Source: an uncultured Paracoccaceae bacterium (GTDB taxonomy: Bacteria; Bacteroidota; Bacteroidia; Flavobacteriales; Flavobacteriaceae). From it: a DNA stretch of 64,000 bases. Below the pieces are notes generated by a model that worked only from the letters and a program-made list of their open reading frames with translations, searched no databases and was not told the origin of the DNA. The position numbers were made by a program, and so were the translations under genes. Of the stretch, positions 1 through 64,000 are shown piece by piece (the first letter of the stretch is position 1; every line of letters starts with the position of its first letter). The DNA is taken from contig CALSPC010000003.1 in assembly GCA_943788135.1 (NCBI GenBank), forward strand, positions 186,001-250,000, read 5' to 3'.

Positions 1-247
1 TGCGGATAATACGTTTACTAAAAACTGTAATGGAGAAGATTTAAATATCGACCCTGTTGAACTTCAAGAAGACGTGAATCAATTACGAACATTAATCGAA
101 AACCATTTTGTGGCGACATCAAGTCCGTTAGCAAAACGAATTTTAGAAAATTGGGAAGCAACACTTCCTCAATTCAAAAAAGTACTGCCAGAAGAATATA
201 GACAGGCTTTAATAAGATTAGAAAAAGAACAACTCGAAACAGTTTAA
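1..247 (+). CDS. gltB: glutamate synthase large subunit, C-terminal end (partial)
   Basis: Open frame from base 2 to the TAA at 245-247, about 81 residues, entering from outside the window. The peptide ends in a helical, charged tail (NWEATLPQFKKVLPEEY region) as expected for the end of the alpha subunit of NADPH-dependent glutamate synthase, which makes two glutamates from glutamine and 2-oxoglutarate. The assignment rests mainly on context: the stop lies two bases before gltD, the usual partner in one transcript. The catalytic domains are outside the window and cannot be checked. Confidence 0.8.
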   Translation, partial: ADNTFTKNCNGEDLNIDPVELQEDVNQLRTLIENHFVATSSPLAKRILENWEATLPQFKKVLPEEYRQALIRLEKEQLETV

Positions 248-249
248 GG

Positions 250-1716
250 ATGGGAAAGACAACAGGATTTTTAGAATTTGAGCGCCAGGATGAGACGTAT
301 CAGGCACCAAAAGAGAGAATAAAAAACTATAAAGAATTTACAATTCCGTTAGAGGAATCTAAATTAAAGGACCAAGGCGCACGTTGTATGGATTGCGGAA
401 TTCCGTTTTGTCATAGCGGCTGTCCGCTAGGAAATTTAATTCCAGATTTTAACGACAAAGTCTATAAAGGCAAATGGAAAGAAGCTGCTGAAATTTTACA
501 TTCCACCAATAATTTTCCTGAATTTACAGGGCGATTATGTCCGGCACCTTGCGAAGAAGCTTGTGTTTTAGGGATTAATGAAGATCCAGTAAGTATTGAA
601 AATATAGAAAAAAATATTGTGGAAACGGCCTTTACCGAAGGGTGGATTACCGCACAACCTCCAAAAGTACGAACCGACAAAACCGTGGCTGTTATAGGGT
701 CTGGTCCTGCAGGACTTGCTGCTGCACAACAATTAAATAGAGCGGGTCATACCGTTACTGTTTTCGAACGTGATCATAAAGTTGGTGGATTATTACGTTA
801 TGGTATTCCAGATTTCAAAATGGAAAAAAACGTAATTGACCGTCGTATTGATGTTTTGAAGGAGGAAGGGATTGTGTTTAAAACCAATGCTCATGTTGGA
901 AAAAACATAGATGCCAAGCAGATAAAAGCCGATTTTGATGCCGTAGTTTTATGCGGAGGAGCAACAGTCAAAAGAAACATTCCAATCCCAGGTGCTGATC
1001 TTGAAGGAGTTCACCAAGCGATGGAGTTTTTGAAGCTTAATAATCAACATGTAGACGGCTTAGTAGACTTTAAAGACATTCTTTCTGCAGAAAATAAAAA
1101 TGTTATTGTAATAGGTGGAGGTGATACAGGTTCAGACTGTATTGGAACCTCTAATCGTCATGGTGCAAAATCTGTCACTAATTTTGAAATTTTAACGAAA
1201 CCAACCGAAGGACGACCAGCAAATCAACCGTGGCCCTATTGGCCAATGAAACTCAAAACAACCTCTTCACATCAAGAAGGTGTTGAGCGCTTTTTTAGTA
1301 TTTCTACAAAAGAATTTATTGGCGATGCCAAGGGCAAATTGAAAGCGTTAAAAACTGTTGAAGTCGAGTGGATTTTTAGAGAAGGCGAACGCCCAGAACT
1401 AAAGGAAGTTCCAAACTCTGAAAAACTTTGGGATTGTGATTTAGCTCTATTGGCTTTAGGATTCACAGGTGCCGAAAAGACATTAGCAGATCAATTTGGT
1501 TTAGAAATGGATTTTAGAACCAACATCAAAGCTACAACAAAGGACTACGTTACAAACGTTCCGGGCATATTTGCAGCAGGAGATATGAGACGAGGACAAT
1601 CGCTAATTGTGTGGGCTATTTCTGAAGGAAGACAGGCAGCACATCATGTAGACACCTATTTAATGGGGGCTTCAGAGTTGCCTTTGAAGGATGATAGTGA
1701 TTTACCGCGTATTTAA
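250..1716 (+). CDS. gltD: glutamate synthase small (beta) subunit
   Basis: 488 residues, the usual length. It supplies electrons from NADPH to the large subunit for glutamate synthesis in the cytoplasm. The N-terminal domain carries cysteines at about 46, 49, 54 and 58 (CMDCGIPFCHSGC) and a second group at 97, 101 and 105 (CPAPCEEAC), which ligate the 4Fe-4S clusters. A first dinucleotide site is at about 148-155 (VIGSGPAG) for FAD, and a second, VIVIGGGDTGSD near residue 286, for NADPH. The start ATG is two bases after the gltB stop, so the two genes are co-transcribed. Confidence 0.96.
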   Translation: MGKTTGFLEFERQDETYQAPKERIKNYKEFTIPLEESKLKDQGARCMDCGIPFCHSGCPLGNLIPDFNDKVYKGKWKEAAEILHSTNNFPEFTGRLCPAPCEEACVLGINEDPVSIENIEKNIVETAFTEGWITAQPPKVRTDKTVAVIGSGPAGLAAAQQLNRAGHTVTVFERDHKVGGLLRYGIPDFKMEKNVIDRRIDVLKEEGIVFKTNAHVGKNIDAKQIKADFDAVVLCGGATVKRNIPIPGADLEGVHQAMEFLKLNNQHVDGLVDFKDILSAENKNVIVIGGGDTGSDCIGTSNRHGAKSVTNFEILTKPTEGRPANQPWPYWPMKLKTTSSHQEGVERFFSISTKEFIGDAKGKLKALKTVEVEWIFREGERPELKEVPNSEKLWDCDLALLALGFTGAEKTLADQFGLEMDFRTNIKATTKDYVTNVPGIFAAGDMRRGQSLIVWAISEGRQAAHHVDTYLMGASELPLKDDSDLPRI

Positions 1717-1749
1717 TGTTATTTTTGCATACTGAACATCATACAGAAG

Positions 1750-1792
1750 TGACTTTAATTGTTTGTTTTTCAAGCTATTAGAGTCATTTTTT
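1750..1792 (+). terminator. possible rho-independent terminator after gltD
   Basis: A nine-base arm TGACTTTAA (1750-1758) can pair with TTAGAGTCA (1778-1786), with one G-U pair, and is followed by TTTTTT. The loop is long (about 19 bases) and the stem AT-rich, so the hairpin is weak. It lies between gltD and the ilv promoter, where a terminator is expected. Confidence 0.4.
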
Positions 1793-1849
1793 AACAATTG
1801 AATTTAGACCAATTAAGGACATGTTTTCTACGCTAAATATGTAAAAATA

Positions 1850-1857
1850 TAATTTTG
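1850..1857 (+). promoter_or_regulatory. ilv operon promoter, -7 element
   Basis: TAATTTTG matches the Bacteroidetes -7 consensus TAnnTTTG and lies 25 bases before the ilvD ATG at 1883. No clear TTTG -33 element is seen at the usual distance, so the call rests on one element plus position. No leader peptide or attenuator is apparent in the short leader. Confidence 0.5.
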
Positions 1858-1882
1858 GTACTTTTAAGGCATAAAATTGATA

Positions 1883-3562
1883 ATGAAAAAACTAAATAAA
1901 TACAGCCAAGCGGTAACTCAAGATCCAACGCAACCCGCTGCACAAGCCATGCTTCACGCTATTGGTTTATCTAAAGCAGACTTCGAAAAACCTTTGGTAG
2001 GAATCGCTAGTACAGGCTATGAAGGGAATCCTTGTAATATGCACCTCAACGACTTAGCTAAACTTGTAAAAGAAGGCACGCTAAACAAAGACGTTGTTGG
2101 GCTTATTTTTAACACTATTGGTGTTAGTGATGGGATTTCAATGGGAACACCTGGAATGCGTTTTTCATTACCCTCAAGAGATATTATTGCCGACTCAATG
2201 GAAACGGTTGTGCAAGCGATGAGCTATGACGGCCTGATTACGGTTGTGGGATGTGACAAAAACATGCCCGGTGCTTTGATGGCAATGATTCGAGTTAACA
2301 AACCTGCCGTTTTAGTTTATGGAGGTACGATTGATTCGGGATGTCATAACGGCAAAAAACTCGATGTGGTTTCTGCATTTGAAGCTTGGGGAAGTAAAGT
2401 TGCAGGCACAATGTCTGAGTCTGAGTTTGAAAAAATTGTTGAAAAAGCATGTCCAGGCGCTGGAGCTTGTGGAGGAATGTATACTGCCAACACAATGGCC
2501 TCAGCAATTGAAGCCCTTGGAATGGCATTGCCTTACAATTCTTCAAATCCAGCTACAGGAGAGGAGAAAAAAAATGAAGCTGTTAAGGCTGGAGAAGCGA
2601 TGCGTATATTGTTAGAAAAAGACATCAAACCCTCTGATATTATTACTAAAAAATCACTAGAAAACGCGATTCGACTTGTAACGATTCTTGGAGGTTCAAC
2701 AAATGCGGTTCTACACTTTTTAGCTATTGCAAGAGCAGCTCAAATACAATTCACCCTAGAAGATTTTCAAAGAATTAGCGATAACACCCCATTTTTAGCC
2801 GACTTGAAACCGAGCGGAAAATACTTAATGGAAGATGTGCATCATGTTGGAGGAATTCCAGCTGTAATGAAATATCTATTAGACAAAGGCTTACTTCACG
2901 GCGATTGTTTAACCGTAACAGGAAAAACTGTAGCGGAAAACTTAGCGGAGGTACAAGACTTGTCAGAAGGTCAAGATGTGATCAAAACGATAGAGGAACC
3001 GATTAAAACATCGGGACACTTACGCATGCTATATGGAAATTTAGCAACTGAAGGTAGTGTTGCTAAAATCACAGGAAAAGAAGGTTTAAAATTTAAGGGC
3101 CCTGCAAAAGTTTTTGAAGGGGAATATGATGCTAATGACGGAATCAGAGATGGTAAAGTCAACAAAGGCGACGTCGTTGTCATCCGTTATGAAGGCCCTA
3201 AAGGCGGCCCTGGAATGCCAGAAATGTTAAAGCCTACCGCTGCCATTATGGGTGCTGGATTAGGAAAAGATGTTGCGTTAATTACGGACGGACGTTTTTC
3301 TGGTGGAACACATGGATTTGTAGTTGGACACATTACTCCTGAAGCTCAAGAAGGTGGAACAATTGCTTTAGTAAAAGATGGCGATACTATAACTATTGAT
3401 GCTGAAACAAATTCCATCCAACTGGAAGTCTCGGATGCGGAACTTCAAGCACGAAAAGCAGAGTGGAATGCACCAGACTTAAAAGTAGCAAGAGGTGTAC
3501 TATATAAATATGCAAGAACGGTTTCATCGGCATCTCAAGGGTGTGTAACCGATGAATTTTAA
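1883..3562 (+). CDS. ilvD: dihydroxy-acid dehydratase
   Basis: 559 residues; third step of isoleucine/valine synthesis, dehydrating 2,3-dihydroxy acids to 2-keto acids. Cluster cysteines are visible in GNPCNMH (about residue 51), GCDKNMPGA and [12 protein letters not shown]. The C-terminal part has GGPGMPEML and the DGRFSGG.HGF signature. I place the start at ATG 1883; an in-frame TTG at 1877 would add two residues but is less likely. First gene of the ilvD-B-N-C-A operon, nine bases before ilvB. Confidence 0.96.
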
Positions 3563-3571
3563 ATTATAACT

Positions 3572-5305
3572 ATGGAAACATTAACCGCCAAACAAAAGCA
3601 ATATTTAGAGCAACCCAAAGTGCGTATTTCTGGAAGCGAAGCCATTGTACGCTGTTTGTTAGCTGAAGGTGTAGAGGTTTTATATGGCTACCCTGGTGGA
3701 GCAATCATGCCCGTTTATGATGAACTCTATAAATACGAAGGGGAAATAAACCATGTCCTTACACGACATGAACAATGTGCCGCTCATGCTGCTCAAGGTT
3801 ATGCACGTATTTCAGGAAAAGTAGGCGTTGCTATGGCAACATCCGGACCTGGAGCTACCAATTTGATCACAGGAATTGCGGATGCACAAATAGATTCAAC
3901 ACCAATTGTATGTATCACAGGACAAGTTCCTTCGCATTTGCTAGGAAGCGATGCTTTTCAAGAAACGGATATTGTGGGGATTTCTACGCCTGTAACTAAG
4001 TGGAACCACCAAATTACAAAAGCGTCTCAAATCCCAGAGGTTATTGCAAGAGCATTTTATCTTGCAAGAAGCGGGCGTCCTGGACCTGTTCTAATTGACA
4101 TCACTAAAGATGCTCAATTTGAAGAATTTGATTTCCAATACAAAAAATGTACAGGTGTACGCAGCTATGTTCCAGTTCCTAAATTAGACGAGTCTACTGT
4201 TTTAGCAGCAGCTGAGCTTATTAATAGCGCTAAAAAACCAATGATAGTTTGGGGTCAAGGCGTGATTCTTGGAAAAGCAGAAGAAGAACTAAAGGCCGTG
4301 ATTGAAAAAACAGGAATACCTGCAGCATGGACTATTTTAGGAGCTTCGGCCATTCCGACTTCACATCCTTTAAACGTTGGGATGGTAGGAATGCATGGAA
4401 ATTATGCACCTAATGTTCTTACTAATGAATGTGATGTTTTAATCGCGATTGGAATGCGATTTGATGATCGTGTTACTGGGAAACTAGACGAATATGCGAC
4501 TCAAGCTAAAATTGTTCATTTTGAAATTGATCCCTCAGAAATTGATAAAAATGTAAAATCAGATGTTGCGGTTTTGGGCGATGCTAAAGATAGTTTATCA
4601 AAAGTGTTAGCATTGTTAAACACCAACTCTCATCCTGAATGGTTGCAAAAATTTAGCGACCTATATGATATTGAATATAATAAAGTCATCAAAAACGATC
4701 TAGATCCAACGAGTCAAGGTCTAACAATGGGTGAAGTTCTTAAAGAAATAAACGTTCAAACGAAAGGCGAAGCTGCCATCGTAACCGATGTGGGCCAACA
4801 CCAAATGATTGCATGTCGTTATGCCGATTTTAAGGTGAGTAAAAGTAATATCACCTCCGGTGGATTAGGCACAATGGGCTTTGCATTACCAGCCGCAATT
4901 GGCGCTAAAATGGCAGCACCAGACCGTGAGGTTGTGGCTATCATCGGAGACGGAGGTTATCAGATGACCATCCAAGAGCTAGGAACTATTTTTCAAAACA
5001 AAGTTCCCGTTAAAATAGTTGTTTTAAACAATGAATTTTTAGGAATGGTTCGTCAATGGCAACAACTGTTTTTTGACAAGCGTTATGCTTCTACCGAAAT
5101 GGTGAACCCTAACTTTGTTGCGATTGCACAAGGCTATTATTTAGAAGCTAAAAAAGTTACTGACCGTAAGGACCTTGCATCAGCTGTGGAGGAAATGATT
5201 GCTAGTGACGAACCATACTTCTTAGAAGTTTGTGTTGAAAAAGAAAACAATGTATTTCCAATGGTTCCTTCTGGAGCCTCAGTTTCAGATATTAGATTAG
5301 AATAA
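3572..5305 (+). CDS. ilvB: acetolactate synthase large (catalytic) subunit
   Basis: 577 residues. A thiamine diphosphate enzyme joining two pyruvates, or pyruvate and 2-ketobutyrate, in the first common branched-chain step. The N-terminal pyrimidine-binding domain has YGYPGGAIMPVYDEL and the glutamate in LTRHEQCAAHAA. The C-terminal domain has GDGGYQMTIQELGT, the Mg/ThDP motif. The central FAD-type domain includes GMHGNYAPN and GMRFDDRVTGK. The regulatory subunit follows after two bases, consistent with tight co-translation. Confidence 0.96.
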   Translation: METLTAKQKQYLEQPKVRISGSEAIVRCLLAEGVEVLYGYPGGAIMPVYDELYKYEGEINHVLTRHEQCAAHAAQGYARISGKVGVAMATSGPGATNLITGIADAQIDSTPIVCITGQVPSHLLGSDAFQETDIVGISTPVTKWNHQITKASQIPEVIARAFYLARSGRPGPVLIDITKDAQFEEFDFQYKKCTGVRSYVPVPKLDESTVLAAAELINSAKKPMIVWGQGVILGKAEEELKAVIEKTGIPAAWTILGASAIPTSHPLNVGMVGMHGNYAPNVLTNECDVLIAIGMRFDDRVTGKLDEYATQAKIVHFEIDPSEIDKNVKSDVAVLGDAKDSLSKVLALLNTNSHPEWLQKFSDLYDIEYNKVIKNDLDPTSQGLTMGEVLKEINVQTKGEAAIVTDVGQHQMIACRYADFKVSKSNITSGGLGTMGFALPAAIGAKMAAPDREVVAIIGDGGYQMTIQELGTIFQNKVPVKIVVLNNEFLGMVRQWQQLFFDKRYASTEMVNPNFVAIAQGYYLEAKKVTDRKDLASAVEEMIASDEPYFLEVCVEKENNVFPMVPSGASVSDIRLE

Positions 5306-5307
5306 AA

Positions 5308-5838
5308 ATGGCAACAGAACAACAACTTTATACAATATCGATATATACCGAAAACAATATCGGTTTGCTCAATAGAATTTCAGCGATTTTTCAAAGAAGA
5401 CGCATCAATATTGAAAGTCTAAACATCTCTGTTTCTGAAATAGAAGGGGTGTCTCGTTTCACAATTTTGGTTAATATGACCGAAGTAAATGTTAAAAAAA
5501 TTATTGGTCAAATTGAGAAACAAGTTGAGGTCATTAAAGCCTTCTATCACGAAGATGACGACACGATTTATCAGGAATCTTGTTTGTTTAAAATCAAATC
5601 AGACCTACTGTTTGAAGAGCGTCAAATTCAAAATATAATTAAAGAAAGCAACGCACGAATCGTCACTGTAAATAAAGCATTTTTTGTGTTGGAAAAATCA
5701 GGACGTCGGAGTGAAATAGAATTGCTTCACAGAGAATTAAGCGTTTTTGGAATCATGCAGTTTGTACGTTCCGCACGAATCGCTGTGACTAAAGATGAAT
5801 TAAAAATAACAGAAATGCTAAACGCATTCAAAAACTAA
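5308..5838 (+). CDS. ilvN: acetolactate synthase small (regulatory) subunit
   Basis: 176 residues, typical of the IlvH/IlvN family. The N-terminal ACT domain is clear ([19 protein letters not shown], then [12 protein letters not shown]), which binds valine for feedback control in known members. The C-terminal half (from about residue 90) is the second ACT-like domain that contacts the catalytic subunit. It starts two bases after ilvB and ends five bases before ilvC. Whether it should be called ilvH or ilvN is a naming matter. Confidence 0.93.
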
Positions 5839-5843
5839 CTAAA

Positions 5844-7322
5844 ATGTCAAATTATTTTAACACATTAACATTAAGAGAAAAATTAGAGCAATTAGGGAAA
5901 TGTCGCTTTATGGACGCTTCAGAATTTGAAGACGGAGTAACAGCATTAAAAGGCAAGAAAATTGTTATTGTAGGCTGTGGTGCCCAAGGATTAAACCAAG
6001 GCTTAAATATGAGAGATTCTGGTTTAGATATTTCTTACACACTAAGGCAAGCTGCTATAGATCAAAAAAGAGACTCGTATGTAAATGCGACGTCAAACAA
6101 TTTTAAGGTAGGGACCTACGAAGACTTATTGCCAACTGCAGATGTTGTTATTAACTTAACACCAGACAAGCAACATACAAATGTGGTAAAAACAATTATG
6201 CCTTTATTAAAAAAAGGAGCCACATTATCGTATTCTCATGGGTTTAATATTGTTGAAGAAGGGATGCAAATTCGTGAAGATTTAACGGTAATTATGGTAG
6301 CGCCAAAATGTCCTGGCTCTGAAGTTAGAGAAGAATATAAAAGAGGATTTGGAGTGCCAACACTAACAGCTGTACACCCAGAAAATGACCCAGAAGGTAA
6401 AGGATGGGCACAAGCCAAAGCCTATGCAGTTGCTACAGGTGGTCATAGAGCTGGCGTATTAGAATCCTCATTTGTTGCCGAAGTTAAAAGTGATTTGATG
6501 GGAGAGCAAACAATTTTATGTGGGTTGTTGCAAACAGGAGCAATTTTATCTTTTGATAAAATGGTCGCAGAAGGAATTGATGCAGGCTATGCTGCTAAAT
6601 TAATTCAGTATGGTTGGGAAACTGTAACTGAGGCGTTAAAGCATGGTGGAATCACCAATATGATGGACAGATTGTCGAACCCTGCCAAAGTAGAAGCATT
6701 TAGACTCTCTGAAGAATTAAAAGATATTATGCGTCCATTGTTCCAAAAACATATGGATGATATTATGACGGGTCTTTTTTCTAAAACCATGATGGAAGAC
6801 TGGGCGAATGATGATAAAAACTTGTTAACTTGGAGAGCAGCTACAGGAGAAACGGCTTTTGAAAAGCAAACAATTACAGACCAAGAAATTCCAGAACAAG
6901 AATATTTTGACCACGGAACATTATTAGTTGCTTTTGTTAGAGCAGGTGTTGAATTAGCTTTTGAAGCCATGACAGATTCTGGCATTATTGACGCTTCTGC
7001 ATACTACGAATCTTTACACGAAACGCCATTAATTGCAAATACAATTGCAAGAATGAAATTAGCTGAAATGAATCGTGTAATTTCTGACACGGCAGAGTAT
7101 GGATGTTATTTATTTGACCATGCTTGTAAACCGTTGTTAACAGACTTTATGAAAACCATAAAGACTGATGTTATTGGTGAAGCGTTCAGTTCAGAGAACG
7201 GCGTTGATAATCAAGAATTAATTAGAATCAATACTATTATTAGAAACCACCCAGTAGAAATAGTAGGAGCAAAATTAAGAGCTTCTATGACTGCAATGAA
7301 AGTTATAAAAACCGACGCCTAA
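5844..7322 (+). CDS. ilvC: ketol-acid reductoisomerase, class II (long)
   Basis: 492 residues, the class II long form found in plants and gamma/Bacteroidetes lineages. It isomerises and reduces acetolactate with NADPH and Mg. The Rossmann site is [13 protein letters not shown] near residue 43. The following [14 protein letters not shown] segment carries the arginine/serine residues that favour NADPH. The duplicated C-terminal knotted domain contains paired acidic Mg ligands ([17 protein letters not shown]). It lies within the ilv operon with five-base gaps on both sides. Confidence 0.96.
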
Positions 7323-7327
7323 AACAA

Positions 7328-8590
7328 ATGTCCGAAGCGACTCCTTATTTTCCAACGATTGAAGCTGTTGAAGCAGCTGCAAAAAAGCTAGAAGGCGTAG
7401 CCTTTGTTACACCTTTAACAGCTAATGAGCAGTATTCTTCAAAATACGAGTGTAATATTAGCTTCAAGCGGGAAGATTTACAGGTAGTTCGGTCGTATAA
7501 AATTAGGGGTGCTTATAATAAAATGTCATCGCTAAGTTCTGAAGAAGCGGCAAATGGGGTAGTATGCGCAAGTGCTGGAAATCACGCACAAGGCGTTGCA
7601 TTATCTTGCAAACTATTAAAGATTCAAGGCACTATTTTTATGCCCACGACGACGCCTAAACAAAAAATTGAACGCGCTAAGATGTTTGGCGAACATTTTG
7701 TGAAAATCGTGCTGACTGGTGATAGTTTTGATGATGCCTATAATGCAGCGATCAAGGATTGTACAGAACGTGAAAAGACGTTTATACACCCTTTCAATGA
7801 CGAGAAAGTCATAGAAGGACAAGCAACGCTAGGACTAGAATTGATCAGCCAAACCACAGCGCCTATTGATTATATTTTTGTAGCAGTTGGTGGTGGTGGA
7901 CTAGCATCCGGGATGTCTGCAGTTTTTAAACAGTTATCTCCAAACACTAAAATTATTGGCGTTGAGCCAGAAGGCGCGCCCTCAATGAAGTCGGCGTTTC
8001 AAAAAGGCGAAGTCGTTCAATTAGATCATATCGATAATTTTGTAGATGGCGCTGCAGTAAAGCGTGTTGGCGATATAAATTTTGAAATTTGCAAGACAAA
8101 CTTACATGATATGATTACTATTCATGAAGGGGGTGCTTGTCAAGCCATACTTGATTTATATAATAAAGAAGCTATTATAGCAGAGCCTGCTGGCGCCTTG
8201 AGTGTGGCGGCTTTAGATATGTTTAAAGACGACATAAAAGGTAAAAATGTCGTTTGTATAATTAGTGGAGGTAATAACGACATTACCAGAACCGCTGAAA
8301 TTAAAGAACGCGCCCTGCTTTTTTCAAAATTAAAGCACTATTTTATCATTAATTTTCCGCAACGCGCAGGTGCTTTACGAGAATTTGTAGTTGATATTTT
8401 AGGGCCTAATGACGATATCACTCACTTTGAATATACTAAAAAAGCGAACAGAGAAAATGATGTTGCAGTGGTAGGAATTGAGCTTAAATCACCAGAAGAT
8501 TTAGAGCCCTTAATTGCAAACATAAAACGGTATAATTTTTATGGAGATTATCTAAACGAAAAACCAGATTTGTTTCAGTTTTTGGTTTAG
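7328..8590 (+). CDS. ilvA: threonine dehydratase (deaminase), biosynthetic type
   Basis: 420 residues. A PLP enzyme producing 2-ketobutyrate from threonine, the entry to isoleucine. The PLP lysine lies in RSYKIRGAYNK (about residue 58), and the phosphate-binding loop is VAVGGGGLASG. SGGNNDITR follows near 313. The C-terminal 90 residues form one ACT-like regulatory domain (FIINFPQRAGALREFV), so this is the shorter single-ACT type. Last gene of the ilv operon, converging on pyk with only 24 bases between stops and no evident terminator there. Confidence 0.95.
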   Translation: MSEATPYFPTIEAVEAAAKKLEGVAFVTPLTANEQYSSKYECNISFKREDLQVVRSYKIRGAYNKMSSLSSEEAANGVVCASAGNHAQGVALSCKLLKIQGTIFMPTTTPKQKIERAKMFGEHFVKIVLTGDSFDDAYNAAIKDCTEREKTFIHPFNDEKVIEGQATLGLELISQTTAPIDYIFVAVGGGGLASGMSAVFKQLSPNTKIIGVEPEGAPSMKSAFQKGEVVQLDHIDNFVDGAAVKRVGDINFEICKTNLHDMITIHEGGACQAILDLYNKEAIIAEPAGALSVAALDMFKDDIKGKNVVCIISGGNNDITRTAEIKERALLFSKLKHYFIINFPQRAGALREFVVDILGPNDDITHFEYTKKANRENDVAVVGIELKSPEDLEPLIANIKRYNFYGDYLNEKPDLFQFLV

Positions 8591-8614
8591 ATAACTTCCA
8601 TTGTATTCCGTATT

Positions 8615-10064
8615 CTAAAGCTTTGAGTAGTCCTTTACTTCAGAAACTCTTAAGGTATTAACCATCCCTTTGTCTTTCATTGGCATGGCGGCTAAACTAA
8701 TGACCATATCGTCTGCTTCAACATAGCCCTTGTCATATGCAATCTTATTTACATCATTAATAGTTTGGTCTGTAGACGCAAACTTATCATAATGAAAAGC
8801 ACGAACCCCCCACAATAAATTTAATTGCGAAATAATACGCTTATTTGATGAAAATACGAGGATATGGGCATCAGGACGCCAGGCCGAAATTTGGAACGCA
8901 GTATAACCACTGTTCGTTAAAGTTGAAATGGCACGGGCATTAATTTCATTGGCCATATTTGCAGCATGATAACAAATGGATTTTGTAATGAAGCGCTTTG
9001 TACGGATGTGTGGTGGTCTTTGCGGTACATTAATTAACTCAGAATTTTCAACAGTTTTCAAAATGTCTGACATTCTTTCAATTACTTGAACAGGATATTG
9101 TCCTACAGAAGTTTCACCAGAAAGCATCACTGCATCAGCACCATCCATTACAGAATTGGCAACATCATTAACCTCAGCACGTGATGGTGTGAGGCTATCT
9201 ATCATAGACTCCATCATTTGGGTTGCAATAATTACAGGAATACGTGCCTGTTTAGCTTTTAAAACCAATTGCTTTTGAATTAGAGGTACTTGATGCGCAG
9301 GAATTTCAACTCCTAAATCTCCTCTAGCTACCATCAATCCGTCACAATAGGCTACAATTTTATCTATATTTTCGACCGCCTCAGGTTTTTCTATTTTTGC
9401 GATAATAGGAATCTTGTCAAGAACTATGTTCTGAAATTAAGTCCTGTAACTCCATTAAGTCCTCAGGATGTCTTACAAATGAGAGCGCCATCCAATCCAC
9501 TTCTTGAGAAATTGCAAAAACTGCATCTTCTTTATCTTTTTCTGTAAGTGCAGGTTGAGAGATATCTGTATTTGGAAGGTTGACTCCTTTTTTAGATTTC
9601 AAGGGGCCACCCTGAATTACCTTGGCTTTTACCTCGTCTTTTTGGTTACTAGAAATCACTTCAAAAAGTAACTTTCCATCATCCAATAAGATCCGTTCGC
9701 CTGGATTAGTATCCAAAGGAAAACGCTCATAAGTCATATACACACGTTCTTTAGTCCCCTCGAAACGTTCTCCAGTCGCAAAGATGATTTCATCACCTGG
9801 ATTTACAACCACATCATCTTTCATGACACCAACTCGTAGTTTTGGTCCTTGTAAATCTGCTAATATAGAGGCGTTGTACCCATGTTCTTCATTGATTTCA
9901 CGAATGTTTTTGATGCGTGTTTTCACATCGTCATAGTCGGCATGAGAAAAGTTGATTCTAAACACATTTACTCCTGCTGCTACCATTTTGAGAAGCATCT
10001 CTTTTGAGCTTATTGCGGGCCCTAGAGTAGCAACTATTTTTGTTTTTTTTCTTGTGTATGACAT
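8615..10064 (-). pseudogene. pyk: pyruvate kinase, reading frame broken by an apparent +1 shift
   Basis: Converts phosphoenolpyruvate and ADP to pyruvate and ATP. The first part (10064 down to 9417, 215 residues) has the N-terminal KTKIVATLGPA and the B domain, and ends LISEHSS then TGA at 9419-9417. The remaining protein lies in the +1 frame: KIPIIAKIEKPEAVENI, the MVARGDLGVEIP signature, and the C-terminal allosteric domain to 8615. Reading TCT-(T)-GAC instead of TCT-TGA joins them without loss, giving about 482 residues, full family length. Every domain is otherwise intact, so a sequencing insertion or recoding is more likely than a dead gene. Last gene of the acpP cluster. Confidence 0.85.
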
Positions 10065-10546
10065 TAATTAAATATTAAATGTTCTTTTGATTTTAGTTGT
10101 AAAACATCCACACTATAAGCAGTGGATACTTTTGATATATTTTGAATCGTATTTAAGATTCCTTTTTCATTTATAATTCCTCCACCAGTATTAATTTTTA
10201 AAAAATAATCTACGGTTTGATGTTCGGACAATAAGTAATGTACAGTCCAGGTTTTGTCAGTACTCTCTGCAAATAATCCTTGAGAAATTGGGGTGTCTTC
10301 TTCTGTCAAACAATTATTTTTTATAAGGTGCCAATCGGTTTGTAAATGGGTATTGCTCCACTCAAAAACAGAAAATGATGCCGTTGATGCGACAAAATCC
10401 AAATCTTCCTTCATGCGCGCCAAACGCGTTGCTAAATGTTGATTTAAAAGGTACGCCAACCGATAGTCTTCTAGGTCACAATGTATGGCCAAAAGCGTGT
10501 AGTTTGTATCTTCAAAATCGTCAACAAGTAGTTTGTGTACGCCCAT
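10064..10546 (-). CDS. IPExxVDY family protein
   Basis: 160 residues of unknown function. It matches a small Bacteroidetes family named for an IPExxVDY motif; here the motif reads LSEHQTVDYFLKI near residue 108. The N-terminal sequence HKLLVDDFEDTNYTLLAIHC is also typical. Its stop overlaps the pyk start (TAATG), so the two are translationally linked, and rnc lies 116 bases upstream. The conserved place between rnc and pyk suggests a housekeeping role, but nothing in the sequence defines it. Confidence 0.8.
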   Translation of the reverse strand: MGVHKLLVDDFEDTNYTLLAIHCDLEDYRLAYLLNQHLATRLARMKEDLDFVASTASFSVFEWSNTHLQTDWHLIKNNCLTEEDTPISQGLFAESTDKTWTVHYLLSEHQTVDYFLKINTGGGIINEKGILNTIQNISKVSTAYSVDVLQLKSKEHLIFN

Positions 10547-10662
10547 ATATTTTAATAAATATTTTGTAAATATAAGATATTAACACAATAATTAACTTCA
10601 GAATAGTACTTGTTAAAGGTAAATTATTACGAAAACGTTTTAGCCTTGCAGAAGGGATTTGT

Positions 10663-11403
10663 TTATTTTTTTTTACTAATCAGGTCTTGCAACACAAAAT
10701 AAGCCCGCTTAGACACTTTTTCTTCTGCTTTCTTTTTTGAAGTGGCACGAGCTTTGGCAATTACTTTGCCATCTATAAGAAGCTTGACTGAGAAATGCTT
10801 AATAACATCTTGACCTAAGTCTTTTTGGTTTTCATAATTAAAAATCTTTTTTTCTTTTTGACACCATTCAATAATAAGCCCTTTATAGCTCAGTATCTTT
10901 CCCTCCAAAGCATTAATGTCGACGTGGGGAGTAATGACTCTCTTATATATAAATTTCTCACAAGCGGCGTAGCCTTTGTCTAAAAAAACAGCCCCAATTA
11001 GTGCTTCTAATAAATTACCATGAATGTTATCTCCAAATTTATGAATTGGAATTTTTGTACGCATTAACGATGAAAGCTCTAGTTCTTTCCCAATATCGTT
11101 AAGATGTTCTCTACTGACAATCTTAGAGCGCATTTTTGTTAAATACCCTTCATCAGCATTAAGAACTTTTTCAAATAGATAATGGGCAATGACTGCGCTT
11201 AAAAGCGCATCTCCGATAAACTCTAATCTCTCGTAACTAATGGGGTTTCCCGACGAATCTTTCTGATTTATTGAGCCATGTGTGAAGGCTTTTCTGTAAT
11301 ACAATAACGTTTTGGGAGTGTAGCCTAGAATTTTACGAATTGAAACCGAAAACGCTTCGTTGTTTTTAGCGGTTGGTTTAAAAATATTTCGGATAGAAAT
11401 CAA
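10663..11403 (-). CDS. rnc: ribonuclease III
   Basis: 246 residues. It cleaves double-stranded RNA in rRNA and mRNA maturation. The catalytic domain shows the signature ERLEFIGDALLSAV (about 66-79) and the second acidic motif NLLEALIGAVFLD. The dsRNA-binding domain spans about 170-240, ending in a lysine-rich KARATSKKKAEEKVSKRA helix. The start is seven bases after the fabF stop, so it is co-transcribed with acpP and fabF. Confidence 0.94.
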   Translation of the reverse strand: MISIRNIFKPTAKNNEAFSVSIRKILGYTPKTLLYYRKAFTHGSINQKDSSGNPISYERLEFIGDALLSAVIAHYLFEKVLNADEGYLTKMRSKIVSREHLNDIGKELELSSLMRTKIPIHKFGDNIHGNLLEALIGAVFLDKGYAACEKFIYKRVITPHVDINALEGKILSYKGLIIEWCQKEKKIFNYENQKDLGQDVIKHFSVKLLIDGKVIAKARATSKKKAEEKVSKRAYFVLQDLISKKK

Positions 11404-11410
11404 AAGGTCG

Positions 11411-12661
11411 TTAGTCTAATTTCTTAAACACAACACAGGCATTATGACCACCAAAACCAAAGGTATTACTCATCGCCACTTTAACGTCTCGTTTTTGGGC
11501 TTTATTTAAAGTAAGGTTCAATTCTGGGTCAATATTCTCATCTGGAGTTACATGGTTTATTGTTGGAGGAACAATGCCGTGCTCTATCGATAAAATAGCA
11601 GCAATCGCTTCAATCGCTCCAGCGGCACCAAGTAAGTGACCAGTCATGGATTTTGTAGAATTAATATTGATGTTTTTGGCATGTGCTCCGAAAACTTCTG
11701 ATATGGCTTTAAGTTCTGCCACATCTCCAAGTGGTGTTGACGTTCCATGTGTATTAATAGCATCGACGTCCTCGGGTCTAATTCTGGCATTTTCTAAACA
11801 GTTTTTCATTACCGCAATAACTCCAATTCCATCAGGATGTGGAGCGGTCATATGGTAGGCATCAGATGATAGTCCACCACCAATAAGTTCTGCATAGATT
11901 TTAGCACCTCTTGCTTTGGCGTGATCGTAATCCTCTAAAACAAGAGCACCTGCGCCTTCGCCTAAAACAAAACCATCTCTTGTACCGTCAAAAGGTCTTG
12001 AGGCTGTTTCTGGGCTTTCATTTCGTGTAGAAAGAGCGTGCATGGCGTTGAACCCACCCATTCCGGATTGGTTAACGGTTGCTTCACTACCTCCAGTGAC
12101 AATAACATCACAATGGCCTAAACGAATGAGATTTAAAGCATCAAAAATAGCGTTAGCAGATGATGCACAAGCGGATACGGTTGTATAATTTGGACCCATA
12201 AACCCATGTTTGATTGAAATATTACCAGGGGCAATATCTGCAATCATTTTAGGAATAAAAAAGGGGTTAAATCGAGGTGTTCCATTGCCATTGGCAAAGT
12301 TCATTACTTCGTTTTGGAAGGTTTCAATTCCTCCAATTCCAGCGCCCCAAATTACACCAACTCTAAGTTTGTTTATGGCATCTAAATCTAGTTTGGCATC
12401 TATGATAGCTTCATCAGAAGCTACCATAGCATATTGCGCAAACCGATCCATTTTACGAGCTTCTTTACGATCAAAGAAGTCCGTTGCATTGAAATTTTTT
12501 AATTCACAAGCAAATTTTGTTTTGAAATGTTCTGTATCAAAATATGTTATAGGGGCGCAACCACTTTTTCCACTTATTAGGGCCTCCCAATAGGTGTCTA
12601 TGGTATTGCCTATAGGAGTTAGTGCTCCTAGGCCTGTTACTACAACTCGCTTTAGTTCCAT
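11411..12661 (-). CDS. fabF: beta-ketoacyl-ACP synthase II
   Basis: 416 residues. It elongates fatty acids by condensing malonyl-ACP with acyl-ACP. The catalytic triad is visible: cysteine in SACASSANAIFDA (about residue 165), histidine in NTHGTSTPLGD (about 305) and histidine in SMTGHLLGAAG (about 342). The C-terminal NTFGFGGHNA is typical. It lies 16 bases after acpP, its substrate carrier, and seven before rnc. Confidence 0.96.
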   Translation of the reverse strand: MELKRVVVTGLGALTPIGNTIDTYWEALISGKSGCAPITYFDTEHFKTKFACELKNFNATDFFDRKEARKMDRFAQYAMVASDEAIIDAKLDLDAINKLRVGVIWGAGIGGIETFQNEVMNFANGNGTPRFNPFFIPKMIADIAPGNISIKHGFMGPNYTTVSACASSANAIFDALNLIRLGHCDVIVTGGSEATVNQSGMGGFNAMHALSTRNESPETASRPFDGTRDGFVLGEGAGALVLEDYDHAKARGAKIYAELIGGGLSSDAYHMTAPHPDGIGVIAVMKNCLENARIRPEDVDAINTHGTSTPLGDVAELKAISEVFGAHAKNININSTKSMTGHLLGAAGAIEAIAAILSIEHGIVPPTINHVTPDENIDPELNLTLNKAQKRDVKVAMSNTFGFGGHNACVVFKKLD

Positions 12662-12677
12662 AAAAAATTAAAAGGTA

Positions 12678-12911
12678 TTATTTTGCAGCTTCAATGTATG
12701 AAACCGCTTGACCTACAGTAGCGATGTTTTCTGCTTGGTCGTCTGGGATTTGAATATCAAATTCTTTTTCAAATTCCATTATTAGCTCTACAGTATCTAG
12801 CGAATCTGCACCTAGGTCGTTAGTGAAGCTAGCTTCTGTTACTACTTCGTTTTCATCAACGCCCAATTTGTCTACAATAATCGCTTTTACTCTTGATGCA
12901 ATGTCTGACAT
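12678..12911 (-). CDS. acpP: acyl carrier protein
   Basis: 77 residues, acidic, four-helix. The phosphopantetheine attachment serine is Ser37 in [12 protein letters not shown]. It carries acyl chains for FabF and the other fatty acid enzymes. First gene of the minus-strand cluster, with its own promoter just upstream. Confidence 0.97.
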
Positions 12912-12941
12912 AATCTTTAATTTTAAGTTTTAATTAGGATG

Positions 12942-12949
12942 CAAAAGTA
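12942..12949 (-). promoter_or_regulatory. acpP-fabF-rnc promoter, -7 element
   Basis: On the minus strand this reads TACTTTTG, a full match to TAnnTTTG, about 30 bases upstream of the acpP ATG. The region upstream is A/T-rich without a clear TTTG. It probably drives acpP, fabF, rnc and possibly the IPExxVDY gene and pyk. Confidence 0.6.
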
Positions 12950-13091
12950 AAAAACTTTATATTAAAAAACATAATTACTTTAAAAATGTGTGCATATTTG
13001 TGTGGAAATCGACGAAGTGTTGCTGTTTTACTTCTCAATGTGAATTATTATTCCTTTTTTTGTTGAACAATCTCAACCCAAAAACTTTTTA

Positions 13092-13658
13092 ATGAAACGA
13101 ATTGCAATATTTGCCTCAGGTTCTGGATCGAATGCTGAAAACATCATCAACTATTTTCAGGATAATAAGAAAGCTGAAGTCGTTTTGGTGCTATCAAACA
13201 ACCCCAAAGCGCAAGTCTTGGACCGTGCCACTAGGTTGGGCGTCCCTAATATGGGGTTTAATAAACAACAATTAAACGATTCTAAATGGGCGGTTGAGAA
13301 TTTAAAAACTTTGGATTTAATTGTGCTTGCTGGGTTTTTGTGGAAATTTCCGGATCACCTATTAAAAGTGTTTCCAAATAAAGTCATAAATATACATCCA
13401 GCCTTGTTACCAAAATATGGCGGAAAAGGCATGTATGGCATGCACGTGCATTCGGCTGTGGTCGAAAATAAAGAGGAAGAGTCAGGCATTACAATACATT
13501 ACGTCAATGAACACTATGATGAAGGGGCTATTATTTTTCAAGCAAAATGTAAGGTTAACACAACAGACACCCCTAGCGATGTCGCGGCTAAAATTCATGA
13601 CTTAGAAATGAAACACTTCCCAGAAGTTATACAACAGACACTTTCGGAAGATGGCTAA
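13092..13658 (+). CDS. purN: phosphoribosylglycinamide formyltransferase
   Basis: 188 residues. Third purine step: formyl transfer from 10-formyl-THF to GAR. The N-terminal phosphate-binding segment is IAIFASGSGSNAENI. The active site has NIHPALLPKYGG followed by GMYGMHVHSAV, and the aspartate in YDEGAIIFQ. Divergent from acpP across 180 bases, and its last eight bases overlap the start of the RNase H gene. Confidence 0.94.
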   Translation: MKRIAIFASGSGSNAENIINYFQDNKKAEVVLVLSNNPKAQVLDRATRLGVPNMGFNKQQLNDSKWAVENLKTLDLIVLAGFLWKFPDHLLKVFPNKVINIHPALLPKYGGKGMYGMHVHSAVVENKEEESGITIHYVNEHYDEGAIIFQAKCKVNTTDTPSDVAAKIHDLEMKHFPEVIQQTLSEDG

Positions 13659-14292
13659 ATCCAAAAAAAAATATTATACCGTTTGGAAAGGACACCACAC
13701 AGGAGTCTTTGAGACTTGGAATGATTGTAAGGCACAAATCGCCAATTTTGAAGGTGCCCAGTACAAATCATTTCCAAGCTTTGCTTCTGCAAAAACGGCT
13801 TTTAAAGGAAATTACAAAGACTATATTGGGACCGCTAAAAAGTTTACGGCAAGTTTATCTGAAGCACAATTAAAACGTATCGGGCAGCCAAATTACAACT
13901 CAATTGCAGTAGACGCTGCTTCTAGCGGGAACCCAGGTGTAATGGAATATAGGGGCGTTGATACCCAGTCCAAAAAACAATTGTTTCACAAAGGGCCATA
14001 TCAGCAAGGCACAAATAATGTAGGGGAGTTTTTGGCCCTGGTGCATGGCTTGGCATTTTTAAAACAAAACAATAGCAACAGAATTCTCTATACAGACTCC
14101 AAAACAGCGATGAGCTGGGTTAAAAAACGCCAATGTAACACCAAGTTAGAGCGCACTGCAGCAAATACAGACTTGTTTGCTCTTGTAGATCGTGCCGTAC
14201 TGTGGTTAAAAAACAACACCTATACAACAGTAATTGTAAAATGGGAAACCAAGGCTTGGGGTGAAATCCCAGCCGATTTTGGTCGTAAATAA
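13651..14292 (+). CDS. rnhA: ribonuclease H1 with N-terminal viroplasmin (hybrid-binding) domain
   Basis: 213 residues. It degrades the RNA strand of RNA-DNA hybrids. Residues about 4-50 are the viroplasmin/hybrid-binding domain (YYTVWKGHHTGVFETWNDC). From about residue 88 the RNase H fold has the catalytic acids: Asp in IAVDAASSGNPG, Glu in NNVGEFLALVHG and Asp in ILYTDSKTAMSW. The fourth acid, normally a C-terminal aspartate, is probably in IPADFGRK. It overlaps purN by eight bases. Confidence 0.9.
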   Translation: MAKSKKKYYTVWKGHHTGVFETWNDCKAQIANFEGAQYKSFPSFASAKTAFKGNYKDYIGTAKKFTASLSEAQLKRIGQPNYNSIAVDAASSGNPGVMEYRGVDTQSKKQLFHKGPYQQGTNNVGEFLALVHGLAFLKQNNSNRILYTDSKTAMSWVKKRQCNTKLERTAANTDLFALVDRAVLWLKNNTYTTVIVKWETKAWGEIPADFGRK

Positions 14293-14315
14293 ATAAGTTA
14301 TTAGAGCGAGGTTTA

Positions 14316-14349
14316 TTGTTTTATAAGGACTAAAAAATACGTAACTTTG
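14316..14349 (+). promoter_or_regulatory. promoter of the PfkB kinase gene
   Basis: TAACTTTG at 14342-14349 is a full match to the -7 consensus; a TTG at 14316-14318 lies 23 bases upstream as a possible -33 element. The ATG is at 14373. Confidence 0.55.
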
Positions 14350-14372
14350 CTCTTTAATTTTTAAAATATCCT

Positions 14373-15302
14373 ATGAGTAAATTGGTAATTGTTGGTACCG
14401 TTGCATTTGATGCTGTTGAAACCCCTTTTGGAAAGACTGACAAAATTCTTGGTGGATCGGCCTCCTATATAGGTCTTTCTGCTTCACATTTTGATGTTGA
14501 TAGCGCTATCGTTTCTGTTGTTGGCGGCGATTTCCCTCAAGACTATTTAGATTTATTTTCGAAACGATCCATTGATATTTCAAGCATTGAAATGATTAAG
14601 GAGGGTAAAACATTTTTTTGGAGCGGACGCTACCATAATGACATGAATACTCGTGACACCTTAGCTACAGAGCTCAATGTGTTAGAGAATTTTCAACCTA
14701 TTGTGCCTGAATCTTATAAAGAAGCTAAGGTTTTAGTGTTAGGAAACTTGCACCCAATCGTTCAGTCTAGCGTTTTAGACCAAATGAAAGACGCTTCGAC
14801 TTTAGTGATTTTAGACACGATGAATTTTTGGATGGACAACACCCTTGACGATCTTTTGGACGTCATTAAGCGTGTCGATGTTATTACAATTAACGACGAA
14901 GAAGCGCGTCAGCTTACTGGAGAATACTCTTTGGTGGCTGCTGCAAAAAAAATCCATACAATGGGACCTGACTATGTTGTCATCAAAAAAGGAGAACACG
15001 GCGCATTACTGTTCAATGGTACTAATATATTTTCTGCACCTGCTCTACCACTAGAGTCCGTCTTTGACCCTACTGGGGCAGGCGATACTTTTGCTGGAGG
15101 ATTCGCTGGGTTTTTAGCACAAACAGAAAACATAACGTTTGAAAACATGAAAAAAGCAGTTGTATATGGATCAACATTAGCTTCGTTTTGTGTAGAAAAA
15201 TTTGGCACCGAACGCTTAGAATCTTTAAAACCTGATGAAGTGCGATCGCGCCTCATGGCTTTCAAAGCCTTAACGCAATTTGAAATAAAACTAACACCAT
15301 AA
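14373..15302 (+). CDS. PfkB/ribokinase-family carbohydrate or nucleoside kinase
   Basis: 309 residues. The family phosphorylates sugars or nucleosides with ATP. The N-terminal GGSASYIGLSASHF is the substrate-side glycine motif, and PTGAGDTFAGGFAGFLA near residue 233 is the second PfkB signature with the catalytic aspartate and anion hole. The substrate cannot be told; neighbours (purN, PurF-type amidotransferase) would suit a nucleoside, but that is only inference. It has its own promoter and a strong terminator, so it is monocistronic. Confidence 0.85.
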   Translation: MSKLVIVGTVAFDAVETPFGKTDKILGGSASYIGLSASHFDVDSAIVSVVGGDFPQDYLDLFSKRSIDISSIEMIKEGKTFFWSGRYHNDMNTRDTLATELNVLENFQPIVPESYKEAKVLVLGNLHPIVQSSVLDQMKDASTLVILDTMNFWMDNTLDDLLDVIKRVDVITINDEEARQLTGEYSLVAAAKKIHTMGPDYVVIKKGEHGALLFNGTNIFSAPALPLESVFDPTGAGDTFAGGFAGFLAQTENITFENMKKAVVYGSTLASFCVEKFGTERLESLKPDEVRSRLMAFKALTQFEIKLTP

Positions 15303-15304
15303 TT

Positions 15305-15335
15305 AAACGCGCCTTTTTTGGCGCGTTTCTTTTTA
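15305..15335 (+). terminator. rho-independent terminator after the PfkB kinase
   Basis: AAACGCGCC (15305-15313) pairs perfectly with GGCGCGTTT (15320-15328) across a six-T loop, followed by CTTTTT. It separates the kinase from the PurF-type gene. Confidence 0.9.
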
Positions 15336-15360
15336 AAAATAAATATAAAAACACACCAAA

Positions 15361-17259
15361 ATGAGCGATGCTATAAAACACGAATGTGGAATTGCACACA
15401 TTAGACTTTTAAAACCATTAGAGTTTTATAAAAAGAAGTATGGGACTGCTTTTTATGGCATCAATAAGATGTATCTTATTATGGAAAAGCAGCACAATCG
15501 CGGTCAGGATGGCGCAGGTTTTGCCAGTATAAAGTTAGACATGCAACCCGGTGAACGTTATATTAGCCGTGTGCGGTCTGTAGCTCAACAACCTATTCAA
15601 GATATTTTTGCACAGATCAATAACCGGATCAATACCGTATTGGCTGATCATCCAGAAATTGCAGAGGATGTAGAAGCTCAAAAAAAATTAGCGCCTTACC
15701 TAGGGGAAGTGATGTTGGGGCATGTTCGTTATGGGACATTTGGACAAAACAGCGTTGAAAGCGTACATCCATTTCTTAGGCAAAATAATTGGATGCATCG
15801 AAATTTGATTTTGGCAGGAAACTTTAACATGACCAATGTCAAAAGCTTATTTAAAAATCTTGTTGAAATTGGACAACACCCTAAAGAGTATACGGATACC
15901 ATAACTATTATGGAGAAAATTGGCCATTTTTTAGATGATGCAGTTTCAAAGCTTTACAAAAAACTAAAAAAAGAAGGCTACAATAAAATGGAGTGTTCCC
16001 CATTGATTGCAGAGCGGTTAAAACTGAAGAAGATATTAAAAAAAGCGGCAAAGAACTGGGATGGAGGGTATGCAATGGCCGGACTTTTAGGGCATGGGGA
16101 CTCTTTTGTCTTGAGAGACCCATCAGGAATTCGACCGGCGTATTATTATAAGGATGATGAAGTTGTGGTTGTAGCGTCTGAACGTCCGGTAATTCAAACG
16201 GTTTTTAATGTCGATTATGACCAAGTACATGAATTACCCCCCGGAAGTGCGATCATCACAAAAAAATCTGGAGAGACCTCTATTGATCAAATTCTGGAGC
16301 CTTTGGACCGTTTAGCATGTTCATTTGAACGCATTTATTTTTCACGAGGAAGTGATGCCGAAATTTATCAAGAGCGGAAATTACTTGGAAAACTAATCGT
16401 CCCAGAAGTCTTGAAGCAAGTCGATTATGACATTAAAAACACTGTCTTTTCATATATTCCTAATACTGCTGAAACGTCCTTTTTTGGAATGATCGAAAAT
16501 GTTGAGGAATATTTAAATAAAAAGAAAACAGAACAAATATTGAAGGGGACGCGCTCTCTTTCTGCCGAAAAAGTCACTCAAATTCTTTCGGAACATACGC
16601 GGATCGAAAAAATTGCGATTAAGGATGTCAAACTTAGAACATTTATTACAGAAGATAGCAGTCGTGATGATTTGGTTGCTCACGTATATGACGTAACTTA
16701 TGGGGTTATAAAGCCAGAAGACAACCTTGTAATTATTGATGATAGTATTGTTAGAGGTACAACATTAAAGAAAAGTATTTTGAAAATGATGGACCGATTA
16801 GCGCCTAAACGTATTGTAGTGGTGTCATCAGCGCCACAAATCCGCTATCCGGACTGTTATGGTATTGATATGGCAAACCTTGAAGGGCTGGTTGCGTTTA
16901 GAGCGGCTTTAGCACTACTAAAAGACACCAACAAATACGCTATTATCGAAGATATTTATGCGCGTTGTAAAGCTCAAGAACATTTAAATGACGGGGAGGT
17001 ACAAAATTTTGTAAAAGAGATTTATGCGCCTTTTACCCCAGAGCAAGTGTCGGATAAAATAGCAGAACTTTTAAGCGAAGACGGTATTAATGCTGAGGTT
17101 AAAATTATATTCCAATCTATAGAAAACCTGCATCTAGCATGTCCGAAAAATTTAGGAGATTGGTATTTTACAGGAAATTACCCAACGCCAGGCGGTAATC
17201 GTGTGGTGAACAGGGCGTTTATAAACTTTTACGAAGAAAATAACGAAAGAGCATATTGA
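15361..17259 (+). CDS. purF: amidophosphoribosyltransferase (PurF-type, long form)
   Basis: 632 residues, about 130 longer than classical PurF (around 500). PurF makes 5-phosphoribosylamine from PRPP and glutamine, the first purine step. The glutaminase nucleophile would be Cys9 in HECGIAHIRL, implying removal of an eight-residue propeptide, and NRGQDGAG follows. The PRPP-binding loop is VIIDDSIVRGTT near residue 459. Extra length is spread as lysine-rich insertions in the glutaminase half (around 160-230) and between domains. A second, classical purF elsewhere in the genome cannot be excluded. Confidence 0.85.
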   Translation: MSDAIKHECGIAHIRLLKPLEFYKKKYGTAFYGINKMYLIMEKQHNRGQDGAGFASIKLDMQPGERYISRVRSVAQQPIQDIFAQINNRINTVLADHPEIAEDVEAQKKLAPYLGEVMLGHVRYGTFGQNSVESVHPFLRQNNWMHRNLILAGNFNMTNVKSLFKNLVEIGQHPKEYTDTITIMEKIGHFLDDAVSKLYKKLKKEGYNKMECSPLIAERLKLKKILKKAAKNWDGGYAMAGLLGHGDSFVLRDPSGIRPAYYYKDDEVVVVASERPVIQTVFNVDYDQVHELPPGSAIITKKSGETSIDQILEPLDRLACSFERIYFSRGSDAEIYQERKLLGKLIVPEVLKQVDYDIKNTVFSYIPNTAETSFFGMIENVEEYLNKKKTEQILKGTRSLSAEKVTQILSEHTRIEKIAIKDVKLRTFITEDSSRDDLVAHVYDVTYGVIKPEDNLVIIDDSIVRGTTLKKSILKMMDRLAPKRIVVVSSAPQIRYPDCYGIDMANLEGLVAFRAALALLKDTNKYAIIEDIYARCKAQEHLNDGEVQNFVKEIYAPFTPEQVSDKIAELLSEDGINAEVKIIFQSIENLHLACPKNLGDWYFTGNYPTPGGNRVVNRAFINFYEENNERAY

Positions 17260-17381
17260 TTAAAACTACACTTTATCTAAAAAAAGTGCAGTTCGTCTAA
17301 AATAAAGTTCTACTATGTATTAAACTTATATATTTGAATCACCATAACATAAGTAGGTTAAGTTCATGGTAGATTTGGGGC

Positions 17382-17411
17382 AAAAAAGGTGAACGCAAGT
17401 TCACCTTTTTT
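17382..17411. terminator. bidirectional terminator between purF and sod
   Basis: AAAAAAGGTGAAC (17382-17394) pairs perfectly with GTTCACCTTTTTT (17399-17411) across a GCAA tetraloop. It has a T-run on both strands, so it can end both converging transcripts. An imperfect weaker hairpin without a T-run lies at 17264-17293. Confidence 0.92.
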
Positions 17412-17432
17412 ATTTTCCATTGTTTCTAAAGC

Positions 17433-18041
17433 TTATTTTGAAGCCAGAAAACGTTTTTCAACTTCCGTCCAATTAATAACATTAAAGAATGCTTCAATAT
17501 AGTCCGGACGACGGTTTTGATAATTTAAGTAATAGGCATGTTCCCAAACATCTAATCCTAAAATTGGAGTTCCACCACAAGATACACCTGGCATTAGCGG
17601 GTTGTCTTGGTTTGGGGTAGCGCATACTTCAACTTTTCCACCTTCATGTACGCATAGCCAAGCCCAACCAGACCCAAATTGTGTCGCAGCAGCTTTACTA
17701 AAAGCAGTTTTAAAATCTTCAAACGTACCATAGGCAGCAAGAATGGCCTCTTTAAGTTCTCCAGAAAGTGCTTGTTTCCCTTCAGGGTTCATAATGTTCC
17801 AAAATAGAGAGTGGTTATAAAAACCACCACCATTATTTCGTACGGCCTTATTAGACATGTCTAAGTTTCCAAGAATGGTTTCAATTGCGCTGTTTTCTAA
17901 ATCGGTTCCGGCAATTGCTGCATTTAGATTGTTGGTATAGCCATTGTGATGTTTAGAATGGTGTATTTCCATTGTTTTCGCGTCAATATGAGGCTCGAGT
18001 GCGTCATAAGCATAATTTAATTTTGGTAATTCAAAAGCCAT
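17433..18041 (-). CDS. sodA: superoxide dismutase (Fe/Mn)
   Basis: 202 residues from the ATG at 18041, whose product begins [15 protein letters not shown] as in the family; an open frame 17 codons upstream is not needed. It dismutates superoxide. Metal ligands are in [12 protein letters not shown] (first histidine), NHSLFWNIM (second), and the C-terminal [17 protein letters not shown] (Asp and His). Whether iron or manganese is used cannot be told. The minus-strand TAAATTTG at 18082-18075 is a likely -7 promoter element. Confidence 0.94.
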
Positions 18042-18149
18042 AAGAATATGTTTTAAGTGTTTATTTATTTCGTTCAAATTTACGATAATCAAATAAAATT
18101 TACGCGCTTATCTAATTAAGATTGTTTATTTTAGTATAAATTTTATTTA

Positions 18150-21100
18150 GTGAGCGCTTCAACATTCAACATCTATAATGCTTCGGCAGGTAGTGGCAAA
18201 ACATTTACGTTGGTTAAAGACTATTTAAAAATAGTACTGACTTCTAAGGAGTTTTTGCCCCATCGTCATGTTTTAGCTATCACGTTTACTAATAAGGCTG
18301 TCGACGAAATGAAAACGCGCATTGTAGAGGCGCTTATGGCTTTTGCATCACCATCGATTTTAAGTGCCTCGGACCCTTTATTTGACCAAGTAGTAGATGA
18401 GTTGGCAAGTTCGCCTAAAGAGATTCATATTAAATCCAGAAAAGTATTAAATAAAATCCTACATAATTACGCTGCTTTTGACATTTTGACCATTGATAAA
18501 TTCACTCAAAAGTTGATTCGAACTTTTGCGTTTGACCTTAAGCTGCCAATGAATTTTGAAGTCGAGTTAGACACTGATCTTTTACTTCAAAAAGCAGTCA
18601 ATAGCGTATTATCAAAAGCAGGAAAAAATTCAGCACTCACAAAAGTCTTAGTTGAATTTGCAATTGAAAAAGCGGATGATGACAAGAGCTGGAATATTGC
18701 TTTAGATCTCGTTAAAACAGCCAAGCTATTAACGAATGAAACTGATGCCCCTTTTTTACTGGAGCTTTCACAGCGTTCATTGCAAGATTTTGTTGTGCTT
18801 AAAACAGCTCTGCAAAAAGAAATTAAACAAACAAGGGCGCAAATTATAGTGCTTTCTAATCAGGTTTTAGAGTTGATTACAGCAAACGGAATTGAGTTTT
18901 CAGATTTTATACGCAGCTCCTTGCCTAACTATTTTAAAGCCTTGTCCTCCGGAAAATTTGACATTAAGTATGATGCAATATGGCAGCAAACGATTGAAAC
19001 AACTTCTTTGTACCCCAAAACAACAGCAGCTCATATCGCTGAGACTATTGAGGTGCTTCGACCGCAACTTGTAGATGCATTCCACAAAACAAAACAAGGC
19101 GCATACCGCTTACGGTACTTAAAAAATATACTAAAAAACACAACACCACTTTCAGTTTTAAATCTAATTAATCAGGAACTAAAAACAATCAAAGAGGATG
19201 AAAATTTGTTGATGATTTCGGAATTTAATACAATTATAAGCCAACAAATAAAAGAACAACCCGCACCATTTATTTATGAACGTATAGGCGAACAATTCAA
19301 TCATTTTTTTATTGATGAATTTCAAGACACTTCAGAGTTGCAATGGAAAAACTTGGTGCCGTTACTAACCAATGCTTTGGCCGAAGAAAATGGAAGTGTG
19401 ATGTTGGTAGGCGATGCTAAACAAGCAATTTATCGCTGGAGAGGAGGAAAGGCGGAACAGTTTATAAACCTACATGCGAATACAACAGATTTTCCTTTTG
19501 ACGCCTCGCCTTTACACCTTCCAACCAATTATAGAAGCTGTAGGAAAGTGGTGGCGTTTAACAATAGTTTTTTTAATCATCTTTCGACAGTTGTTTTTTC
19601 TAATGAAACCTATAAATCGCTCTACCAGTTTACGCCTCAGTTGGAGTTTAATCCTAAAACGGGATATGTAAATATTTCCTTGTTAGAATTTGAAAAAGGT
19701 GCAGACAAATCACTTTTATATGCAGAAAAAGTTCTAAGTATCATAACCGCTTATTTAGCTTCAGATGAAGATGCAGCATGGAAAGACATTTGTGTTTTGG
19801 TTCGTAAACGAAAAGAAGGCGTAGCTGTAGCAAATCTGTTAAGTCAGCATAAAATCGATATTGTATCAAGTGAGACGCTTTTAGTGGCGCAGTCCGCAGA
19901 AGTTAACTATATTATAAGTCTTTTAGAATACATTCATGAACCTTCAAATAGTGAAGCCAAACTTGAAGTTATCAATTATATCGCAGCGCATAAGGCTGTA
20001 GGAGACCCACACCTGTTTCGCCTAAAATACATCGCATTAGAGCGCTCAGACTTTTTTAAAACACTACAATCTTTAGGTGTTATTTTCTCCCCTTCAACAG
20101 CTCTACAGCTTTCTATTTATGAAGCTGTAGAGTATATCATTAGTAGTTTTCAATTGGTAAAAACATCGGACGCTTACCTTCAGTTTTTTTTAGATTTTGT
20201 ATTAGAATTTACGCTAAAACCCATGGCTAGTGTTCGTCAATTTATAGACTATTTTAATCTAAAAAAAGATAGTTTGAGCGTAGTAACTCCAAAAGGAATT
20301 AATGCCGTACAAATTATGACAATTCATAAATCGAAAGGGCTAGAATTTCCAGTCGTTATTTTCCCTTATGCAGAACTAAATATTTATAAAGAATTAGAAC
20401 CCAAAGAATGGTTACCAATAGAGGATGCCTTCGCGCCTTTTTCGCAGTTTTTATTAAACTATAACAAAGACTTTGAGTCTTTTGGGCCTGAGGGTGCTTC
20501 TGTTTTTAAAGCGCACCAATCCAAATTAGAATTGGACAATATTAATCTATTTTATGTTGCATTAACTAGGGCCGTTGAACAGCTGTATATAGTAGGGAAT
20601 GCATCGGTTTCTAGCAAGGGCGTAGAAAATCTTAAAACATATTCAGGGCTTTTGATACACTACTTGAAGTCTTGTGGAAGGTGGGAGGACACAAAATTGG
20701 AGTATGAATTTGGAACTTTAGAAAAAATAGACAGATCAAAAGACACCAAACACCCAACAGTAGTTCAACGAAGCTTTATTTCTACGCCAAAGGACCATCT
20801 AAACGTGACCATGGCCACAAACGCAGGATATTTATGGGATACGAGTCAGAAAGAAGCACTAGAAAGAGGGAACTTGATTCATTTGTTAATGTCTAAAATC
20901 TATACCAAATTAGATGTCAAAACCACATTGAATACTTTTTATAAAGCTGGGACGATCTCATTGGCGCAAAGCCAAGAGCTCTCAAACACTATAGATGCCA
21001 TTGTGAGTCACCCATTACTATCTCCGTATTATAGTTCTGATGTGGTAGTTTATAATGAAAGAGAAATTATGACCTCAAGCGGAAAAACTATTATTCCCGA

Positions 21101-21281
21101 TAGATTAGTTGTTTTTAAAAACTTAACTGCTGTGGTGATCGATTACAAAACAGGGGAACATTATGACAAATATGAAGCGCAACTGGAAAAATATGCGACT
21201 ATTATCGAAGAGATGGGGTATAACGTAGTCAAGAAAATTTTGGTGTATATTAATGATGGTTTACAGGTTATGGAGTGTTAA
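18150..21281 (+). CDS. AddA-like UvrD/Rep-family helicase-nuclease
   Basis: 1043 residues, GTG start. It is likely the helicase subunit of an AddAB-type double-strand-break repair complex. Walker A is ASAGSGKTFTL (about residues 11-21), Walker B is FIDEFQDTSELQW (about 388), then VGDAKQAIYRWRGG, and motifs IMTIHKSKGLEFPVV and FYVALTRAVEQLYIV. The C-terminal 150 residues hold a RecB-type nuclease core, DRLVVF then VIDYKTGEHYDKYEAQLEKYA. The AddB-like partner follows 1.6 kb downstream, after an OmpA gene. Confidence 0.88.
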   Translation: MSASTFNIYNASAGSGKTFTLVKDYLKIVLTSKEFLPHRHVLAITFTNKAVDEMKTRIVEALMAFASPSILSASDPLFDQVVDELASSPKEIHIKSRKVLNKILHNYAAFDILTIDKFTQKLIRTFAFDLKLPMNFEVELDTDLLLQKAVNSVLSKAGKNSALTKVLVEFAIEKADDDKSWNIALDLVKTAKLLTNETDAPFLLELSQRSLQDFVVLKTALQKEIKQTRAQIIVLSNQVLELITANGIEFSDFIRSSLPNYFKALSSGKFDIKYDAIWQQTIETTSLYPKTTAAHIAETIEVLRPQLVDAFHKTKQGAYRLRYLKNILKNTTPLSVLNLINQELKTIKEDENLLMISEFNTIISQQIKEQPAPFIYERIGEQFNHFFIDEFQDTSELQWKNLVPLLTNALAEENGSVMLVGDAKQAIYRWRGGKAEQFINLHANTTDFPFDASPLHLPTNYRSCRKVVAFNNSFFNHLSTVVFSNETYKSLYQFTPQLEFNPKTGYVNISLLEFEKGADKSLLYAEKVLSIITAYLASDEDAAWKDICVLVRKRKEGVAVANLLSQHKIDIVSSETLLVAQSAEVNYIISLLEYIHEPSNSEAKLEVINYIAAHKAVGDPHLFRLKYIALERSDFFKTLQSLGVIFSPSTALQLSIYEAVEYIISSFQLVKTSDAYLQFFLDFVLEFTLKPMASVRQFIDYFNLKKDSLSVVTPKGINAVQIMTIHKSKGLEFPVVIFPYAELNIYKELEPKEWLPIEDAFAPFSQFLLNYNKDFESFGPEGASVFKAHQSKLELDNINLFYVALTRAVEQLYIVGNASVSSKGVENLKTYSGLLIHYLKSCGRWEDTKLEYEFGTLEKIDRSKDTKHPTVVQRSFISTPKDHLNVTMATNAGYLWDTSQKEALERGNLIHLLMSKIYTKLDVKTTLNTFYKAGTISLAQSQELSNTIDAIVSHPLLSPYYSSDVVVYNEREIMTSSGKTIIPDRLVVFKNLTAVVIDYKTGEHYDKYEAQLEKYATIIEEMGYNVVKKILVYINDGLQVMEC

Positions 21282-21360
21282 TTTTGCCTAATCCATAATT
21301 ATGAATGAAATTTTATCATTGTATCACTGATGAAAATTAATTCATTTTTTAAGGTAAAAA

Positions 21361-21391
21361 TTTGTTTTATACAATTAACGTCTTACTTTTG
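21361..21391 (+). promoter_or_regulatory. ompA promoter (TTTG-N19-TAnnTTTG)
   Basis: TTTG at 21361-21364 and TACTTTTG at 21384-21391 are 19 bases apart, an almost ideal Bacteroidetes housekeeping promoter. The ATG is 33 bases further on. This fits high expression of an abundant outer membrane protein. Confidence 0.8.
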
Positions 21392-21424
21392 TGGTTAATT
21401 TAATAAACTTAAAATTACTTAAAA

Positions 21425-22855
21425 ATGAAAAATCTTAACAGATTAATTCTAACAGCCTCACTACTTTTAGCGATTGGTAATGTTAACGCACAAGACAAAA
21501 ACAATCCTTGGCATCTTACAATTGGTGTAAATGCTGTAGATGTATTTCCAGTCGGAGAAGACGCTCCCCAAGGCGATTTATTCCAAGAACTTTACAATGT
21601 AGAAAACTGGAACATACTTCCTTCTGTATCTTTAATCTCTGTACAAAAATACATTGATGATAATTTCTCGGTTGGAGTTGCGGGATCTATAAACAGATTA
21701 GATAAATGGGGGCAAAATGCAGATGGCACATCAGTTTCTGTAGACAACTTAATGTATTACGGAATAGATGGTAACGTAAAATACAGCCTTTCAAGCCTAT
21801 TAAACACTACTAAACTTGAGCCATTCTTAGCCGGTGGTGGTGGATATACTTGGATTGAAGAAGGTCCGTACAACACCTTTTCTTCAGACGAATCTTCTAA
21901 TGATTTAGTGGGTTCAGGAACTTTAAACGGAACTGTCGGATTAGCCTACTGGTTTTCTGATAACATCGGAATCACAGCGCAGTCTACATACAAGCACTCG
22001 TTTAATGATTATCTAACGACACACTTCCAACATTCTGTTGGTGTTTCTTTCAAATTTGGAGGAACTGACACAGATGGCGATGGCATATACGACAAACATG
22101 ACCTTTGTCCAGAAGTACCTGGGTTAGAAGAATTTGGCGGTTGTCCTGATACAGACGGCGATGGCATAGAAGATTCTAAAGACACATGTCCAGAATTAGC
22201 TGGTTTAGCAGAATATAATGGTTGTCCTGATACAGACGGCGACGGTGTATCTGACAACAATGATGCATGTCCAAACGAAGCTGGATTAAAAGCATTGGCA
22301 GGTTGTCCAGATGCAGATTCAGATGGTCTTGCAAATGCTCAGGACGAGTGTCCAAACGAGGCTGGTCCAGTTGCAAACAACGGATGTCCTTGGAAAGATG
22401 GCGATAGCGATGGTGTTTTAGACAAAGATGATAACTGTCCTACTGAAGCTGGAACAGTTGCTAATAACGGTTGTCCAGAAGTACTTATTCCAACGGAAGA
22501 ATTACAGGCACAACTTACAGATTATGCAAGAACGATCAACTTTAGTCTTGGAAAGTCTGATTTCCAAAAATCAGCATACCCAACGTTACAAGCGATTTCT
22601 GGAATTCTTAATGAATACCCTAAAGCTAACTTTGTTGTTGAAGGACACACAGATAGTACAGGAACAAATGAAAATTTCAACCAGTTGTTATCTGAAAGAA
22701 GAGCTGAAAAAGTTGTTAAATATTTAATTGAGAACGGCGTTTCAGCGGATAGATTATCATCTGTTGGTTTTGGTGAATCTTATCCAATTGAATCTAATCA
22801 AACTGCTGCAGGTAGAGCTGCTAACAGAAGAGTAGAAGTTAAACTAGCCAAATAG
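21425..22855 (+). CDS. OmpA-family outer membrane protein with thrombospondin type-3 repeats
   Basis: 476 residues. A signal peptide (about 1-22, ending GNVNAQ) precedes an outer membrane beta-barrel of about 190 residues. Residues about 215-355 contain five calcium-binding type-3 repeats of the DTDGDGIxDxxDxCP type. The C-terminal OmpA domain (about 365-476) has the peptidoglycan-binding segment VVEGHTDSTGTNENFNQLLS and GRAANRRVEV. It anchors the outer membrane to the cell wall. It has its own promoter and terminator although it lies between addA- and addB-like genes. Confidence 0.93.
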   Translation: MKNLNRLILTASLLLAIGNVNAQDKNNPWHLTIGVNAVDVFPVGEDAPQGDLFQELYNVENWNILPSVSLISVQKYIDDNFSVGVAGSINRLDKWGQNADGTSVSVDNLMYYGIDGNVKYSLSSLLNTTKLEPFLAGGGGYTWIEEGPYNTFSSDESSNDLVGSGTLNGTVGLAYWFSDNIGITAQSTYKHSFNDYLTTHFQHSVGVSFKFGGTDTDGDGIYDKHDLCPEVPGLEEFGGCPDTDGDGIEDSKDTCPELAGLAEYNGCPDTDGDGVSDNNDACPNEAGLKALAGCPDADSDGLANAQDECPNEAGPVANNGCPWKDGDSDGVLDKDDNCPTEAGTVANNGCPEVLIPTEELQAQLTDYARTINFSLGKSDFQKSAYPTLQAISGILNEYPKANFVVEGHTDSTGTNENFNQLLSERRAEKVVKYLIENGVSADRLSSVGFGESYPIESNQTAAGRAANRRVEVKLAK

Positions 22856-22882
22856 TTTTAACGATTACATAATAAAAAGCTT

Positions 22883-22913
22883 AAAACGCTTCGCAATTGC
22901 GAAGCGTTTTTTT
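22883..22913 (+). terminator. rho-independent terminator after ompA
   Basis: AAAACGCTTCGC (22883-22894) pairs perfectly with GCGAAGCGTTTT (22899-22910) around AATT, followed by further T residues. Strong hairpin; it ends ten bases before the AddB-like gene. Confidence 0.92.
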
Positions 22914-22924
22914 ATTTTTATAAC

Positions 22925-25681
22925 ATGACAAGTTTTATTTATGAGGTTTTAAAAGACCTACAGACGCACTCAAAAGAGGTTTCCAAGCTAAGCCTTATTC
23001 TTCCGAATAAGCGTGCAGGACTATTTCTTAAAATGGAGTGGGCCAAACTAAATAAGACAACAGGGTTTTTGCCTGAGATTACTGCAGTGGAAACCTTTAT
23101 CGAAGACTTGTCTCAGCTAAGACTTCTTAGTAATACCGAACTTGTTTTTGAGTTTTATGAAGTCTATTTAGCACTTACGCCCCAAACTGAAAGAGAATCA
23201 TTTGACAGTTTTTCTAAGTGGGCTCCAATCGTGCTTCAAGATTTTAATGAAATCGACCGACACTTAGTTTCGCAACGGCAAATTTTCGAATACCTTTCAG
23301 CCATTCAAGATCTAAAGCACTGGTCTTTAGAACAAAACTCAACCCCACTAATTAAAGGGTATCTTTCTTTTTGGAAAAAAATTTACACGTATTATACAGC
23401 GTTTACAAACCATTTGCTTCAAAAAGGTGAAGGCTACCAAGGCTTAATTTACCGTCAGGCTGTCGCAAATTTAGAGGGATACATTGAAAATAATCCAGAA
23501 AAATCACACGTATTTTTAGGCTTTAATGCTCTGAATGCTTCTGAATCTGCCATTATTCAGAACCTATTAGAACAAGACAAAGCAGAAATATATTGGGACA
23601 TCGATCAAATATTTTTAGAGACGCCACAACATGATGCGGGTTATTTTATAAGGCAACACCAAAAAAAATGGAACTATTTCAAAACGCAGCCTTTGAAGTG
23701 GGTTTCAAATACTTATACTACTTCCAAAAATATTTCTGTAGTAGGAACTCCAAAAAATATAGGCCAGGTTAAGTATGTAGGCACTCTTTTGCAACAGTTA
23801 TATGCCAAGAATAAACTCCAAAATACCGCTTTAGTTTTAGGGAATGAAGCGCTTTTAATTCCTATTTTGAATTCTATTCCAAGAGAAATAGAGGATATAA
23901 ACATTACTATGGGATTGCCCTTAAAACAAATTCCCTTTGCTTCGTTTATTGAGCAATGGTTTCAGCTTCAAAAAGACACTACAAGCTTCTATTACTATCA
24001 GGATGTGATTGCGGTATTGTCACATCAATTTGTTCGACCGTTATTTCAAACTCAAGATCAAGATGCTGCTCAATTAATCATCACTACAATTCATCACCAG
24101 AACCTGACACACCTTTCTAAAGCTCAAATTAGCGCAATAGCGCCTGCACATAAAGATAATTTAGAGCTTTTGTTTGAGTCTTGGGGCGACCAACCAAATA
24201 AAGCGATTGAACGTGTTTTAAGCCTTATTATCAAACTCAAAGCGCAGTATTCGACGTCTCAACACAACAACTTATTAGCATTAGAATATTTATATCGATT
24301 CTCAGAAATATTCAACCACCTTCAGCGCTTAAACACCTCCTATGGTCATATCACAAGTGTGAAAGCTTTGCGAAGTTTTTATAAAGAATTACTAAGCTTA
24401 GAAACCTTGGACTTTAAAGGACAGCCTCTAAAAGGACTACAGATTATGGGGATGTTGGAGTCTCGTGTTTTAGATTTTGAAACGGTTATTATTGTTTCTC
24501 TTAATGAAGGGGTGTTACCTGCAGGGAAAACAATAAATTCTTTTATCCCTTTTGATGTTAAAATCGAAAACGGTCTTCCAACCTACAAGGAAAAAGATGC
24601 CGTGTACACTTATCATTTTTACCGCTTACTTCAGCGTGCAAAGCATGCACATATTATCTATAATACAGAACCAGACGTGTTAAGTGGTGGCGAACGCAGT
24701 CGTTTTATTACTCAGTTAGAGTTTGAAGGGCAGCACACTCTTGATCATAAAATAATTATTCCAGAAACACCACAAGTTACAGCACAGCTCTTAACTGTTA
24801 AAAAGACTCCAGAAATTATTTCAAAACTCAAAACAATTGCAGCTAAGGGGTTTTCACCTTCCTCATTGAGTCAATACATAAGAAACCCTATTGATTTTTA
24901 TAATCAAAAGATTCTAGGGGTTAAATTAGAAAACAATTTAGAAGAAACGATAGCAGCAAACACTTTTGGGAGTGTGGTTCATAATACACTTGATGCATTT
25001 TACACACCTCTTATAGGTCAGGTGTTGACAACGGATATCATTACGAGTCTAAAATCTAAAATAGATGCTACAGTAACGCACTATTTTAAGGCGCTCTACA
25101 AAGAAGGGGATATTACTACTGGAATAAACCTTATTAGTTTTGAAATCGCGAAACGTTATATTTCAAATTTTTTAAATTACGAGTTGGCATGTATTGCTAA
25201 TGGAGATCAAATTACAATAGAAGCCGTAGAATTAAAAATAGAAGCTGCCATAGATATTCCCGAACTTCAAACCCCTATTCAGCTGATAGGGACTATAGAC
25301 CGAATAGACACTTGTAATGGTGTTCAAAGAATTATCGATTATAAAACATCACAGGTGTCTCAAACGGATTTAGAGGTTGTAAATTGGGAAAATCTTACTT
25401 CAGATTACAAAGCACACAGCAAAAGTTTTCAAATATTAACCTATGCCTATATGTTAAACCTTCAAACACGTTTTTCGAAACCAGTAGAAGCGGGGGTTAT
25501 CTCATTTAAAAATCTCAAATCGGGACTGCTAAAGTTTGCAAAGAAAGATAAGCCAGGGTCCTACGCTAAAAAAACAACAGAAGTTACCTCAGAGACCTTA
25601 GAATCCTATGAGCATGAACTCAAGAGCCTAATTCTAGAGCTTTTCAATTCAGAGATCGACATTACAGAAAAGGAAGTTTAA
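22925..25681 (+). CDS. AddB-like PD-(D/E)XK nuclease (inactive-helicase subunit)
   Basis: 918 residues. The N-terminal two-thirds resembles the AddB-type degenerate helicase (LILPNKRAGLFLKMEW where an active protein has Walker A). The C-terminal 250 residues have the PD-(D/E)XK nuclease: SPSSLSQYIRNPIDFY, FGSVVHNTLD, then GTIDRID and RIIDYKTSQVSQTD. No cysteine set for an iron-sulfur staple is obvious. It presumably acts with the AddA-like protein upstream to process broken DNA ends. Its stop is one base before the first possible start of the next gene. Confidence 0.85.
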   Translation: MTSFIYEVLKDLQTHSKEVSKLSLILPNKRAGLFLKMEWAKLNKTTGFLPEITAVETFIEDLSQLRLLSNTELVFEFYEVYLALTPQTERESFDSFSKWAPIVLQDFNEIDRHLVSQRQIFEYLSAIQDLKHWSLEQNSTPLIKGYLSFWKKIYTYYTAFTNHLLQKGEGYQGLIYRQAVANLEGYIENNPEKSHVFLGFNALNASESAIIQNLLEQDKAEIYWDIDQIFLETPQHDAGYFIRQHQKKWNYFKTQPLKWVSNTYTTSKNISVVGTPKNIGQVKYVGTLLQQLYAKNKLQNTALVLGNEALLIPILNSIPREIEDINITMGLPLKQIPFASFIEQWFQLQKDTTSFYYYQDVIAVLSHQFVRPLFQTQDQDAAQLIITTIHHQNLTHLSKAQISAIAPAHKDNLELLFESWGDQPNKAIERVLSLIIKLKAQYSTSQHNNLLALEYLYRFSEIFNHLQRLNTSYGHITSVKALRSFYKELLSLETLDFKGQPLKGLQIMGMLESRVLDFETVIIVSLNEGVLPAGKTINSFIPFDVKIENGLPTYKEKDAVYTYHFYRLLQRAKHAHIIYNTEPDVLSGGERSRFITQLEFEGQHTLDHKIIIPETPQVTAQLLTVKKTPEIISKLKTIAAKGFSPSSLSQYIRNPIDFYNQKILGVKLENNLEETIAANTFGSVVHNTLDAFYTPLIGQVLTTDIITSLKSKIDATVTHYFKALYKEGDITTGINLISFEIAKRYISNFLNYELACIANGDQITIEAVELKIEAAIDIPELQTPIQLIGTIDRIDTCNGVQRIIDYKTSQVSQTDLEVVNWENLTSDYKAHSKSFQILTYAYMLNLQTRFSKPVEAGVISFKNLKSGLLKFAKKDKPGSYAKKTTEVTSETLESYEHELKSLILELFNSEIDITEKEV

Positions 25682-25689
25682 AATGGTTA

Positions 25690-26535
25690 TTGAAGAAAAA
25701 AAATAGAGTTATTAAAGGAGCGCAAGGCCGACCATTACTCTTGGATATGTTTTATAACACAGCAATTGAGCTCGCGCCGCTCATTATTTTCTGTCATGGC
25801 TATAAAGGGTTTAAAGATTGGGGAGCGTGGGATTTATTTTCAAAAGCATTAGCAGCAAATGGGAATGCAGTAATAAAATTTAATTTTTCACATAATGGCG
25901 GTACTGTTGAGCAGCCCATTGATTTTCCAGATCTTGAAGCCTTTGGGCAAAACAATTATACCAAAGAATTAGAGGATTTAGACTGTGTAATGAATTGGGC
26001 AGAAGCCACCTATGCCAATCACCCACACATAGATGTGTCGCAACTTACCTTAGTGGGGCATAGTAGAGGCGGAGGTATTGTAACCCTGAAAGCTGCAGAA
26101 GATAGTCGCGTTAAAACGCTAGTCACCTTAGCGAGTGTTGCGGACTTTAAATCGAGATTCCCAAAAGGGTCGGATCTTGAGGCTTGGAAATTGGAAGGCG
26201 TACGCTTTGTGATGAATGGCCGTACCAAACAACAAATGCCGCACTACTATCAGTTCTATGAAGACTTTATAGAAAACGAGTCAAGATTGACAATTCGAAC
26301 TGCAGCAGAACAGCTAGCACTTCCGCACTTAATTATTCATGGAGATGCAGACACTAGTGTAGATTTAAAAGAGGGGTTAGCGCTTCACTCATGGCATCCA
26401 AAGAGTCAATTGCTTATTTTGGAAGGTGCGAATCATGTATTCGGAAGCTATCATCCTTGGGTTTCTAGTGAATTATCTTCTTATTTACAGCAGATTCAAT
26501 CGAAAATCACCTGTTTTATTAACAATTTGGGGTAG
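25690..26535 (+). CDS. alpha/beta hydrolase
   Basis: 281 residues. The alpha/beta hydrolase fold is shown by FCHGYKGFKDWGAWD (oxyanion region), the nucleophile elbow LVGHSRGGG (Ser near 121), the acid in IIHGDADTSVDL and the histidine in EGANHVFGSYHP. Substrate unknown. The start is doubtful: the frame opens with a TTG at 25690, while an ATG at 25683 directly after the addB-like stop is out of frame by one base within a run of eight A residues (25696-25703). With seven A the ATG would read straight into this protein. Confidence 0.85.
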   Translation: MKKKNRVIKGAQGRPLLLDMFYNTAIELAPLIIFCHGYKGFKDWGAWDLFSKALAANGNAVIKFNFSHNGGTVEQPIDFPDLEAFGQNNYTKELEDLDCVMNWAEATYANHPHIDVSQLTLVGHSRGGGIVTLKAAEDSRVKTLVTLASVADFKSRFPKGSDLEAWKLEGVRFVMNGRTKQQMPHYYQFYEDFIENESRLTIRTAAEQLALPHLIIHGDADTSVDLKEGLALHSWHPKSQLLILEGANHVFGSYHPWVSSELSSYLQQIQSKITCFINNLG

Positions 26536-26621
26536 TTTTAAAAAAAAAGTGCATATATCTTATATTTTTTTTGGAAAGAATAAACAAATTTTTGTAATTT
26601 GGACTAAACTAAATATATATT

Positions 26622-26816
26622 ATGGGATATTCATTCAAAAATAGCAAAGGAAAGACGTATTTTTTACACACAAAAGATGTAATTCTTAAAGGTGGTAGAG
26701 AACAAACTATTTATTATTTCGCCAAAGATGAGCGTGATAATGCATGTGATCTTCCTGCTGGAAAAAAGATTGTTGAAAATGAAAAAACAGGATTACCTTT
26801 TGTAAAAAAGGCGTAA
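26622..26816 (+). CDS. small conserved protein of unknown function (64 residues)
   Basis: The product has MGYSFKNSKGKTYFLH, ILKGGREQTIYYFAKD and a C-terminal TGLPFVKKA. It is soluble and basic, without a signal or membrane segment. I recall similar short proteins in Bacteroidetes, but no function can be named. A TTTG at 26570-26573 and a near-match TAATTTG at 26595-26601 precede it, and a strong terminator follows, so it appears to be an independent transcript. Confidence 0.75.
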   Translation: MGYSFKNSKGKTYFLHTKDVILKGGREQTIYYFAKDERDNACDLPAGKKIVENEKTGLPFVKKA

Positions 26817-26842
26817 TAACTTTTTCAAGCTTAAAAATCTAA

Positions 26843-26868
26843 AAACCCACTCTCAGAGTGGGTTTTTT
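26843..26868 (+). terminator. rho-independent terminator after the 64-residue gene
   Basis: AAACCCACTC (26843-26852) pairs with GAGTGGGTTT (26856-26865) across a three-base loop, followed by a run of T. Confidence 0.92.
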
Positions 26869-26982
26869 TTTGTTTTGTATCATTTAAGTCTATCATAAAA
26901 TAACATCACTCTAGGTCACCCAAAAAACATCAGAATTATCATTGTAGTGTAATCATATTTTTTCGGCTCAGATACTACCAAA

Positions 26983-27426
26983 CTAATGCCACTGTGCACT
27001 TCCTTTTTTATAGAAAACGACATAGACATAAAGAAGTATAAGAACAATGCACAAATGTAAATACCCAAATTGGAGGGGGACATCAATCTTATCGGCTAGA
27101 ATTAGACCGCCCACACATAAATTTGCAACTAAGATACTGAGGCCTATTTTTTTGCTTAACGCCATCGCTGCTGGATTTTCACGGCCATATTCTGTTCTTA
27201 TAGGAAGGGCAATAATCACTTGAATTAAAAAAAATAGACTGATTTCCAAATGATCTAAATTGTTATTCTCAGCAGATACCACGGCTTCTCTAATTATTGG
27301 AGTCAAATTAAAAAAACAAATTCCAAAGAGAAACAAAGAACGTATTCGTTTTTTCACGCCGTATATTGCGATTAATATACAGGTAATACAGAGAATAGTT
27401 CCTAAAACATCAATTGTAATAAACAT
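26983..27426 (-). CDS. small integral membrane protein of unknown function
   Basis: 147 residues with four to five hydrophobic segments (about 4-24, 29-46, 60-76, 94-112, 119-139) and a charged loop EYGRENPAAMA. No family recognised. It is transcribed alone on the minus strand at the left edge of the accessory region; the AT-rich 240 bases upstream separate it from the divergent esterase gene. I see no catalytic motif. Confidence 0.6.
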   Translation of the reverse strand: MFITIDVLGTILCITCILIAIYGVKKRIRSLFLFGICFFNLTPIIREAVVSAENNNLDHLEISLFFLIQVIIALPIRTEYGRENPAAMALSKKIGLSILVANLCVGGLILADKIDVPLQFGYLHLCIVLILLYVYVVFYKKGSAQWH

Positions 27427-27666
27427 TAATAAGTTAAATTGTATTTCAATTCACAATAATATTTTGACATTTAACAGACTACTTGGCGTCTAATTTGCTT
27501 TTATTTTGAAAAGTTAAACTGTTAACGCACAAAAAGGTTTAAACTATACTGTTCTTATAGTATAATACGAGGAGCCCCAGATTTGGAATTGTATTCACTT
27601 AGAATTTTGTAAGTTTATATAAATAAACAACACTAAGGCTATATAAACCCTTTATAAAATCACAGC

Positions 27667-28537
27667 ATGAAAAATTTCAAAAAAGTTATTTTCTTCACCT
27701 TATTTTTGACACTTTTCTTTGGCTGCTCTAAAGACAGCGCGGACACAGAAGCACCAGTAGAGCCAGAAGTTGTAGAAGCTTACGAGGCCTTAAATGTGGC
27801 TTATGGTTCGGATACAAATCAAGTTTTTGACATCTACCTTCCCAAAAACAGAACCACCTCTACCAAAACACTCATTTTAGTACACGGTGGCAGTTGGGTG
27901 TCTGGAGACAAGGCAGATATGAATGTAATTAAAGCATTTCTTGCAGCCCTTCATCCCGATGTTGGAATTATTAATATGAATTATAAATTAGCGGGTCTAG
28001 GCAATCCGCCATTTCCGATGCAAACCGATGATATCTCAGCGGTAGTAGAATACCTTTCCGAGAACAAATCTTCACTTATTATAAGTGATGATATTGGTTT
28101 TATTGGGGTAAGTGCAGGCGCTCATTTGGCATTGTTATGGAGCTACGCTTATGATGTTGACAATCCAAGTTGACATGGTGTGTAGCATCGTAGGTCCTGT
28201 TAATTTTACAGACCCAGCTTATTATGAGAGCACCAATCCTGAATATCAAGCTATATACCAGTTATTTGGGAATCCCGCTGTAGAATTTTTAGAGTCTGTA
28301 AGTCCATTTCACAGAGCAACGGCAAGTTCGCCGCCAACTCAACTGTTTTATGGCGGCATGGACCCCTTAGTTCCTAGTTCGCAAGGAAATGATATGGCCG
28401 CACGACTTTCCGAACTCGGCGTGACTCATCAGTTTCAATTTTACCCTGAAGAAGGTCACGGCTGGGAAGGTCCAAATCAGGTGGATACGATTACAAAAAT
28501 TTCAACCTATATAGAGACCTATATCGAAGTTGAATGA
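27667..28537 (+). pseudogene. lipoprotein alpha/beta hydrolase (carboxylesterase/BD-FAE type), frame broken by a +1 shift
   Basis: The first frame (27667-28173) has a lipoprotein signal (lipobox LFFGC, Cys20), the oxyanion motif HGGSWVSGDKAD and the elbow GVSAGAHLALL. It ends DVDNPS then TGA at 28171-28173. The rest is in the +1 frame: DMVCSIVGPVNFTDP, the acid region FYGGMDPLVP and the histidine in EEGHGW, to 28537. One base too many near 28165-28171 (CCAAGTTGAC) explains it; without it NPVDMV or NPSDMV results and the protein is about 290 residues with a full triad. The frame around the break is otherwise clean, so the loss is recent or an artefact. Confidence 0.8.
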
Positions 28538-28734
28538 TTTTCTTTAGGAACCTCGATCTGCCCATTTAACATCGTATTAGTAAGGCTTTTAAAATTTGTG
28601 CCCGTCCCTTCAAAATGAACGAGAGCCAACGGAAGTTCTTCAGCTGAGCTTACTAAAGTAATGGCATAGCTATTCAATATAGCAGGCGTTTGGGCTTGTA
28701 AACCAGTTTTAATAAATATAAATATAGCTACAAT
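28519..28734 (-). pseudogene. degenerate gene end or secreted peptide fragment without start codon
   Basis: An open minus-strand frame of about 71 codons ends at the TAG 28521-28519. Its product begins with a hydrophobic stretch ending GLQAQ, like a signal-peptide end, then reads AILNSYAITLVSSAEELPLA and ends VPKENHSTSI. No ATG, GTG or TTG is present before the hydrophobic part. The rest of the 295-base gap between the esterase and the DoxX-like genes shows nothing else. Probably a remnant; function unknown. Confidence 0.3.
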
Positions 28735-28831
28735 TTAAAGCTTGAAAAATCAGTTATGTATAAATAACCCTCCAATTTATATGTTTAATATTTTATTCAT
28801 ATATTTAAACAGAATAGTAAACTAATTAATT

Positions 28832-29176
28832 ATGGAAAACATTTCAATTTTAGCACAACTTGTCGTTTCGATCTCTGTGATTATTGTGTGGGTATTTAGA
28901 TATGAAAATATCGTTGCAGAATTTAAATACTATGGATTATCAACTTTAGTAAGAAACTGTGTTGGTGCTTCTAAAATAGTATTAGCAACACTTTTGATTT
29001 TAGGGATTTGGTATCCAGAATTTCTAATACCGTCCTCACTTTTAATGGCGAGCTTAATGCTAGGTGCTCAATATTTTCACATGAAAGTAAAAAATCCATT
29101 AATTAAATTTATTCCTTCTTTAGTATTGTTGTTCTTGTGTGTATTTATAGCAGCCTTTAATTATGGTTTAATATAG
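28832..29176 (+). CDS. DoxX-like membrane protein
   Basis: 114 residues with four hydrophobic helices. The pattern (VVSISVIIVWVFRYENIV, then GASKIVLATLLILGIWYP and a LGAQYFHMKVKNP loop) fits the DoxX-like superfamily. The role is unknown; members are linked to redox or quinone metabolism only in distant cases. It is three bases upstream of a second small DoxX-like gene, suggesting a pair that works together. Confidence 0.65.
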   Translation: MENISILAQLVVSISVIIVWVFRYENIVAEFKYYGLSTLVRNCVGASKIVLATLLILGIWYPEFLIPSSLLMASLMLGAQYFHMKVKNPLIKFIPSLVLLFLCVFIAAFNYGLI

Positions 29177-29179
29177 AGG

Positions 29180-29518
29180 ATGGATTTAAACCTTATTGTC
29201 CTTTTATTTTCGGCTTTTTCTTTTATTTTTTATGGGATTTCTTCTTTTTTTTCAAGACGAATGTTGTCCGAGTATGCGCGTTGGGGTTATAAAGATCAAC
29301 GGATTTTGTTAGGCTGTTTGCAACTGTTAGGTGGTTTTGGGTTACTTATAGGCCTCATGAACGCAGTGTTGTTGTCTGTGGCCTCATTTTTATTAACTTT
29401 TATGATGATTACGGCGGTTTTTGTAAGAATCAAAATTAAAGATAACATCATTCAGATGTTTCCAGCAATTCTGTATACCGTAGTTAATTTTGTAATTCTG
29501 TACAATTCGTTGAGATAA
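29180..29518 (+). CDS. second DoxX-like membrane protein
   Basis: 112 residues, four predicted helices, with SRRMLSEYARWGYKDQR between the first two and LGCLQLLGGFGLLIGL in the second, a DoxX-like layout. It directly follows the preceding gene (3 bases) and is probably a diverged paralogue of it. Function unknown. Confidence 0.65.
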   Translation: MDLNLIVLLFSAFSFIFYGISSFFSRRMLSEYARWGYKDQRILLGCLQLLGGFGLLIGLMNAVLLSVASFLLTFMMITAVFVRIKIKDNIIQMFPAILYTVVNFVILYNSLR

Positions 29519-29578
29519 GTTCAAGCAAAAAGACCACTTGACTTTTCAAAAATTAGAGAGAATTACTCTTAAAAGTTA

Positions 29579-29761
29579 TTATTTTTTGTCGTCTTTTATG
29601 GGAAATCTGCCTTGATTTCCAATCCCGTCCATATCAATCTCATCGTATGCGTTCTGATGTTGATTTCGCTGTATTCTGTGTTGCCTCGAAACGATTGTCA
29701 ACAAAAAATAGACATACACTATAAATATAATAAACCCGAAAATAAATATAAGTAAATTCAT
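29579..29761 (-). CDS. single-span small membrane protein
   Basis: 60 residues from the ATG at 29761, which overlaps the end of the next gene upstream (ATGA). One N-terminal hydrophobic helix (about 3-24) is followed by a polar tail rich in Asn, Gln and His (RQHRIQRNQHQNAYDE). A longer upstream start is possible but would begin inside the neighbouring gene. Function unknown. Confidence 0.5.
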   Translation of the reverse strand: MNLLIFIFGFIIFIVYVYFLLTIVSRQHRIQRNQHQNAYDEIDMDGIGNQGRFPIKDDKK

Positions 29762-29931
29762 CTTTTTCTTCTTCTTTGTCTTATGGCAATAGAAAGTGAT
29801 AAAATCGATGGTACCCAAATACCTACAAAAATGCCTTCAAGTTTATTTCCTGTAAACCAAAGTGTGATAGACATCAAAAAAGAAATGAATGCAAGTAAAA
29901 TAGGATAGTAGGCTTCAATAAAATCTTTCAT
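29758..29931 (-). CDS. two-span small membrane protein
   Basis: 57 residues from the ATG at 29931, MKDFIEAYYPILLAF, with two hydrophobic helices and a basic end RQRRRKR. It overlaps the following gene by four bases, so both are made from one message. Function unknown. Confidence 0.5.
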   Translation of the reverse strand: MKDFIEAYYPILLAFISFLMSITLWFTGNKLEGIFVGIWVPSILSLSIAIRQRRRKR

Positions 29932-30268
29932 TGTTTTTTTCTTAAAACTAATTAAGATTATATGTAAAAATGTTACAAAACTCATAAATTTTTAACAGAT
30001 ATGTTAAAATTATAACTAAAATATTGAGGTTTTAATAGAGTTTAAATCAGGATTTACCATTGCTTTTTAAATGTTAAAGCGGATGAGTGTTCTATAAATG
30101 GATTTAAGAGATTTATAATTTATGACCTATATCGTTGAATTTTTTGTTTCCACAGATCTTTTCATTTTTTGTTTAATATTTAATAAAAATAGTGTTTTTA
30201 TAATTTTACGATGTTATAACGTTAAGCAAAGCTCATAAAACGATGTTCTTAATTCTGCAAAGAGCCTA

Positions 30269-30436
30269 CTATTCATAACAATAGTCATCTCCTTCATTGT
30301 AAGAATTAAATACCTCTTCGCTCACCACCAAGTTTACATCTGCATAGCCATTACGAGGATCATCAGCGTCTGAATTGGAAAGGTCAGAATCCCCTGCTAA
30401 ATGCAAGGGTTTGTAATATATTAAATTGATAAATAA
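30269..30436 (-). pseudogene. C-terminal gene remnant
   Basis: Within the 610-base gap 29932-30541, an open minus-strand frame of about 55 codons without a start reads YYKPLHLAGDSDLSNSDADD and ends SYNEGDDYCYE at the TAG 30271-30269. The acidic composition and clean end look like the last part of a secreted or lipoprotein gene. The rest of the gap left of it (29932-30268) holds only AT-rich sequence without a supportable feature. Confidence 0.35.
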
Positions 30437-30487
30437 TTAAAAAGCTCGAACTGCACGCACATTAGCCAGGGAGGTATACCTCCTTCT
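30437..30487 (-). pseudogene. tiny C-terminal remnant resembling DUF1566 / paralogous-domain proteins
   Basis: About 16 codons ending YTSLANVRAVRAF then TAA at 30439-30437. The end VRAVRAF is what I would expect at the end of DUF1566-type (Fibrobacter major paralogous domain) surface proteins of Bacteroidetes. Only this end remains, adjoining the previous remnant, which suggests deletion of larger genes here. Confidence 0.35.
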
Positions 30488-30541
30488 TTAATTTCAAGGT
30501 CATTAAATTTACTTAATTGAGATTTCACAAAACCTATTCAA

Positions 30542-31792
30542 TTATTTAAAATAATTATTAAAAAAATGAATGTTTATATAGGGGTAATTTAAGTCTTTAA
30601 TTATTTTAATATAATCACTTTTTATTTGTATTTTATTCTTTGTATGACTTTCGTCAGCATGAAGATATATAAGATATAAAGTTCTTATAAAATCCATATA
30701 TCCATCAGTACAATCATTAGGGCTAAATAACTTTTTAAATCTATTTTCATTCAATTTATCTCCCTCCATCCTATAGAAAAATAAACACATTAAAAAAAAA
30801 ATATTTAAATGGAATTTCTGATATAAAAATAAGGTCTTAGGTTCTACTACAATTTTAGATATCAGGGTAGACATTAAAAACCTATTCTTAGTTAAAATAG
30901 CCGCTAAGAACAACTCGAAACTATAATCAATTAAAGTATTTTTTTTTGAATGAATTTTAAAATAATTATTGATAACTAATTCATTATTAAAATTTTTATC
31001 CTTCAAAAAGAATAAAGCAAAAAGTCTACTGCACAAAATTGGATGTAAATTCTTTGAGTAAATCAATTCTAACTTTACTGTTTTTATATTTTTTTTATTT
31101 AAAAAATTCTTAAATTCTAACAATGCATTTGCAAATAATTTTATTTCTGTATTTTTATGGGTACTCTTCACAACTTTCGCAGCATTTCCATAATACCTGT
31201 TGAGATTAGTATAATCTACAAAAGTTGAAAACACAATTTTAATAAAGTTAATATTAGACAGGAGAGCATTGTCAGTTTTGTTGAATGTGCTTAATAAAAG
31301 CCCAATAGAGTTTCCTATGTACAAGATTTCTGAATATGAGAAATTATCGTGTTTAAGGGCTTCTAATTGAAATATTTTATTAATCAGTTTATAATTTTTA
31401 TGATGGAGTAATTCACGTATTAAAATAATTATAAAATTATTGAAGTTTTCACTACTTTTTTTGGTATCATTAATTAATTCAATAATCTCCAATTGATCCA
31501 TTTTAGAAATAATTCTAAAGACTTGGAAATTTAAATTATTACTGTTCTCAAAATTATAGGTTTGTATGAAATGAAAATAGTTATTGTAACCTATGAATTT
31601 AGCTAGAGTGTTTAATGTTTTAGTATTTGGTTTTGTAGACGCATTTAAACCATAGACTCTTTTTATAGTGCTGTAACTTATTTCAACATCCAAAGATTCT
31701 AAAATAGCATCTGATATTAATTGACAGTCTCCTCTAGTTTTTACAGTTCTACCTATTTTAGTTTCTACTAACTTTTTTAAAATGTTTAGCAT
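30542..31792 (-). CDS. AT-rich protein of unknown function, possible N-terminal DNA-binding domain
   Basis: 416 residues, rich in Asn, Lys, Ile and Phe; the DNA is visibly more AT-rich than the core genes. The first 80 residues (TRGDCQLISDAILESL, then ISYSTIKRVYGL and TLNTLAKFIGYNNYFHF) look like a helix-turn-helix-type start seen in uncharacterised Bacteroidetes regulators; the rest is all-helical, possibly repeat-like. It is divergent from the operon that starts at 31871 with only 78 bases between, so it could control that operon. This is inference from position. Confidence 0.5.
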   Translation of the reverse strand: MLNILKKLVETKIGRTVKTRGDCQLISDAILESLDVEISYSTIKRVYGLNASTKPNTKTLNTLAKFIGYNNYFHFIQTYNFENSNNLNFQVFRIISKMDQLEIIELINDTKKSSENFNNFIIILIRELLHHKNYKLINKIFQLEALKHDNFSYSEILYIGNSIGLLLSTFNKTDNALLSNINFIKIVFSTFVDYTNLNRYYGNAAKVVKSTHKNTEIKLFANALLEFKNFLNKKNIKTVKLELIYSKNLHPILCSRLFALFFLKDKNFNNELVINNYFKIHSKKNTLIDYSFELFLAAILTKNRFLMSTLISKIVVEPKTLFLYQKFHLNIFFLMCLFFYRMEGDKLNENRFKKLFSPNDCTDGYMDFIRTLYLIYLHADESHTKNKIQIKSDYIKIIKDLNYPYINIHFFNNYFK

Positions 31793-31870
31793 TTTATATT
31801 ATGAATCAATTATGAATCAAATATAATATTCATATACTATATTTTTAAAAAATAAATTAAATATTTTAGA

Positions 31871-32722
31871 ATGGCAAAAGATTATACAAAATACAAGTTT
31901 GAAGACTGGAAAAAAGGTATTGCAAAATCAAGGATGGTTCAAAAAGTTGTGGAGCACTATGCAAGTACAATGGATATGAATTATGAGGAATTAAAAGAGC
32001 AATGGTGGGATGATATTCAAGGAGGTAAAGGCATTATAAGAAAGGTTTCAGAAATTGATTCAAAAAATGAACGAAATTATTACATAAACGCTCCGATCAC
32101 ATTAAAAGATGGGACCAAAATAGCCGTTTGTAACCAATGGGGAAAAGAAAATTTTTCAAATTTTATTTTACATGCAGGGTTGTTGAATTATAAAATTATT
32201 GCAGATGTTGCAGATGAAAATGAAGTAAGTGACGAGGAACTGACCCAAGAAAAAGTTTCGACAGTTGAAGAAAAGTTAGCAATTCAAGAAACAGTAGAGG
32301 GTTCAATAAATTGGAAGTTGCCACATGCCCTCGCATTTGTTATAAGACATACCATGTTAGCAGATGGAGAGGTAATTGAAGGTGAAATGAATTGGATGCA
32401 TGTTGCTTTTGATGAGTATGACGAACAAGGAATTGCAGTTCGTGATGTATGGGATGACGTAGATAGCCAATCTCAAATTTTCTGGAAAATGGGAAAACAT
32501 AACGCCCTTTTGGTGAACTCTATTAATTTTTTAGCGGATCATCTTGACAACTCTCAAAAATCAAGACTTATTGAAATTCTAATACAAATCTGTGCTCAAG
32601 ATAATTTAATCGCTAAGAATGAGTATGTAACGCTATTGTTGGTTGCTAATAATATTTATGACGGTGCAGCTTATCCTATAAGACAGGTATTAGATAATGC
32701 AGGTTTAACAATAGAAGAATAA
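31871..32722 (+). CDS. protein with DYTKY-type N-terminal domain and TerB-like C-terminal domain
   Basis: 283 residues. Residues 1-110 (MAKDYTKYKFE, then IQGGKGIIRK, DGTKIAVCNQWGKENFSNF) are clearly related to the start of the protein at 33282. Residues about 145-283 are helical with VIRHTMLADGEVIEGEMNWM, resembling the acidic metal-binding helices of TerB-like domains. Function unknown. First gene of a tight run (stop to next ATG zero bases) in the accessory region, divergent from the AT-rich gene at 30542. Confidence 0.55.
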   Translation: MAKDYTKYKFEDWKKGIAKSRMVQKVVEHYASTMDMNYEELKEQWWDDIQGGKGIIRKVSEIDSKNERNYYINAPITLKDGTKIAVCNQWGKENFSNFILHAGLLNYKIIADVADENEVSDEELTQEKVSTVEEKLAIQETVEGSINWKLPHALAFVIRHTMLADGEVIEGEMNWMHVAFDEYDEQGIAVRDVWDDVDSQSQIFWKMGKHNALLVNSINFLADHLDNSQKSRLIEILIQICAQDNLIAKNEYVTLLLVANNIYDGAAYPIRQVLDNAGLTIEE

Positions 32723-33251
32723 ATGAAGAAATTAGAAATAGAAGTATTAGGTTCCATGTATCAAGATTGGGATAATGAAGAATTTAGTTGGGATGTAGAT
32801 AATATCATTAAAGTTAAGGTAGATAACGAACTAGCTATCAATAAACGCTTTGGAGAGTTTACAGTTGACGAAGACGAAACCGATTTGGATAATGGAATCT
32901 ATAAACCAGCTATTTTGCCAAGCTATTATTTAATAGATTATGTCGGTTCTTGTTCTGTTAAAACAGAGTCTGGAGATACTATAACCATACCTTATGCTTA
33001 TTGCAATTTAAAAAGCGAAGGTAACGTAACTATCAAGTACGGTAAATGGCACCTTAAGGGCAGAATTAGAAGTTGAAAATGAATTTAAATTGAGTGATTT
33101 GGTTATTGTTCGTTTAGATAATTTGATTAATGCTATTGAATCTGGTGAACCTGGATTTGCCTCGCTTATATTATTGCCAGGTAAAGGAGCAATTAAGTTT
33201 AATGAAGTTGCTTCCAACGTAAAAGACACTTATGAATGTACAATTGAATAA
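32723..33251 (+). pseudogene. small acidic protein of unknown function, frame broken by a +1 shift
   Basis: The first frame (32723-33076, 117 residues) starts MKKLEIEVLGSMYQDWDNEE directly after the previous stop. From about 33030 the +1 frame is open and reads VNGTLRAELEVENEFKLSDL on to a TAA at 33251. The natural protein would be about 175 residues, with the join near YG/VNGTL: dropping one G of TACGGTAAATGG at 33041-33042 restores it. The two halves have matching acidic composition and codon use. No family recognised. Part of the operon 31871-38595. Confidence 0.6.
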
Positions 33252-33281
33252 ATTTTAAAACAAAAAAATAGACAAAATATT

Positions 33282-34535
33282 ATGGCAAGAGATTATACAA
33301 AATATACCGTAGAAGGTTTAGGAGAAAACCTTAACAAAAGGCAATTAGTTTTTGCAATCGTAAAAGATTGGGCAGCTAAGAATAAACCTTCCTTAGAAGC
33401 ATTACAAACCGCTTTTCCTGATAGTATTCAGGGAAGCAAAGGCGTTATTGCTAAAAAAGATGCAGGCGTAAAAGAAAGGGACTTCTATATGGATGCGCCT
33501 TTCACTTTATCGGATGGAACAGCAATAGTTGCTTGCAGACAATGGGGAAAAGATAATTTCCCTAATTTTCTTAAACATGCCGAAACTTTAGGATATACAA
33601 TTATTTCCCAAACAAATACCACAACAGAAAAAGTAAAGGAATCGCCAGCGGCTAAACCTGAAACCTTAAAGGAAATAAACATCAATATCAGCGGTTCTAT
33701 AACAAATTATATGTTTGGACTTTTAGGAGATGAAGCTTATGCTGAGTGCGAAAAAGCAATGTCTTTTGCCATAGATGATGATATTGAAACTATGGAGGAG
33801 TTTGTAAAAATGTATTATGAAACAACCTTGTACGGTGGCGATGGCATGGAGATATTTAAGGAAAGTATTGATATGGAAAAATTCAATTCAAATTGCCCTT
33901 TATTATCCAATTTTTTAGCCACAGTTGAGGAAGGTGATGCAGGTCATCTTCAATTTTATGAAGAGATTTTGGATATGAATTTAAGAGATGAGGTTAACTT
34001 TATAGAAGATGATGCTGCCATAACTATCACTGTAGATGGAGAAGAAATTGTACCACAACAAAAGTTAGTTGATTTTTTGGGTGAAATAGAATTATTTGTA
34101 GAGGAAGATGACGACCCTAAAGCTGTAGCGATGGTAAAAGCTTTTTGGGATAAAAATGGTGCTAAATTCAATATGGAAGATAGAGATGAACATACTATTA
34201 ATAAAGCTGAAAACGGTGTGCTATTACTTCCTGAATGGATTGAGCCAACAGGTTTAGCCGCTTACAATACTCGCGAACGCAACATAACAGCTGAACATGA
34301 TAATATAGTTGATTTTGATTTCTACTTTAAAGCAGCTGATTTTGATGTATCAAAATTAGCCTTTTTTGGTTTTGCTAATACTGATTTTCACCACTCATTC
34401 CCCGATTATGTTGGTAGTTATTTAGCATACGACAATAATATTATACGACCAGACCAGAATATACATAGAGATAAGGGCTTTATTTTACATTATGAAGACA
34501 ACGCTAAATCTTACAATTATTTGATTGAAGGCTAA
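33282..34535 (+). CDS. protein with DYTKY-type N-terminal domain, unknown C-terminal region
   Basis: 417 residues. Residues 1-110 (MARDYTKYTVEGLGENLNKR, then DSIQGSKGVIAK, DGTAIVACRQWGKDNFPNF, AETLGYTII) match the first domain of the protein at 31871, so the two are paralogous by domain. The remaining 300 residues are very acidic (for example FVEEDDDPKAVAMV) and end with an aromatic-rich section. No family recognised. Its last base is the first base of the next gene, so translation is coupled. Confidence 0.55.
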   Translation: MARDYTKYTVEGLGENLNKRQLVFAIVKDWAAKNKPSLEALQTAFPDSIQGSKGVIAKKDAGVKERDFYMDAPFTLSDGTAIVACRQWGKDNFPNFLKHAETLGYTIISQTNTTTEKVKESPAAKPETLKEININISGSITNYMFGLLGDEAYAECEKAMSFAIDDDIETMEEFVKMYYETTLYGGDGMEIFKESIDMEKFNSNCPLLSNFLATVEEGDAGHLQFYEEILDMNLRDEVNFIEDDAAITITVDGEEIVPQQKLVDFLGEIELFVEEDDDPKAVAMVKAFWDKNGAKFNMEDRDEHTINKAENGVLLLPEWIEPTGLAAYNTRERNITAEHDNIVDFDFYFKAADFDVSKLAFFGFANTDFHHSFPDYVGSYLAYDNNIIRPDQNIHRDKGFILHYEDNAKSYNYLIEG

Positions 34536-34978
34536 TGAAATTACTTTTTATAGATTTAGATGGTGTTGTGGCAGACTTTGTGTCTGCCATGAACACGCAT
34601 CCTAAAAAAGAGATTTCACCTTATGATGAGCACCCAGATACTATACCCCACATTTTTAGAGATTTAAAACCAATAAAAGGTGCTATAAAAGCCGTAAATA
34701 TACTTTTAGATGCTACTAATTATAACGTTTATTTTTTATCTACAGCGCCATGGGACAATCCATCGGCTTGGACCGATAAACGCCTTTGGATTGAAGAACA
34801 ATTTGGTGAAAAAATTAACAGAAAATTGATCTTAACGCATCGAAAAGATTTGGTTAAAGGCGATATATTAATTGATGATAGACCAAATAACGGAGCAAAA
34901 GACTTTGAAGGAGAACTGATTACATTTGGTTCTCATAAATATCCCAATTGGGATGCTGTATTACATTATTTAGTATGA
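34535..34978 (+). CDS. 5'(3')-deoxyribonucleotidase-like HAD phosphatase
   Basis: 147 residues. The HAD nucleophile motif is at the N-terminus, FIDLDGVVADF (the two aspartates of DxDG/V type); motif II is in FLSTAPW, the lysine in ILTHRKDLVKGD, and motif III is LIDDRPNNGA. The family (NT5C) hydrolyses nucleoside monophosphates. Its stop overlaps an ATG that starts a truncated copy of the DUF2779 gene beginning. Its role here could be nucleotide clean-up linked to the nuclease genes, but that is inference. Confidence 0.75.
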   Translation: MKLLFIDLDGVVADFVSAMNTHPKKEISPYDEHPDTIPHIFRDLKPIKGAIKAVNILLDATNYNVYFLSTAPWDNPSAWTDKRLWIEEQFGEKINRKLILTHRKDLVKGDILIDDRPNNGAKDFEGELITFGSHKYPNWDAVLHYLV

Positions 34979-35043
34979 AAGCACTATGTAAATCTCGATT
35001 TAAACAAGGCTTATATTATTCCCAGGTACACGGGGGTGATTAA
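34975..35043 (+). pseudogene. truncated duplicate of the DUF2779 gene start
   Basis: ATGAAAGCACTA at 34975 starts a 22-codon frame (MKALCKSRFKQGL, then YYSQVHGGD and TAA). Its first 39 bases match the start of the gene at 36245 in 36 positions. It overlaps the HAD gene stop as ATGA, the arrangement expected if DUF2779 originally followed directly. After the match the sequence is unrelated. The DNA between (35044-35132) holds nothing else I can support. Confidence 0.75.
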
Positions 35044-35132
35044 TTTCTCACAATTAGTCTAAAATATCTGAATAATTAAATGAAAAATGATGCTTTTGAT
35101 CACAACTATAAACTTAATTAAACTAAAAAGGA

Positions 35133-36227
35133 ATGAGTAACTATTTAAAGATTATGGATAATCTTGTCCAGAATCCGTTTACCTCTATACACGTTATTGA
35201 CAAAGAAAAGTTTCATACAGGGATGCTTAAACTACTGTTAGAGTATTGTCAAGCTAACAATATCGAACATAAACTATTTAAAAATAACACTTTACATAAG
35301 CTAGAATGTGATTTAGAAACCAAGTCGGTTGACTTGTTAGTTACGCAAGTAAGTCATACAAAAGAAATCCATATAACTATAATTGAGGCTAAGTTTAAAA
35401 CAGGTTTGCATGTGACTGATTATAAAAACAAAGTTGTGTCTCAAATTCAAAAATACGCATATACGCATCCAGAAGCAAGTGAGGGTATAGTAGTTTCATT
35501 GTTTAAAGAGAGTACAGATTTAAGTATAGAAAAACATGAATTTATTAAGCAGTTCAAAAACATCACATTTACAAATCAGGTGTTAGATTTGATAAATAAA
35601 GCACTTAAACATTCCAATAAAGATTCTATTCATGTTTATAATCTTCTTGTTATATGGGGAAATTATCTGAAAGATTTAAAGGGTATTGTTAATGAGTTTG
35701 AAAAGCAAAAACTAAATTTAATAGCTATTGAAAATTTAAAAGCCAATTTACAGAAACTTAGGTTAAAAGGAGTTTTTCAGCAATATCGAATGAACTTAGT
35801 TAAAGAAAAAGTAGATAAGCTTATTAATTCAGATAAAATATCTAAAGGTAAATTGGGGAATACCCATGGTAATGCTTTTTTGCATCATGAAATAACATTT
35901 GGAAAAAACGATTTTAACTTTGAAAAATATGGTATTCAATGGCAAAATGGAAAGCTTAAATTTTATATAGAATTAAAAAATAAAGGAAATAAAATTGAGC
36001 GAAGAGATTCAGCTCTTGAAGAAATTGGAACTTTCCTGCATAATAATTTTTTTAAGGAAAACGAACTACCAAAAAATGTAAAAAGAAACGGAAAATTTAA
36101 GTCTTTTAATATTGCTAAAGTTGAAGAATTTTCAGATTTAAATATATTGCCAAATCAAATGGCTGATAGTTTAAATTATTTAGTGAATAATGCAGAAAGA
36201 ATTTTAGAATTTACTGCACAAAATTAA
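35133..36227 (+). CDS. PD-(D/E)XK nuclease superfamily protein
   Basis: 364 residues. The likely catalytic core is Asp67 in SVDLLV, then Glu85 and Lys87 in TIIEAKFKTG, preceded by a helical start (FTSIHVIDKEKFHTGMLK), as in the PDDEXK_4 type of predicted restriction-like nucleases. The C-terminal part (220-364) is lysine-rich and may bind DNA. It sits between the two copies of the DUF2779 start, so it looks inserted. No methylase partner is near. Target unknown. Confidence 0.7.
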   Translation: MSNYLKIMDNLVQNPFTSIHVIDKEKFHTGMLKLLLEYCQANNIEHKLFKNNTLHKLECDLETKSVDLLVTQVSHTKEIHITIIEAKFKTGLHVTDYKNKVVSQIQKYAYTHPEASEGIVVSLFKESTDLSIEKHEFIKQFKNITFTNQVLDLINKALKHSNKDSIHVYNLLVIWGNYLKDLKGIVNEFEKQKLNLIAIENLKANLQKLRLKGVFQQYRMNLVKEKVDKLINSDKISKGKLGNTHGNAFLHHEITFGKNDFNFEKYGIQWQNGKLKFYIELKNKGNKIERRDSALEEIGTFLHNNFFKENELPKNVKRNGKFKSFNIAKVEEFSDLNILPNQMADSLNYLVNNAERILEFTAQN

Positions 36228-36244
36228 AATTATCTTTTCAATAA

Positions 36245-38242
36245 ATGAAAGCACTATCAAAATCACGATTTAAACAAGGCTTAGAGTGCCCAAACAAACT
36301 TTATTTTTCAAACAATAAAGAAGTGTATCATAATGTGAAAAATGAAGACCCGTTTTTGCAAGCCCTTGCAAGCGGTGGTTTTCAAGTTGAGGAATACGCA
36401 CGATTACAATACCCTGGTGGTGTCTTAATTGAAGATCCACAAGACCGAAAAATCTATGATTACCAAGATTTGGCAGACCAAACATCTGAGCTTCTAAAGC
36501 ATGAAAATGTGGTAATCTATGAAGCCGCTTTTTATATCGATGATTTATTCATAAGAACAGATGTTCTTGTCAAAAAAGGGATTCATATTCAGCTCATAGA
36601 AGTTAAGGCAAAATCTCTTGACCCAAGAGAAAACTACAATTTTGTGGGAAAGTCAAAAAAAATAGTGAGCAGCTGGAAGCCCTATCTTTTTGATTTGGCT
36701 TTTCAAACCTATGTTACAAAACTTTGTTTACCTACCTATACAATTACTCCATATTTATGCTTGGTTGATAAAACAAAATCTGCAACTGTAGATGGATTAA
36801 ATCAGTTTTTTAGAGTCAAAAAAGACCCTAATAACCGAACCGGTGTAAAGGTTAAAATTGATGATATAAGCCAGCTGGGTGAAAATATATTACATCAAGA
36901 AAACTTATCTGAAGTGGTTTCAAAAATACATAATGGAGATTATACGTATTATGATAATTTAAACTTTCATGAAGCTGTAAAGTTATTATCAGAGATTCGC
37001 ATGCAAAATTATTATCCAAACTGGCCTGCTCAATTTTCGGCTTGTAAAAAATGTGAATTTAAAAAAGACGATAGTGAGAAAGGTAAGATAAAACAATCTG
37101 GATTTGAGCATTGTTTTAAAACACAATACCAATGGACAGACCAGGATTTTAAAAACCCCACTATTTTTAATATTTGGGATTTAAAAGATCCAAAATTAAT
37201 GGAGCAAGGCAAGTTGTTTAAATCACAGCTCACACCAGAAGATATTAAATACAAAGAGGCGGCCGGAAAACTTAGCCGTACAGAGCGTCAATGGTTACAA
37301 ATTGAAAAAGAACGTAATGATGATTTTACCGAGTTTGTTGATATAGAAGGTTTAAAAGCCGAAATGGACACTTGGGTATATCCACTTCATTTTATTGATT
37401 TTGAAACCTCTACAGTGCCACTACCGTTCCATACGGGTCGTAAACCCTATGAGCAAATAGCCTTTCAGTTTTCACATCATATTTATCATGAAGATGGCCG
37501 TATAGAACATGCAAACGAATATATAAACGCTACTGCTGGCGAGTTTCCAAATTTTGAATTTGTTGAATCTTTGCAACAAGCCTTATCAAAGGATGAAGGA
37601 ACTATTTTTAAATTTGCGACCCACGAAAATACGATACTCAATGCCATTAGAGCGCAACTCAAAGCCAGTGATGCCTCTAACAAAGAATCACTTATTTCAT
37701 TTATTGAAACTATTAGCCATCCCACAAACGACAATCCAGACCCTTGGATAGTGCCAACAAGAAAACAAAACCAGGGTACACGAGATATGGTAGACCTTTG
37801 TAAGGTAATTATTAAGTACTATTACAACCCTAATACTTTTGGTTCAAATTCCATTAAAAAAGTGCTGCCTGCCGTGTTAAAGTCTAGCCAGTTTGTTCAA
37901 AAAAAATACAGTAAACCTATTGGAGCCATTGCGGTGAGCAGTAAAAACCTTCCAGATGATCATATTTGGCTAACAAAGCGGGAGAACGAAATTATTAGTC
38001 CCTACAAAACCTTACCTCCAGTATATGACAATATAAGTCAAGAAGAGATTGAAGCTAGATTGTCTAACATTGAAAATGTTGATGATGGAGGAGCTGCACT
38101 AACAGCCTATGGAAAGACACAGTATACCGATATGACTGAAAAGGAAAGACAAGACATATCAGATGCATTAAAACGTTATTGTGAGTTAGATACCTTGGCG
38201 ATGGTGATGATCTATGAACATTTAAAATCAATAGTGAAATGA
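36245..38242 (+). CDS. DUF2779 protein: Cas4-like nuclease plus DEDD-like exonuclease domain
   Basis: 665 residues. The N-terminal half has a PD-(D/E)XK core (Asp106 in IRTDVLV, Glu119 and Lys121 in IEVKAKS) and four cysteines at about 15, 267, 270 and 290, the layout of Cas4/AddB iron-sulfur nucleases. From about residue 380, HFIDFETSTVP followed by QIAFQFSHHI resembles an RNase H-like 3'-5' exonuclease (DEDD), the DUF2779 region. It is thus a two-nuclease protein. It overlaps the next gene by four bases. Function unproven. Confidence 0.75.
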   Translation: MKALSKSRFKQGLECPNKLYFSNNKEVYHNVKNEDPFLQALASGGFQVEEYARLQYPGGVLIEDPQDRKIYDYQDLADQTSELLKHENVVIYEAAFYIDDLFIRTDVLVKKGIHIQLIEVKAKSLDPRENYNFVGKSKKIVSSWKPYLFDLAFQTYVTKLCLPTYTITPYLCLVDKTKSATVDGLNQFFRVKKDPNNRTGVKVKIDDISQLGENILHQENLSEVVSKIHNGDYTYYDNLNFHEAVKLLSEIRMQNYYPNWPAQFSACKKCEFKKDDSEKGKIKQSGFEHCFKTQYQWTDQDFKNPTIFNIWDLKDPKLMEQGKLFKSQLTPEDIKYKEAAGKLSRTERQWLQIEKERNDDFTEFVDIEGLKAEMDTWVYPLHFIDFETSTVPLPFHTGRKPYEQIAFQFSHHIYHEDGRIEHANEYINATAGEFPNFEFVESLQQALSKDEGTIFKFATHENTILNAIRAQLKASDASNKESLISFIETISHPTNDNPDPWIVPTRKQNQGTRDMVDLCKVIIKYYYNPNTFGSNSIKKVLPAVLKSSQFVQKKYSKPIGAIAVSSKNLPDDHIWLTKRENEIISPYKTLPPVYDNISQEEIEARLSNIENVDDGGAALTAYGKTQYTDMTEKERQDISDALKRYCELDTLAMVMIYEHLKSIVK

Positions 38243-38595
38243 ATTTAGAAATTGAACTTCCTGTATTCATAACACCATTAATGAAAAAATGGCTATTGCA
38301 ATATAAATTTGACACAATAAAAGAGATTACAACTTTAGGATTGTTTCATTGGGATTTCAGACCAAATAGGCGGAAACCTGAAAAACCAAGAAGAATCCCC
38401 AGATTAGGAGAAACGTGTAAACTTATAGAGTCAAATTTTAAAAGAAGCATCTATTTCTTGAAAATTGATACTACAACCTTGCATGTATTTGAGAGTTCTG
38501 GGCCAAGCTTAGCTGGATTAAAAATTGCGAAAGAATATATTTTTGAAGGCGAAAAATTTACTGTAAAAAGTGTTTTACTTAAGTATATAAGTTGA
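38239..38595 (+). CDS. small protein of unknown function at the end of the nuclease operon
   Basis: 118 residues; it starts at an ATGA overlap with the DUF2779 stop, so it is translated from the same message. It has an N-terminal LEIELPVFITPLMKKWLLQY and a basic middle (RPNRRKPEKPRRIPRLGE), which could bind nucleic acid. No membrane segment. Not recognised. Confidence 0.55.
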   Translation: MNLEIELPVFITPLMKKWLLQYKFDTIKEITTLGLFHWDFRPNRRKPEKPRRIPRLGETCKLIESNFKRSIYFLKIDTTTLHVFESSGPSLAGLKIAKEYIFEGEKFTVKSVLLKYIS

Positions 38596-38701
38596 CAACA
38601 AATAATTATTTACAATAATAATTTTGGAGACTTATAGATATCGATGTTGTTAGAGAAAGAACAAGCAACCTTCAACTTTAGTGTGTCTTTAGGAAAAAGA
38701 A

Positions 38702-38830
38702 ATGGATATAATTCAGTGCGGCTGGTCCAACTATCGAATGTCTGAGAAGTCTCTTATTGATTATATGGAGAGACGTATTAGAGGTGAGAAAGTGAAGTTT
38801 CCCGATGACTACTTCCCTTTCGGAATCTGA
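38702..38830 (+). other. short open frame, 42 codons, doubtful
   Basis: MDIIQCGWSNYRMSEKSLID, then YMERRIRGEKVKF, ending DDYFPFGI and TGA. A second short frame in another phase precedes it from the ATG at 38644. It is overlapped by an opposite frame at 38809-38937. Either may be a remnant of a larger gene. This lies in the 740-base gap 38596-39334, whose other contents are listed separately. Confidence 0.25.
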
Positions 38831-38937
38831 TTTTTCATCTCAGATAGAATTCTCTTATCTCTTTCTACCCTAAGATTACCCATTAGTGACTTAACTTGAC
38901 CCTCTGCAAGGATTACAACCTTTTTCTTTGATTTCAT
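38809..38937 (-). other. short open frame, 42 codons, doubtful
   Basis: Minus strand, ATG at 38937: basic product with KSKKKVVILAEGQVKSLMGN and LRVERDKRILSEMK. Its upstream side is the 59-bp repeat, which could act as its promoter region. It could be the start of a lost transposase or regulator; nothing confirms this. Confidence 0.25.
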
Positions 38938-38948
38938 TTGACTTATTT

Positions 38949-39007
38949 ACTAATAAATAGTCCGTCAAAAGAGGAAATTGTGCTGCAACTTTGAATAATA
39001 GGGGGAG
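38949..39007 (+). repeat. 59-bp direct repeat, copy 1
   Basis: Starts AC TAATAAATAG TCCGTC and ends with TAATAGGGGGAG. It matches 40289-40347 in 58 of 59 bases (G/A at 38971/40311). The two copies are 1340 bases apart and bracket the lipoprotein esterase unit. Confidence 0.9.
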
Positions 39008-39021
39008 CAACATATAATGAT

Positions 39022-39056
39022 AAAACGGTTATACTTTTATAGTGTAGCCGTTTTTT
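39022..39056 (+). terminator. possible terminator next to repeat copy 1
   Basis: AAAACGGTTA (39022-39031) pairs with TAGCCGTTTT (39045-39054), with one G-U pair, and is followed by more T. It may end leftover transcription from the operon to the left. Confidence 0.55.
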
Positions 39057-39265
39057 AATTAAAAGACCCCAGTCAAACACCCTCAGTTATTAAGTGGAGA
39101 TCTCCCAGTGATTATTAGAACATTTTAAAATAGTTTGAAAAAGGTTAAAGTTTCTTTGTCGTCAGTTTCATTATATTTGAATTAAAATGATAAAAGAGAA
39201 CAAAAGTTCCTTTTATCCGGAAACATAGACCTATAAACAGGAGATTTATTCCACATATAAGGGGA

Positions 39266-39275
39266 GTTGGCGGTA
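39266..39275 (+). repeat. cassette boundary, left half (GTTGGCGGTA)
   Basis: Exact inverted counterpart of TACCGCCAAC at 40149-40158. The pair flanks the esterase gene 39335-40126, like the ends of a gene cassette. GTTGGCGG beside AT-rich sequence is distinct from its surroundings. Confidence 0.55.
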
Positions 39276-39334
39276 ATTTTATTATACCTTAGATTATTAC
39301 AATAGTCTAAGAAGTAATTTTTAAAAAGGAATTT

Positions 39335-40126
39335 ATGATGAGTAATATTTTTACAAGTTTACTAATGGTGGTGTTTTTGATTTCATGTGACAAAGATGAT
39401 CAAACTGGAAACCAAGAACCAAATAATCCATTAACTGAAAGCTTAGTGGAATTAGGAATCAAATATGGTTCAGAAGACAGGCAGTTTTTGGATTTGTATA
39501 AAGCTGAATCTGATTGTCCAACACCGATTTATTTTGATGCACACGGAAATAATGGAGATACCGAAATTCCGGATTCACTCGTAGAGGATTTACATGCTCA
39601 TGGTATTACAATCATTGCTTGGGAATCGGTAACTGTTGTAAGTACAACTGAAGAAACCTTAACAGGTTGGAGCGATGCAGAACTTATGTTTCAATGGGTC
39701 ATTGACAATGCAGACACTTATAACTTGGATACATCCAACATGATTATAGGTGGTTCATCTCGAGGTAGTATCATCAGTTGGATATATGGTCACAGACCTA
39801 ATACTAATATTAAAGGACTTTATATGTACAATGCATTACCCAATCCAGCTTGGGCATCACCAGGTTCTTGGCTACCAACTGATAATGTGACTATAGAATC
39901 GCCACCAATTTATTTTGTATATAACAGAGAACCTGGTTCATCTTCTGACCCTATTGATCCAAATTTTCACGACCCAAATAATGGAATAATCATAGTCAAT
40001 AAATATCAAGATTTAGGCATTGGAGATAAGGCTACCCTTGTCCATAGTATAGGACAAACAAATAATACAGATAAATATCAATTTCTTGTTGATTTTGCAT
40101 TATCAGTAATTGAAACTTGTCCGTAA
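39335..40126 (+). CDS. lipoprotein alpha/beta hydrolase (esterase-like)
   Basis: 263 residues; starts MMSNIF, so the second ATG could be used. Lipobox LISC gives a lipidated Cys near 18, followed by an acidic Sec-exported tail. DAHGNNGDTEIPD resembles an oxyanion loop, GGSSRGSIISW is the nucleophile elbow (Ser near 149). No certain acid or histidine is seen; HSIGQTNN near the end may carry the histidine. It is a surface or periplasmic hydrolase of unknown substrate, not closely similar to the broken esterase at 27667. It sits in a cassette-like unit. Confidence 0.65.
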   Translation: MMSNIFTSLLMVVFLISCDKDDQTGNQEPNNPLTESLVELGIKYGSEDRQFLDLYKAESDCPTPIYFDAHGNNGDTEIPDSLVEDLHAHGITIIAWESVTVVSTTEETLTGWSDAELMFQWVIDNADTYNLDTSNMIIGGSSRGSIISWIYGHRPNTNIKGLYMYNALPNPAWASPGSWLPTDNVTIESPPIYFVYNREPGSSSDPIDPNFHDPNNGIIIVNKYQDLGIGDKATLVHSIGQTNNTDKYQFLVDFALSVIETCP

Positions 40127-40148
40127 AAATAATTGTAAATAAAATAAC

Positions 40149-40204
40149 TACCGCCAACAATGTGTATAGTGCATAGCTACCCTTCGGGATACGCACCATA
40201 CACA
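40149..40204 (+). repeat. cassette boundary, right half, with long hairpin
   Basis: TACCGCCAAC (40149-40158) is followed by an imperfect hairpin: TGTGTAT (40161-40167) with ATACACA (40198-40204), inner GTGC with GCAC, and CCC with GGG at the tip. AGAACGTTAT follows. The layout recalls attC-like recombination sites, but the boxes do not match the integron RYYYAAC/GTTRRRY consensus exactly. Confidence 0.6.
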
Positions 40205-40288
40205 GAACGTTATCCAAATTTTTGGAACCAAGGGATCATCAATCCACTTCCTTCAAAATTAGAGGAAGTTTACGGACGTTTCTTACTA

Positions 40289-40347
40289 ACTAATAAATAG
40301 TCCGTCAAAAAAGGAAATTGTGCTGCAACTTTGAATAATAGGGGGAG
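40289..40347 (+). repeat. 59-bp direct repeat, copy 2
   Basis: Same orientation as 38949-39007, one mismatch. It begins 85 bases after the hairpin and is followed by the 177-residue gene. Confidence 0.9.
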
Positions 40348-40404
40348 GGGAAATCAAAATTCAAACATCTCAATCTCCTTATTTTAATTTATTAATTTTG
40401 ACTC

Positions 40405-40938
40405 ATGTCAAGCACTAATTCAAAAGATAAAAACAACCCTCAGAAAAGAATAGAATATAGAGGGGAAACTGTCCGAGTTTCAAGAACGGGAGGTGTTTCT
40501 GCAACGAAAACATTTAAGGGTGATGGAGTTGGTGCAACCATTAATACAAAACACGGACTTCGTCTTCATAAAGGATTATTTAAGGGGGCAAGAATGGGGT
40601 TTCAAAACAGTAACTTTCAATTTATTGGAAGATACAACAGTGGTCCATTCAATTTCAATGTTTCAAAAAACGGATTTAGTACATCCCTAAAAAACAAACG
40701 AGGTTCCTATAACATCTTTAAACCCAATTATTCCAGTTTCAAATTAGGAGGTGTTCAAGTTAGAGCGAAAAACGCTGCTACGTTTCAAATGATCTACATG
40801 TTGATCATTCTCTTTGTTAATTTCATTAAAGTAATTTGGCACATTTTCATCTCTATTTTGTGGTTTGGTTTCTTGTCAATAAAATGGATTGTAGATTTTA
40901 CGATTGGATTTTTCAAAGGTGTTAGAGAAGTTAACTAA
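40405..40938 (+). CDS. unknown protein with C-terminal membrane segments
   Basis: 177 residues. The first 120 are basic and polar with glycine/asparagine patterns typical of beta structure (RVSRTGGVSATKTFKGDG, then GRYNSGPFNFNVSKNG). Two hydrophobic helices follow (about 127-148 and 152-170). Resembles DUF4236-type layouts only loosely. TAATTTTG at 40393-40400 matches a -7 box but is only five bases before the ATG, so the message would be nearly leaderless or the start lies further in. Confidence 0.5.
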   Translation: MSSTNSKDKNNPQKRIEYRGETVRVSRTGGVSATKTFKGDGVGATINTKHGLRLHKGLFKGARMGFQNSNFQFIGRYNSGPFNFNVSKNGFSTSLKNKRGSYNIFKPNYSSFKLGGVQVRAKNAATFQMIYMLIILFVNFIKVIWHIFISILWFGFLSIKWIVDFTIGFFKGVREVN

Positions 40939-41003
40939 AGTCACTGGTAACTTAAGAGATCTACACAATATGACTTACTTTAAAAATTAACATCTTAACC
41001 ATG

Positions 41004-41034
41004 CACATTTGTTTGCAATTTGCAAACAAATGTG
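41004..41034. repeat. 31-bp perfect palindrome
   Basis: CACATTTGTTTGCAA (41004-41018), centre T, then TTGCAAACAAATGTG (41020-41034): a perfect 15-bp inverted repeat. No T-run follows, so it is not a typical terminator; it may be an operator or recombination site. No gene is seen in 40939-41198. Confidence 0.85.
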
Positions 41035-41198
41035 ATAAAAAGAACAAATATTGGACAATATTGACAAAAATCTAATGATGCATAAACATGGAGTTGTCTT
41101 AAGTATGAGGTGGGTATTTATGAATAATAAAAGATTAAAAGGAAATTAATAATTAATTAACTGTTCAATATCAGTTATTTACATTTAATATAATTCAC

Positions 41199-41227
41199 AA
41201 AAAAACCACCCTGAAATAGGATGGTTT
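41199..41227 (-). terminator. terminator of the tRNA gene
   Basis: On the minus strand AACCATCCT pairs throughout (one G-U) with AGGGTGGTT across ATTTC, followed by a T-run. It lies just after the tRNA 3' end. Confidence 0.8.
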
Positions 41228-41230
41228 CTG

Positions 41231-41304
41231 TGGTCCCACGAGGACTCGAACCTCGGACCCTCTGATTATGAGTCAGATGCTCTAACCAACTGAGCTATGG
41301 GACC
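41231..41304 (-). tRNA. tRNA with anticodon CAT (tRNA-Met; tRNA-Ile2 not excluded)
   Basis: Minus strand. Acceptor GGTCCCA pairs with TGGGACC, discriminator A. D arm AGCTCAGTTGGTTAGAGCA, anticodon stem TCTGA with loop CTCATAA, T arm CGAGGTTCGAGTCCTCG. The anticodon CAT serves elongator Met, or Ile2 if the C is lysidinylated. The accessory region lies on its 3' side, a common integration site arrangement. Confidence 0.95.
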
Positions 41305-41351
41305 AATACGGCTGCAATATTACAACGTTTTTTAAAATTATAAAAAGAAAA

Positions 41352-41765
41352 TCACTCTTTATTAGACCGTTCCTGACAGAGTTCAATCAGAACGCCATTG
41401 GTTGATTTTGGATGTAGAAACGCAATGCGTTTATTATCTGCTCCCACTTTGGCAGTCTCATGAATCAGCTCAAAACCTTCCATTTTTAAACGTTCCAGTT
41501 CAACGTCAATGTTTTCCACCTCAAAAGCAATATGATGTATGCCTTCGCCTTTTTTAGCAATAAACTTCGCAATGGGACTGTTGGGGTTGCTTGCTTCTAG
41601 CAGTTCAATTTTATGTGTTCCCACATCAAAAAACGATGTGGTCACACCTTCCGACGCAACTTGTTCGGTTTTGTAATGCGGCACGCCTAAGAGCTTTTTA
41701 AACAATGCATTAGAAGTTTTTAGATCTTTTACGGCAATACCAATATGTTCTATTTTCTTCAGCAT
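41352..41765 (-). CDS. mce: methylmalonyl-CoA epimerase
   Basis: 137 residues, VOC superfamily. It interconverts (R)- and (S)-methylmalonyl-CoA in propionate metabolism. Metal ligands are visible: His in EHIGIAVKDL, His in GIHHIAFEVENI, Glu in VLIELCQ. It stands alone, divergent from rbfA. Confidence 0.92.
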   Translation of the reverse strand: MLKKIEHIGIAVKDLKTSNALFKKLLGVPHYKTEQVASEGVTTSFFDVGTHKIELLEASNPNSPIAKFIAKKGEGIHHIAFEVENIDVELERLKMEGFELIHETAKVGADNKRIAFLHPKSTNGVLIELCQERSNKE

Positions 41766-41832
41766 AGCACAAATTTAACCGAAAAGGACTAGCTTTTAAA
41801 CAATTCACCCAGAAATATATTATTTTTACCCC

Positions 41833-42225
41833 ATGGAAAGTCAAAGACAAAAAAAAATAGCCTCCGTTTTACAGCGTGATCTCGTTGAGGTACTTCAAGG
41901 CGCAGCCACCCAAGGCGGGATGAAAGGCATATTAATTTCAGTTACAAAAGTCAATGTGACTGTCGACCTTTCGATTGCCAAAGTTTATCTCAGTATTTTC
42001 CCAATAGATAAAGGTGCAGAACTTTTGGAAGGCATAAAATCAAATGCGCCGCTCATCAAACATGAGCTATCGCAACGCACCAAGCACCAATTACGTCGCA
42101 TGCCACAATTGATTTTTTATATCGATGATTCATTGGAGTATATTGACCAAATAGACAAATCATTGAAACGCACAGAAAATCCAATTGAAAACCCCGATTT
42201 GTTAGAAAAACGAAAAAAGGCCTAA
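41833..42225 (+). CDS. rbfA: ribosome-binding factor A
   Basis: 130 residues with the KH-like fold (RQKKIASVLQRDLVEVLQG start, VTKVNVTVDLSIAKVYLSIF, then the helix LRRMPQLIFYIDDSLE). It helps mature the 30S subunit, acting on 16S rRNA. The next gene starts directly at its stop. Confidence 0.92.
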   Translation: MESQRQKKIASVLQRDLVEVLQGAATQGGMKGILISVTKVNVTVDLSIAKVYLSIFPIDKGAELLEGIKSNAPLIKHELSQRTKHQLRRMPQLIFYIDDSLEYIDQIDKSLKRTENPIENPDLLEKRKKA

Positions 42226-43425
42226 TTGAAATTCTCGCTATATATCGCCAAACGGTATCTGTTTTCGAAAAGCAGTAACAACGCGATTAATTTTATCACT
42301 TTAATTGCTGGCTTTGGGATTATTATTGGAACCGCTGCTCTTTTTATAGTACTTTCAGGATTCTCAGGGTTAAAAACCTTTACCGTACAATTCACATCTT
42401 TTGCAGATCCAGATCTTAAAATTGTACCAACCACTACCAAAACCATTCGGTTTACAGCGGCCCAAAAACAAGCCCTAACAGCCTTAAGTTCGATCGCCTC
42501 TTTCACCGAGATTGTGGAGGAACGCATGCTTATGAATTGCGACAATAAACATCTAGCCGTCACGCTGAAAGGCGTTGATGACAATTATCCGCAGGCCACC
42601 ATAGATTCAATTTTAGTATATGGTCAATGGTTCGAGCCCAACACCCCACAAATCGTTGCAGGATGGGGCGTCACCAACGAATTAGGATTTGGAATTTTCG
42701 ATGTCACTAAAGTTATTAAGCTTTATGCCCCAAAACCCGGAACAGGACAACTTAGTTCCGTTAACAGCGCGTTTAAAAGTATGAAAGTCGCCAATGCGGG
42801 AATTTTTCAAATCAATGAAACGCTCAATAATTCGCAAGTCTTTACAACCCTTGAGAACGCTAAATATTTGTTGGGGTATGATGCCGAAACTCTCAGTGCA
42901 ATTGACCTCTACTTAGAACCGTCTGCCAACGAAGACGAGCTACGTACTCAACTACAATCTATTTTTAAAAATCAAATCACTATAAAAAATCGTGTGCAGC
43001 TTAATGATGCATTGTATAAAATGCTAAATACAGAGCACGTCGCTGTCTATTTGATTTTCACCTTAATTTTGATTATTGCCTTATTTAATATTGTAGGTGC
43101 GATCATTATGATGATTTTGGACAAAAAAAAGAACTTGAAAACCTTATATAATTTAGGTGCTACGGTTAAAGACTTACGGAAAATATTTTATTATCAAGGT
43201 GTTTTAATGACTATAATAGGTGGCGGTATAGGGCTAGTCATTGGGGTGATTGTTATAGGACTCCAGCAACACTATGCGTTAGTAATGATTACACCCTCAT
43301 TGCCATATCCAGTAGATTTACAGCTTGCCAATGTGGGAATAGTGCTGCTTACCATTTTGACGTTAGGAATCCTAGCCTCACGCATCGCATCCCAACGCAT
43401 TGCTAAAACACAGCTAGAGCGCTAG
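42226..43425 (+). CDS. LolC/LolE-type (FtsX-like) ABC permease
   Basis: 399 residues, TTG start immediately after the rbfA stop. One N-terminal helix (about 20-42), a large periplasmic domain (45-260), then three helices (about 275-298, 320-345, 365-388) give the FtsX/MacB-like layout. NNAINFITLIAGFGIIIG is typical of Lol permeases, which extract lipoproteins from the inner membrane. No ATPase gene is adjacent. Its stop overlaps that of the convergent dusB gene. Confidence 0.88.
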   Translation: MKFSLYIAKRYLFSKSSNNAINFITLIAGFGIIIGTAALFIVLSGFSGLKTFTVQFTSFADPDLKIVPTTTKTIRFTAAQKQALTALSSIASFTEIVEERMLMNCDNKHLAVTLKGVDDNYPQATIDSILVYGQWFEPNTPQIVAGWGVTNELGFGIFDVTKVIKLYAPKPGTGQLSSVNSAFKSMKVANAGIFQINETLNNSQVFTTLENAKYLLGYDAETLSAIDLYLEPSANEDELRTQLQSIFKNQITIKNRVQLNDALYKMLNTEHVAVYLIFTLILIIALFNIVGAIIMMILDKKKNLKTLYNLGATVKDLRKIFYYQGVLMTIIGGGIGLVIGVIVIGLQQHYALVMITPSLPYPVDLQLANVGIVLLTILTLGILASRIASQRIAKTQLER

Positions 43426-44414
43426 ACAAACTGATAGTCACCAAAAGTTGTTTCTACAGCATCAAACGCTGCAAAAACATCAGCACTGAGATCACTGGTG
43501 ACCATTCGTGTTCGGAACGGTTTAAAATTAGGAATGCCCTTAAAATAGTTGGTATAGTGGCGGCGGGTTTCTAACACTCCTAAAACTTCCCCTTTCCAGT
43601 CAATTGCCATTTGCAAATGACGTCGTGCAGCTTCCACACGCTCGAGCATGCTTATAGGACCTAAATGCTCACCCGTTTCCATAAAGTGTTTCACTTGTTT
43701 AAAAAACCAAGGGTTTCCAATGGTAGCACGGCCAATCATTGCACCATCCAGCCCATACTGATCACGCATTTCTATAGCCCGTTCGGGCGTGTTGACATCG
43801 CCATTTCCAAAAACAGGAATGTGCATACGGGGATTGTTTTTAACCTCCGCAATTGGCCCCCAATCGGCAGCGCCTTTATACATCTGTGCACGAGTACGCC
43901 CATGAATAGAAATAGCGGCACAGCCCACATCTTGTAACCGTTCTGCAACTTCTACAATATGAATAGAATTATGGTCCCAGCCCAAACGTGTTTTGACGGT
44001 AACCGGTAAATTGGTACGCTTCACCATTTCGGCGGTGAGTTTTTCCATTAAACACACATCTTTTAATATGCCCGCGCCCGCGCCTTTACTCACTACTTTT
44101 TTAACAGGACAACCAAAATTAATATCAATAATATCTGGATTGGATTTTTCAACAATATCAATAGCTTGTAACATGCTGTCCAAATTGGCACCAAAAATTT
44201 GAATCCCAACGGGACGTTCTTTTTCATAAATATCCAATTTCATGGTGCTTTTTACTGCATCACGAATGAGGCCTTCACTCGAAATAAATTCAGTATAGAC
44301 CACATCGGCACCTTGTTCTTTACATAACGCTCGAAAAGGCGGATCGCTCACATCTTCCATAGGGGCAAGGAGTAAAGGAAATTCGGGAAGTGTTATAGGA
44401 CCAATTTTAACCAT
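43422..44414 (-). CDS. dusB: tRNA-dihydrouridine synthase
   Basis: 330 residues, FMN-binding TIM barrel. It reduces uridines in tRNA D-loops. APMEDVSDPPFRALC near the N-terminus, the catalytic cysteine region DINFGCPVKKVVSKGAG and the FMN-contacting SIHGRTRAQMYKG are clear. It lies four bases after nadD in a minus-strand run, convergent with the permease gene. Confidence 0.92.
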   Translation of the reverse strand: MVKIGPITLPEFPLLLAPMEDVSDPPFRALCKEQGADVVYTEFISSEGLIRDAVKSTMKLDIYEKERPVGIQIFGANLDSMLQAIDIVEKSNPDIIDINFGCPVKKVVSKGAGAGILKDVCLMEKLTAEMVKRTNLPVTVKTRLGWDHNSIHIVEVAERLQDVGCAAISIHGRTRAQMYKGAADWGPIAEVKNNPRMHIPVFGNGDVNTPERAIEMRDQYGLDGAMIGRATIGNPWFFKQVKHFMETGEHLGPISMLERVEAARRHLQMAIDWKGEVLGVLETRRHYTNYFKGIPNFKPFRTRMVTSDLSADVFAAFDAVETTFGDYQFV

Positions 44415-44417
44415 GTT

Positions 44418-44999
44418 TTATTTATAAAAATTCATTTCATCTAAATAGTCCCAAACGGCGGCAGGCAGCATAGGTCGAATATTTTTACCCGACTTAATGG
44501 ACTGACGAATAAGGGTAGACGATAACTCCATAATGGGCGCGTCTATTTTTGTAATGTTAGCCTCTTTTTCAAAGACAGCTGTTTTTTTGAGTTCAGAGGA
44601 TTGTCTTGGATATACATAAATCGGATAGCCTTTGATAAGCACATCTGCGTTTTTCCATTTTGGTAAAGAGTTCAAATTATCTTCTCCCATAATAAGTGCA
44701 AAACGGTGTTCTGGATATTTTTCTTCTAGATAAGCCAGAGTGTGTACGGTATAATTAGGTTGTGGTAAATCAAACTCAATCGCACTTGGTTTTAGCTTTG
44801 GATAGGCTTTAGTCGCTCGATAGACCATTTCTAAACGTTGATGATTATCTAACAAGCTTTGCTTTTTTTTATGGGGACTTTGTGGAGTGACCACGACCCA
44901 AACTTGATCCAAATCGGAATACTCCGCCATGTGATTGGCTATGATAAGATGACCCACATGTATGGGGTTAAACGTTCCAAAAAAGAGTCCAATCTTCAT
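44418..44999 (-). CDS. nadD: nicotinate-nucleotide adenylyltransferase
   Basis: 193 residues. It makes NaAD from nicotinate mononucleotide and ATP in NAD synthesis. The nucleotidyltransferase signature GTFNPIHVGHL is at residues 9-19, and SSTLIRQSIKSG is the C-terminal ISSTxIR motif. Six bases separate it from gmk, and four from dusB. Confidence 0.95.
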   Translation of the reverse strand: MKIGLFFGTFNPIHVGHLIIANHMAEYSDLDQVWVVVTPQSPHKKKQSLLDNHQRLEMVYRATKAYPKLKPSAIEFDLPQPNYTVHTLAYLEEKYPEHRFALIMGEDNLNSLPKWKNADVLIKGYPIYVYPRQSSELKKTAVFEKEANITKIDAPIMELSSTLIRQSIKSGKNIRPMLPAAVWDYLDEMNFYK

Positions 45000-45005
45000 A
45001 GGTTC

Positions 45006-45584
45006 TTAAGTAATAAATTTAGCAACTTTAGTGTAGGCTTCTTTTTGAGCTATTTCCAAAACATCATTCTCAATGATACAATCAAAAAGGGGAGCAGTAG
45101 CAAGTTCTGCCGAAGCTTTTGCAACACGCATATTGATTTTATCTTGAGTTTCTGTTTGTCTTTTTTTGAGGCGAATTTTTAATTCGTCGATGCTTGGGGG
45201 TTTTACGAAAATTGCTAATGTTTGTTCTGGAAATTTTCGTTTAATCCGTAAACCACCTGAGACATCAATATCAAAAATAACATGTTTTCCTAAGGCCCAA
45301 ATCCGTTCCACTTCCGATTTGAGAGTGCCATAAAAGTTGTCACGGTAAACTTCTTCCCACTCTAGAAAATCATCTGCTTTTATGTGTTGCTTAAATGCAT
45401 CACTAGACAGGAAATAATAGTCTTTTTCATCGACTTCAGTGCCTCTTTTTTCACGAGATGTTGCCGACACAGAAAATTCTAAATTCAACTCTTTTTGCGC
45501 CAACAAATGTCTTACAATTGTTGTCTTTCCTGACCCCGACGGCGCCGAGAATACAATTAGTTTGCCTTGTTTTTTAGAGGACAT
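45006..45584 (-). CDS. gmk: guanylate kinase
   Basis: 192 residues. It phosphorylates GMP to GDP. P-loop SAPSGSGKTTIVRH at about 13-26; GMP-binding segment SREKRGTEVDEKDYYFLS with the following residues; lid-like KPPSIDELKIRLKKR. It overlaps the yicC gene by 11 bases, the usual Bacteroidetes order yicC-gmk-nadD. Confidence 0.96.
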   Translation of the reverse strand: MSSKKQGKLIVFSAPSGSGKTTIVRHLLAQKELNLEFSVSATSREKRGTEVDEKDYYFLSSDAFKQHIKADDFLEWEEVYRDNFYGTLKSEVERIWALGKHVIFDIDVSGGLRIKRKFPEQTLAIFVKPPSIDELKIRLKKRQTETQDKINMRVAKASAELATAPLFDCIIENDVLEIAQKEAYTKVAKFIT

Positions 45585-46431
45585 TGAGTAATTGTTCTTT
45601 AATTTTTTCTAATTCATCTTTCATTTGAACCACTAGTTTTTGCATCGGAGCAAAATTTGCTTTCGATCCAATGGTATTGATTTCACGCCCTATTTCCTGA
45701 GAAATAAAGCCTAATTTTTTACCATTAGAATTGTCAGAATTTAAGGTTTTTGTAAAGTATTCTAAATGGTTTTGAAGCCGTACTTTTTCTTCTGTGATAT
45801 CAAATTTTTCTATATAATAGACCAGCTCTTGCTCAAAACGGTTTTCATCATATTTTTCTTTAAGTTCCGAAACCCCTTTATGTAAACGCTCACGTACATT
45901 TGTGATGCGCTCGGGGTCTATTTCAAGGACTTGCTCTAGTAAATTGGATATGTGCGAAATGCGTTTTGTGAAATCAAGTTCTAAGACGTTACCCTCTTCC
46001 ATTCGGTATGCTCTTAGGTTCTCTAAAGCGTTCAAAACACCATTTTGAATATCAGCCCATTCCGATTCATCAATATCTTCGCGTTCTGTACTAATCGCAT
46101 CGGGCATTTTGATGGCCATTTGCAAAAGATCCATTTTGTTTCCTGTAACTAGTCCTTCAAGTTGTTCGATATATTTATTTACAACTGTTGGATTCACATT
46201 TGCAGGGGTTTCCTCTCCAGTGCTTTCAAAAAATAATGAAAAATCCACCTTCCCTCTATTTAATTTTGAAGCAATAAGTTTTCGAAGATCTAATTCTTTT
46301 GATCTATACATAGACGGCATGCGCATGTTGAGGTCCAAGGATTTACTATTCAACGATTTTATTTCTATTGAAATGGTTTTGTTAGGTAATTGTAATACAG
46401 ACTTACCATAGCCCGTCATGGAATGTATCAT
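45574..46431 (-). CDS. YicC family endoribonuclease
   Basis: 285 residues. The N-terminal domain (MIHSMTGYGKSV, then IEIKSLNSKSLDLNMRMP) and the C-terminal EKVRLQNHLEYFTKTL and FISQEIGREINTIGSKAN are the conserved YicC parts. Known members act on sRNA or mRNA decay; whether this one does is inferred. It overlaps gmk by 11 bases. Confidence 0.9.
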   Translation of the reverse strand: MIHSMTGYGKSVLQLPNKTISIEIKSLNSKSLDLNMRMPSMYRSKELDLRKLIASKLNRGKVDFSLFFESTGEETPANVNPTVVNKYIEQLEGLVTGNKMDLLQMAIKMPDAISTEREDIDESEWADIQNGVLNALENLRAYRMEEGNVLELDFTKRISHISNLLEQVLEIDPERITNVRERLHKGVSELKEKYDENRFEQELVYYIEKFDITEEKVRLQNHLEYFTKTLNSDNSNGKKLGFISQEIGREINTIGSKANFAPMQKLVVQMKDELEKIKEQLLNVL

Positions 46432-46571
46432 GCTTCGGTATTAAAAACTTTTTTCAAAGATACTGAAAACCAGTAAGTATACACAAGTTGATTTTTAGGT
46501 TCTGCTAATCTCAAAAAAAGTAATCTAAAAGTTTGTATATTGCTGTACCTTAATTTATAAACCTACTAATT

Positions 46572-47015
46572 ATGAATGACTTTTCAATGAATTGGCTGGC
46601 CATAGTTGTTTCAGCCTTTATCCCTTTAGCAATAGGAGCACTATGGTATCATCCAAAAGTGTTTGGTACGGCTTGGATGCAAGCAACAGGAATTACAGAA
46701 GCCAAAATTAAAGCGGTATCTCCAGCAAAAGCTTATATAGCTGCGATTATCTTGTCGGTGATCCTTTCTTTTTATCTATACATTAATGTTTTGGTGGGCG
46801 GTCCTGACGAAATGCGTCACGGTCAAGAGGCTTTTATGACGTTCAAGCACGGAGCTGCTCATGGGGCTTTTTTGGGTCTTTTTGTTGTTTTTCCTGCACT
46901 AGCTACCAATGCAATTTTTGAAATGAAATCGATAAAATATATTTTTATAAATGTGTTGTATTGGATTGTATCCTTGGCACTCACGGGTGGTGCTCTAAAT
47001 GCATGGCCAACTTAA
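46572..47015 (+). CDS. DUF1761 membrane protein
   Basis: 147 residues with four hydrophobic helices. The N-terminal NWLAIVVSAFIPLAIGALWY, then HPKVFGTAWMQATG, and HGAAHGAFLGLFVVFP fit DUF1761. Function unknown. Short intergenic regions on both sides; it converges on the acetyltransferase-like gene, 10 bases apart. Confidence 0.75.
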   Translation: MNDFSMNWLAIVVSAFIPLAIGALWYHPKVFGTAWMQATGITEAKIKAVSPAKAYIAAIILSVILSFYLYINVLVGGPDEMRHGQEAFMTFKHGAAHGAFLGLFVVFPALATNAIFEMKSIKYIFINVLYWIVSLALTGGALNAWPT

Positions 47016-47025
47016 AACTTTTCTA

Positions 47026-48165
47026 TTACTTAAATGGGGAGTGGTGCTTAAACGCCTTAACCTTAATCCGTCTAAAAAACGGTTTTATGAGTGCATTTAT
47101 AAAAGGATTCTTATGTTTTATATAACAACTCAACTCTAAAGGAGTGGCGCCTATAGTAGTTTTTATTTCAGAAGCTGTACGGCCTAAATTAATAGAGGAG
47201 ACCTGTTTTTCGATTCCGAGTCTTACATAATCATTTAAGATACGGGGGTAGATGGCTAGTGATTTATTCAAGGCATAATCTAATCCAATAAAATGCGCGT
47301 CAAGAGTGTTTTTATTAACAAGTGCAGTCAAAAACCCAACGAGTTTATGCTCTAGAAAATAGGCTTTAACAATAAAGTCGTCCTTGAATGTTTGTCGTAA
47401 ATGGATATAGGTATCCAAGTTTAGCACTTGAGCATTAAAATTCGCATTGGCAATAGTGTTCTGATATAAAGCTTGCAGCTCATCTTTATAGGTTTCAAAG
47501 TCGTGCTCGGTAAATAAGCGAGTTTCTAAAGCACTACTTTTGGTGTCGGCCTTATTTGCCTTCACGCGATACTTTGATTTTAAGATGTTTTTATAATCCT
47601 CAAAGGTTTTCCATTCTGGAAGTAGTTGAATGATCATATTGGGCTCAACCTTAATTTCAGTATAAGAAAAGTTTAAAAACTGACGCGTATTTTTTAGAGA
47701 TTTTGCTTTAAAATCTTTAATAAAGATGGCATGTAGAGGCTTGGTATTTGCGGCAACAGTATCCAAGGCAGCACCAATTTGAGCCATAATTTCAGTTTTT
47801 GAAACATCATTTGAACTGCTAATACCATGCTCACCACTTAGAAATACATTACCACAGAATAGAATTTTTATATACTCATTACAAAAAAACAGATTCAAAA
47901 ATTTTCTTATAAATGGGGCAACTTTAATATTTTTCAAAGTGCCTTCTACACTTAAACTGATGATCTGAACAAGACCAAGAGCTACTGTTTTTTTATGACC
48001 ATCGGAAATTGTGATGTATTGGAACTCAATTTGTGGGTTGGAACGTTCAAAAGCCTCTAAAAATGATTTTGAAAAATACACGTTTTTATCGGCATTGACA
48101 GTGTTAAAAACAACAGGGTCAATATCCTTAACGGAAGCGCTTAAAGAAGTGGAGAACGAACTCAT
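47026..48165 (-). CDS. GNAT/FemAB-like acyltransferase-fold protein
   Basis: 379 residues. The C-terminal part (about 195-350) has a GNAT-like pattern: KSKYRVKANKADTK, FKDDFIVKAYFLEHKLVGFL, then LDAHFIGLDYALNKSLA and NLGRTASEIKTT. It resembles peptidoglycan- or lipid-related FemAB-like proteins of Bacteroidetes. Acceptor unknown. It overlaps the transporter gene start region by four bases and probably belongs to the same message. Confidence 0.65.
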   Translation of the reverse strand: MSSFSTSLSASVKDIDPVVFNTVNADKNVYFSKSFLEAFERSNPQIEFQYITISDGHKKTVALGLVQIISLSVEGTLKNIKVAPFIRKFLNLFFCNEYIKILFCGNVFLSGEHGISSSNDVSKTEIMAQIGAALDTVAANTKPLHAIFIKDFKAKSLKNTRQFLNFSYTEIKVEPNMIIQLLPEWKTFEDYKNILKSKYRVKANKADTKSSALETRLFTEHDFETYKDELQALYQNTIANANFNAQVLNLDTYIHLRQTFKDDFIVKAYFLEHKLVGFLTALVNKNTLDAHFIGLDYALNKSLAIYPRILNDYVRLGIEKQVSSINLGRTASEIKTTIGATPLELSCYIKHKNPFINALIKPFFRRIKVKAFKHHSPFK

Positions 48166-49061
48166 TTGTCTGGTTGTGGATTGGGTGTTTTAGAAACCAA
48201 ATATACACCTAAAAATATTAAAGAGGCGGCAATAACTTTTATGACGCTTAGGCTATCACTTCCCATCATTATGGCAATAATCCCTGCAAAAACAGGTTGG
48301 ACATATACAAATGTGCTCACCGTTGTGGCACTTAGTTTCCGTAGCGCCATCGGATTTAATAAATAGGTTGCAAAGGTGGCGCAGACCACCACAAAAAGAG
48401 CTGAAAACCAAATATAAGGCGTAAAACTACTCCAATCGACCACAGAAAGTTCTTTGTATCCAAAAGGAAGCACAAATAGCGTTCCAAATAAAAACAACCA
48501 TTTAATGAATGTGTAAGGGTGGTATTTTGCTGTTATTTTTTTAATCAAGATTAAGTAATAACTGTAAGAAGCAGCATTGATAAGCACCAAGAAATTACCT
48601 AAAAGCACATGATCTCCAGTACGAGTTGAGGGGTTATAGAGACTCAATATTAAGGCGCCAGAAAGGCCTGCTAAAATTCCTAAAACTTTCAGTTTAGTGA
48701 TTTTTTCGCTAAAAATTATAGCGGATAGGACTAATACAATAATTGGCGTTGTGACCATAATCACAGAACCATTGATTGGGGTTGTAAACTGTAGACCTTT
48801 AAAAAAGGCTAACATATTTAGTGCGACACCAAAAAATGCAGCAGTCATAAATTTTGGATAATCTGAACGTTCTATTTTTTCATTTGGAGTCCATAAACTA
48901 AATATCCAAAAAAGAACGGCAGCGAGACTTACTCTAAACAGAATAAATCCGTAAGGCTGTATGTAGCCACCGTCGATAACATCATTTGCGAAAGTAAAGG
49001 TAACACCATAAAAGAGTTGCACCAACACTAGAGCTATCAGAGCAGAGTTATTATTTTTCAT
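48162..49061 (-). CDS. EamA-type drug/metabolite transporter
   Basis: 299 residues, ten hydrophobic helices in two five-helix EamA repeats. The first repeat includes INGSVIMVTTPIIVLVLSAI, and the second LSATTVSTFVYVQPVFAGII. Inner membrane exporter or permease; substrate unknown. Overlaps the next gene downstream by four bases and the ArsC-like gene by eleven. Confidence 0.88.
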   Translation of the reverse strand: MKNNNSALIALVLVQLFYGVTFTFANDVIDGGYIQPYGFILFRVSLAAVLFWIFSLWTPNEKIERSDYPKFMTAAFFGVALNMLAFFKGLQFTTPINGSVIMVTTPIIVLVLSAIIFSEKITKLKVLGILAGLSGALILSLYNPSTRTGDHVLLGNFLVLINAASYSYYLILIKKITAKYHPYTFIKWLFLFGTLFVLPFGYKELSVVDWSSFTPYIWFSALFVVVCATFATYLLNPMALRKLSATTVSTFVYVQPVFAGIIAIMMGSDSLSVIKVIAASLIFLGVYLVSKTPNPQPDK

Positions 49062-49410
49062 TTAAGAGTGCCGTACTAGCGGAGTTAATTACCCTAGAGC
49101 TATTGCCAATAAACACTTGAGATCTCACCACAAGAACAGGGCGTTTCAAAAAGGTATAATGCTCTAAAATGTAATCTCTATAATCCTCTTCTTTTAGAGG
49201 TTTATCCTTTAAACCAAGTTGTTTGTATAATTTTGCGTGCTTGCTAAAGAGTGCTTCGTAGCTTCCTGCCAAGGCCTTTAACTGTTCTAGATCTTCAGCA
49301 TTGATTGGTTTTTTTTTGATGTCTTGTAATTCAAAACTAGAATCTAGAGCCAAATGATTCAAGATTCGTTTACAAGTACTACAGCTGCTTAAAAAATAGA
49401 ATTTTTTCAT
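49051..49410 (-). CDS. ArsC/Spx-family thioredoxin-fold protein
   Basis: 119 residues. The N-terminal FYFLSSCSTCKRIL carries a CxxC pair at about 9-12 (CSTC), and the C-terminal FLKRPVLVV matches the arsenate reductase (ArsC) family. True arsenate reduction is not implied; many members have other redox roles. First gene of this minus-strand run. It is divergent from the DinB-like gene. Confidence 0.85.
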   Translation of the reverse strand: MKKFYFLSSCSTCKRILNHLALDSSFELQDIKKKPINAEDLEQLKALAGSYEALFSKHAKLYKQLGLKDKPLKEEDYRDYILEHYTFLKRPVLVVRSQVFIGNSSRVINSASTALLNEK

Positions 49411-49427
49411 GGGATTCTTTTCTTATT

Positions 49428-49458
49428 TTTACAAAGAAAATCATTTCTTTACAAAGAA
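49428..49458. promoter_or_regulatory. direct repeat in a divergent promoter region
   Basis: TTTACAAAGAA occurs at 49428-49438 and 49448-49458, exactly 20 bases apart (two helical turns). The second copy is within TTCTTTACAAAGAA, a near-perfect inverted repeat. It lies between the divergent ArsC-like and DinB-like genes, a plausible operator. Confidence 0.4.
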
Positions 49459-49478
49459 CTAAATAATCTCTCAAAATT

Positions 49479-49934
49479 ATGGAATGGAATTATAATGTAA
49501 CCCTTCAAAACAGAAAACTACTCTCGAAATTTATTGAAAAATTTTCTTTAGATCAACTTAACACAATTCCTGACGGCTATCGGAATTCCGTGTTTTGGAA
49601 TATCGCACATACCATTGTCACCCAACAATTGTTGGTATATGGATTGTCTAATATTCCCTTTTTAATAGATTCAGATTTGGTGCACGCGTACAAAAAAGGC
49701 ACTAAGACCGTTCATAAAGCGACCGCAGAAGATTTGACGCTTATCAAATCACTTTTGTTGTCAACGATCGAACAAACTAAAGTAGATTACGAAAATGGAG
49801 TATTTAAAAATTACACTCCTTATACCACTTCTCTAGACGTTACTTTGACTACGATTGAAGAAGCGATGAGCTTCAATACCTTTCATGAAGGTATTCACCT
49901 TGGCTACATTTTAGCAATGAAAAACAGTTTATAA
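49479..49934 (+). CDS. DinB-like four-helix protein
   Basis: 151 residues. Helical bundle with histidines in NIAHTIVTQQ and FHEGIHLGYILA, the metal-binding pattern of the DinB/YfiT family, which contains thiol-dependent transferases. Function unknown. Followed by a degenerate stretch up to gdhA. Confidence 0.75.
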   Translation: MEWNYNVTLQNRKLLSKFIEKFSLDQLNTIPDGYRNSVFWNIAHTIVTQQLLVYGLSNIPFLIDSDLVHAYKKGTKTVHKATAEDLTLIKSLLLSTIEQTKVDYENGVFKNYTPYTTSLDVTLTTIEEAMSFNTFHEGIHLGYILAMKNSL

Positions 49935-49958
49935 ATCGAGTTATATAAACTCAGAAAT

Positions 49959-50116
49959 ATGAAGTTTAGACCTACAACGCATCTTGAAAAACTGCTGTTG
50001 TAGGCTTTCGAATTGGATTAAGCCCTGTAATCGAGGGAGCTGCAGACGTATGGACAGATTTAAAACAGGCCTTAAACCAATATTTTATGCAACGAATTAT
50101 ACATTTCATTAAATAA
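49959..50116 (+). pseudogene. short broken coding remnant
   Basis: ATG at 49959 gives MKFRPTTHLEKLLL and a stop; in another phase the same DNA continues as TAVVGFRIGLSPVIEGAADV on to TAA at 50116. One A missing in the A5 run at 49987-49991 would join them into about 52 residues. It is probably a remnant of a larger gene. The remaining 140 bases before gdhA hold only its promoter. Confidence 0.35.
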
Positions 50117-50211
50117 TTCCCATTAAAATGTCAAATTAGTAATTTAAATCTTAATTATAGCCTTGTAATTATCAAATACAAAAAAATAGGGCATTATTTT
50201 TAAAGATATTA

Positions 50212-50219
50212 TATATTTG
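50212..50219 (+). promoter_or_regulatory. gdhA promoter, -7 element
   Basis: TATATTTG matches TAnnTTTG and lies 42 bases before the gdhA ATG. No TTTG -33 element is evident. Confidence 0.5.
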
Positions 50220-50260
50220 TACTGTATAAATTTAAAACATAACATCCCAAATAATTTAAT

Positions 50261-51607
50261 ATGCAAGAGAAAATAAAAGGTTTTTTAGATTTAGTAAAAA
50301 AACGCAATGGGCACGAAGCTGAATTTATCCAAGCGGTTGAAGAGGTTGCCGAAACGGTGATCCCCTATATTGTTCAAAACGATATCTATCACGGAAAAAA
50401 TATTCTATTGAGAATGGTTGAACCCGAACGTGCAATTACTTTTAGAGTGAACTGGGTAGATGATAAAGGAGAAATTCAAGTCAACCGAGGCTATAGAGTA
50501 CAAATGAATTCGGCAATAGGACCATATAAAGGAGGACTTCGATTTCATCCAACAGTGACGATGAGTATTTTGAAGTTTTTAGCGTTTGAACAGGTTTTTA
50601 AAAATAGCTTAACGACGCTTCCAATGGGTGGTGGAAAAGGCGGCAGCGATTTTGATCCAAAAGGAAAAAGCGACAATGAAATCATGCGATTTTGCCATGC
50701 GTTTATGAGCGAATTATTTCGTCATATTGGGTCCAATACGGATATTCCTGCAGGAGATATAGGCGTTGGTGGTCGCGAAATCGGCTATCTTTTTGGGATG
50801 TATAAAAAATTAAGAAATGAATTTACAGGAGTTCTGACTGGTAAAGGCATGACGTGGGGGGGGTCGCTGATCCGGCCAGAAGCAACTGGCTATGGCACGG
50901 TATATTTTGCGGATGAAATGTTGCAAACCAAAAACGACAGCTTCAAAGGAAAAACTGTGGTGATATCGGGTTCAGGAAATGTGGCACAATATGCTGCAGA
51001 GAAAACAATTCAACTCGGAGGAAAGGTACTAACCTTATCAGATTCGTCAGGGTATATCGTAGATCACGAGGGTATAGACGCCGAAAAATTAGCGCATATT
51101 ATGACGCTTAAAAATATCAAAAGAGCCCGAATTAGTGCATATATTGAAACCTATCCAAATGCAACTTTTGTGGCCAATAAAACACCGTGGGACGTTTCAT
51201 GTGACATTGCATTGCCATGCGCGACACAAAATGAGTTAAATGAAAAAGATGCCGAAATATTACTAAAAAATGGTTGTATTTGTGTGAGTGAAGGCGCTAA
51301 TATGCCTTCAACCAAAGAAGCAATTGCGAAGTTTCATGCGGCCAAAATTTTATTTGCACCAGGAAAAGCTTCTAATGCCGGTGGTGTTGCAACTTCTGGT
51401 TTGGAAATGACTCAAAACTCTCTTCGTTACAACTGGACAAGATCTGAAGTTGATGAAAAATTAAAAGATATCATGTCAAATATCCATGATGCCTGTATTG
51501 AATATGGAAAAGATGAAAAAACAGGGTATATCGATTATGTTAAGGGCGCGAATATTGCAGGCTTTGTAAAAGTAGCTGATGCCATGTTAGCCCAAGGCGT
51601 TGTATAA
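50261..51607 (+). CDS. gdhA: glutamate dehydrogenase (NADP-type, hexameric)
   Basis: 448 residues. It aminates 2-oxoglutarate to glutamate. The catalytic region is GGGKGGSDFDPKGKS (Lys and Asp near 128), with K in GPYKGGLRFHP. The Rossmann site is VVISGSGNVAQYAAEKT near 243. With gltBD at the window start, both ammonium routes are present. Monocistronic with its own terminator. Confidence 0.95.
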   Translation: MQEKIKGFLDLVKKRNGHEAEFIQAVEEVAETVIPYIVQNDIYHGKNILLRMVEPERAITFRVNWVDDKGEIQVNRGYRVQMNSAIGPYKGGLRFHPTVTMSILKFLAFEQVFKNSLTTLPMGGGKGGSDFDPKGKSDNEIMRFCHAFMSELFRHIGSNTDIPAGDIGVGGREIGYLFGMYKKLRNEFTGVLTGKGMTWGGSLIRPEATGYGTVYFADEMLQTKNDSFKGKTVVISGSGNVAQYAAEKTIQLGGKVLTLSDSSGYIVDHEGIDAEKLAHIMTLKNIKRARISAYIETYPNATFVANKTPWDVSCDIALPCATQNELNEKDAEILLKNGCICVSEGANMPSTKEAIAKFHAAKILFAPGKASNAGGVATSGLEMTQNSLRYNWTRSEVDEKLKDIMSNIHDACIEYGKDEKTGYIDYVKGANIAGFVKVADAMLAQGVV

Positions 51608-51625
51608 CAACTACCAAACCTACTT

Positions 51626-51658
51626 AAAAAAGCTTTCATTAATTTGAAAGCTTTTTTT
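51626..51658 (+). terminator. rho-independent terminator after gdhA
   Basis: AAAAAGCTTTCA (51626-51637) pairs with TGAAAGCTTTTT (51645-51656) across TTAATT-type loop bases, followed by more T. Confidence 0.9.
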
Positions 51659-51773
51659 GTTTATGTATAATAATACGTCGTTTTCTCGTTAGTAATAAAT
51701 ATATTTGTACCTATAATTCAATTAACTTTTATGCAAGCCTTTTAGGTTTTTTCATAAATAAAACTCTTGATAT

Positions 51774-52805
51774 TTGGATAAAATTAATGTTAATAATTTC
51801 GATTTCTTAAGAATTGTTTTTGCTTTAACTGTCGCATTATCACATCTAATTGAATTAAGTGAACAAGGAATTCTTGAACCGTTTAAAATCTATTTCAACG
51901 CCCGCTTGTCAATAGATGGTTTTTTTATTGTTAGTGGATTTTTAATCGCAAAAAGTTACGAAAATAGCACTTCCACAAAAGACTATATTATCAGAAGAGC
52001 TAAACGTATTATTCCAGCTTATGCTGTGGTAATTTTAGCTTCTGCATTTTTATTTAGTTTTATTTCAGTAAATTCATTTAATGACTATTTTTCTAACACC
52101 CAATTTTGGAACTACCTTTTGGCAAACCTCTCATTTCAAAACTATATAGAACCTTGTTTACCAGGAGTGTTTGAGTCGAATAAAATATGCGCCATAAATG
52201 GAGCTTTATGGACGATTAAAATTGAAGAAGCTTTTTATCTTCTAGTACCTATATTTTATTGGCTTGTGAGAGTTAAAAAGCTAAACTATTATTTATTAAT
52301 TATAATTGTGTATGTTTTATCAGTAACATATTTTAGTTATTTTATGTCTGTAAATAATTATAGAATAGCAAAGCAACTTCCGGGTGCATTAGCTTTTTTT
52401 ACAACAGGAATTGTGTTTTATAAAAACTTTTCTTTCCTGCTTAAATGGAAAGATTACATTATTATTCCATGCTTAATATTATTTATAGTTGAACAATATG
52501 TTTTTCATACTCAAATATTAAAGCCAATTGTATTTGGATTTATGGTCTTTTTCATTGCCTATAGTTTTAAATTTTTAAATAATTTTGGAAAGTATGGTGA
52601 TTTCACCTACGGGATTTATATTTATCACTTTCCTATTATTCAACTATTCGTGTTTCTTGGCTTCTTTAACACATATTCTATAGCAATTAGTTGCTTGGTT
52701 GTTTTGATGGTCACATTGCTATTGGCTATATTATCTTGGTATTTGGTTGAAATCCCATATCTATCAGAAAGCAGAAGGTCTCGACAAAAAAAGTTAAGGA
52801 CATAG
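51774..52805 (+). CDS. acyltransferase 3 family membrane protein
   Basis: 343 residues, about ten membrane helices. The N-terminal NNFDFLRIVFALTVALSHLI has the histidine of the acyltransferase-3 motif, and the RRAKRIIPAYAVV segment carries the family arginines. It would acylate a sugar or cell-surface polymer. The TTG start at 51774 is chosen because a TGA lies just upstream in frame. More AT-rich than its neighbours; no other polysaccharide gene is near, so it may be a later arrival. Confidence 0.85.
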   Translation: MDKINVNNFDFLRIVFALTVALSHLIELSEQGILEPFKIYFNARLSIDGFFIVSGFLIAKSYENSTSTKDYIIRRAKRIIPAYAVVILASAFLFSFISVNSFNDYFSNTQFWNYLLANLSFQNYIEPCLPGVFESNKICAINGALWTIKIEEAFYLLVPIFYWLVRVKKLNYYLLIIIVYVLSVTYFSYFMSVNNYRIAKQLPGALAFFTTGIVFYKNFSFLLKWKDYIIIPCLILFIVEQYVFHTQILKPIVFGFMVFFIAYSFKFLNNFGKYGDFTYGIYIYHFPIIQLFVFLGFFNTYSIAISCLVVLMVTLLLAILSWYLVEIPYLSESRRSRQKKLRT

Positions 52806-52898
52806 AACTAAGATTTATATAAACGAATTGTTTTTGTTTGTAGTCAGCTAATTATAACAAAATATTTGAATATTATTACTTTAATTAAAAAGCATTAA

Positions 52899-55289
52899 AT
52901 GTATTTGAACATTCTAAACCAGTGGACACTTAATAGGCTGTTAATTATATTTTTATGGTTTCCAGTATTTAATTTTTCTCAAGATTTTTCTGAGTTATGG
53001 GAAGGTCACTTTTCCTATCTAAACATTACAGAGATTGTTACCTCTAAAGATAAAATCTACGCTGCTGCTGAAAATGCGATATTTTCTTACGAACCAAGCA
53101 CAAATCAAATAGAAACCATTACAACACTAAATGGGCTTTCTGGAGAGCTAATTACTACGATACACTACAGCAGTGAATATGAATTAGTATTGATAGGGTA
53201 TCAAAATGGTTTGATAGAAATTTTTAAAGAATTCGAAAACCAAGTCCTAAAAGTTGTTGATATTGTAAACAAAACAACAATCCCTTCAAACATCAAGAGC
53301 ATTAACCATTTTAATGAGCTAAACGGGGTAGTTTACATTTCGACAGATTATGGGATATCTACATATGATTTAGCAAATTTCGAATTTGGGGACACTTACT
53401 TTATTGGGGTAGGTGGGCGACAAATAGCAGTAAACCAAACAGTAATAAAGGACAATAAAATTTTTGCTAACTGTAGAAACAATGAAGGGATTAAATCGGC
53501 AGTCCTTAGCAATTTAAACTTAATAGATTATCAGCTATGGACGACTATAGTACCAGGAAACTTTGTTTATATGACAGCTAATGAAAACAACTTAATTGTC
53601 ACCTCATCTAATGCTGTGACTTCAAAAATAAACGAAGATAACTCACTATTTACTTTATTTACAACTCCAACATTACCTACGGATTTATATTTTTCTAATG
53701 AGTACCTGATTGTGACGCATAGCACTGAAATCAGTTTTTATGACTCCAATTTCAACCTAGCGAATACATTAGTTTTAAGCACAGAATTTCAATCATCCTA
53801 TTCTTGCACAGTGACAATTGGAAATGCTATTTATATTGGAACAATTGGTGATTTGAGTGCTGGGAAACCTGGCTTTGGGGTTTTAAAAACCTCTTTAACA
53901 AATAATCAAACATATGAAGAAATACACCCTGATGGTCCTCAACTAAATAATCCTTTTTCTCTTGAACTTAAAAACAATGATCTATGGCTTACTTTTGGAG
54001 GTTATAGTATTTCTTTTGGTTGGAGTGGTGGACAAAGAATCTCTGGATTAAGTCGTTATCGTCAAAATGAATGGTTGAACATCTCCTATGATTCTATAAG
54101 TTCATCGGTTAAACTTCCTCAATTTTTATCTAATGTTTCGATTAATCCCTTTAATACAGAGCAAGTCTTTGTAAGTTCTTATTATTCTGGTCTAATTGAA
54201 ATTGAAAATGAAGAGATTACCAATATTTATAATAAAAATAATAGTTCTATTGCTCCATTTATTCCGGAACGCTATTTGACATCAACTAGTGAATACGACG
54301 ACAATGGGGCTCTTTGGATTGCTACAGGAAGAGTACAAAACCCTTTAAGTAAATTTGAAAACAATCAATGGACCTCGTATGATTTTTCGTCAATAATTAC
54401 AAACCCCATGACTGATGAAAATGGGTTCAGCGAAATTGTCATTGGACCAGATGGTACGAAGTGGATCGGGGGCTTAAAAAAAGGGTTAATTGGATTTAAT
54501 GAAACAGGAATGTTACTGAAAAACATTGATGATCAAGACGTGGCAAACCTTCCCACAACTGCTGTGAAAGCACTAGCATTGGACAACAACAACGTCCTTT
54601 GGATAGGAACTTACAGAGGACTAAGGCTGTTGTATAATACCTCTAATTTTTTTAAAGAAGGTACAGTCGTAAGAACAGAACCAATTATTATTCTTGAAGA
54701 TGGCCTAGCACAAGAGCTATTGGCACAACAATTTATCTCAGATATTATCGTAGATGGCGCCAACAATAAATGGATTTCTACAGCTGAAGCAGGCGTTTTT
54801 TATGTCTCTTCGGATGGTCAAAACACTATCCATCATTTTACCAAAGACAACTCTCCACTTCCATCCAATGGAGTCAATGATATGGCCTTAGATTCTGAAA
54901 ATGGGATTGTGTATTTTGGAACTAATCGCGGCTTGGTTTCTTTCAAAACAGGAGGGTCTAGCACCACTGAATCCTTAGAGAGCGTTTACATCTATCCCAA
55001 CCCTGTTAGACCTGGATTTAATATGGCAGACGATAAAATTAAAATCAAGAATATTAGTGATAATGTCAATATTAAAATCACAGATATTGAAGGAAATTTG
55101 GTCGCAGAAGCACAATCTAATGTTAACTTACGATATAAAAATTACAACTTAGAAATTGACGGCGGAACTGCCTATTGGAACGGTAAAAATTTAGCAAATA
55201 ACACCGTTGCATCTGGAGTTTATTTGGTGCTTTTTTCTAATTTTGACACCTTTGAAACGAAAGTTTCAAAACTAATGATTATACGGTAA
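52899..55289 (+). CDS. porZ: PorZ-like type IX secretion protein (two beta-propellers)
   Basis: 796 residues. A signal sequence (about 12-28, ending NFSQD) is followed by repeated propeller blades (for example DNGALWIATGR, PDGTKWIGGLKKGLIGF, NNVLWIGTYRGLRLLY, NNKWISTAEAGVFYV). The C-terminal 85 residues (VYIYPNPVRPGFN to VSKLMIIR) have the layout of a type A sorting or attachment domain. PorZ helps anchor A-LPS to secreted proteins in type IX secretion. Adjacent to recO, as in other Flavobacteria. Confidence 0.82.
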   Translation: MYLNILNQWTLNRLLIIFLWFPVFNFSQDFSELWEGHFSYLNITEIVTSKDKIYAAAENAIFSYEPSTNQIETITTLNGLSGELITTIHYSSEYELVLIGYQNGLIEIFKEFENQVLKVVDIVNKTTIPSNIKSINHFNELNGVVYISTDYGISTYDLANFEFGDTYFIGVGGRQIAVNQTVIKDNKIFANCRNNEGIKSAVLSNLNLIDYQLWTTIVPGNFVYMTANENNLIVTSSNAVTSKINEDNSLFTLFTTPTLPTDLYFSNEYLIVTHSTEISFYDSNFNLANTLVLSTEFQSSYSCTVTIGNAIYIGTIGDLSAGKPGFGVLKTSLTNNQTYEEIHPDGPQLNNPFSLELKNNDLWLTFGGYSISFGWSGGQRISGLSRYRQNEWLNISYDSISSSVKLPQFLSNVSINPFNTEQVFVSSYYSGLIEIENEEITNIYNKNNSSIAPFIPERYLTSTSEYDDNGALWIATGRVQNPLSKFENNQWTSYDFSSIITNPMTDENGFSEIVIGPDGTKWIGGLKKGLIGFNETGMLLKNIDDQDVANLPTTAVKALALDNNNVLWIGTYRGLRLLYNTSNFFKEGTVVRTEPIIILEDGLAQELLAQQFISDIIVDGANNKWISTAEAGVFYVSSDGQNTIHHFTKDNSPLPSNGVNDMALDSENGIVYFGTNRGLVSFKTGGSSTTESLESVYIYPNPVRPGFNMADDKIKIKNISDNVNIKITDIEGNLVAEAQSNVNLRYKNYNLEIDGGTAYWNGKNLANNTVASGVYLVLFSNFDTFETKVSKLMIIR

Positions 55290-56005
55290 TGGTCACTTCT
55301 ACCAAAGCCATAGTAATCTCGAAAATTAAATATAATGACAACGATCTTATTGTCAAATGTTATACAGCGGCTCTTGGGGTGAAAAGTTACCTCATTAAAA
55401 ACGCACTTAAATCTAAAAAAGGGAAACTAAAACCGGCCTATTTTCAATTACTAACCCTTATTGAAATTGAAGCGGAACACAAAGACAATCGGAGTCTACA
55501 TTTTTTTAAAGAAGTACGATTATACAAACCCTATGAGACTTTACATACTAATGTATATAAATCTACAGTCCTATTGTTTTTAGCAGAAATACTGTCTATG
55601 ATTCTAAACGAAGAAGAAGCCAACCTGCCCCTTTTTGAATACCTAGAAACTACCCTATTGTGGTTTGATGCGGTTGAAAAAACAGGAACATTTCATCACC
55701 AGTTTTTAATGGGGCTTACAAAATTTTTAGGCATTAACCCAGACGTCACCAATGATTCACTACCCTATTTTAATCTTGAAAATGGTAATTTCCAACCTCA
55801 TGATGCTGCACATTGTGTTGCGGGATCAAAATTAGAATTGCTAAAACCGTTTTTGGGCACAAAATTTGATACATCAATTGCTCAAGAGTTAAATTCTACA
55901 CAAAAGCACGACTTACTTAATATGATTTTAGACTATTTTAAATTACATTTACACGCCTTTAAACAGCCAAAATCGTTAACCATTTTAAATCAAGTTTACC
56001 GTTAA
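55289..56005 (+). CDS. recO: DNA repair protein RecO
   Basis: 238 residues. The N-terminal OB-fold begins TKAIVISKIKYNDNDLIVKC; the helical C-terminal part has FHHQFLMGLTKFLGINPD. It assists RecA loading and strand annealing in the RecFOR pathway. It starts on the last base of porZ (ATGG overlap) and is one base before the TonB receptor gene. Zinc-type cysteines of classical RecO are not present. Confidence 0.88.
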   Translation: MVTSTKAIVISKIKYNDNDLIVKCYTAALGVKSYLIKNALKSKKGKLKPAYFQLLTLIEIEAEHKDNRSLHFFKEVRLYKPYETLHTNVYKSTVLLFLAEILSMILNEEEANLPLFEYLETTLLWFDAVEKTGTFHHQFLMGLTKFLGINPDVTNDSLPYFNLENGNFQPHDAAHCVAGSKLELLKPFLGTKFDTSIAQELNSTQKHDLLNMILDYFKLHLHAFKQPKSLTILNQVYR

Positions 56006-56006
56006 G

Positions 56007-58409
56007 ATGAACCGTTTTTTTCTTTGTATTTCATGTTTATTTGTGCTGAGCACAGAAGCACAACAAATCGTTGTTGTTGACAAATTAGAAAACACACCCA
56101 TTCCAGCCGCTGCCGTTTATAATTCTCTCAAGACCAAAATAGAAACTACAGATATAAACGGGCTTGTTAGTATTGATGAGTTTGCAGCTTCCGAGAAAAT
56201 TAATTTCCAGCATATTTCATATCAGAACATATTAGTTTCTAAGTCTTCAATACAAGACACTATTTTTTTGACACCTAAAGCGACAAGCTTAAACGAAGTT
56301 GTTGTTTCTGCTTCTAAGTTTCAACAAAGCAAAAAAGAAGTCCCCCAAACAATTATTAGTATCAACTCCAAAGCAATTCAGTTCTCTAATCCGCAAACTA
56401 GTGCAGATTTGTTAAGCAATAGTGGGCGTGTTTTTGTGCAAAAAAGCCAGTTAGGAGGCGGGAGCCCACTCATTCGAGGGTTTTCAACAAATCGCTTATT
56501 AATCACGGTCGATGGAGTGCGCCTAAACAATGCCATATTTAGAGGTGGAAACGTTCAAAATGTACTGTCAATAAATCCCTTTAATATAGAAAAAACAGAA
56601 GTCATACTTGGGTCTGGATCTGTGATTTATGGTAGCGATGCTATTGGGGGAGTAATGAATTTTTATACCACAACTCCAAAACTCTCCGAGTCTAAAACAC
56701 CAATTTTTTCTGCCAGAAGTACGGTTCGACACGCCACTGCTAATACTGAAAAAACCGCACATCTAGATTTCAATGTTGGCTTTCAAAAATGGGGATTTCA
56801 TACGAGTGCTAGTCTATCCGATTTTGGAGATTTAAAAATGGGTGTACACGGCCCAGACGACTACCTGAGTCTATTTTATAGCGAGCAAATAAATGGACGG
56901 GATGTGATGGTATCAAACCCCACGCCACGTGTTCAGAAATTTACTAATTTCCAACAAATTCACCTTGCTCAGAAAGTGTTATTTAAAGCTACTGATGACT
57001 TAAAATTTGATCTAGGAGTTCAGTATTCCACAACCTCAGATTATCCAAGATATGATCGTTTAGCAACACATGATTCTGAAGGTGTTTTGCGTTATGCAGA
57101 ATGGAATTATGGACCACAAGAATGGCTATTGGCCAACATACAAATGACCAAATTAAGTAGCCGTTCAAACCTTTATGACAAAATTAAAGTATCGGCAGCG
57201 TACCAAAACTTTAAAGAAAGTCGAATCAATCGAAGGTTTAATGCCAATACTCGTAAAATTAGAGAAGAAAACGTAGATGCAATATCTCTGAATTTCGACT
57301 TTTATAAAACCCTTTCAACTAAATCTAATATTTCTTATGGAACAGAATATATTTACAATAAGGTAGGCTCTGCTGGTCATTCTGAAAACATTAGGACTGA
57401 TGCTACTGAAAGAATCGACTCACGATACCCAGATGGCTCAAAGTGGCAAACCTTAGCCGCTTATTTAAGTCATAAATACAAACCTAATACAAACCTCACG
57501 TTACAGTCAGGGATACGCTATAATTATGTAACGATTGACGCAGATTTATCAGCTAATAATACATTTTTCAATCTTCCATTTAAAATGGCAAATCTAAAAA
57601 CCAGTGCGCTTACAGGAACTTTTGGACTTAGCTGGAACCCGAACACCACCTTTCTATGGAAACTCAATGCAACTACTGCATTTCGAGCACCAAATATTGA
57701 TGATATCGGCAAAATATTCGAGTCGGAGCCTGGCCTAATTGTGGTTCCAAACAGCAATCTTCAACCTGAATATGCCTATGGAGGAGAACTTGGCCTGACC
57801 ATCAATTTGAACGAATCTATAACTTTTGATACCTCCACTTATTATACGTATTTAGACAATGCACTAGTTCGAAAAAACTTTACAGTCCATGGCGTATCTG
57901 AAATGGAATATGATGGCGAATTAAGCGAGATTCATGCCATTCAAAATGCTTCTAAGTCTTGGATTTATGGATTTGAAGCAGGCTTAAAAGTTCGGTTCTC
58001 AAAGGCCTTAAAATTTACATCACAGTACAGTTATGTTCAAGGGGTGCAAGAAGAAACTTTAGGCGTGGAATTGCCTGTTAGACATGTAGCTCCTGTTTTT
58101 GGAAACGCCCATATTATTTGGAGGCATAACAAGCTTCAACTGGATGGATTTATAAATTATAATGGTGCACTTCGTGACTCAGAGATTTCTTCGGAATTAG
58201 CAGATTCCTTATTTGCTTTAAATGCCCAAGGCAATCCGTATGCACCGTCATGGTACACGCTCAATCTTAGAACTCAGTTTGATTTTAATACATCCATTTC
58301 ATTTGTTGGTGCCATAGAAAATATGACCAACCAACGCTATCGGCCTTTTTCATCAGGAATTTCTGCGCCAGGAACGAACCTCATTTTGGCGATTACATAT
58401 AAACTGTAA
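56007..58409 (+). CDS. TonB-dependent receptor (heme/hemoglobin-type)
   Basis: 800 residues. A signal peptide (1-18, ending TEAQQ) precedes a carboxypeptidase-like domain (20-85), then the plug (SLNEVVVSASKFQQSKKEVP, LLITVDGVRLNNAIFRGGN, GSGSVIYGSDAIGGVMNFYT) and a 22-strand barrel ending in LILAITYKL. Substrate is inferred only from resemblance of the plug to heme/hemoglobin receptors. It lies between recO and recX, with one- and two-base gaps. Confidence 0.85.
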   Translation: MNRFFLCISCLFVLSTEAQQIVVVDKLENTPIPAAAVYNSLKTKIETTDINGLVSIDEFAASEKINFQHISYQNILVSKSSIQDTIFLTPKATSLNEVVVSASKFQQSKKEVPQTIISINSKAIQFSNPQTSADLLSNSGRVFVQKSQLGGGSPLIRGFSTNRLLITVDGVRLNNAIFRGGNVQNVLSINPFNIEKTEVILGSGSVIYGSDAIGGVMNFYTTTPKLSESKTPIFSARSTVRHATANTEKTAHLDFNVGFQKWGFHTSASLSDFGDLKMGVHGPDDYLSLFYSEQINGRDVMVSNPTPRVQKFTNFQQIHLAQKVLFKATDDLKFDLGVQYSTTSDYPRYDRLATHDSEGVLRYAEWNYGPQEWLLANIQMTKLSSRSNLYDKIKVSAAYQNFKESRINRRFNANTRKIREENVDAISLNFDFYKTLSTKSNISYGTEYIYNKVGSAGHSENIRTDATERIDSRYPDGSKWQTLAAYLSHKYKPNTNLTLQSGIRYNYVTIDADLSANNTFFNLPFKMANLKTSALTGTFGLSWNPNTTFLWKLNATTAFRAPNIDDIGKIFESEPGLIVVPNSNLQPEYAYGGELGLTINLNESITFDTSTYYTYLDNALVRKNFTVHGVSEMEYDGELSEIHAIQNASKSWIYGFEAGLKVRFSKALKFTSQYSYVQGVQEETLGVELPVRHVAPVFGNAHIIWRHNKLQLDGFINYNGALRDSEISSELADSLFALNAQGNPYAPSWYTLNLRTQFDFNTSISFVGAIENMTNQRYRPFSSGISAPGTNLILAITYKL

Positions 58410-58411
58410 GG

Positions 58412-58888
58412 ATGTACCAAAATCATAAATCATATACTTTAGACGAGGCTCTTTTGAAACTTCAAAGGTATTGTGTCTACCAAGACCGTTGCCATAAGGA
58501 AGTGGAACAGAAGCTGAAAAATATGCGAATGATCCCTGAAGCTATTGACCATATCATTGTAGCGCTAATCAGCGACAATTACCTTAATGAAGAGCGTTTT
58601 GCTAAGGCTTTTGTAAGGGGAAAATTTAGCATAAAAAAATGGGGTAAAGTGCGATTAACCCAAGAACTGAAACAACGCCAGCTGTCTAAATATACAATCA
58701 AAATAGCCCTTAAAGAAATTGATCCTAACGACTATCTTCAAACGTTTCACACCTTAGCTGAAAAAAAAGCAGCAACGTTGACTGAAACAGATCCGTGGAA
58801 AAAAAAGAAAAAACTCGCCGATTATCTTCTTTACAGAGGCTGGGAATCTCAATGGGTTTACGACAAGGTCAATACACTTATTAAGTAG
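58412..58888 (+). CDS. recX: regulatory protein RecX
   Basis: 158 residues with three three-helix repeats (DEALLKLQRYCVYQDRCHKE, then LISDNYLNEERFAKAFVRGK and LLYRGWESQWVYDKV). RecX binds RecA filaments and damps recombination. Two bases after the TonB receptor gene; its stop abuts that of the convergent receptor gene. Confidence 0.9.
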   Translation: MYQNHKSYTLDEALLKLQRYCVYQDRCHKEVEQKLKNMRMIPEAIDHIIVALISDNYLNEERFAKAFVRGKFSIKKWGKVRLTQELKQRQLSKYTIKIALKEIDPNDYLQTFHTLAEKKAATLTETDPWKKKKKLADYLLYRGWESQWVYDKVNTLIK

Positions 58889-60712
58889 TTAGAACGTATA
58901 ATTCAGACCCACTAAAACATTTCCTTTTGGCATAGGCACAAACCCTGTTTCTATATATTCCGTATTGAAAATATTATTTCCAATAATAGAAAAGTCAAAA
59001 TTAGAAACACTTAAGGTTGCTTGAACATCTACGACACTATAACTTGTGCCTGAGGCCCGTTCGGCAAATTTATAAACGATACTTTGTGTTACATTTTTTA
59101 AAAATTGTGAACGAACTGTCGCTGTAAAATGATGTGTCAATGCGTTGAGTACATATTTAGAAAAAGCGGTTTTAATATCATTTAAATTTTCATCTAAATA
59201 GGTGTATCCTAAGCTAATGTTTTGTGTGTATTGTCCCGATTTAAAACTAGAAGATAGATTAAACTCAAGTCCAGTTGAGGTTAAGCTCTTCAGGTTTGTA
59301 GCTTCCCATTTGTCGGCTTCATTTTCTTTGGTATAATCAATTAAATTATCTGAGGATCGATTAAAAACAGCAACATAGGCATTAAAGTTTTCTCCAAAAT
59401 ATTTTAATCCAAGTTCTTCAGATAGTGCTTTTTCAGGTTCTAAATTTGCATTTCCTAAATCCGTTCGTCCCACATAATATAAGTCGGTATAAGTTGGCAC
59501 TCTATAGGTATAACCCACATTCGCATAAGCTTTAAAGGTATCATTAATAGCGTAACCGATATCGACACCTGGAAAAGCATGAAATTTAAAATCTGAGAAA
59601 TAATTTACCGAGACTCCTGGCGTAATATCTAAAGCGTTATCTGCTAAAGAAAATCGATGTTCAACAAATAAATTTGCCATTGTTCGGTCGCGCTCCCCCA
59701 AATTGGTACTCGTCATAAACACTTTTGCAGCATCAATTCCAAACCCTGTAATTCCAGCGTTTGAGGTATATGAGGCATTGACTTGTAGTCCTACTTTGTT
59801 GGAGTGGTGTAAGTTTCTGTAAATCGATGGATTTTCACGAACGTACAAATACATATCTTGATTTCGTTTCCAATATACTCGTGGGGTTATTTTAAGGGTT
59901 TCAGTTTTAAATTCTGTTGAAGCACCCACAAGACTACTTTGTGTTTCTTCGTATTGGTCGTTCCCACTTTCAACAGCATAAAATTGATTCGCACCAAATT
60001 TACGCTCAGAAAAAGTACCAATGACTTCTACAGGATTTTTAAGGGTATTAAATCGTCCTTTTATAAAATAATTTTGATTCTCAAAATCCGTATTATAACG
60101 ATAGCCATCTGAAGTATTTACAGAAGCATGGCCAATAAGTGTTGAGTTCTTTATTTGCGTTCCTAAAGTTCCTGAAGCTTGATGCTGATTATAAGACCCT
60201 AGTTTATAGCGCACTGAATTTACAGCATCAGCATTTGATTTTGTTACAATATTAATAGCACCTGTAAACGCATTTTGCCCAAAAACACGCGCTGCTGGGC
60301 CTTTGATAATTTCAATCCGTTCGATGACTTCTAGAGGCAGCGCCATGTTTAATGTATGGTGGCCTGTCTGAGGATCTTCAACTTTAATCCCATCAATTAA
60401 AAGTAGGGTTTGATCAAAACTCCCTCCTCGGATATAGAGATCCGCTTGCATGCCATTCACCCCTTGACGCCGGACATCGATACCCGCTTCTTGTTGCAAA
60501 AGCTCTGCTAAATTAGTTGCCGGACTTTGCCGTATGATTTCCGACGAAATAAGTGTAATAGTTCTCGAATTCTTTTTAAAAGGCAATTCGATTCGGGTAG
60601 ATTTAATTGTAATAGAATCCAATTTTTTAATTTCCGAAACTTCTTGTGCAGCTAGAGCATGAGTTGAAAAAACACTAACAATGAGCAGTAATAGATAAAA
60701 TCTGGTTTTCAT
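58889..60712 (-). CDS. TonB-dependent receptor (BtuB/vitamin-type)
   Basis: 607 residues. A signal peptide (1-22, ending ALAAQE) precedes a TonB-box-like segment (LDSITIKSTRIELPF), the plug (LLQQEAGIDVRRQGVNGMQ, LLIDGIKVEDPQTGHHTL, AARVFGQNAFTGAINIVTK) and a barrel ending VLVGLNYTF. Length and plug resemble BtuB-type vitamin B12 receptors; no cobalamin riboswitch is visible in the short upstream region, which has GACCGGTC. Substrate uncertain. Confidence 0.82.
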   Translation of the reverse strand: MKTRFYLLLLIVSVFSTHALAAQEVSEIKKLDSITIKSTRIELPFKKNSRTITLISSEIIRQSPATNLAELLQQEAGIDVRRQGVNGMQADLYIRGGSFDQTLLLIDGIKVEDPQTGHHTLNMALPLEVIERIEIIKGPAARVFGQNAFTGAINIVTKSNADAVNSVRYKLGSYNQHQASGTLGTQIKNSTLIGHASVNTSDGYRYNTDFENQNYFIKGRFNTLKNPVEVIGTFSERKFGANQFYAVESGNDQYEETQSSLVGASTEFKTETLKITPRVYWKRNQDMYLYVRENPSIYRNLHHSNKVGLQVNASYTSNAGITGFGIDAAKVFMTSTNLGERDRTMANLFVEHRFSLADNALDITPGVSVNYFSDFKFHAFPGVDIGYAINDTFKAYANVGYTYRVPTYTDLYYVGRTDLGNANLEPEKALSEELGLKYFGENFNAYVAVFNRSSDNLIDYTKENEADKWEATNLKSLTSTGLEFNLSSSFKSGQYTQNISLGYTYLDENLNDIKTAFSKYVLNALTHHFTATVRSQFLKNVTQSIVYKFAERASGTSYSVVDVQATLSVSNFDFSIIGNNIFNTEYIETGFVPMPKGNVLVGLNYTF

Positions 60713-60887
60713 AAAAATCTTAATTTAGACCGGTCAGTTTTATTTGGTAAATATATACATACTATTATATCTCAATCAATAAAAACAAATAAAATTGTTA
60801 AACTTTTTACTCGATGTAAAGAACAAAATAGTTAAAATAAATAATTATTTTGTTTTAGTCAAACCGCAAATGCGCTACCTTTATAGC

Positions 60888-62150
60888 ATGTTTGCACTTG
60901 TTGATTGTAATAATTTTTATGCGTCCTGTGAGCGGGTTTTTAATCCTAGTTTACGAGATAAGCCGATTGCCGTTTTATCTAATAACGATGGTTGTGTGAT
61001 TGCGCGAAGCGATGAAGCTAAAGCACTGGGGCTACCGATGGGTGCGCCAGCATTTAAGTTTAAAGAATTCTTCAAATCAAATAACGTTCAATTATTTTCG
61101 TCCAATTTTGCATTGTATGGCGACATGAGTAGCCGTGTGATGCGTATTTTAGAACACTTTAGTCCCGATGTAGAAGTGTATAGCATTGATGAAGCGTTCT
61201 TAAAACTCAACGGATTCGAGGCCTATAACCTACATACCCATGGGATTGAGATGCGCCAACGCATTCTTAAATGGACGGGTATTCCTACTTGTGTAGGCAT
61301 TGCCCCCACCAAGGCGTTGAGTAAAATAGCCAATAAAATTGCTCGTAAGTTTCCCAAAGAAACCGGAGGAGTCTATGTCATTGATAGCGAAGAAAAACGC
61401 ATCAAAGCGTTGAAATGGACGAAACTCAAAGATGTTTGGGGGATAGGGCCAGCGCTACACAAACGCTTATCCGAAAAGCAATGTAAAACCGCCTATGATT
61501 TTGTTCAACTTCCTGACATGTGGGTGCGTAAAACCTTTTCAATTACAGAATGGAAACTGAAAAAAGATTTGGAAGGGATCTCTAAAATTGAAACTGAAAC
61601 CGTTAAAAATAAACGAGCTATAGCCACTACACGTAGCTTCGAATCAGCTATTAGCAACCTTGAGGAAATCAAAGAACGCATTTCTACCTTTGCATGTAGT
61701 GGTGCTGAAAAACTTCGAAAACAAGGGTCTAGTTGTCACATGATGATTATTTTTATACGAAGTGATTACCATAAAAAAGAGACTGAACAGCACCGTGCTA
61801 GTGTGGTCGTCAACATTCCGTTTCCAACCAATTCTAGTTTAACTCTAAGTGCGAATGCCATTAAAGCAGTAGCGTCAATTTATAAACAAGGAATTCACTA
61901 TAAAAAAGCAGGCGTTATCCTTACAGGAATTGTTCCCACAGACAACCATCAGCTGCAATTATTTGATAAAGAAAATCCAAAGCATTTACCATTAATGCGT
62001 ACGATTGATTTTATTAATAAAAAGTATGATGTCCCAAAATTAAAATTAGCCAACCAAGATTTAAAGCGTACCTGGAAAATGCGCCAACAGCATTTGTCTC
62101 CAAAGTACACAACCAATATTAAAGATATAATTACAGTTCAATGTCCATAA
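60888..62150 (+). CDS. umuC: Y-family DNA polymerase UmuC
   Basis: 420 residues from the ATG at 60888 ([18 protein letters not shown]), where family proteins begin; upstream in-frame ATG codons would add non-conserved residues. It performs error-prone translesion synthesis. Catalytic acids are in [11 protein letters not shown] and [10 protein letters not shown], and helix-hairpin-helix [17 protein letters not shown] follows. Overlaps umuD by ten bases. TACCTTTA at 60876-60883 could be a -7 element so close to the ATG that the message is nearly leaderless. Presumed stress-induced, but I see no clear LexA box. Confidence 0.92.
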
Positions 62151-62584
62151 AACAACAACCCACACCGCTTACATTTTTTACTCCTGAAAACCTCAATACA
62201 CTAGGTGCTGTCTATTTTGATACAGGAATTTCTGCGGGATTTCCATCTCCAGCAGAGGATTTTAAGCAAGAACGGCTGTCGTTGGATAATGAACTTATTA
62301 AAAATAAAGAAGCCACTTTTTTTGCGCGTGTTAGCGGACAATCTATGGTTGATGCGGGGCTTAATGACAATGATCTTTTGGTCATTGATCGCAGCCTTTC
62401 TCCTGCACATAACAAAATTGCAGTTTGCTTTTTGGACGGAGAATTTACAGTAAAACGATTAAAGGTCGAAAAGGAAGAGGTTTGGCTACAACCTGAAAAT
62501 AAAAGCTATCAGCCTATAAAAATCACTCCAGAAAATGATTTTGTAATTTGGGGAATTGTCACCAATGTTATTAAAAAAGTATAG
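62141..62584 (+). CDS. umuD: UmuD-like S24 self-cleaving protein
   Basis: 147 residues. The catalytic serine is Ser68 in SGQSMVDAG and the lysine is Lys105 in EFTVKRL. The self-cleavage site fits Ala32-Gly33 in [11 protein letters not shown], giving UmuD'. It activates UmuC for translesion synthesis. The order umuC before umuD, with a ten-base overlap, is usual in Bacteroidetes. Confidence 0.92.
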
Positions 62585-62586
62585 CT

Positions 62587-64000
62587 CTAAAGCTCCTTTC
62601 GAAGTCGGGCTACAGGAAGGTCGAGTTGTTCGCGATATTTAGCAACAGTTCGTCGTGCGATTGGATATCCTTTCTCTTTTAAAATGACAGTTAATTTTTC
62701 ATCAGTCATTGGTTTTTTCTTGTCTTCTTCTGAAATCACGGTTTCCAAGATGCTTTTAATTTCACGAGTAGACACTTCTTCGCCTTGGTCATTAGTCATG
62801 GACTCACTAAAAAAGTCTTTAATCAGTTTCGTGCCATAAGGAGTATCCACATATTTGCTGTTTGCAACACGAGATACGGTTGAAACATCCATTTCTATTT
62901 CATCGGCTATGTCTTTGAGGATCATGGGTCTTAATTGTAGATCATCACCCGATAGAAAGTAGTTTTTTTGATAATGCATAATAGCACTCATGGTAACAAA
63001 TAGGGTATGTTGACGTTGTTTGATCGCATCAATAAACCATTTGGCAGCATCGAGTTTTTGTTTGATAAACTGTACCGCATCTTTTTGCGATTTTGTTTTT
63101 TCTTTGGAATCCTTATACCCTTTTAGCATTTCGTTGTAGGGTCTTGAAACGTGTAGTTCAGGTGCATTTCGACCATTAAGACTGAGTTCTAATTCGCCCT
63201 CCACAATTTTGATAGTGAAATCTGGAACAACGTGTTCAATAGAGCGGCTGTTATTAGAATAAGAGCTTCCAGGTTTCGGGTTTAAGCGTTCAATTTCTGA
63301 AATAGCGTCTTTAAGTTGTAGTTCTGTGATGCTAAATTTTTGCAAGAGTTTTTTGTAGTGTTTTTTAGTAAATTGCTCAAACCCAAGCTCAATAATTGTA
63401 CTGGCAAGAGCCGTATTTGGGGTTTGTGTTTTTCGCTGCAATTGAAGTATTAAACACTCTTGAAGATTTCGAGCACCCACACCTGCAGGGTCTAATAAAT
63501 GCACCACTTTGAGCACAGATTCAATGGTTTTTTCATCAGTATATACATTTTGAGTAAAGGCCAAATCATCCATAATGTCCAGTAAAGGCCGACGGATATA
63601 GCCGCTATCGTCGATACTACCAATTAAAAACTCAGCAATTTGATACTGTGTTTCTTCTAACGGAAAGGTATTAAGTTGATCTATAAGGTGTTGGGTAAAA
63701 GATGTTCCAGAAGCAAAAGGAATTGTTTTTTGTTCATCATCGGCACTGTAATTATTTGCTTGAAGTCTATATTCTGGAATTTCATCATCACTAAGGTAAT
63801 CATCTACATTGATATCATCCGCATTGATTTGCTCATTGTCCATGTCATTATCATTGGAATCAAATTCATTGTCATAAATATCTTCCTGATCTTTTCCACT
63901 TTCGAGTGCTGGGTTTTCTTCTAGTTCTTGTTTGAGGCGTTGTTCAAAAGCTTGTGTAGGCAACTGAATCAGCTTCATCAACTGAATTTGCTGAGGCGAT
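62587..64000 (-). CDS. rpoN: RNA polymerase sigma-54 factor (5' end outside the window)
   Basis: At least 471 residues in frame to base 63999. The visible start reads SPQQIQLMKLIQLPTQAFEQ, the glutamine-rich core-binding activation region, so the true start lies beyond the window. An acidic linker (about 40-75) is followed by the core-binding domain (LLDPAGVGARNLQECLILQL), the helix-turn-helix and the C-terminal RpoN box ARRTVAKYRE. It directs transcription of -24/-12 promoters needing enhancer-binding ATPases. Confidence 0.94.
   Translation of the reverse strand, partial: SPQQIQLMKLIQLPTQAFEQRLKQELEENPALESGKDQEDIYDNEFDSNDNDMDNEQINADDINVDDYLSDDEIPEYRLQANNYSADDEQKTIPFASGTSFTQHLIDQLNTFPLEETQYQIAEFLIGSIDDSGYIRRPLLDIMDDLAFTQNVYTDEKTIESVLKVVHLLDPAGVGARNLQECLILQLQRKTQTPNTALASTIIELGFEQFTKKHYKKLLQKFSITELQLKDAISEIERLNPKPGSSYSNNSRSIEHVVPDFTIKIVEGELELSLNGRNAPELHVSRPYNEMLKGYKDSKEKTKSQKDAVQFIKQKLDAAKWFIDAIKQRQHTLFVTMSAIMHYQKNYFLSGDDLQLRPMILKDIADEIEMDVSTVSRVANSKYVDTPYGTKLIKDFFSESMTNDQGEEVSTREIKSILETVISEEDKKKPMTDEKLTVILKEKGYPIARRTVAKYREQLDLPVARLRKEL

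Follow-up and report, generated by a model that had tools for sequence, protein, structure and literature searches.

A candidate modular defence operon with a repeated N-terminal domain in a marine flavobacterium

Background

Polymorphic toxin systems have a constant N-terminus and a variable C-terminus, with recombination at the junction, and the partners found in Shango are an ATPase and a helicase. TerB is contained in the defence systems Shango, Bunzi and Dionysus, according to the available parts of PMC10952713 and PMC12926258. In EAD-coupled conflict systems, as set out in PMC7159879, neighbouring genes each carry a copy of one small non-enzymatic domain joined to a different partner, adjacent copies are closer kin, one copy is attached to an NTPase, vWA or STAND component of the core, and extra copies track the core. 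Family F.17 of DUF2779 combines a DUF83/Cas4-like part with an RNase H-like 3'-5' exonuclease (PMC3985635, available part). The excerpt of PMC7373297 merely lists a DUF2779 gene among mutants, and that of PMC13092281 mentions HAD phosphatases in defence. PDC-S11 and PDC-S57 of PADLOC (the meaning of PDC is given in the available part of PMC11514479) are single genes with a C-terminal domain, here called DYTKY, which in PDC-S11-type proteins follows a nuclease-like part. No counterpart multi-gene defence system was found in the literature searched.

The stretch of DNA analysed in this study (the window) is 64,000 nucleotides long. It carries an operon of a marine flavobacterium that we consider, with a probability of about one half, to be a previously undescribed system of modular build directed against phages or mobile elements. 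Nucleic-acid processing or defence had been suggested in the initial annotation, and the DYTKY homology, the neighbours of gene F, the surrounding island and the exchange of modules, all read from sequence, support that suggestion. Relatives are designated below by locus (L) and genome (G) numbers.

Results and discussion

Organization of the operon

Seven co-directional genes, A to G, occupy 31871-38595, all on the plus strand, with the regulator-like gene REG as divergent neighbour (Table 1); every ORF was found where the initial annotation had placed it. Its description of the spacing as overlaps or very short gaps was inexact, since the gaps from A to G are 0, 205, -1, 154, 17 and -4 nt. 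The same gene set was found again in other genomes, so that the arrangement is more than a chance one.

Table 1. Positions in the window of the operon genes and associated features
Feature	Position	Strand	Description
Accessory island	30033..41229		Between conserved flanks; ends at 3' end of tRNA-Met
Unit common to window and L019	30477..38721		96-97% DNA identity, different genomic context
REG	30542..31792	-	Divergent 416-aa protein, putative regulator; HTH-like N-terminus by eye
A	31871..32722	+	DYTKY domain (1-112) and acidic TerB-fold module
B	32723..33076	+	117 aa; reading frame broken in window
C	33282..34535	+	DYTKY domain and 305-aa acidic module
D	34535..34978	+	HAD phosphatase, NT5C (5'-deoxynucleotidase) family
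E	35133..36227	+	PD-(D/E)XK nuclease, PDDEXK_4-like, in variable slot
F	36245..38242	+	DUF2779 protein, Cas4-like PD-(D/E)XK and DEDD exonuclease domain
G	38239..38595	+	Small basic protein; 4-nt overlap with F
tRNA-Met(CAT)	41230..41304	-	Island border

Gene B had been passed over in the initial annotation. Its product has 117 aa in the window and 175 aa in the 4 relatives having B, and the gap after B is 28-30 nt in the 3 B-bearing relatives with a next operon gene; the 205-nt gap between B and C is thus explained by a frameshift of B in the window. G is small and basic (pI 9.7), as had been noted, and its relatives occurred only in these operons among the loci searched.

Searches with A-G gave no NTPase, vWA or STAND match, and the operon differs from Shango, Bunzi and Dionysus in that no ATPase or helicase was found in it. 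Membership of a CRISPR-Cas system was considered because F is Cas4-like; a PADLOC scan of 8 proteins gave neither Cas1 nor Cas2.

Enzymes encoded by D, E and F

The assignments of the three enzymes in the initial annotation were borne out. D, a nucleotidase-like HAD protein, matched Pfam NT5C (1.5e-17), and residues D7, D9, T70, K104, D114 and D115 were invariant across 12 sequences. E aligned with PDDEXK_4 proteins, and D67, E85 and K87 were invariant in 8/8; this alignment supplied the motif, and the view of E as an orphan nuclease was dropped. The sequence of E alone gave nothing credible in Pfam, PADLOC or PDB, and its PDB profile search was empty even after the PDDEXK_4 alignment. F matched Pfam DUF2779 (8.7e-22), in agreement with a Cas4-like plus DEDD protein. 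Its PD-(D/E)XK residues (D106, E119, K121 and Q154), four cysteines (C15, C267, C270 and C290) and DEDD residues (D385, E387, D517 and D649) were each present in at least 95% of 24 sequences. Replacement of the nuclease motifs, named beforehand as contrary evidence, was not seen in relatives. F has the make-up of family F.17 as given in the available part of PMC3985635, and what sets the operon apart is the recurring D-F-G set.

The DYTKY domain

A and C have in common an N-terminal domain (residues 1-112, identity about 43-44%), as had been proposed. DYTKY proteins mostly start with MA(K/R)DYTKY, and no hydrophobic segment was noticed by eye. The domain is called non-enzymatic on the sole basis that no catalytic motif was recognised in it. 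Its predicted model had no PDB match, and a winged helix or other known fold was dropped as an identification (best E value 0.62 with Foldseek and 0.75 by sequence).

Profile comparison identified a homologue of DYTKY at the C-terminus of PDC-S11 and PDC-S57, which are themselves candidates. At E 0.1 or better, PDC-S57 was matched by 28/28 DYTKY domains (best 1.8e-17) and PDC-S11 by 22/28 (best 1.8e-6). When five full proteins with a distant C-terminal DYTKY were scanned, 3 matched PDC-S11 at 1e-111 or better, and the same 3 gave a weak, sub-cut-off match to the PD-(D/E)XK nuclease family NucS_C. A lone DYTKY gene in phage Dulem virus 37 is overlapped by a PDDEXK_4 gene. The operon differs from PDC-S11 and PDC-S57 in that DYTKY is N-terminal, the modules attached to it contain no recognised nuclease, and the nucleases are separate genes; no DYTKY fused to D, E or F was found in the loci examined. 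DYTKY occurred in one record each of plasmids and phages and at one locus of viral contigs (L057).

The recurrence of DYTKY in neighbouring genes, each time with another partner, resembles the EAD-coupled systems of PMC7159879, as does the kinship of non-A copies, which were more alike within operons (identity 0.68 vs 0.55, reached in 49/10,000 shuffles of 18 non-A domains with 14 within-operon pairs). A-type domains had no such likeness: those of A and C in the window have the identity given above and A-type domains a mean of 68%. Unlike the systems described there, the operon showed no NTPase/vWA/STAND core, none of its DYTKY copies is joined to a core component, and lone DYTKY copies occur without the nuclease core.

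C-terminal modules

DYTKY is the constant N-terminus in 16 loci, and the C-terminal modules differ. The 29 modules fell into nine sequence groups at E 1e-3, and all 29 were acidic (pI 4.1-4.6). Acidic proteins are not unusual in the window: among its 52 ORFs with at least 120 aa, 5 besides C had a pI, taken over the whole protein, that did not exceed 4.6. Modules similar to that of C were present in L019, L020, L023 and L031, and the C-termini of A and C gave no nuclease match. The TerB-like end ascribed to A was recovered in its AlphaFold model, which matched PDB 2h5n, presumably a TerB-type protein (Foldseek probability 1.00, E 0.04); the match of A to Pfam TerB was below the cut-off (E=0.013). 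This fold is a point in common with the TerB-containing defence systems, from which the operon differs in that TerB is only one of nine module groups in the same position.

Distribution and exchange between relatives

The operon is patchy, being found in 2/249 family genomes with the window's own counted. Because patterns were used to scan the genome contigs (53 stretches, 19 relatives, 17 loci), the counts are lower bounds; L023=L044, L024=L045, L033=L039 and L034=L042 were counted once. Many of the host genomes are incomplete or partly contaminated. D lay downstream of fused DYTKY in 11/16 loci, and D and F, in this order, in 8/16. Downstream of fused DYTKY, L020, L032 and L046 had no intact D or F, both of which are present in the genome of L046 (G252) on a different contig; at L030 and L031, D is present and F is missing. 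A pattern of scattered genes never found together, held in the initial annotation to speak against a common system, was not seen in relatives; F and lone DYTKY genes were also found apart from the operon. Accessory genes of L028, L030 and L031 carry a GLNP motif, a uracil-DNA-glycosylase-like feature; Pfam and PDB profile searches gave no support for that assignment, and it was dropped.

Comparison of the window with L032, L021 and L019, at high identity, revealed sharp swaps between near-identical operons: the C-terminal module of A was exchanged in one and the E-bearing stretch in another. In the unit common to the window and L019, the part 34952-36239, which holds E, was unaligned. These four loci have near-identical parts in common and are not independent. 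Proteins that keep one domain and swap the other half between strains would be expected of immunity caught in an arms race. We tentatively propose that the repertoire may arise by recombination, with DYTKY segments as shared homology for swapping recognition modules, the slot between D and F swapping the nuclease, and D, F and G kept constant. The operon appears to be like polymorphic toxin systems only in this way of diversifying; no secretion or trafficking part was noticed by eye and no paired immunity genes were recognised.

Plasmids gave no near-identical match to the operon. Homologues of D were common in viral contigs (37 loci), and F was not found there in a scan that reaches close relatives only. 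Recombinase-like fragments were seen by eye on the flanks of L019.

The island at tRNA-Met

Besides the operon, the island carries two genes (39335-40126 and 40405-40938). Homology to relative G262 (L112) ends at about 30032 and restarts at 41230, the site being 614 nt long and almost empty in G262 vs 11,197 nt in the window. Other cargo occupies the same site in L115, L116 and L120. No convincing direct repeats of tRNA-Met were present at the far end. The island is mobile-looking, tRNA-adjacent and patchily distributed, consistent with the mobile-element context anticipated for the operon.

Neighbours of F outside the operon

Away from the operon, F often adjoins defence genes when compared with control positions, in line with the co-occurrence with defence islands for which a search had been proposed. 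The neighbours included dCTPase, dGTPase, Drt3a/b (DRT3) and Wadjet JetABC. AbiEii lies next to a diverged F gene. At 1e-15, 51 F-neighbour proteins matched 63 PADLOC families (the first 25 listed) and 51 control proteins matched 5; these are families and not proteins, one reverse transcriptase matching many of them, and 2/5 control families, mad3 (1e-87) and mad8 (2e-34), also bear defence-protein names. Ten F-neighbour proteins were picked by eye, and the 51 were not.

Controls were 13 positions chosen by the authors on the same contigs, 80-200 kb from F, and the F set comprised 13/18 F-only loci. The contigs of L094, L100, L108 and L109 were too short to accommodate a control position, and these loci were excluded; so was L110, whose diverged F is the second copy of a genome that was represented in the set. 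Dus genes were dropped as control sites since conserved synteny would bias the comparison. None of the 18 F-only loci examined yielded D, G, REG or DYTKY.

REG and lone DYTKY genes

REG had no significant Pfam match, and its identification as a known regulator was dropped when the PDB profile search gave no match. The window's own genome has a second REG homologue, beside a lone DYTKY gene. In the genus, 9/9 lone DYTKY genes are divergent to a REG homologue within 241 nt, and REG lies upstream in 8/16 fused-DYTKY loci; it was not found on the sequence examined at L020, L021, L025, L027 and L030. Lone REG-DYTKY pairs without F occurred in 5 of the 18 genus genomes searched (completeness 73-99%; G123, 99%), and D was also absent in 4 of these 5. 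With the nuclease set taken as core, F was absent from 5/8 DYTKY-bearing genus genomes, small numbers from mostly incomplete genomes. These pairs in F-less genomes indicate that DYTKY probably has some role without the nuclease core.

In a serious rival, though an unlikely one, the operon would again serve defence, with DYTKY as the ligand of REG: the sensor modules would make DYTKY free REG from its operator, and the nuclease operon would be turned on upon infection without contact between DYTKY and nuclease. The constant pairing of lone DYTKY genes with REG, its place upstream of half the fused loci and the pairs in F-less genomes argue for this explanation. Against it, PDC-S11-type proteins and Dulem virus 37 both link DYTKY to a nuclease, with no REG noticed by eye beside either in the stretches examined, and the five loci named above show no REG on the sequence examined.

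Proposed function

For the modular defence system that we favour, we infer that the constant 110-residue DYTKY domain, tied in other proteins to PD-(D/E)XK nucleases, would connect the nucleolytic core with whichever of its exchangeable acidic partners (the TerB fold or one of the eight remaining sequence groups) has been triggered. The modules would most likely sense an invader or its effects; E and F would cut and degrade DNA, D may dephosphorylate released nucleotides or ends and thereby prevent their reuse by the phage, and REG would govern expression. The REG-DYTKY pairs in F-less genomes, the fused loci lacking D or F, the want of any fusion of DYTKY to D, E or F and the candidate status of PDC-S11 and PDC-S57 themselves speak against this reading.

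Stress or DNA-repair roles have been proposed for Ter-type systems, and with the TerB fold in A and D, E and F being general nucleic-acid enzymes, the operon could serve to clean damaged DNA, island-borne and not directed at phages. This is improbable, as the 2/249 spread, the module swaps and the variable E slot are unlike repair genes and F adjoins defence genes. Least probable is a module of the carrier element in which acidic DYTKY proteins act in counter-defence as DNA mimics or decoys against host nucleases and E and F serve the element, for although the acidity of 29/29 modules, the recombinase-like fragments (by eye) beside L019 and the viral D homologues would suit it, the operons come with nucleases of their own, viral contigs gave no F in a scan that reaches close relatives only, and plasmids gave no near-identical match.

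If the defence reading is correct, the operon would be a multi-gene defence system whose diversification is visible in a constant coupling domain, swappable modules and a swappable nuclease. It would also give a testable meaning to DYTKY, for which the only matches obtained were defence candidates consisting of one gene, and would point to DUF2779 as a recurrent neighbour in defence islands.

Operon organization and encoded enzymes

The seven plus-strand genes (A to G) and the divergent putative regulator gene REG lay where the initial annotation had placed them, and the N-terminal domain it had described as common to A and C (DYTKY) showed 44% identity over about 112 residues. From A to G, the intergenic distances were 0, 205, -1, 154, 17, and -4 nt; the overlaps or very short gaps reported for the operon thus applied to all junctions except those of 205 and 154 nt. 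The 205-nt gap follows B because B is frameshifted in the window, as indicated by a 175-aa relative that aligned to the window DNA in two frames. B was 175 aa long in L019, L021, L027, and L029, four loci of relatives, and the next operon gene was 28–30 nt away in the first three. Two further genes in the window, named by eye, were each split into two ORFs (Table), and the hydrolase-like gene encoded 288 aa in two relatives, G261 and G263. These split ORFs hint at base-calling errors in the contig, and therefore the frameshift in B may be a sequencing error.

Features located in the window and in related loci
Feature	Record	Position	Strand	Remark
Accessory island	Window	30033-41229		Ends at tRNA-Met
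Pyruvate kinase-like gene	Window	8615-9337 and 9417-10064	-	Two ORFs
BD-FAE-type hydrolase-like gene	Window	27667-28173 and 28112-28537	+	Two ORFs
First block aligned with L019	Window	30477-34951		97.2% identity
Second block aligned with L019	Window	36240-38721		96.4% identity
PDDEXK_4 gene overlapping lone DYTKY gene	L047	2060-3318		Phage Dulem virus 37
Small-protein gene beside DYTKY-type gene	L029	11938-12663
Small-protein gene beside DYTKY-type gene	L054	2343-2699
Five tandem units of ~391 nt	L120 (G123)	2480-4403		Just past tRNA-Met

The nuclease and nucleotidase motifs earlier proposed for D (NT5C-type HAD phosphatase), E (PD-(D/E)XK nuclease), and F (DUF2779 protein) were retained in alignments of relatives. 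Residues D7, D9, T70, K104, D114, and D115 of D were invariant across 12 sequences; D67, E85, and K87 of E were present in all 8 aligned proteins, PDDEXK_4 members among them; and in F, the Cas4-like residues D106, E119, K121, and Q154 with C15, C267, C270, and C290, as well as the DEDD residues D385, E387, D517, and D649, were shared by at least 95% of the 24 sequences aligned. The putative catalytic residues are those typical of these folds. PMC3985635 regards members of the DUF2779 family as probable 3'-5' exonucleases that also contain a DUF83 nuclease part.

Related operons and exchange of modules

DYTKY fused to a C-terminal module was found at 16 loci (the window, L019–L032, and L046), with one to four fused proteins per operon. 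D was located downstream in 11 and a REG homologue upstream in 8. F followed D on the same strand, directly or after E, in 8 loci, and G followed F in 6 of these 8; the F gene was broken in L019 and ran off the contig in L023. L028 had a diverged F on the opposite strand, L030 and L031 had D and no F, and neither was found downstream of the fused DYTKY in L020, L032, and L046; L026 and L029, where genes were also absent, end close to a contig edge. Within the genus, DYTKY occurred in 8 of 18 genomes; F was absent from 5 of the 8, one of which (G263) carried a distant D homologue elsewhere.

The modules fell into 9 groups at E 1e-3. All 29 modules, near-identical copies counted, had a pI of 4.1–4.6, and the attached DYTKY domains a pI of 7 or more in 21 cases; as background, whole-protein pI was below 4.8 in 7 of 52 window ORFs of at least 120 aa, A and C included.

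The window and L032 shared 96.3% DNA identity across REG and the DYTKY of A, with similarity lost just after residue 125, beyond which L032 carried a different module; L032 also retained a 66-nt remnant of D. L021 matched the window at 94.2% through A and B and 141 nt into C, after which the second protein differed; identity in D and F was only 72–74%. The two blocks shared with L019 (Table) were separated by a region without alignment, where the E of L019 was a protein of 32% identity. The two DYTKY genes of L025 were 99.6% identical for 270 nt and then diverged, and L035 had a 19-residue DYTKY remnant ahead of D–F. DYTKY identity was 0.68 within operons versus 0.55 between them (49/10,000 shuffles; n = 18, A-type domains excluded).

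Genomic island

The site occupied by the island was 614 nt in relative G262, and the three further genus members with enough sequence there had different cargo at the tRNA-Met, including a recombinase fragment in L115 and a recombinase-like ORF in L120 (named by eye). The almost identical operon of L019 adjoined recombinase fragments, and of the nearest one the window retained the first codons only (both by eye). An att repeat was looked for without success. At the same hotspot, each tandem unit of L120 contained one 119-aa ORF, GIY-YIG-looking by eye.

Distant relatives of DYTKY

The structure of DYTKY was predicted confidently (pLDDT 91, pTM 0.82) as mixed alpha/beta, and the model matched no PDB structure (best E 0.62). 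All 28 DYTKY domains matched the C-terminal part of PDC-S57 and 22 that of PDC-S11 (E 0.1 or better), both PADLOC defence candidates. Matches in a phylum sample came from 6 of 395 genomes, one of them that of the window. In four of the remaining five, the domain was C-terminal in proteins of ~290–335 aa; in the fifth (L054), an unlike protein with a membrane-like segment matched weakly. When these four and one Pantoea plasmid protein were scanned against PADLOC and Pfam (n = 5), four scored on PDC-S11 and/or PDC-S57, the L052 protein passed none of the PADLOC models at 1e-4, and a weak, sub-threshold Pfam match to NucS_C was seen in three. The overlapping genes of Dulem virus 37 lay between portal and terminase genes. 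Together with the NucS_C matches, they indicate that DYTKY is repeatedly tied to PD-(D/E)XK nucleases. One apparent small-protein family (by eye) lay beside DYTKY-type genes in L029 and L054, loci otherwise unlike.

Neighbourhoods of F and D

Of 249 family genomes, 23 carried an F homologue at 1e-10, and in 17 of the 23 its E value fell below 1e-100; the genome of the window is counted here. D, G, REG, and DYTKY were undetectable in the sequence examined around F in all 18 F-only loci. Neighbours of F matched dCTPase, KAP-type PifA/QatA, dGTPase, Drt3a, Drt3b, JetA/B/C, and WYL, with a weak match to part of E1-E2 proteins and an AbiEii match beside a diverged F; the unselected neighbour set contained Drt3a and Drt3b three times each and WYL six times. 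The 51 proteins adjoining F (13 loci) matched 63 PADLOC families at 1e-15, whereas a control set of 51 proteins, taken from 13 other positions in these genomes, matched 5 families, of which mad3 (1e-87) was strong. L092 (G099) is a case against a defence context: its DUF2779 gene, 77% identical to F, lay amid housekeeping-looking genes without D, G, or DYTKY. Relatives of D were common in viral contigs (37 loci, L136–L172; up to 52% identity); therefore, D may have been exchanged with phages.

Proposed function

No description of this operon was found in our search of open-licence papers. It agrees only in part with the definitions of PDC-S11 and PDC-S57, themselves candidates only, and of EAD-coupled conflict systems. 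We consider a defence or conflict function of the locus probable, at roughly three in four. In the mechanism we favour, with less confidence than the function itself, the exchangeable modules would act as sensors, DYTKY would couple them to a constant nuclease core, and D would prevent nucleotide reuse. A serious rival is a REG-release switch instead of DYTKY-nuclease coupling, for which the existence of lone REG-DYTKY pairs speaks: all nine lone DYTKY genes in the genus were divergent to REG, at most 241 nt apart. The window's own genome had a third, lone DYTKY gene that adjoined a second REG homologue. By kind, the operon would be a modular conflict system, and under either DYTKY-nuclease coupling or REG release its role would be defence.
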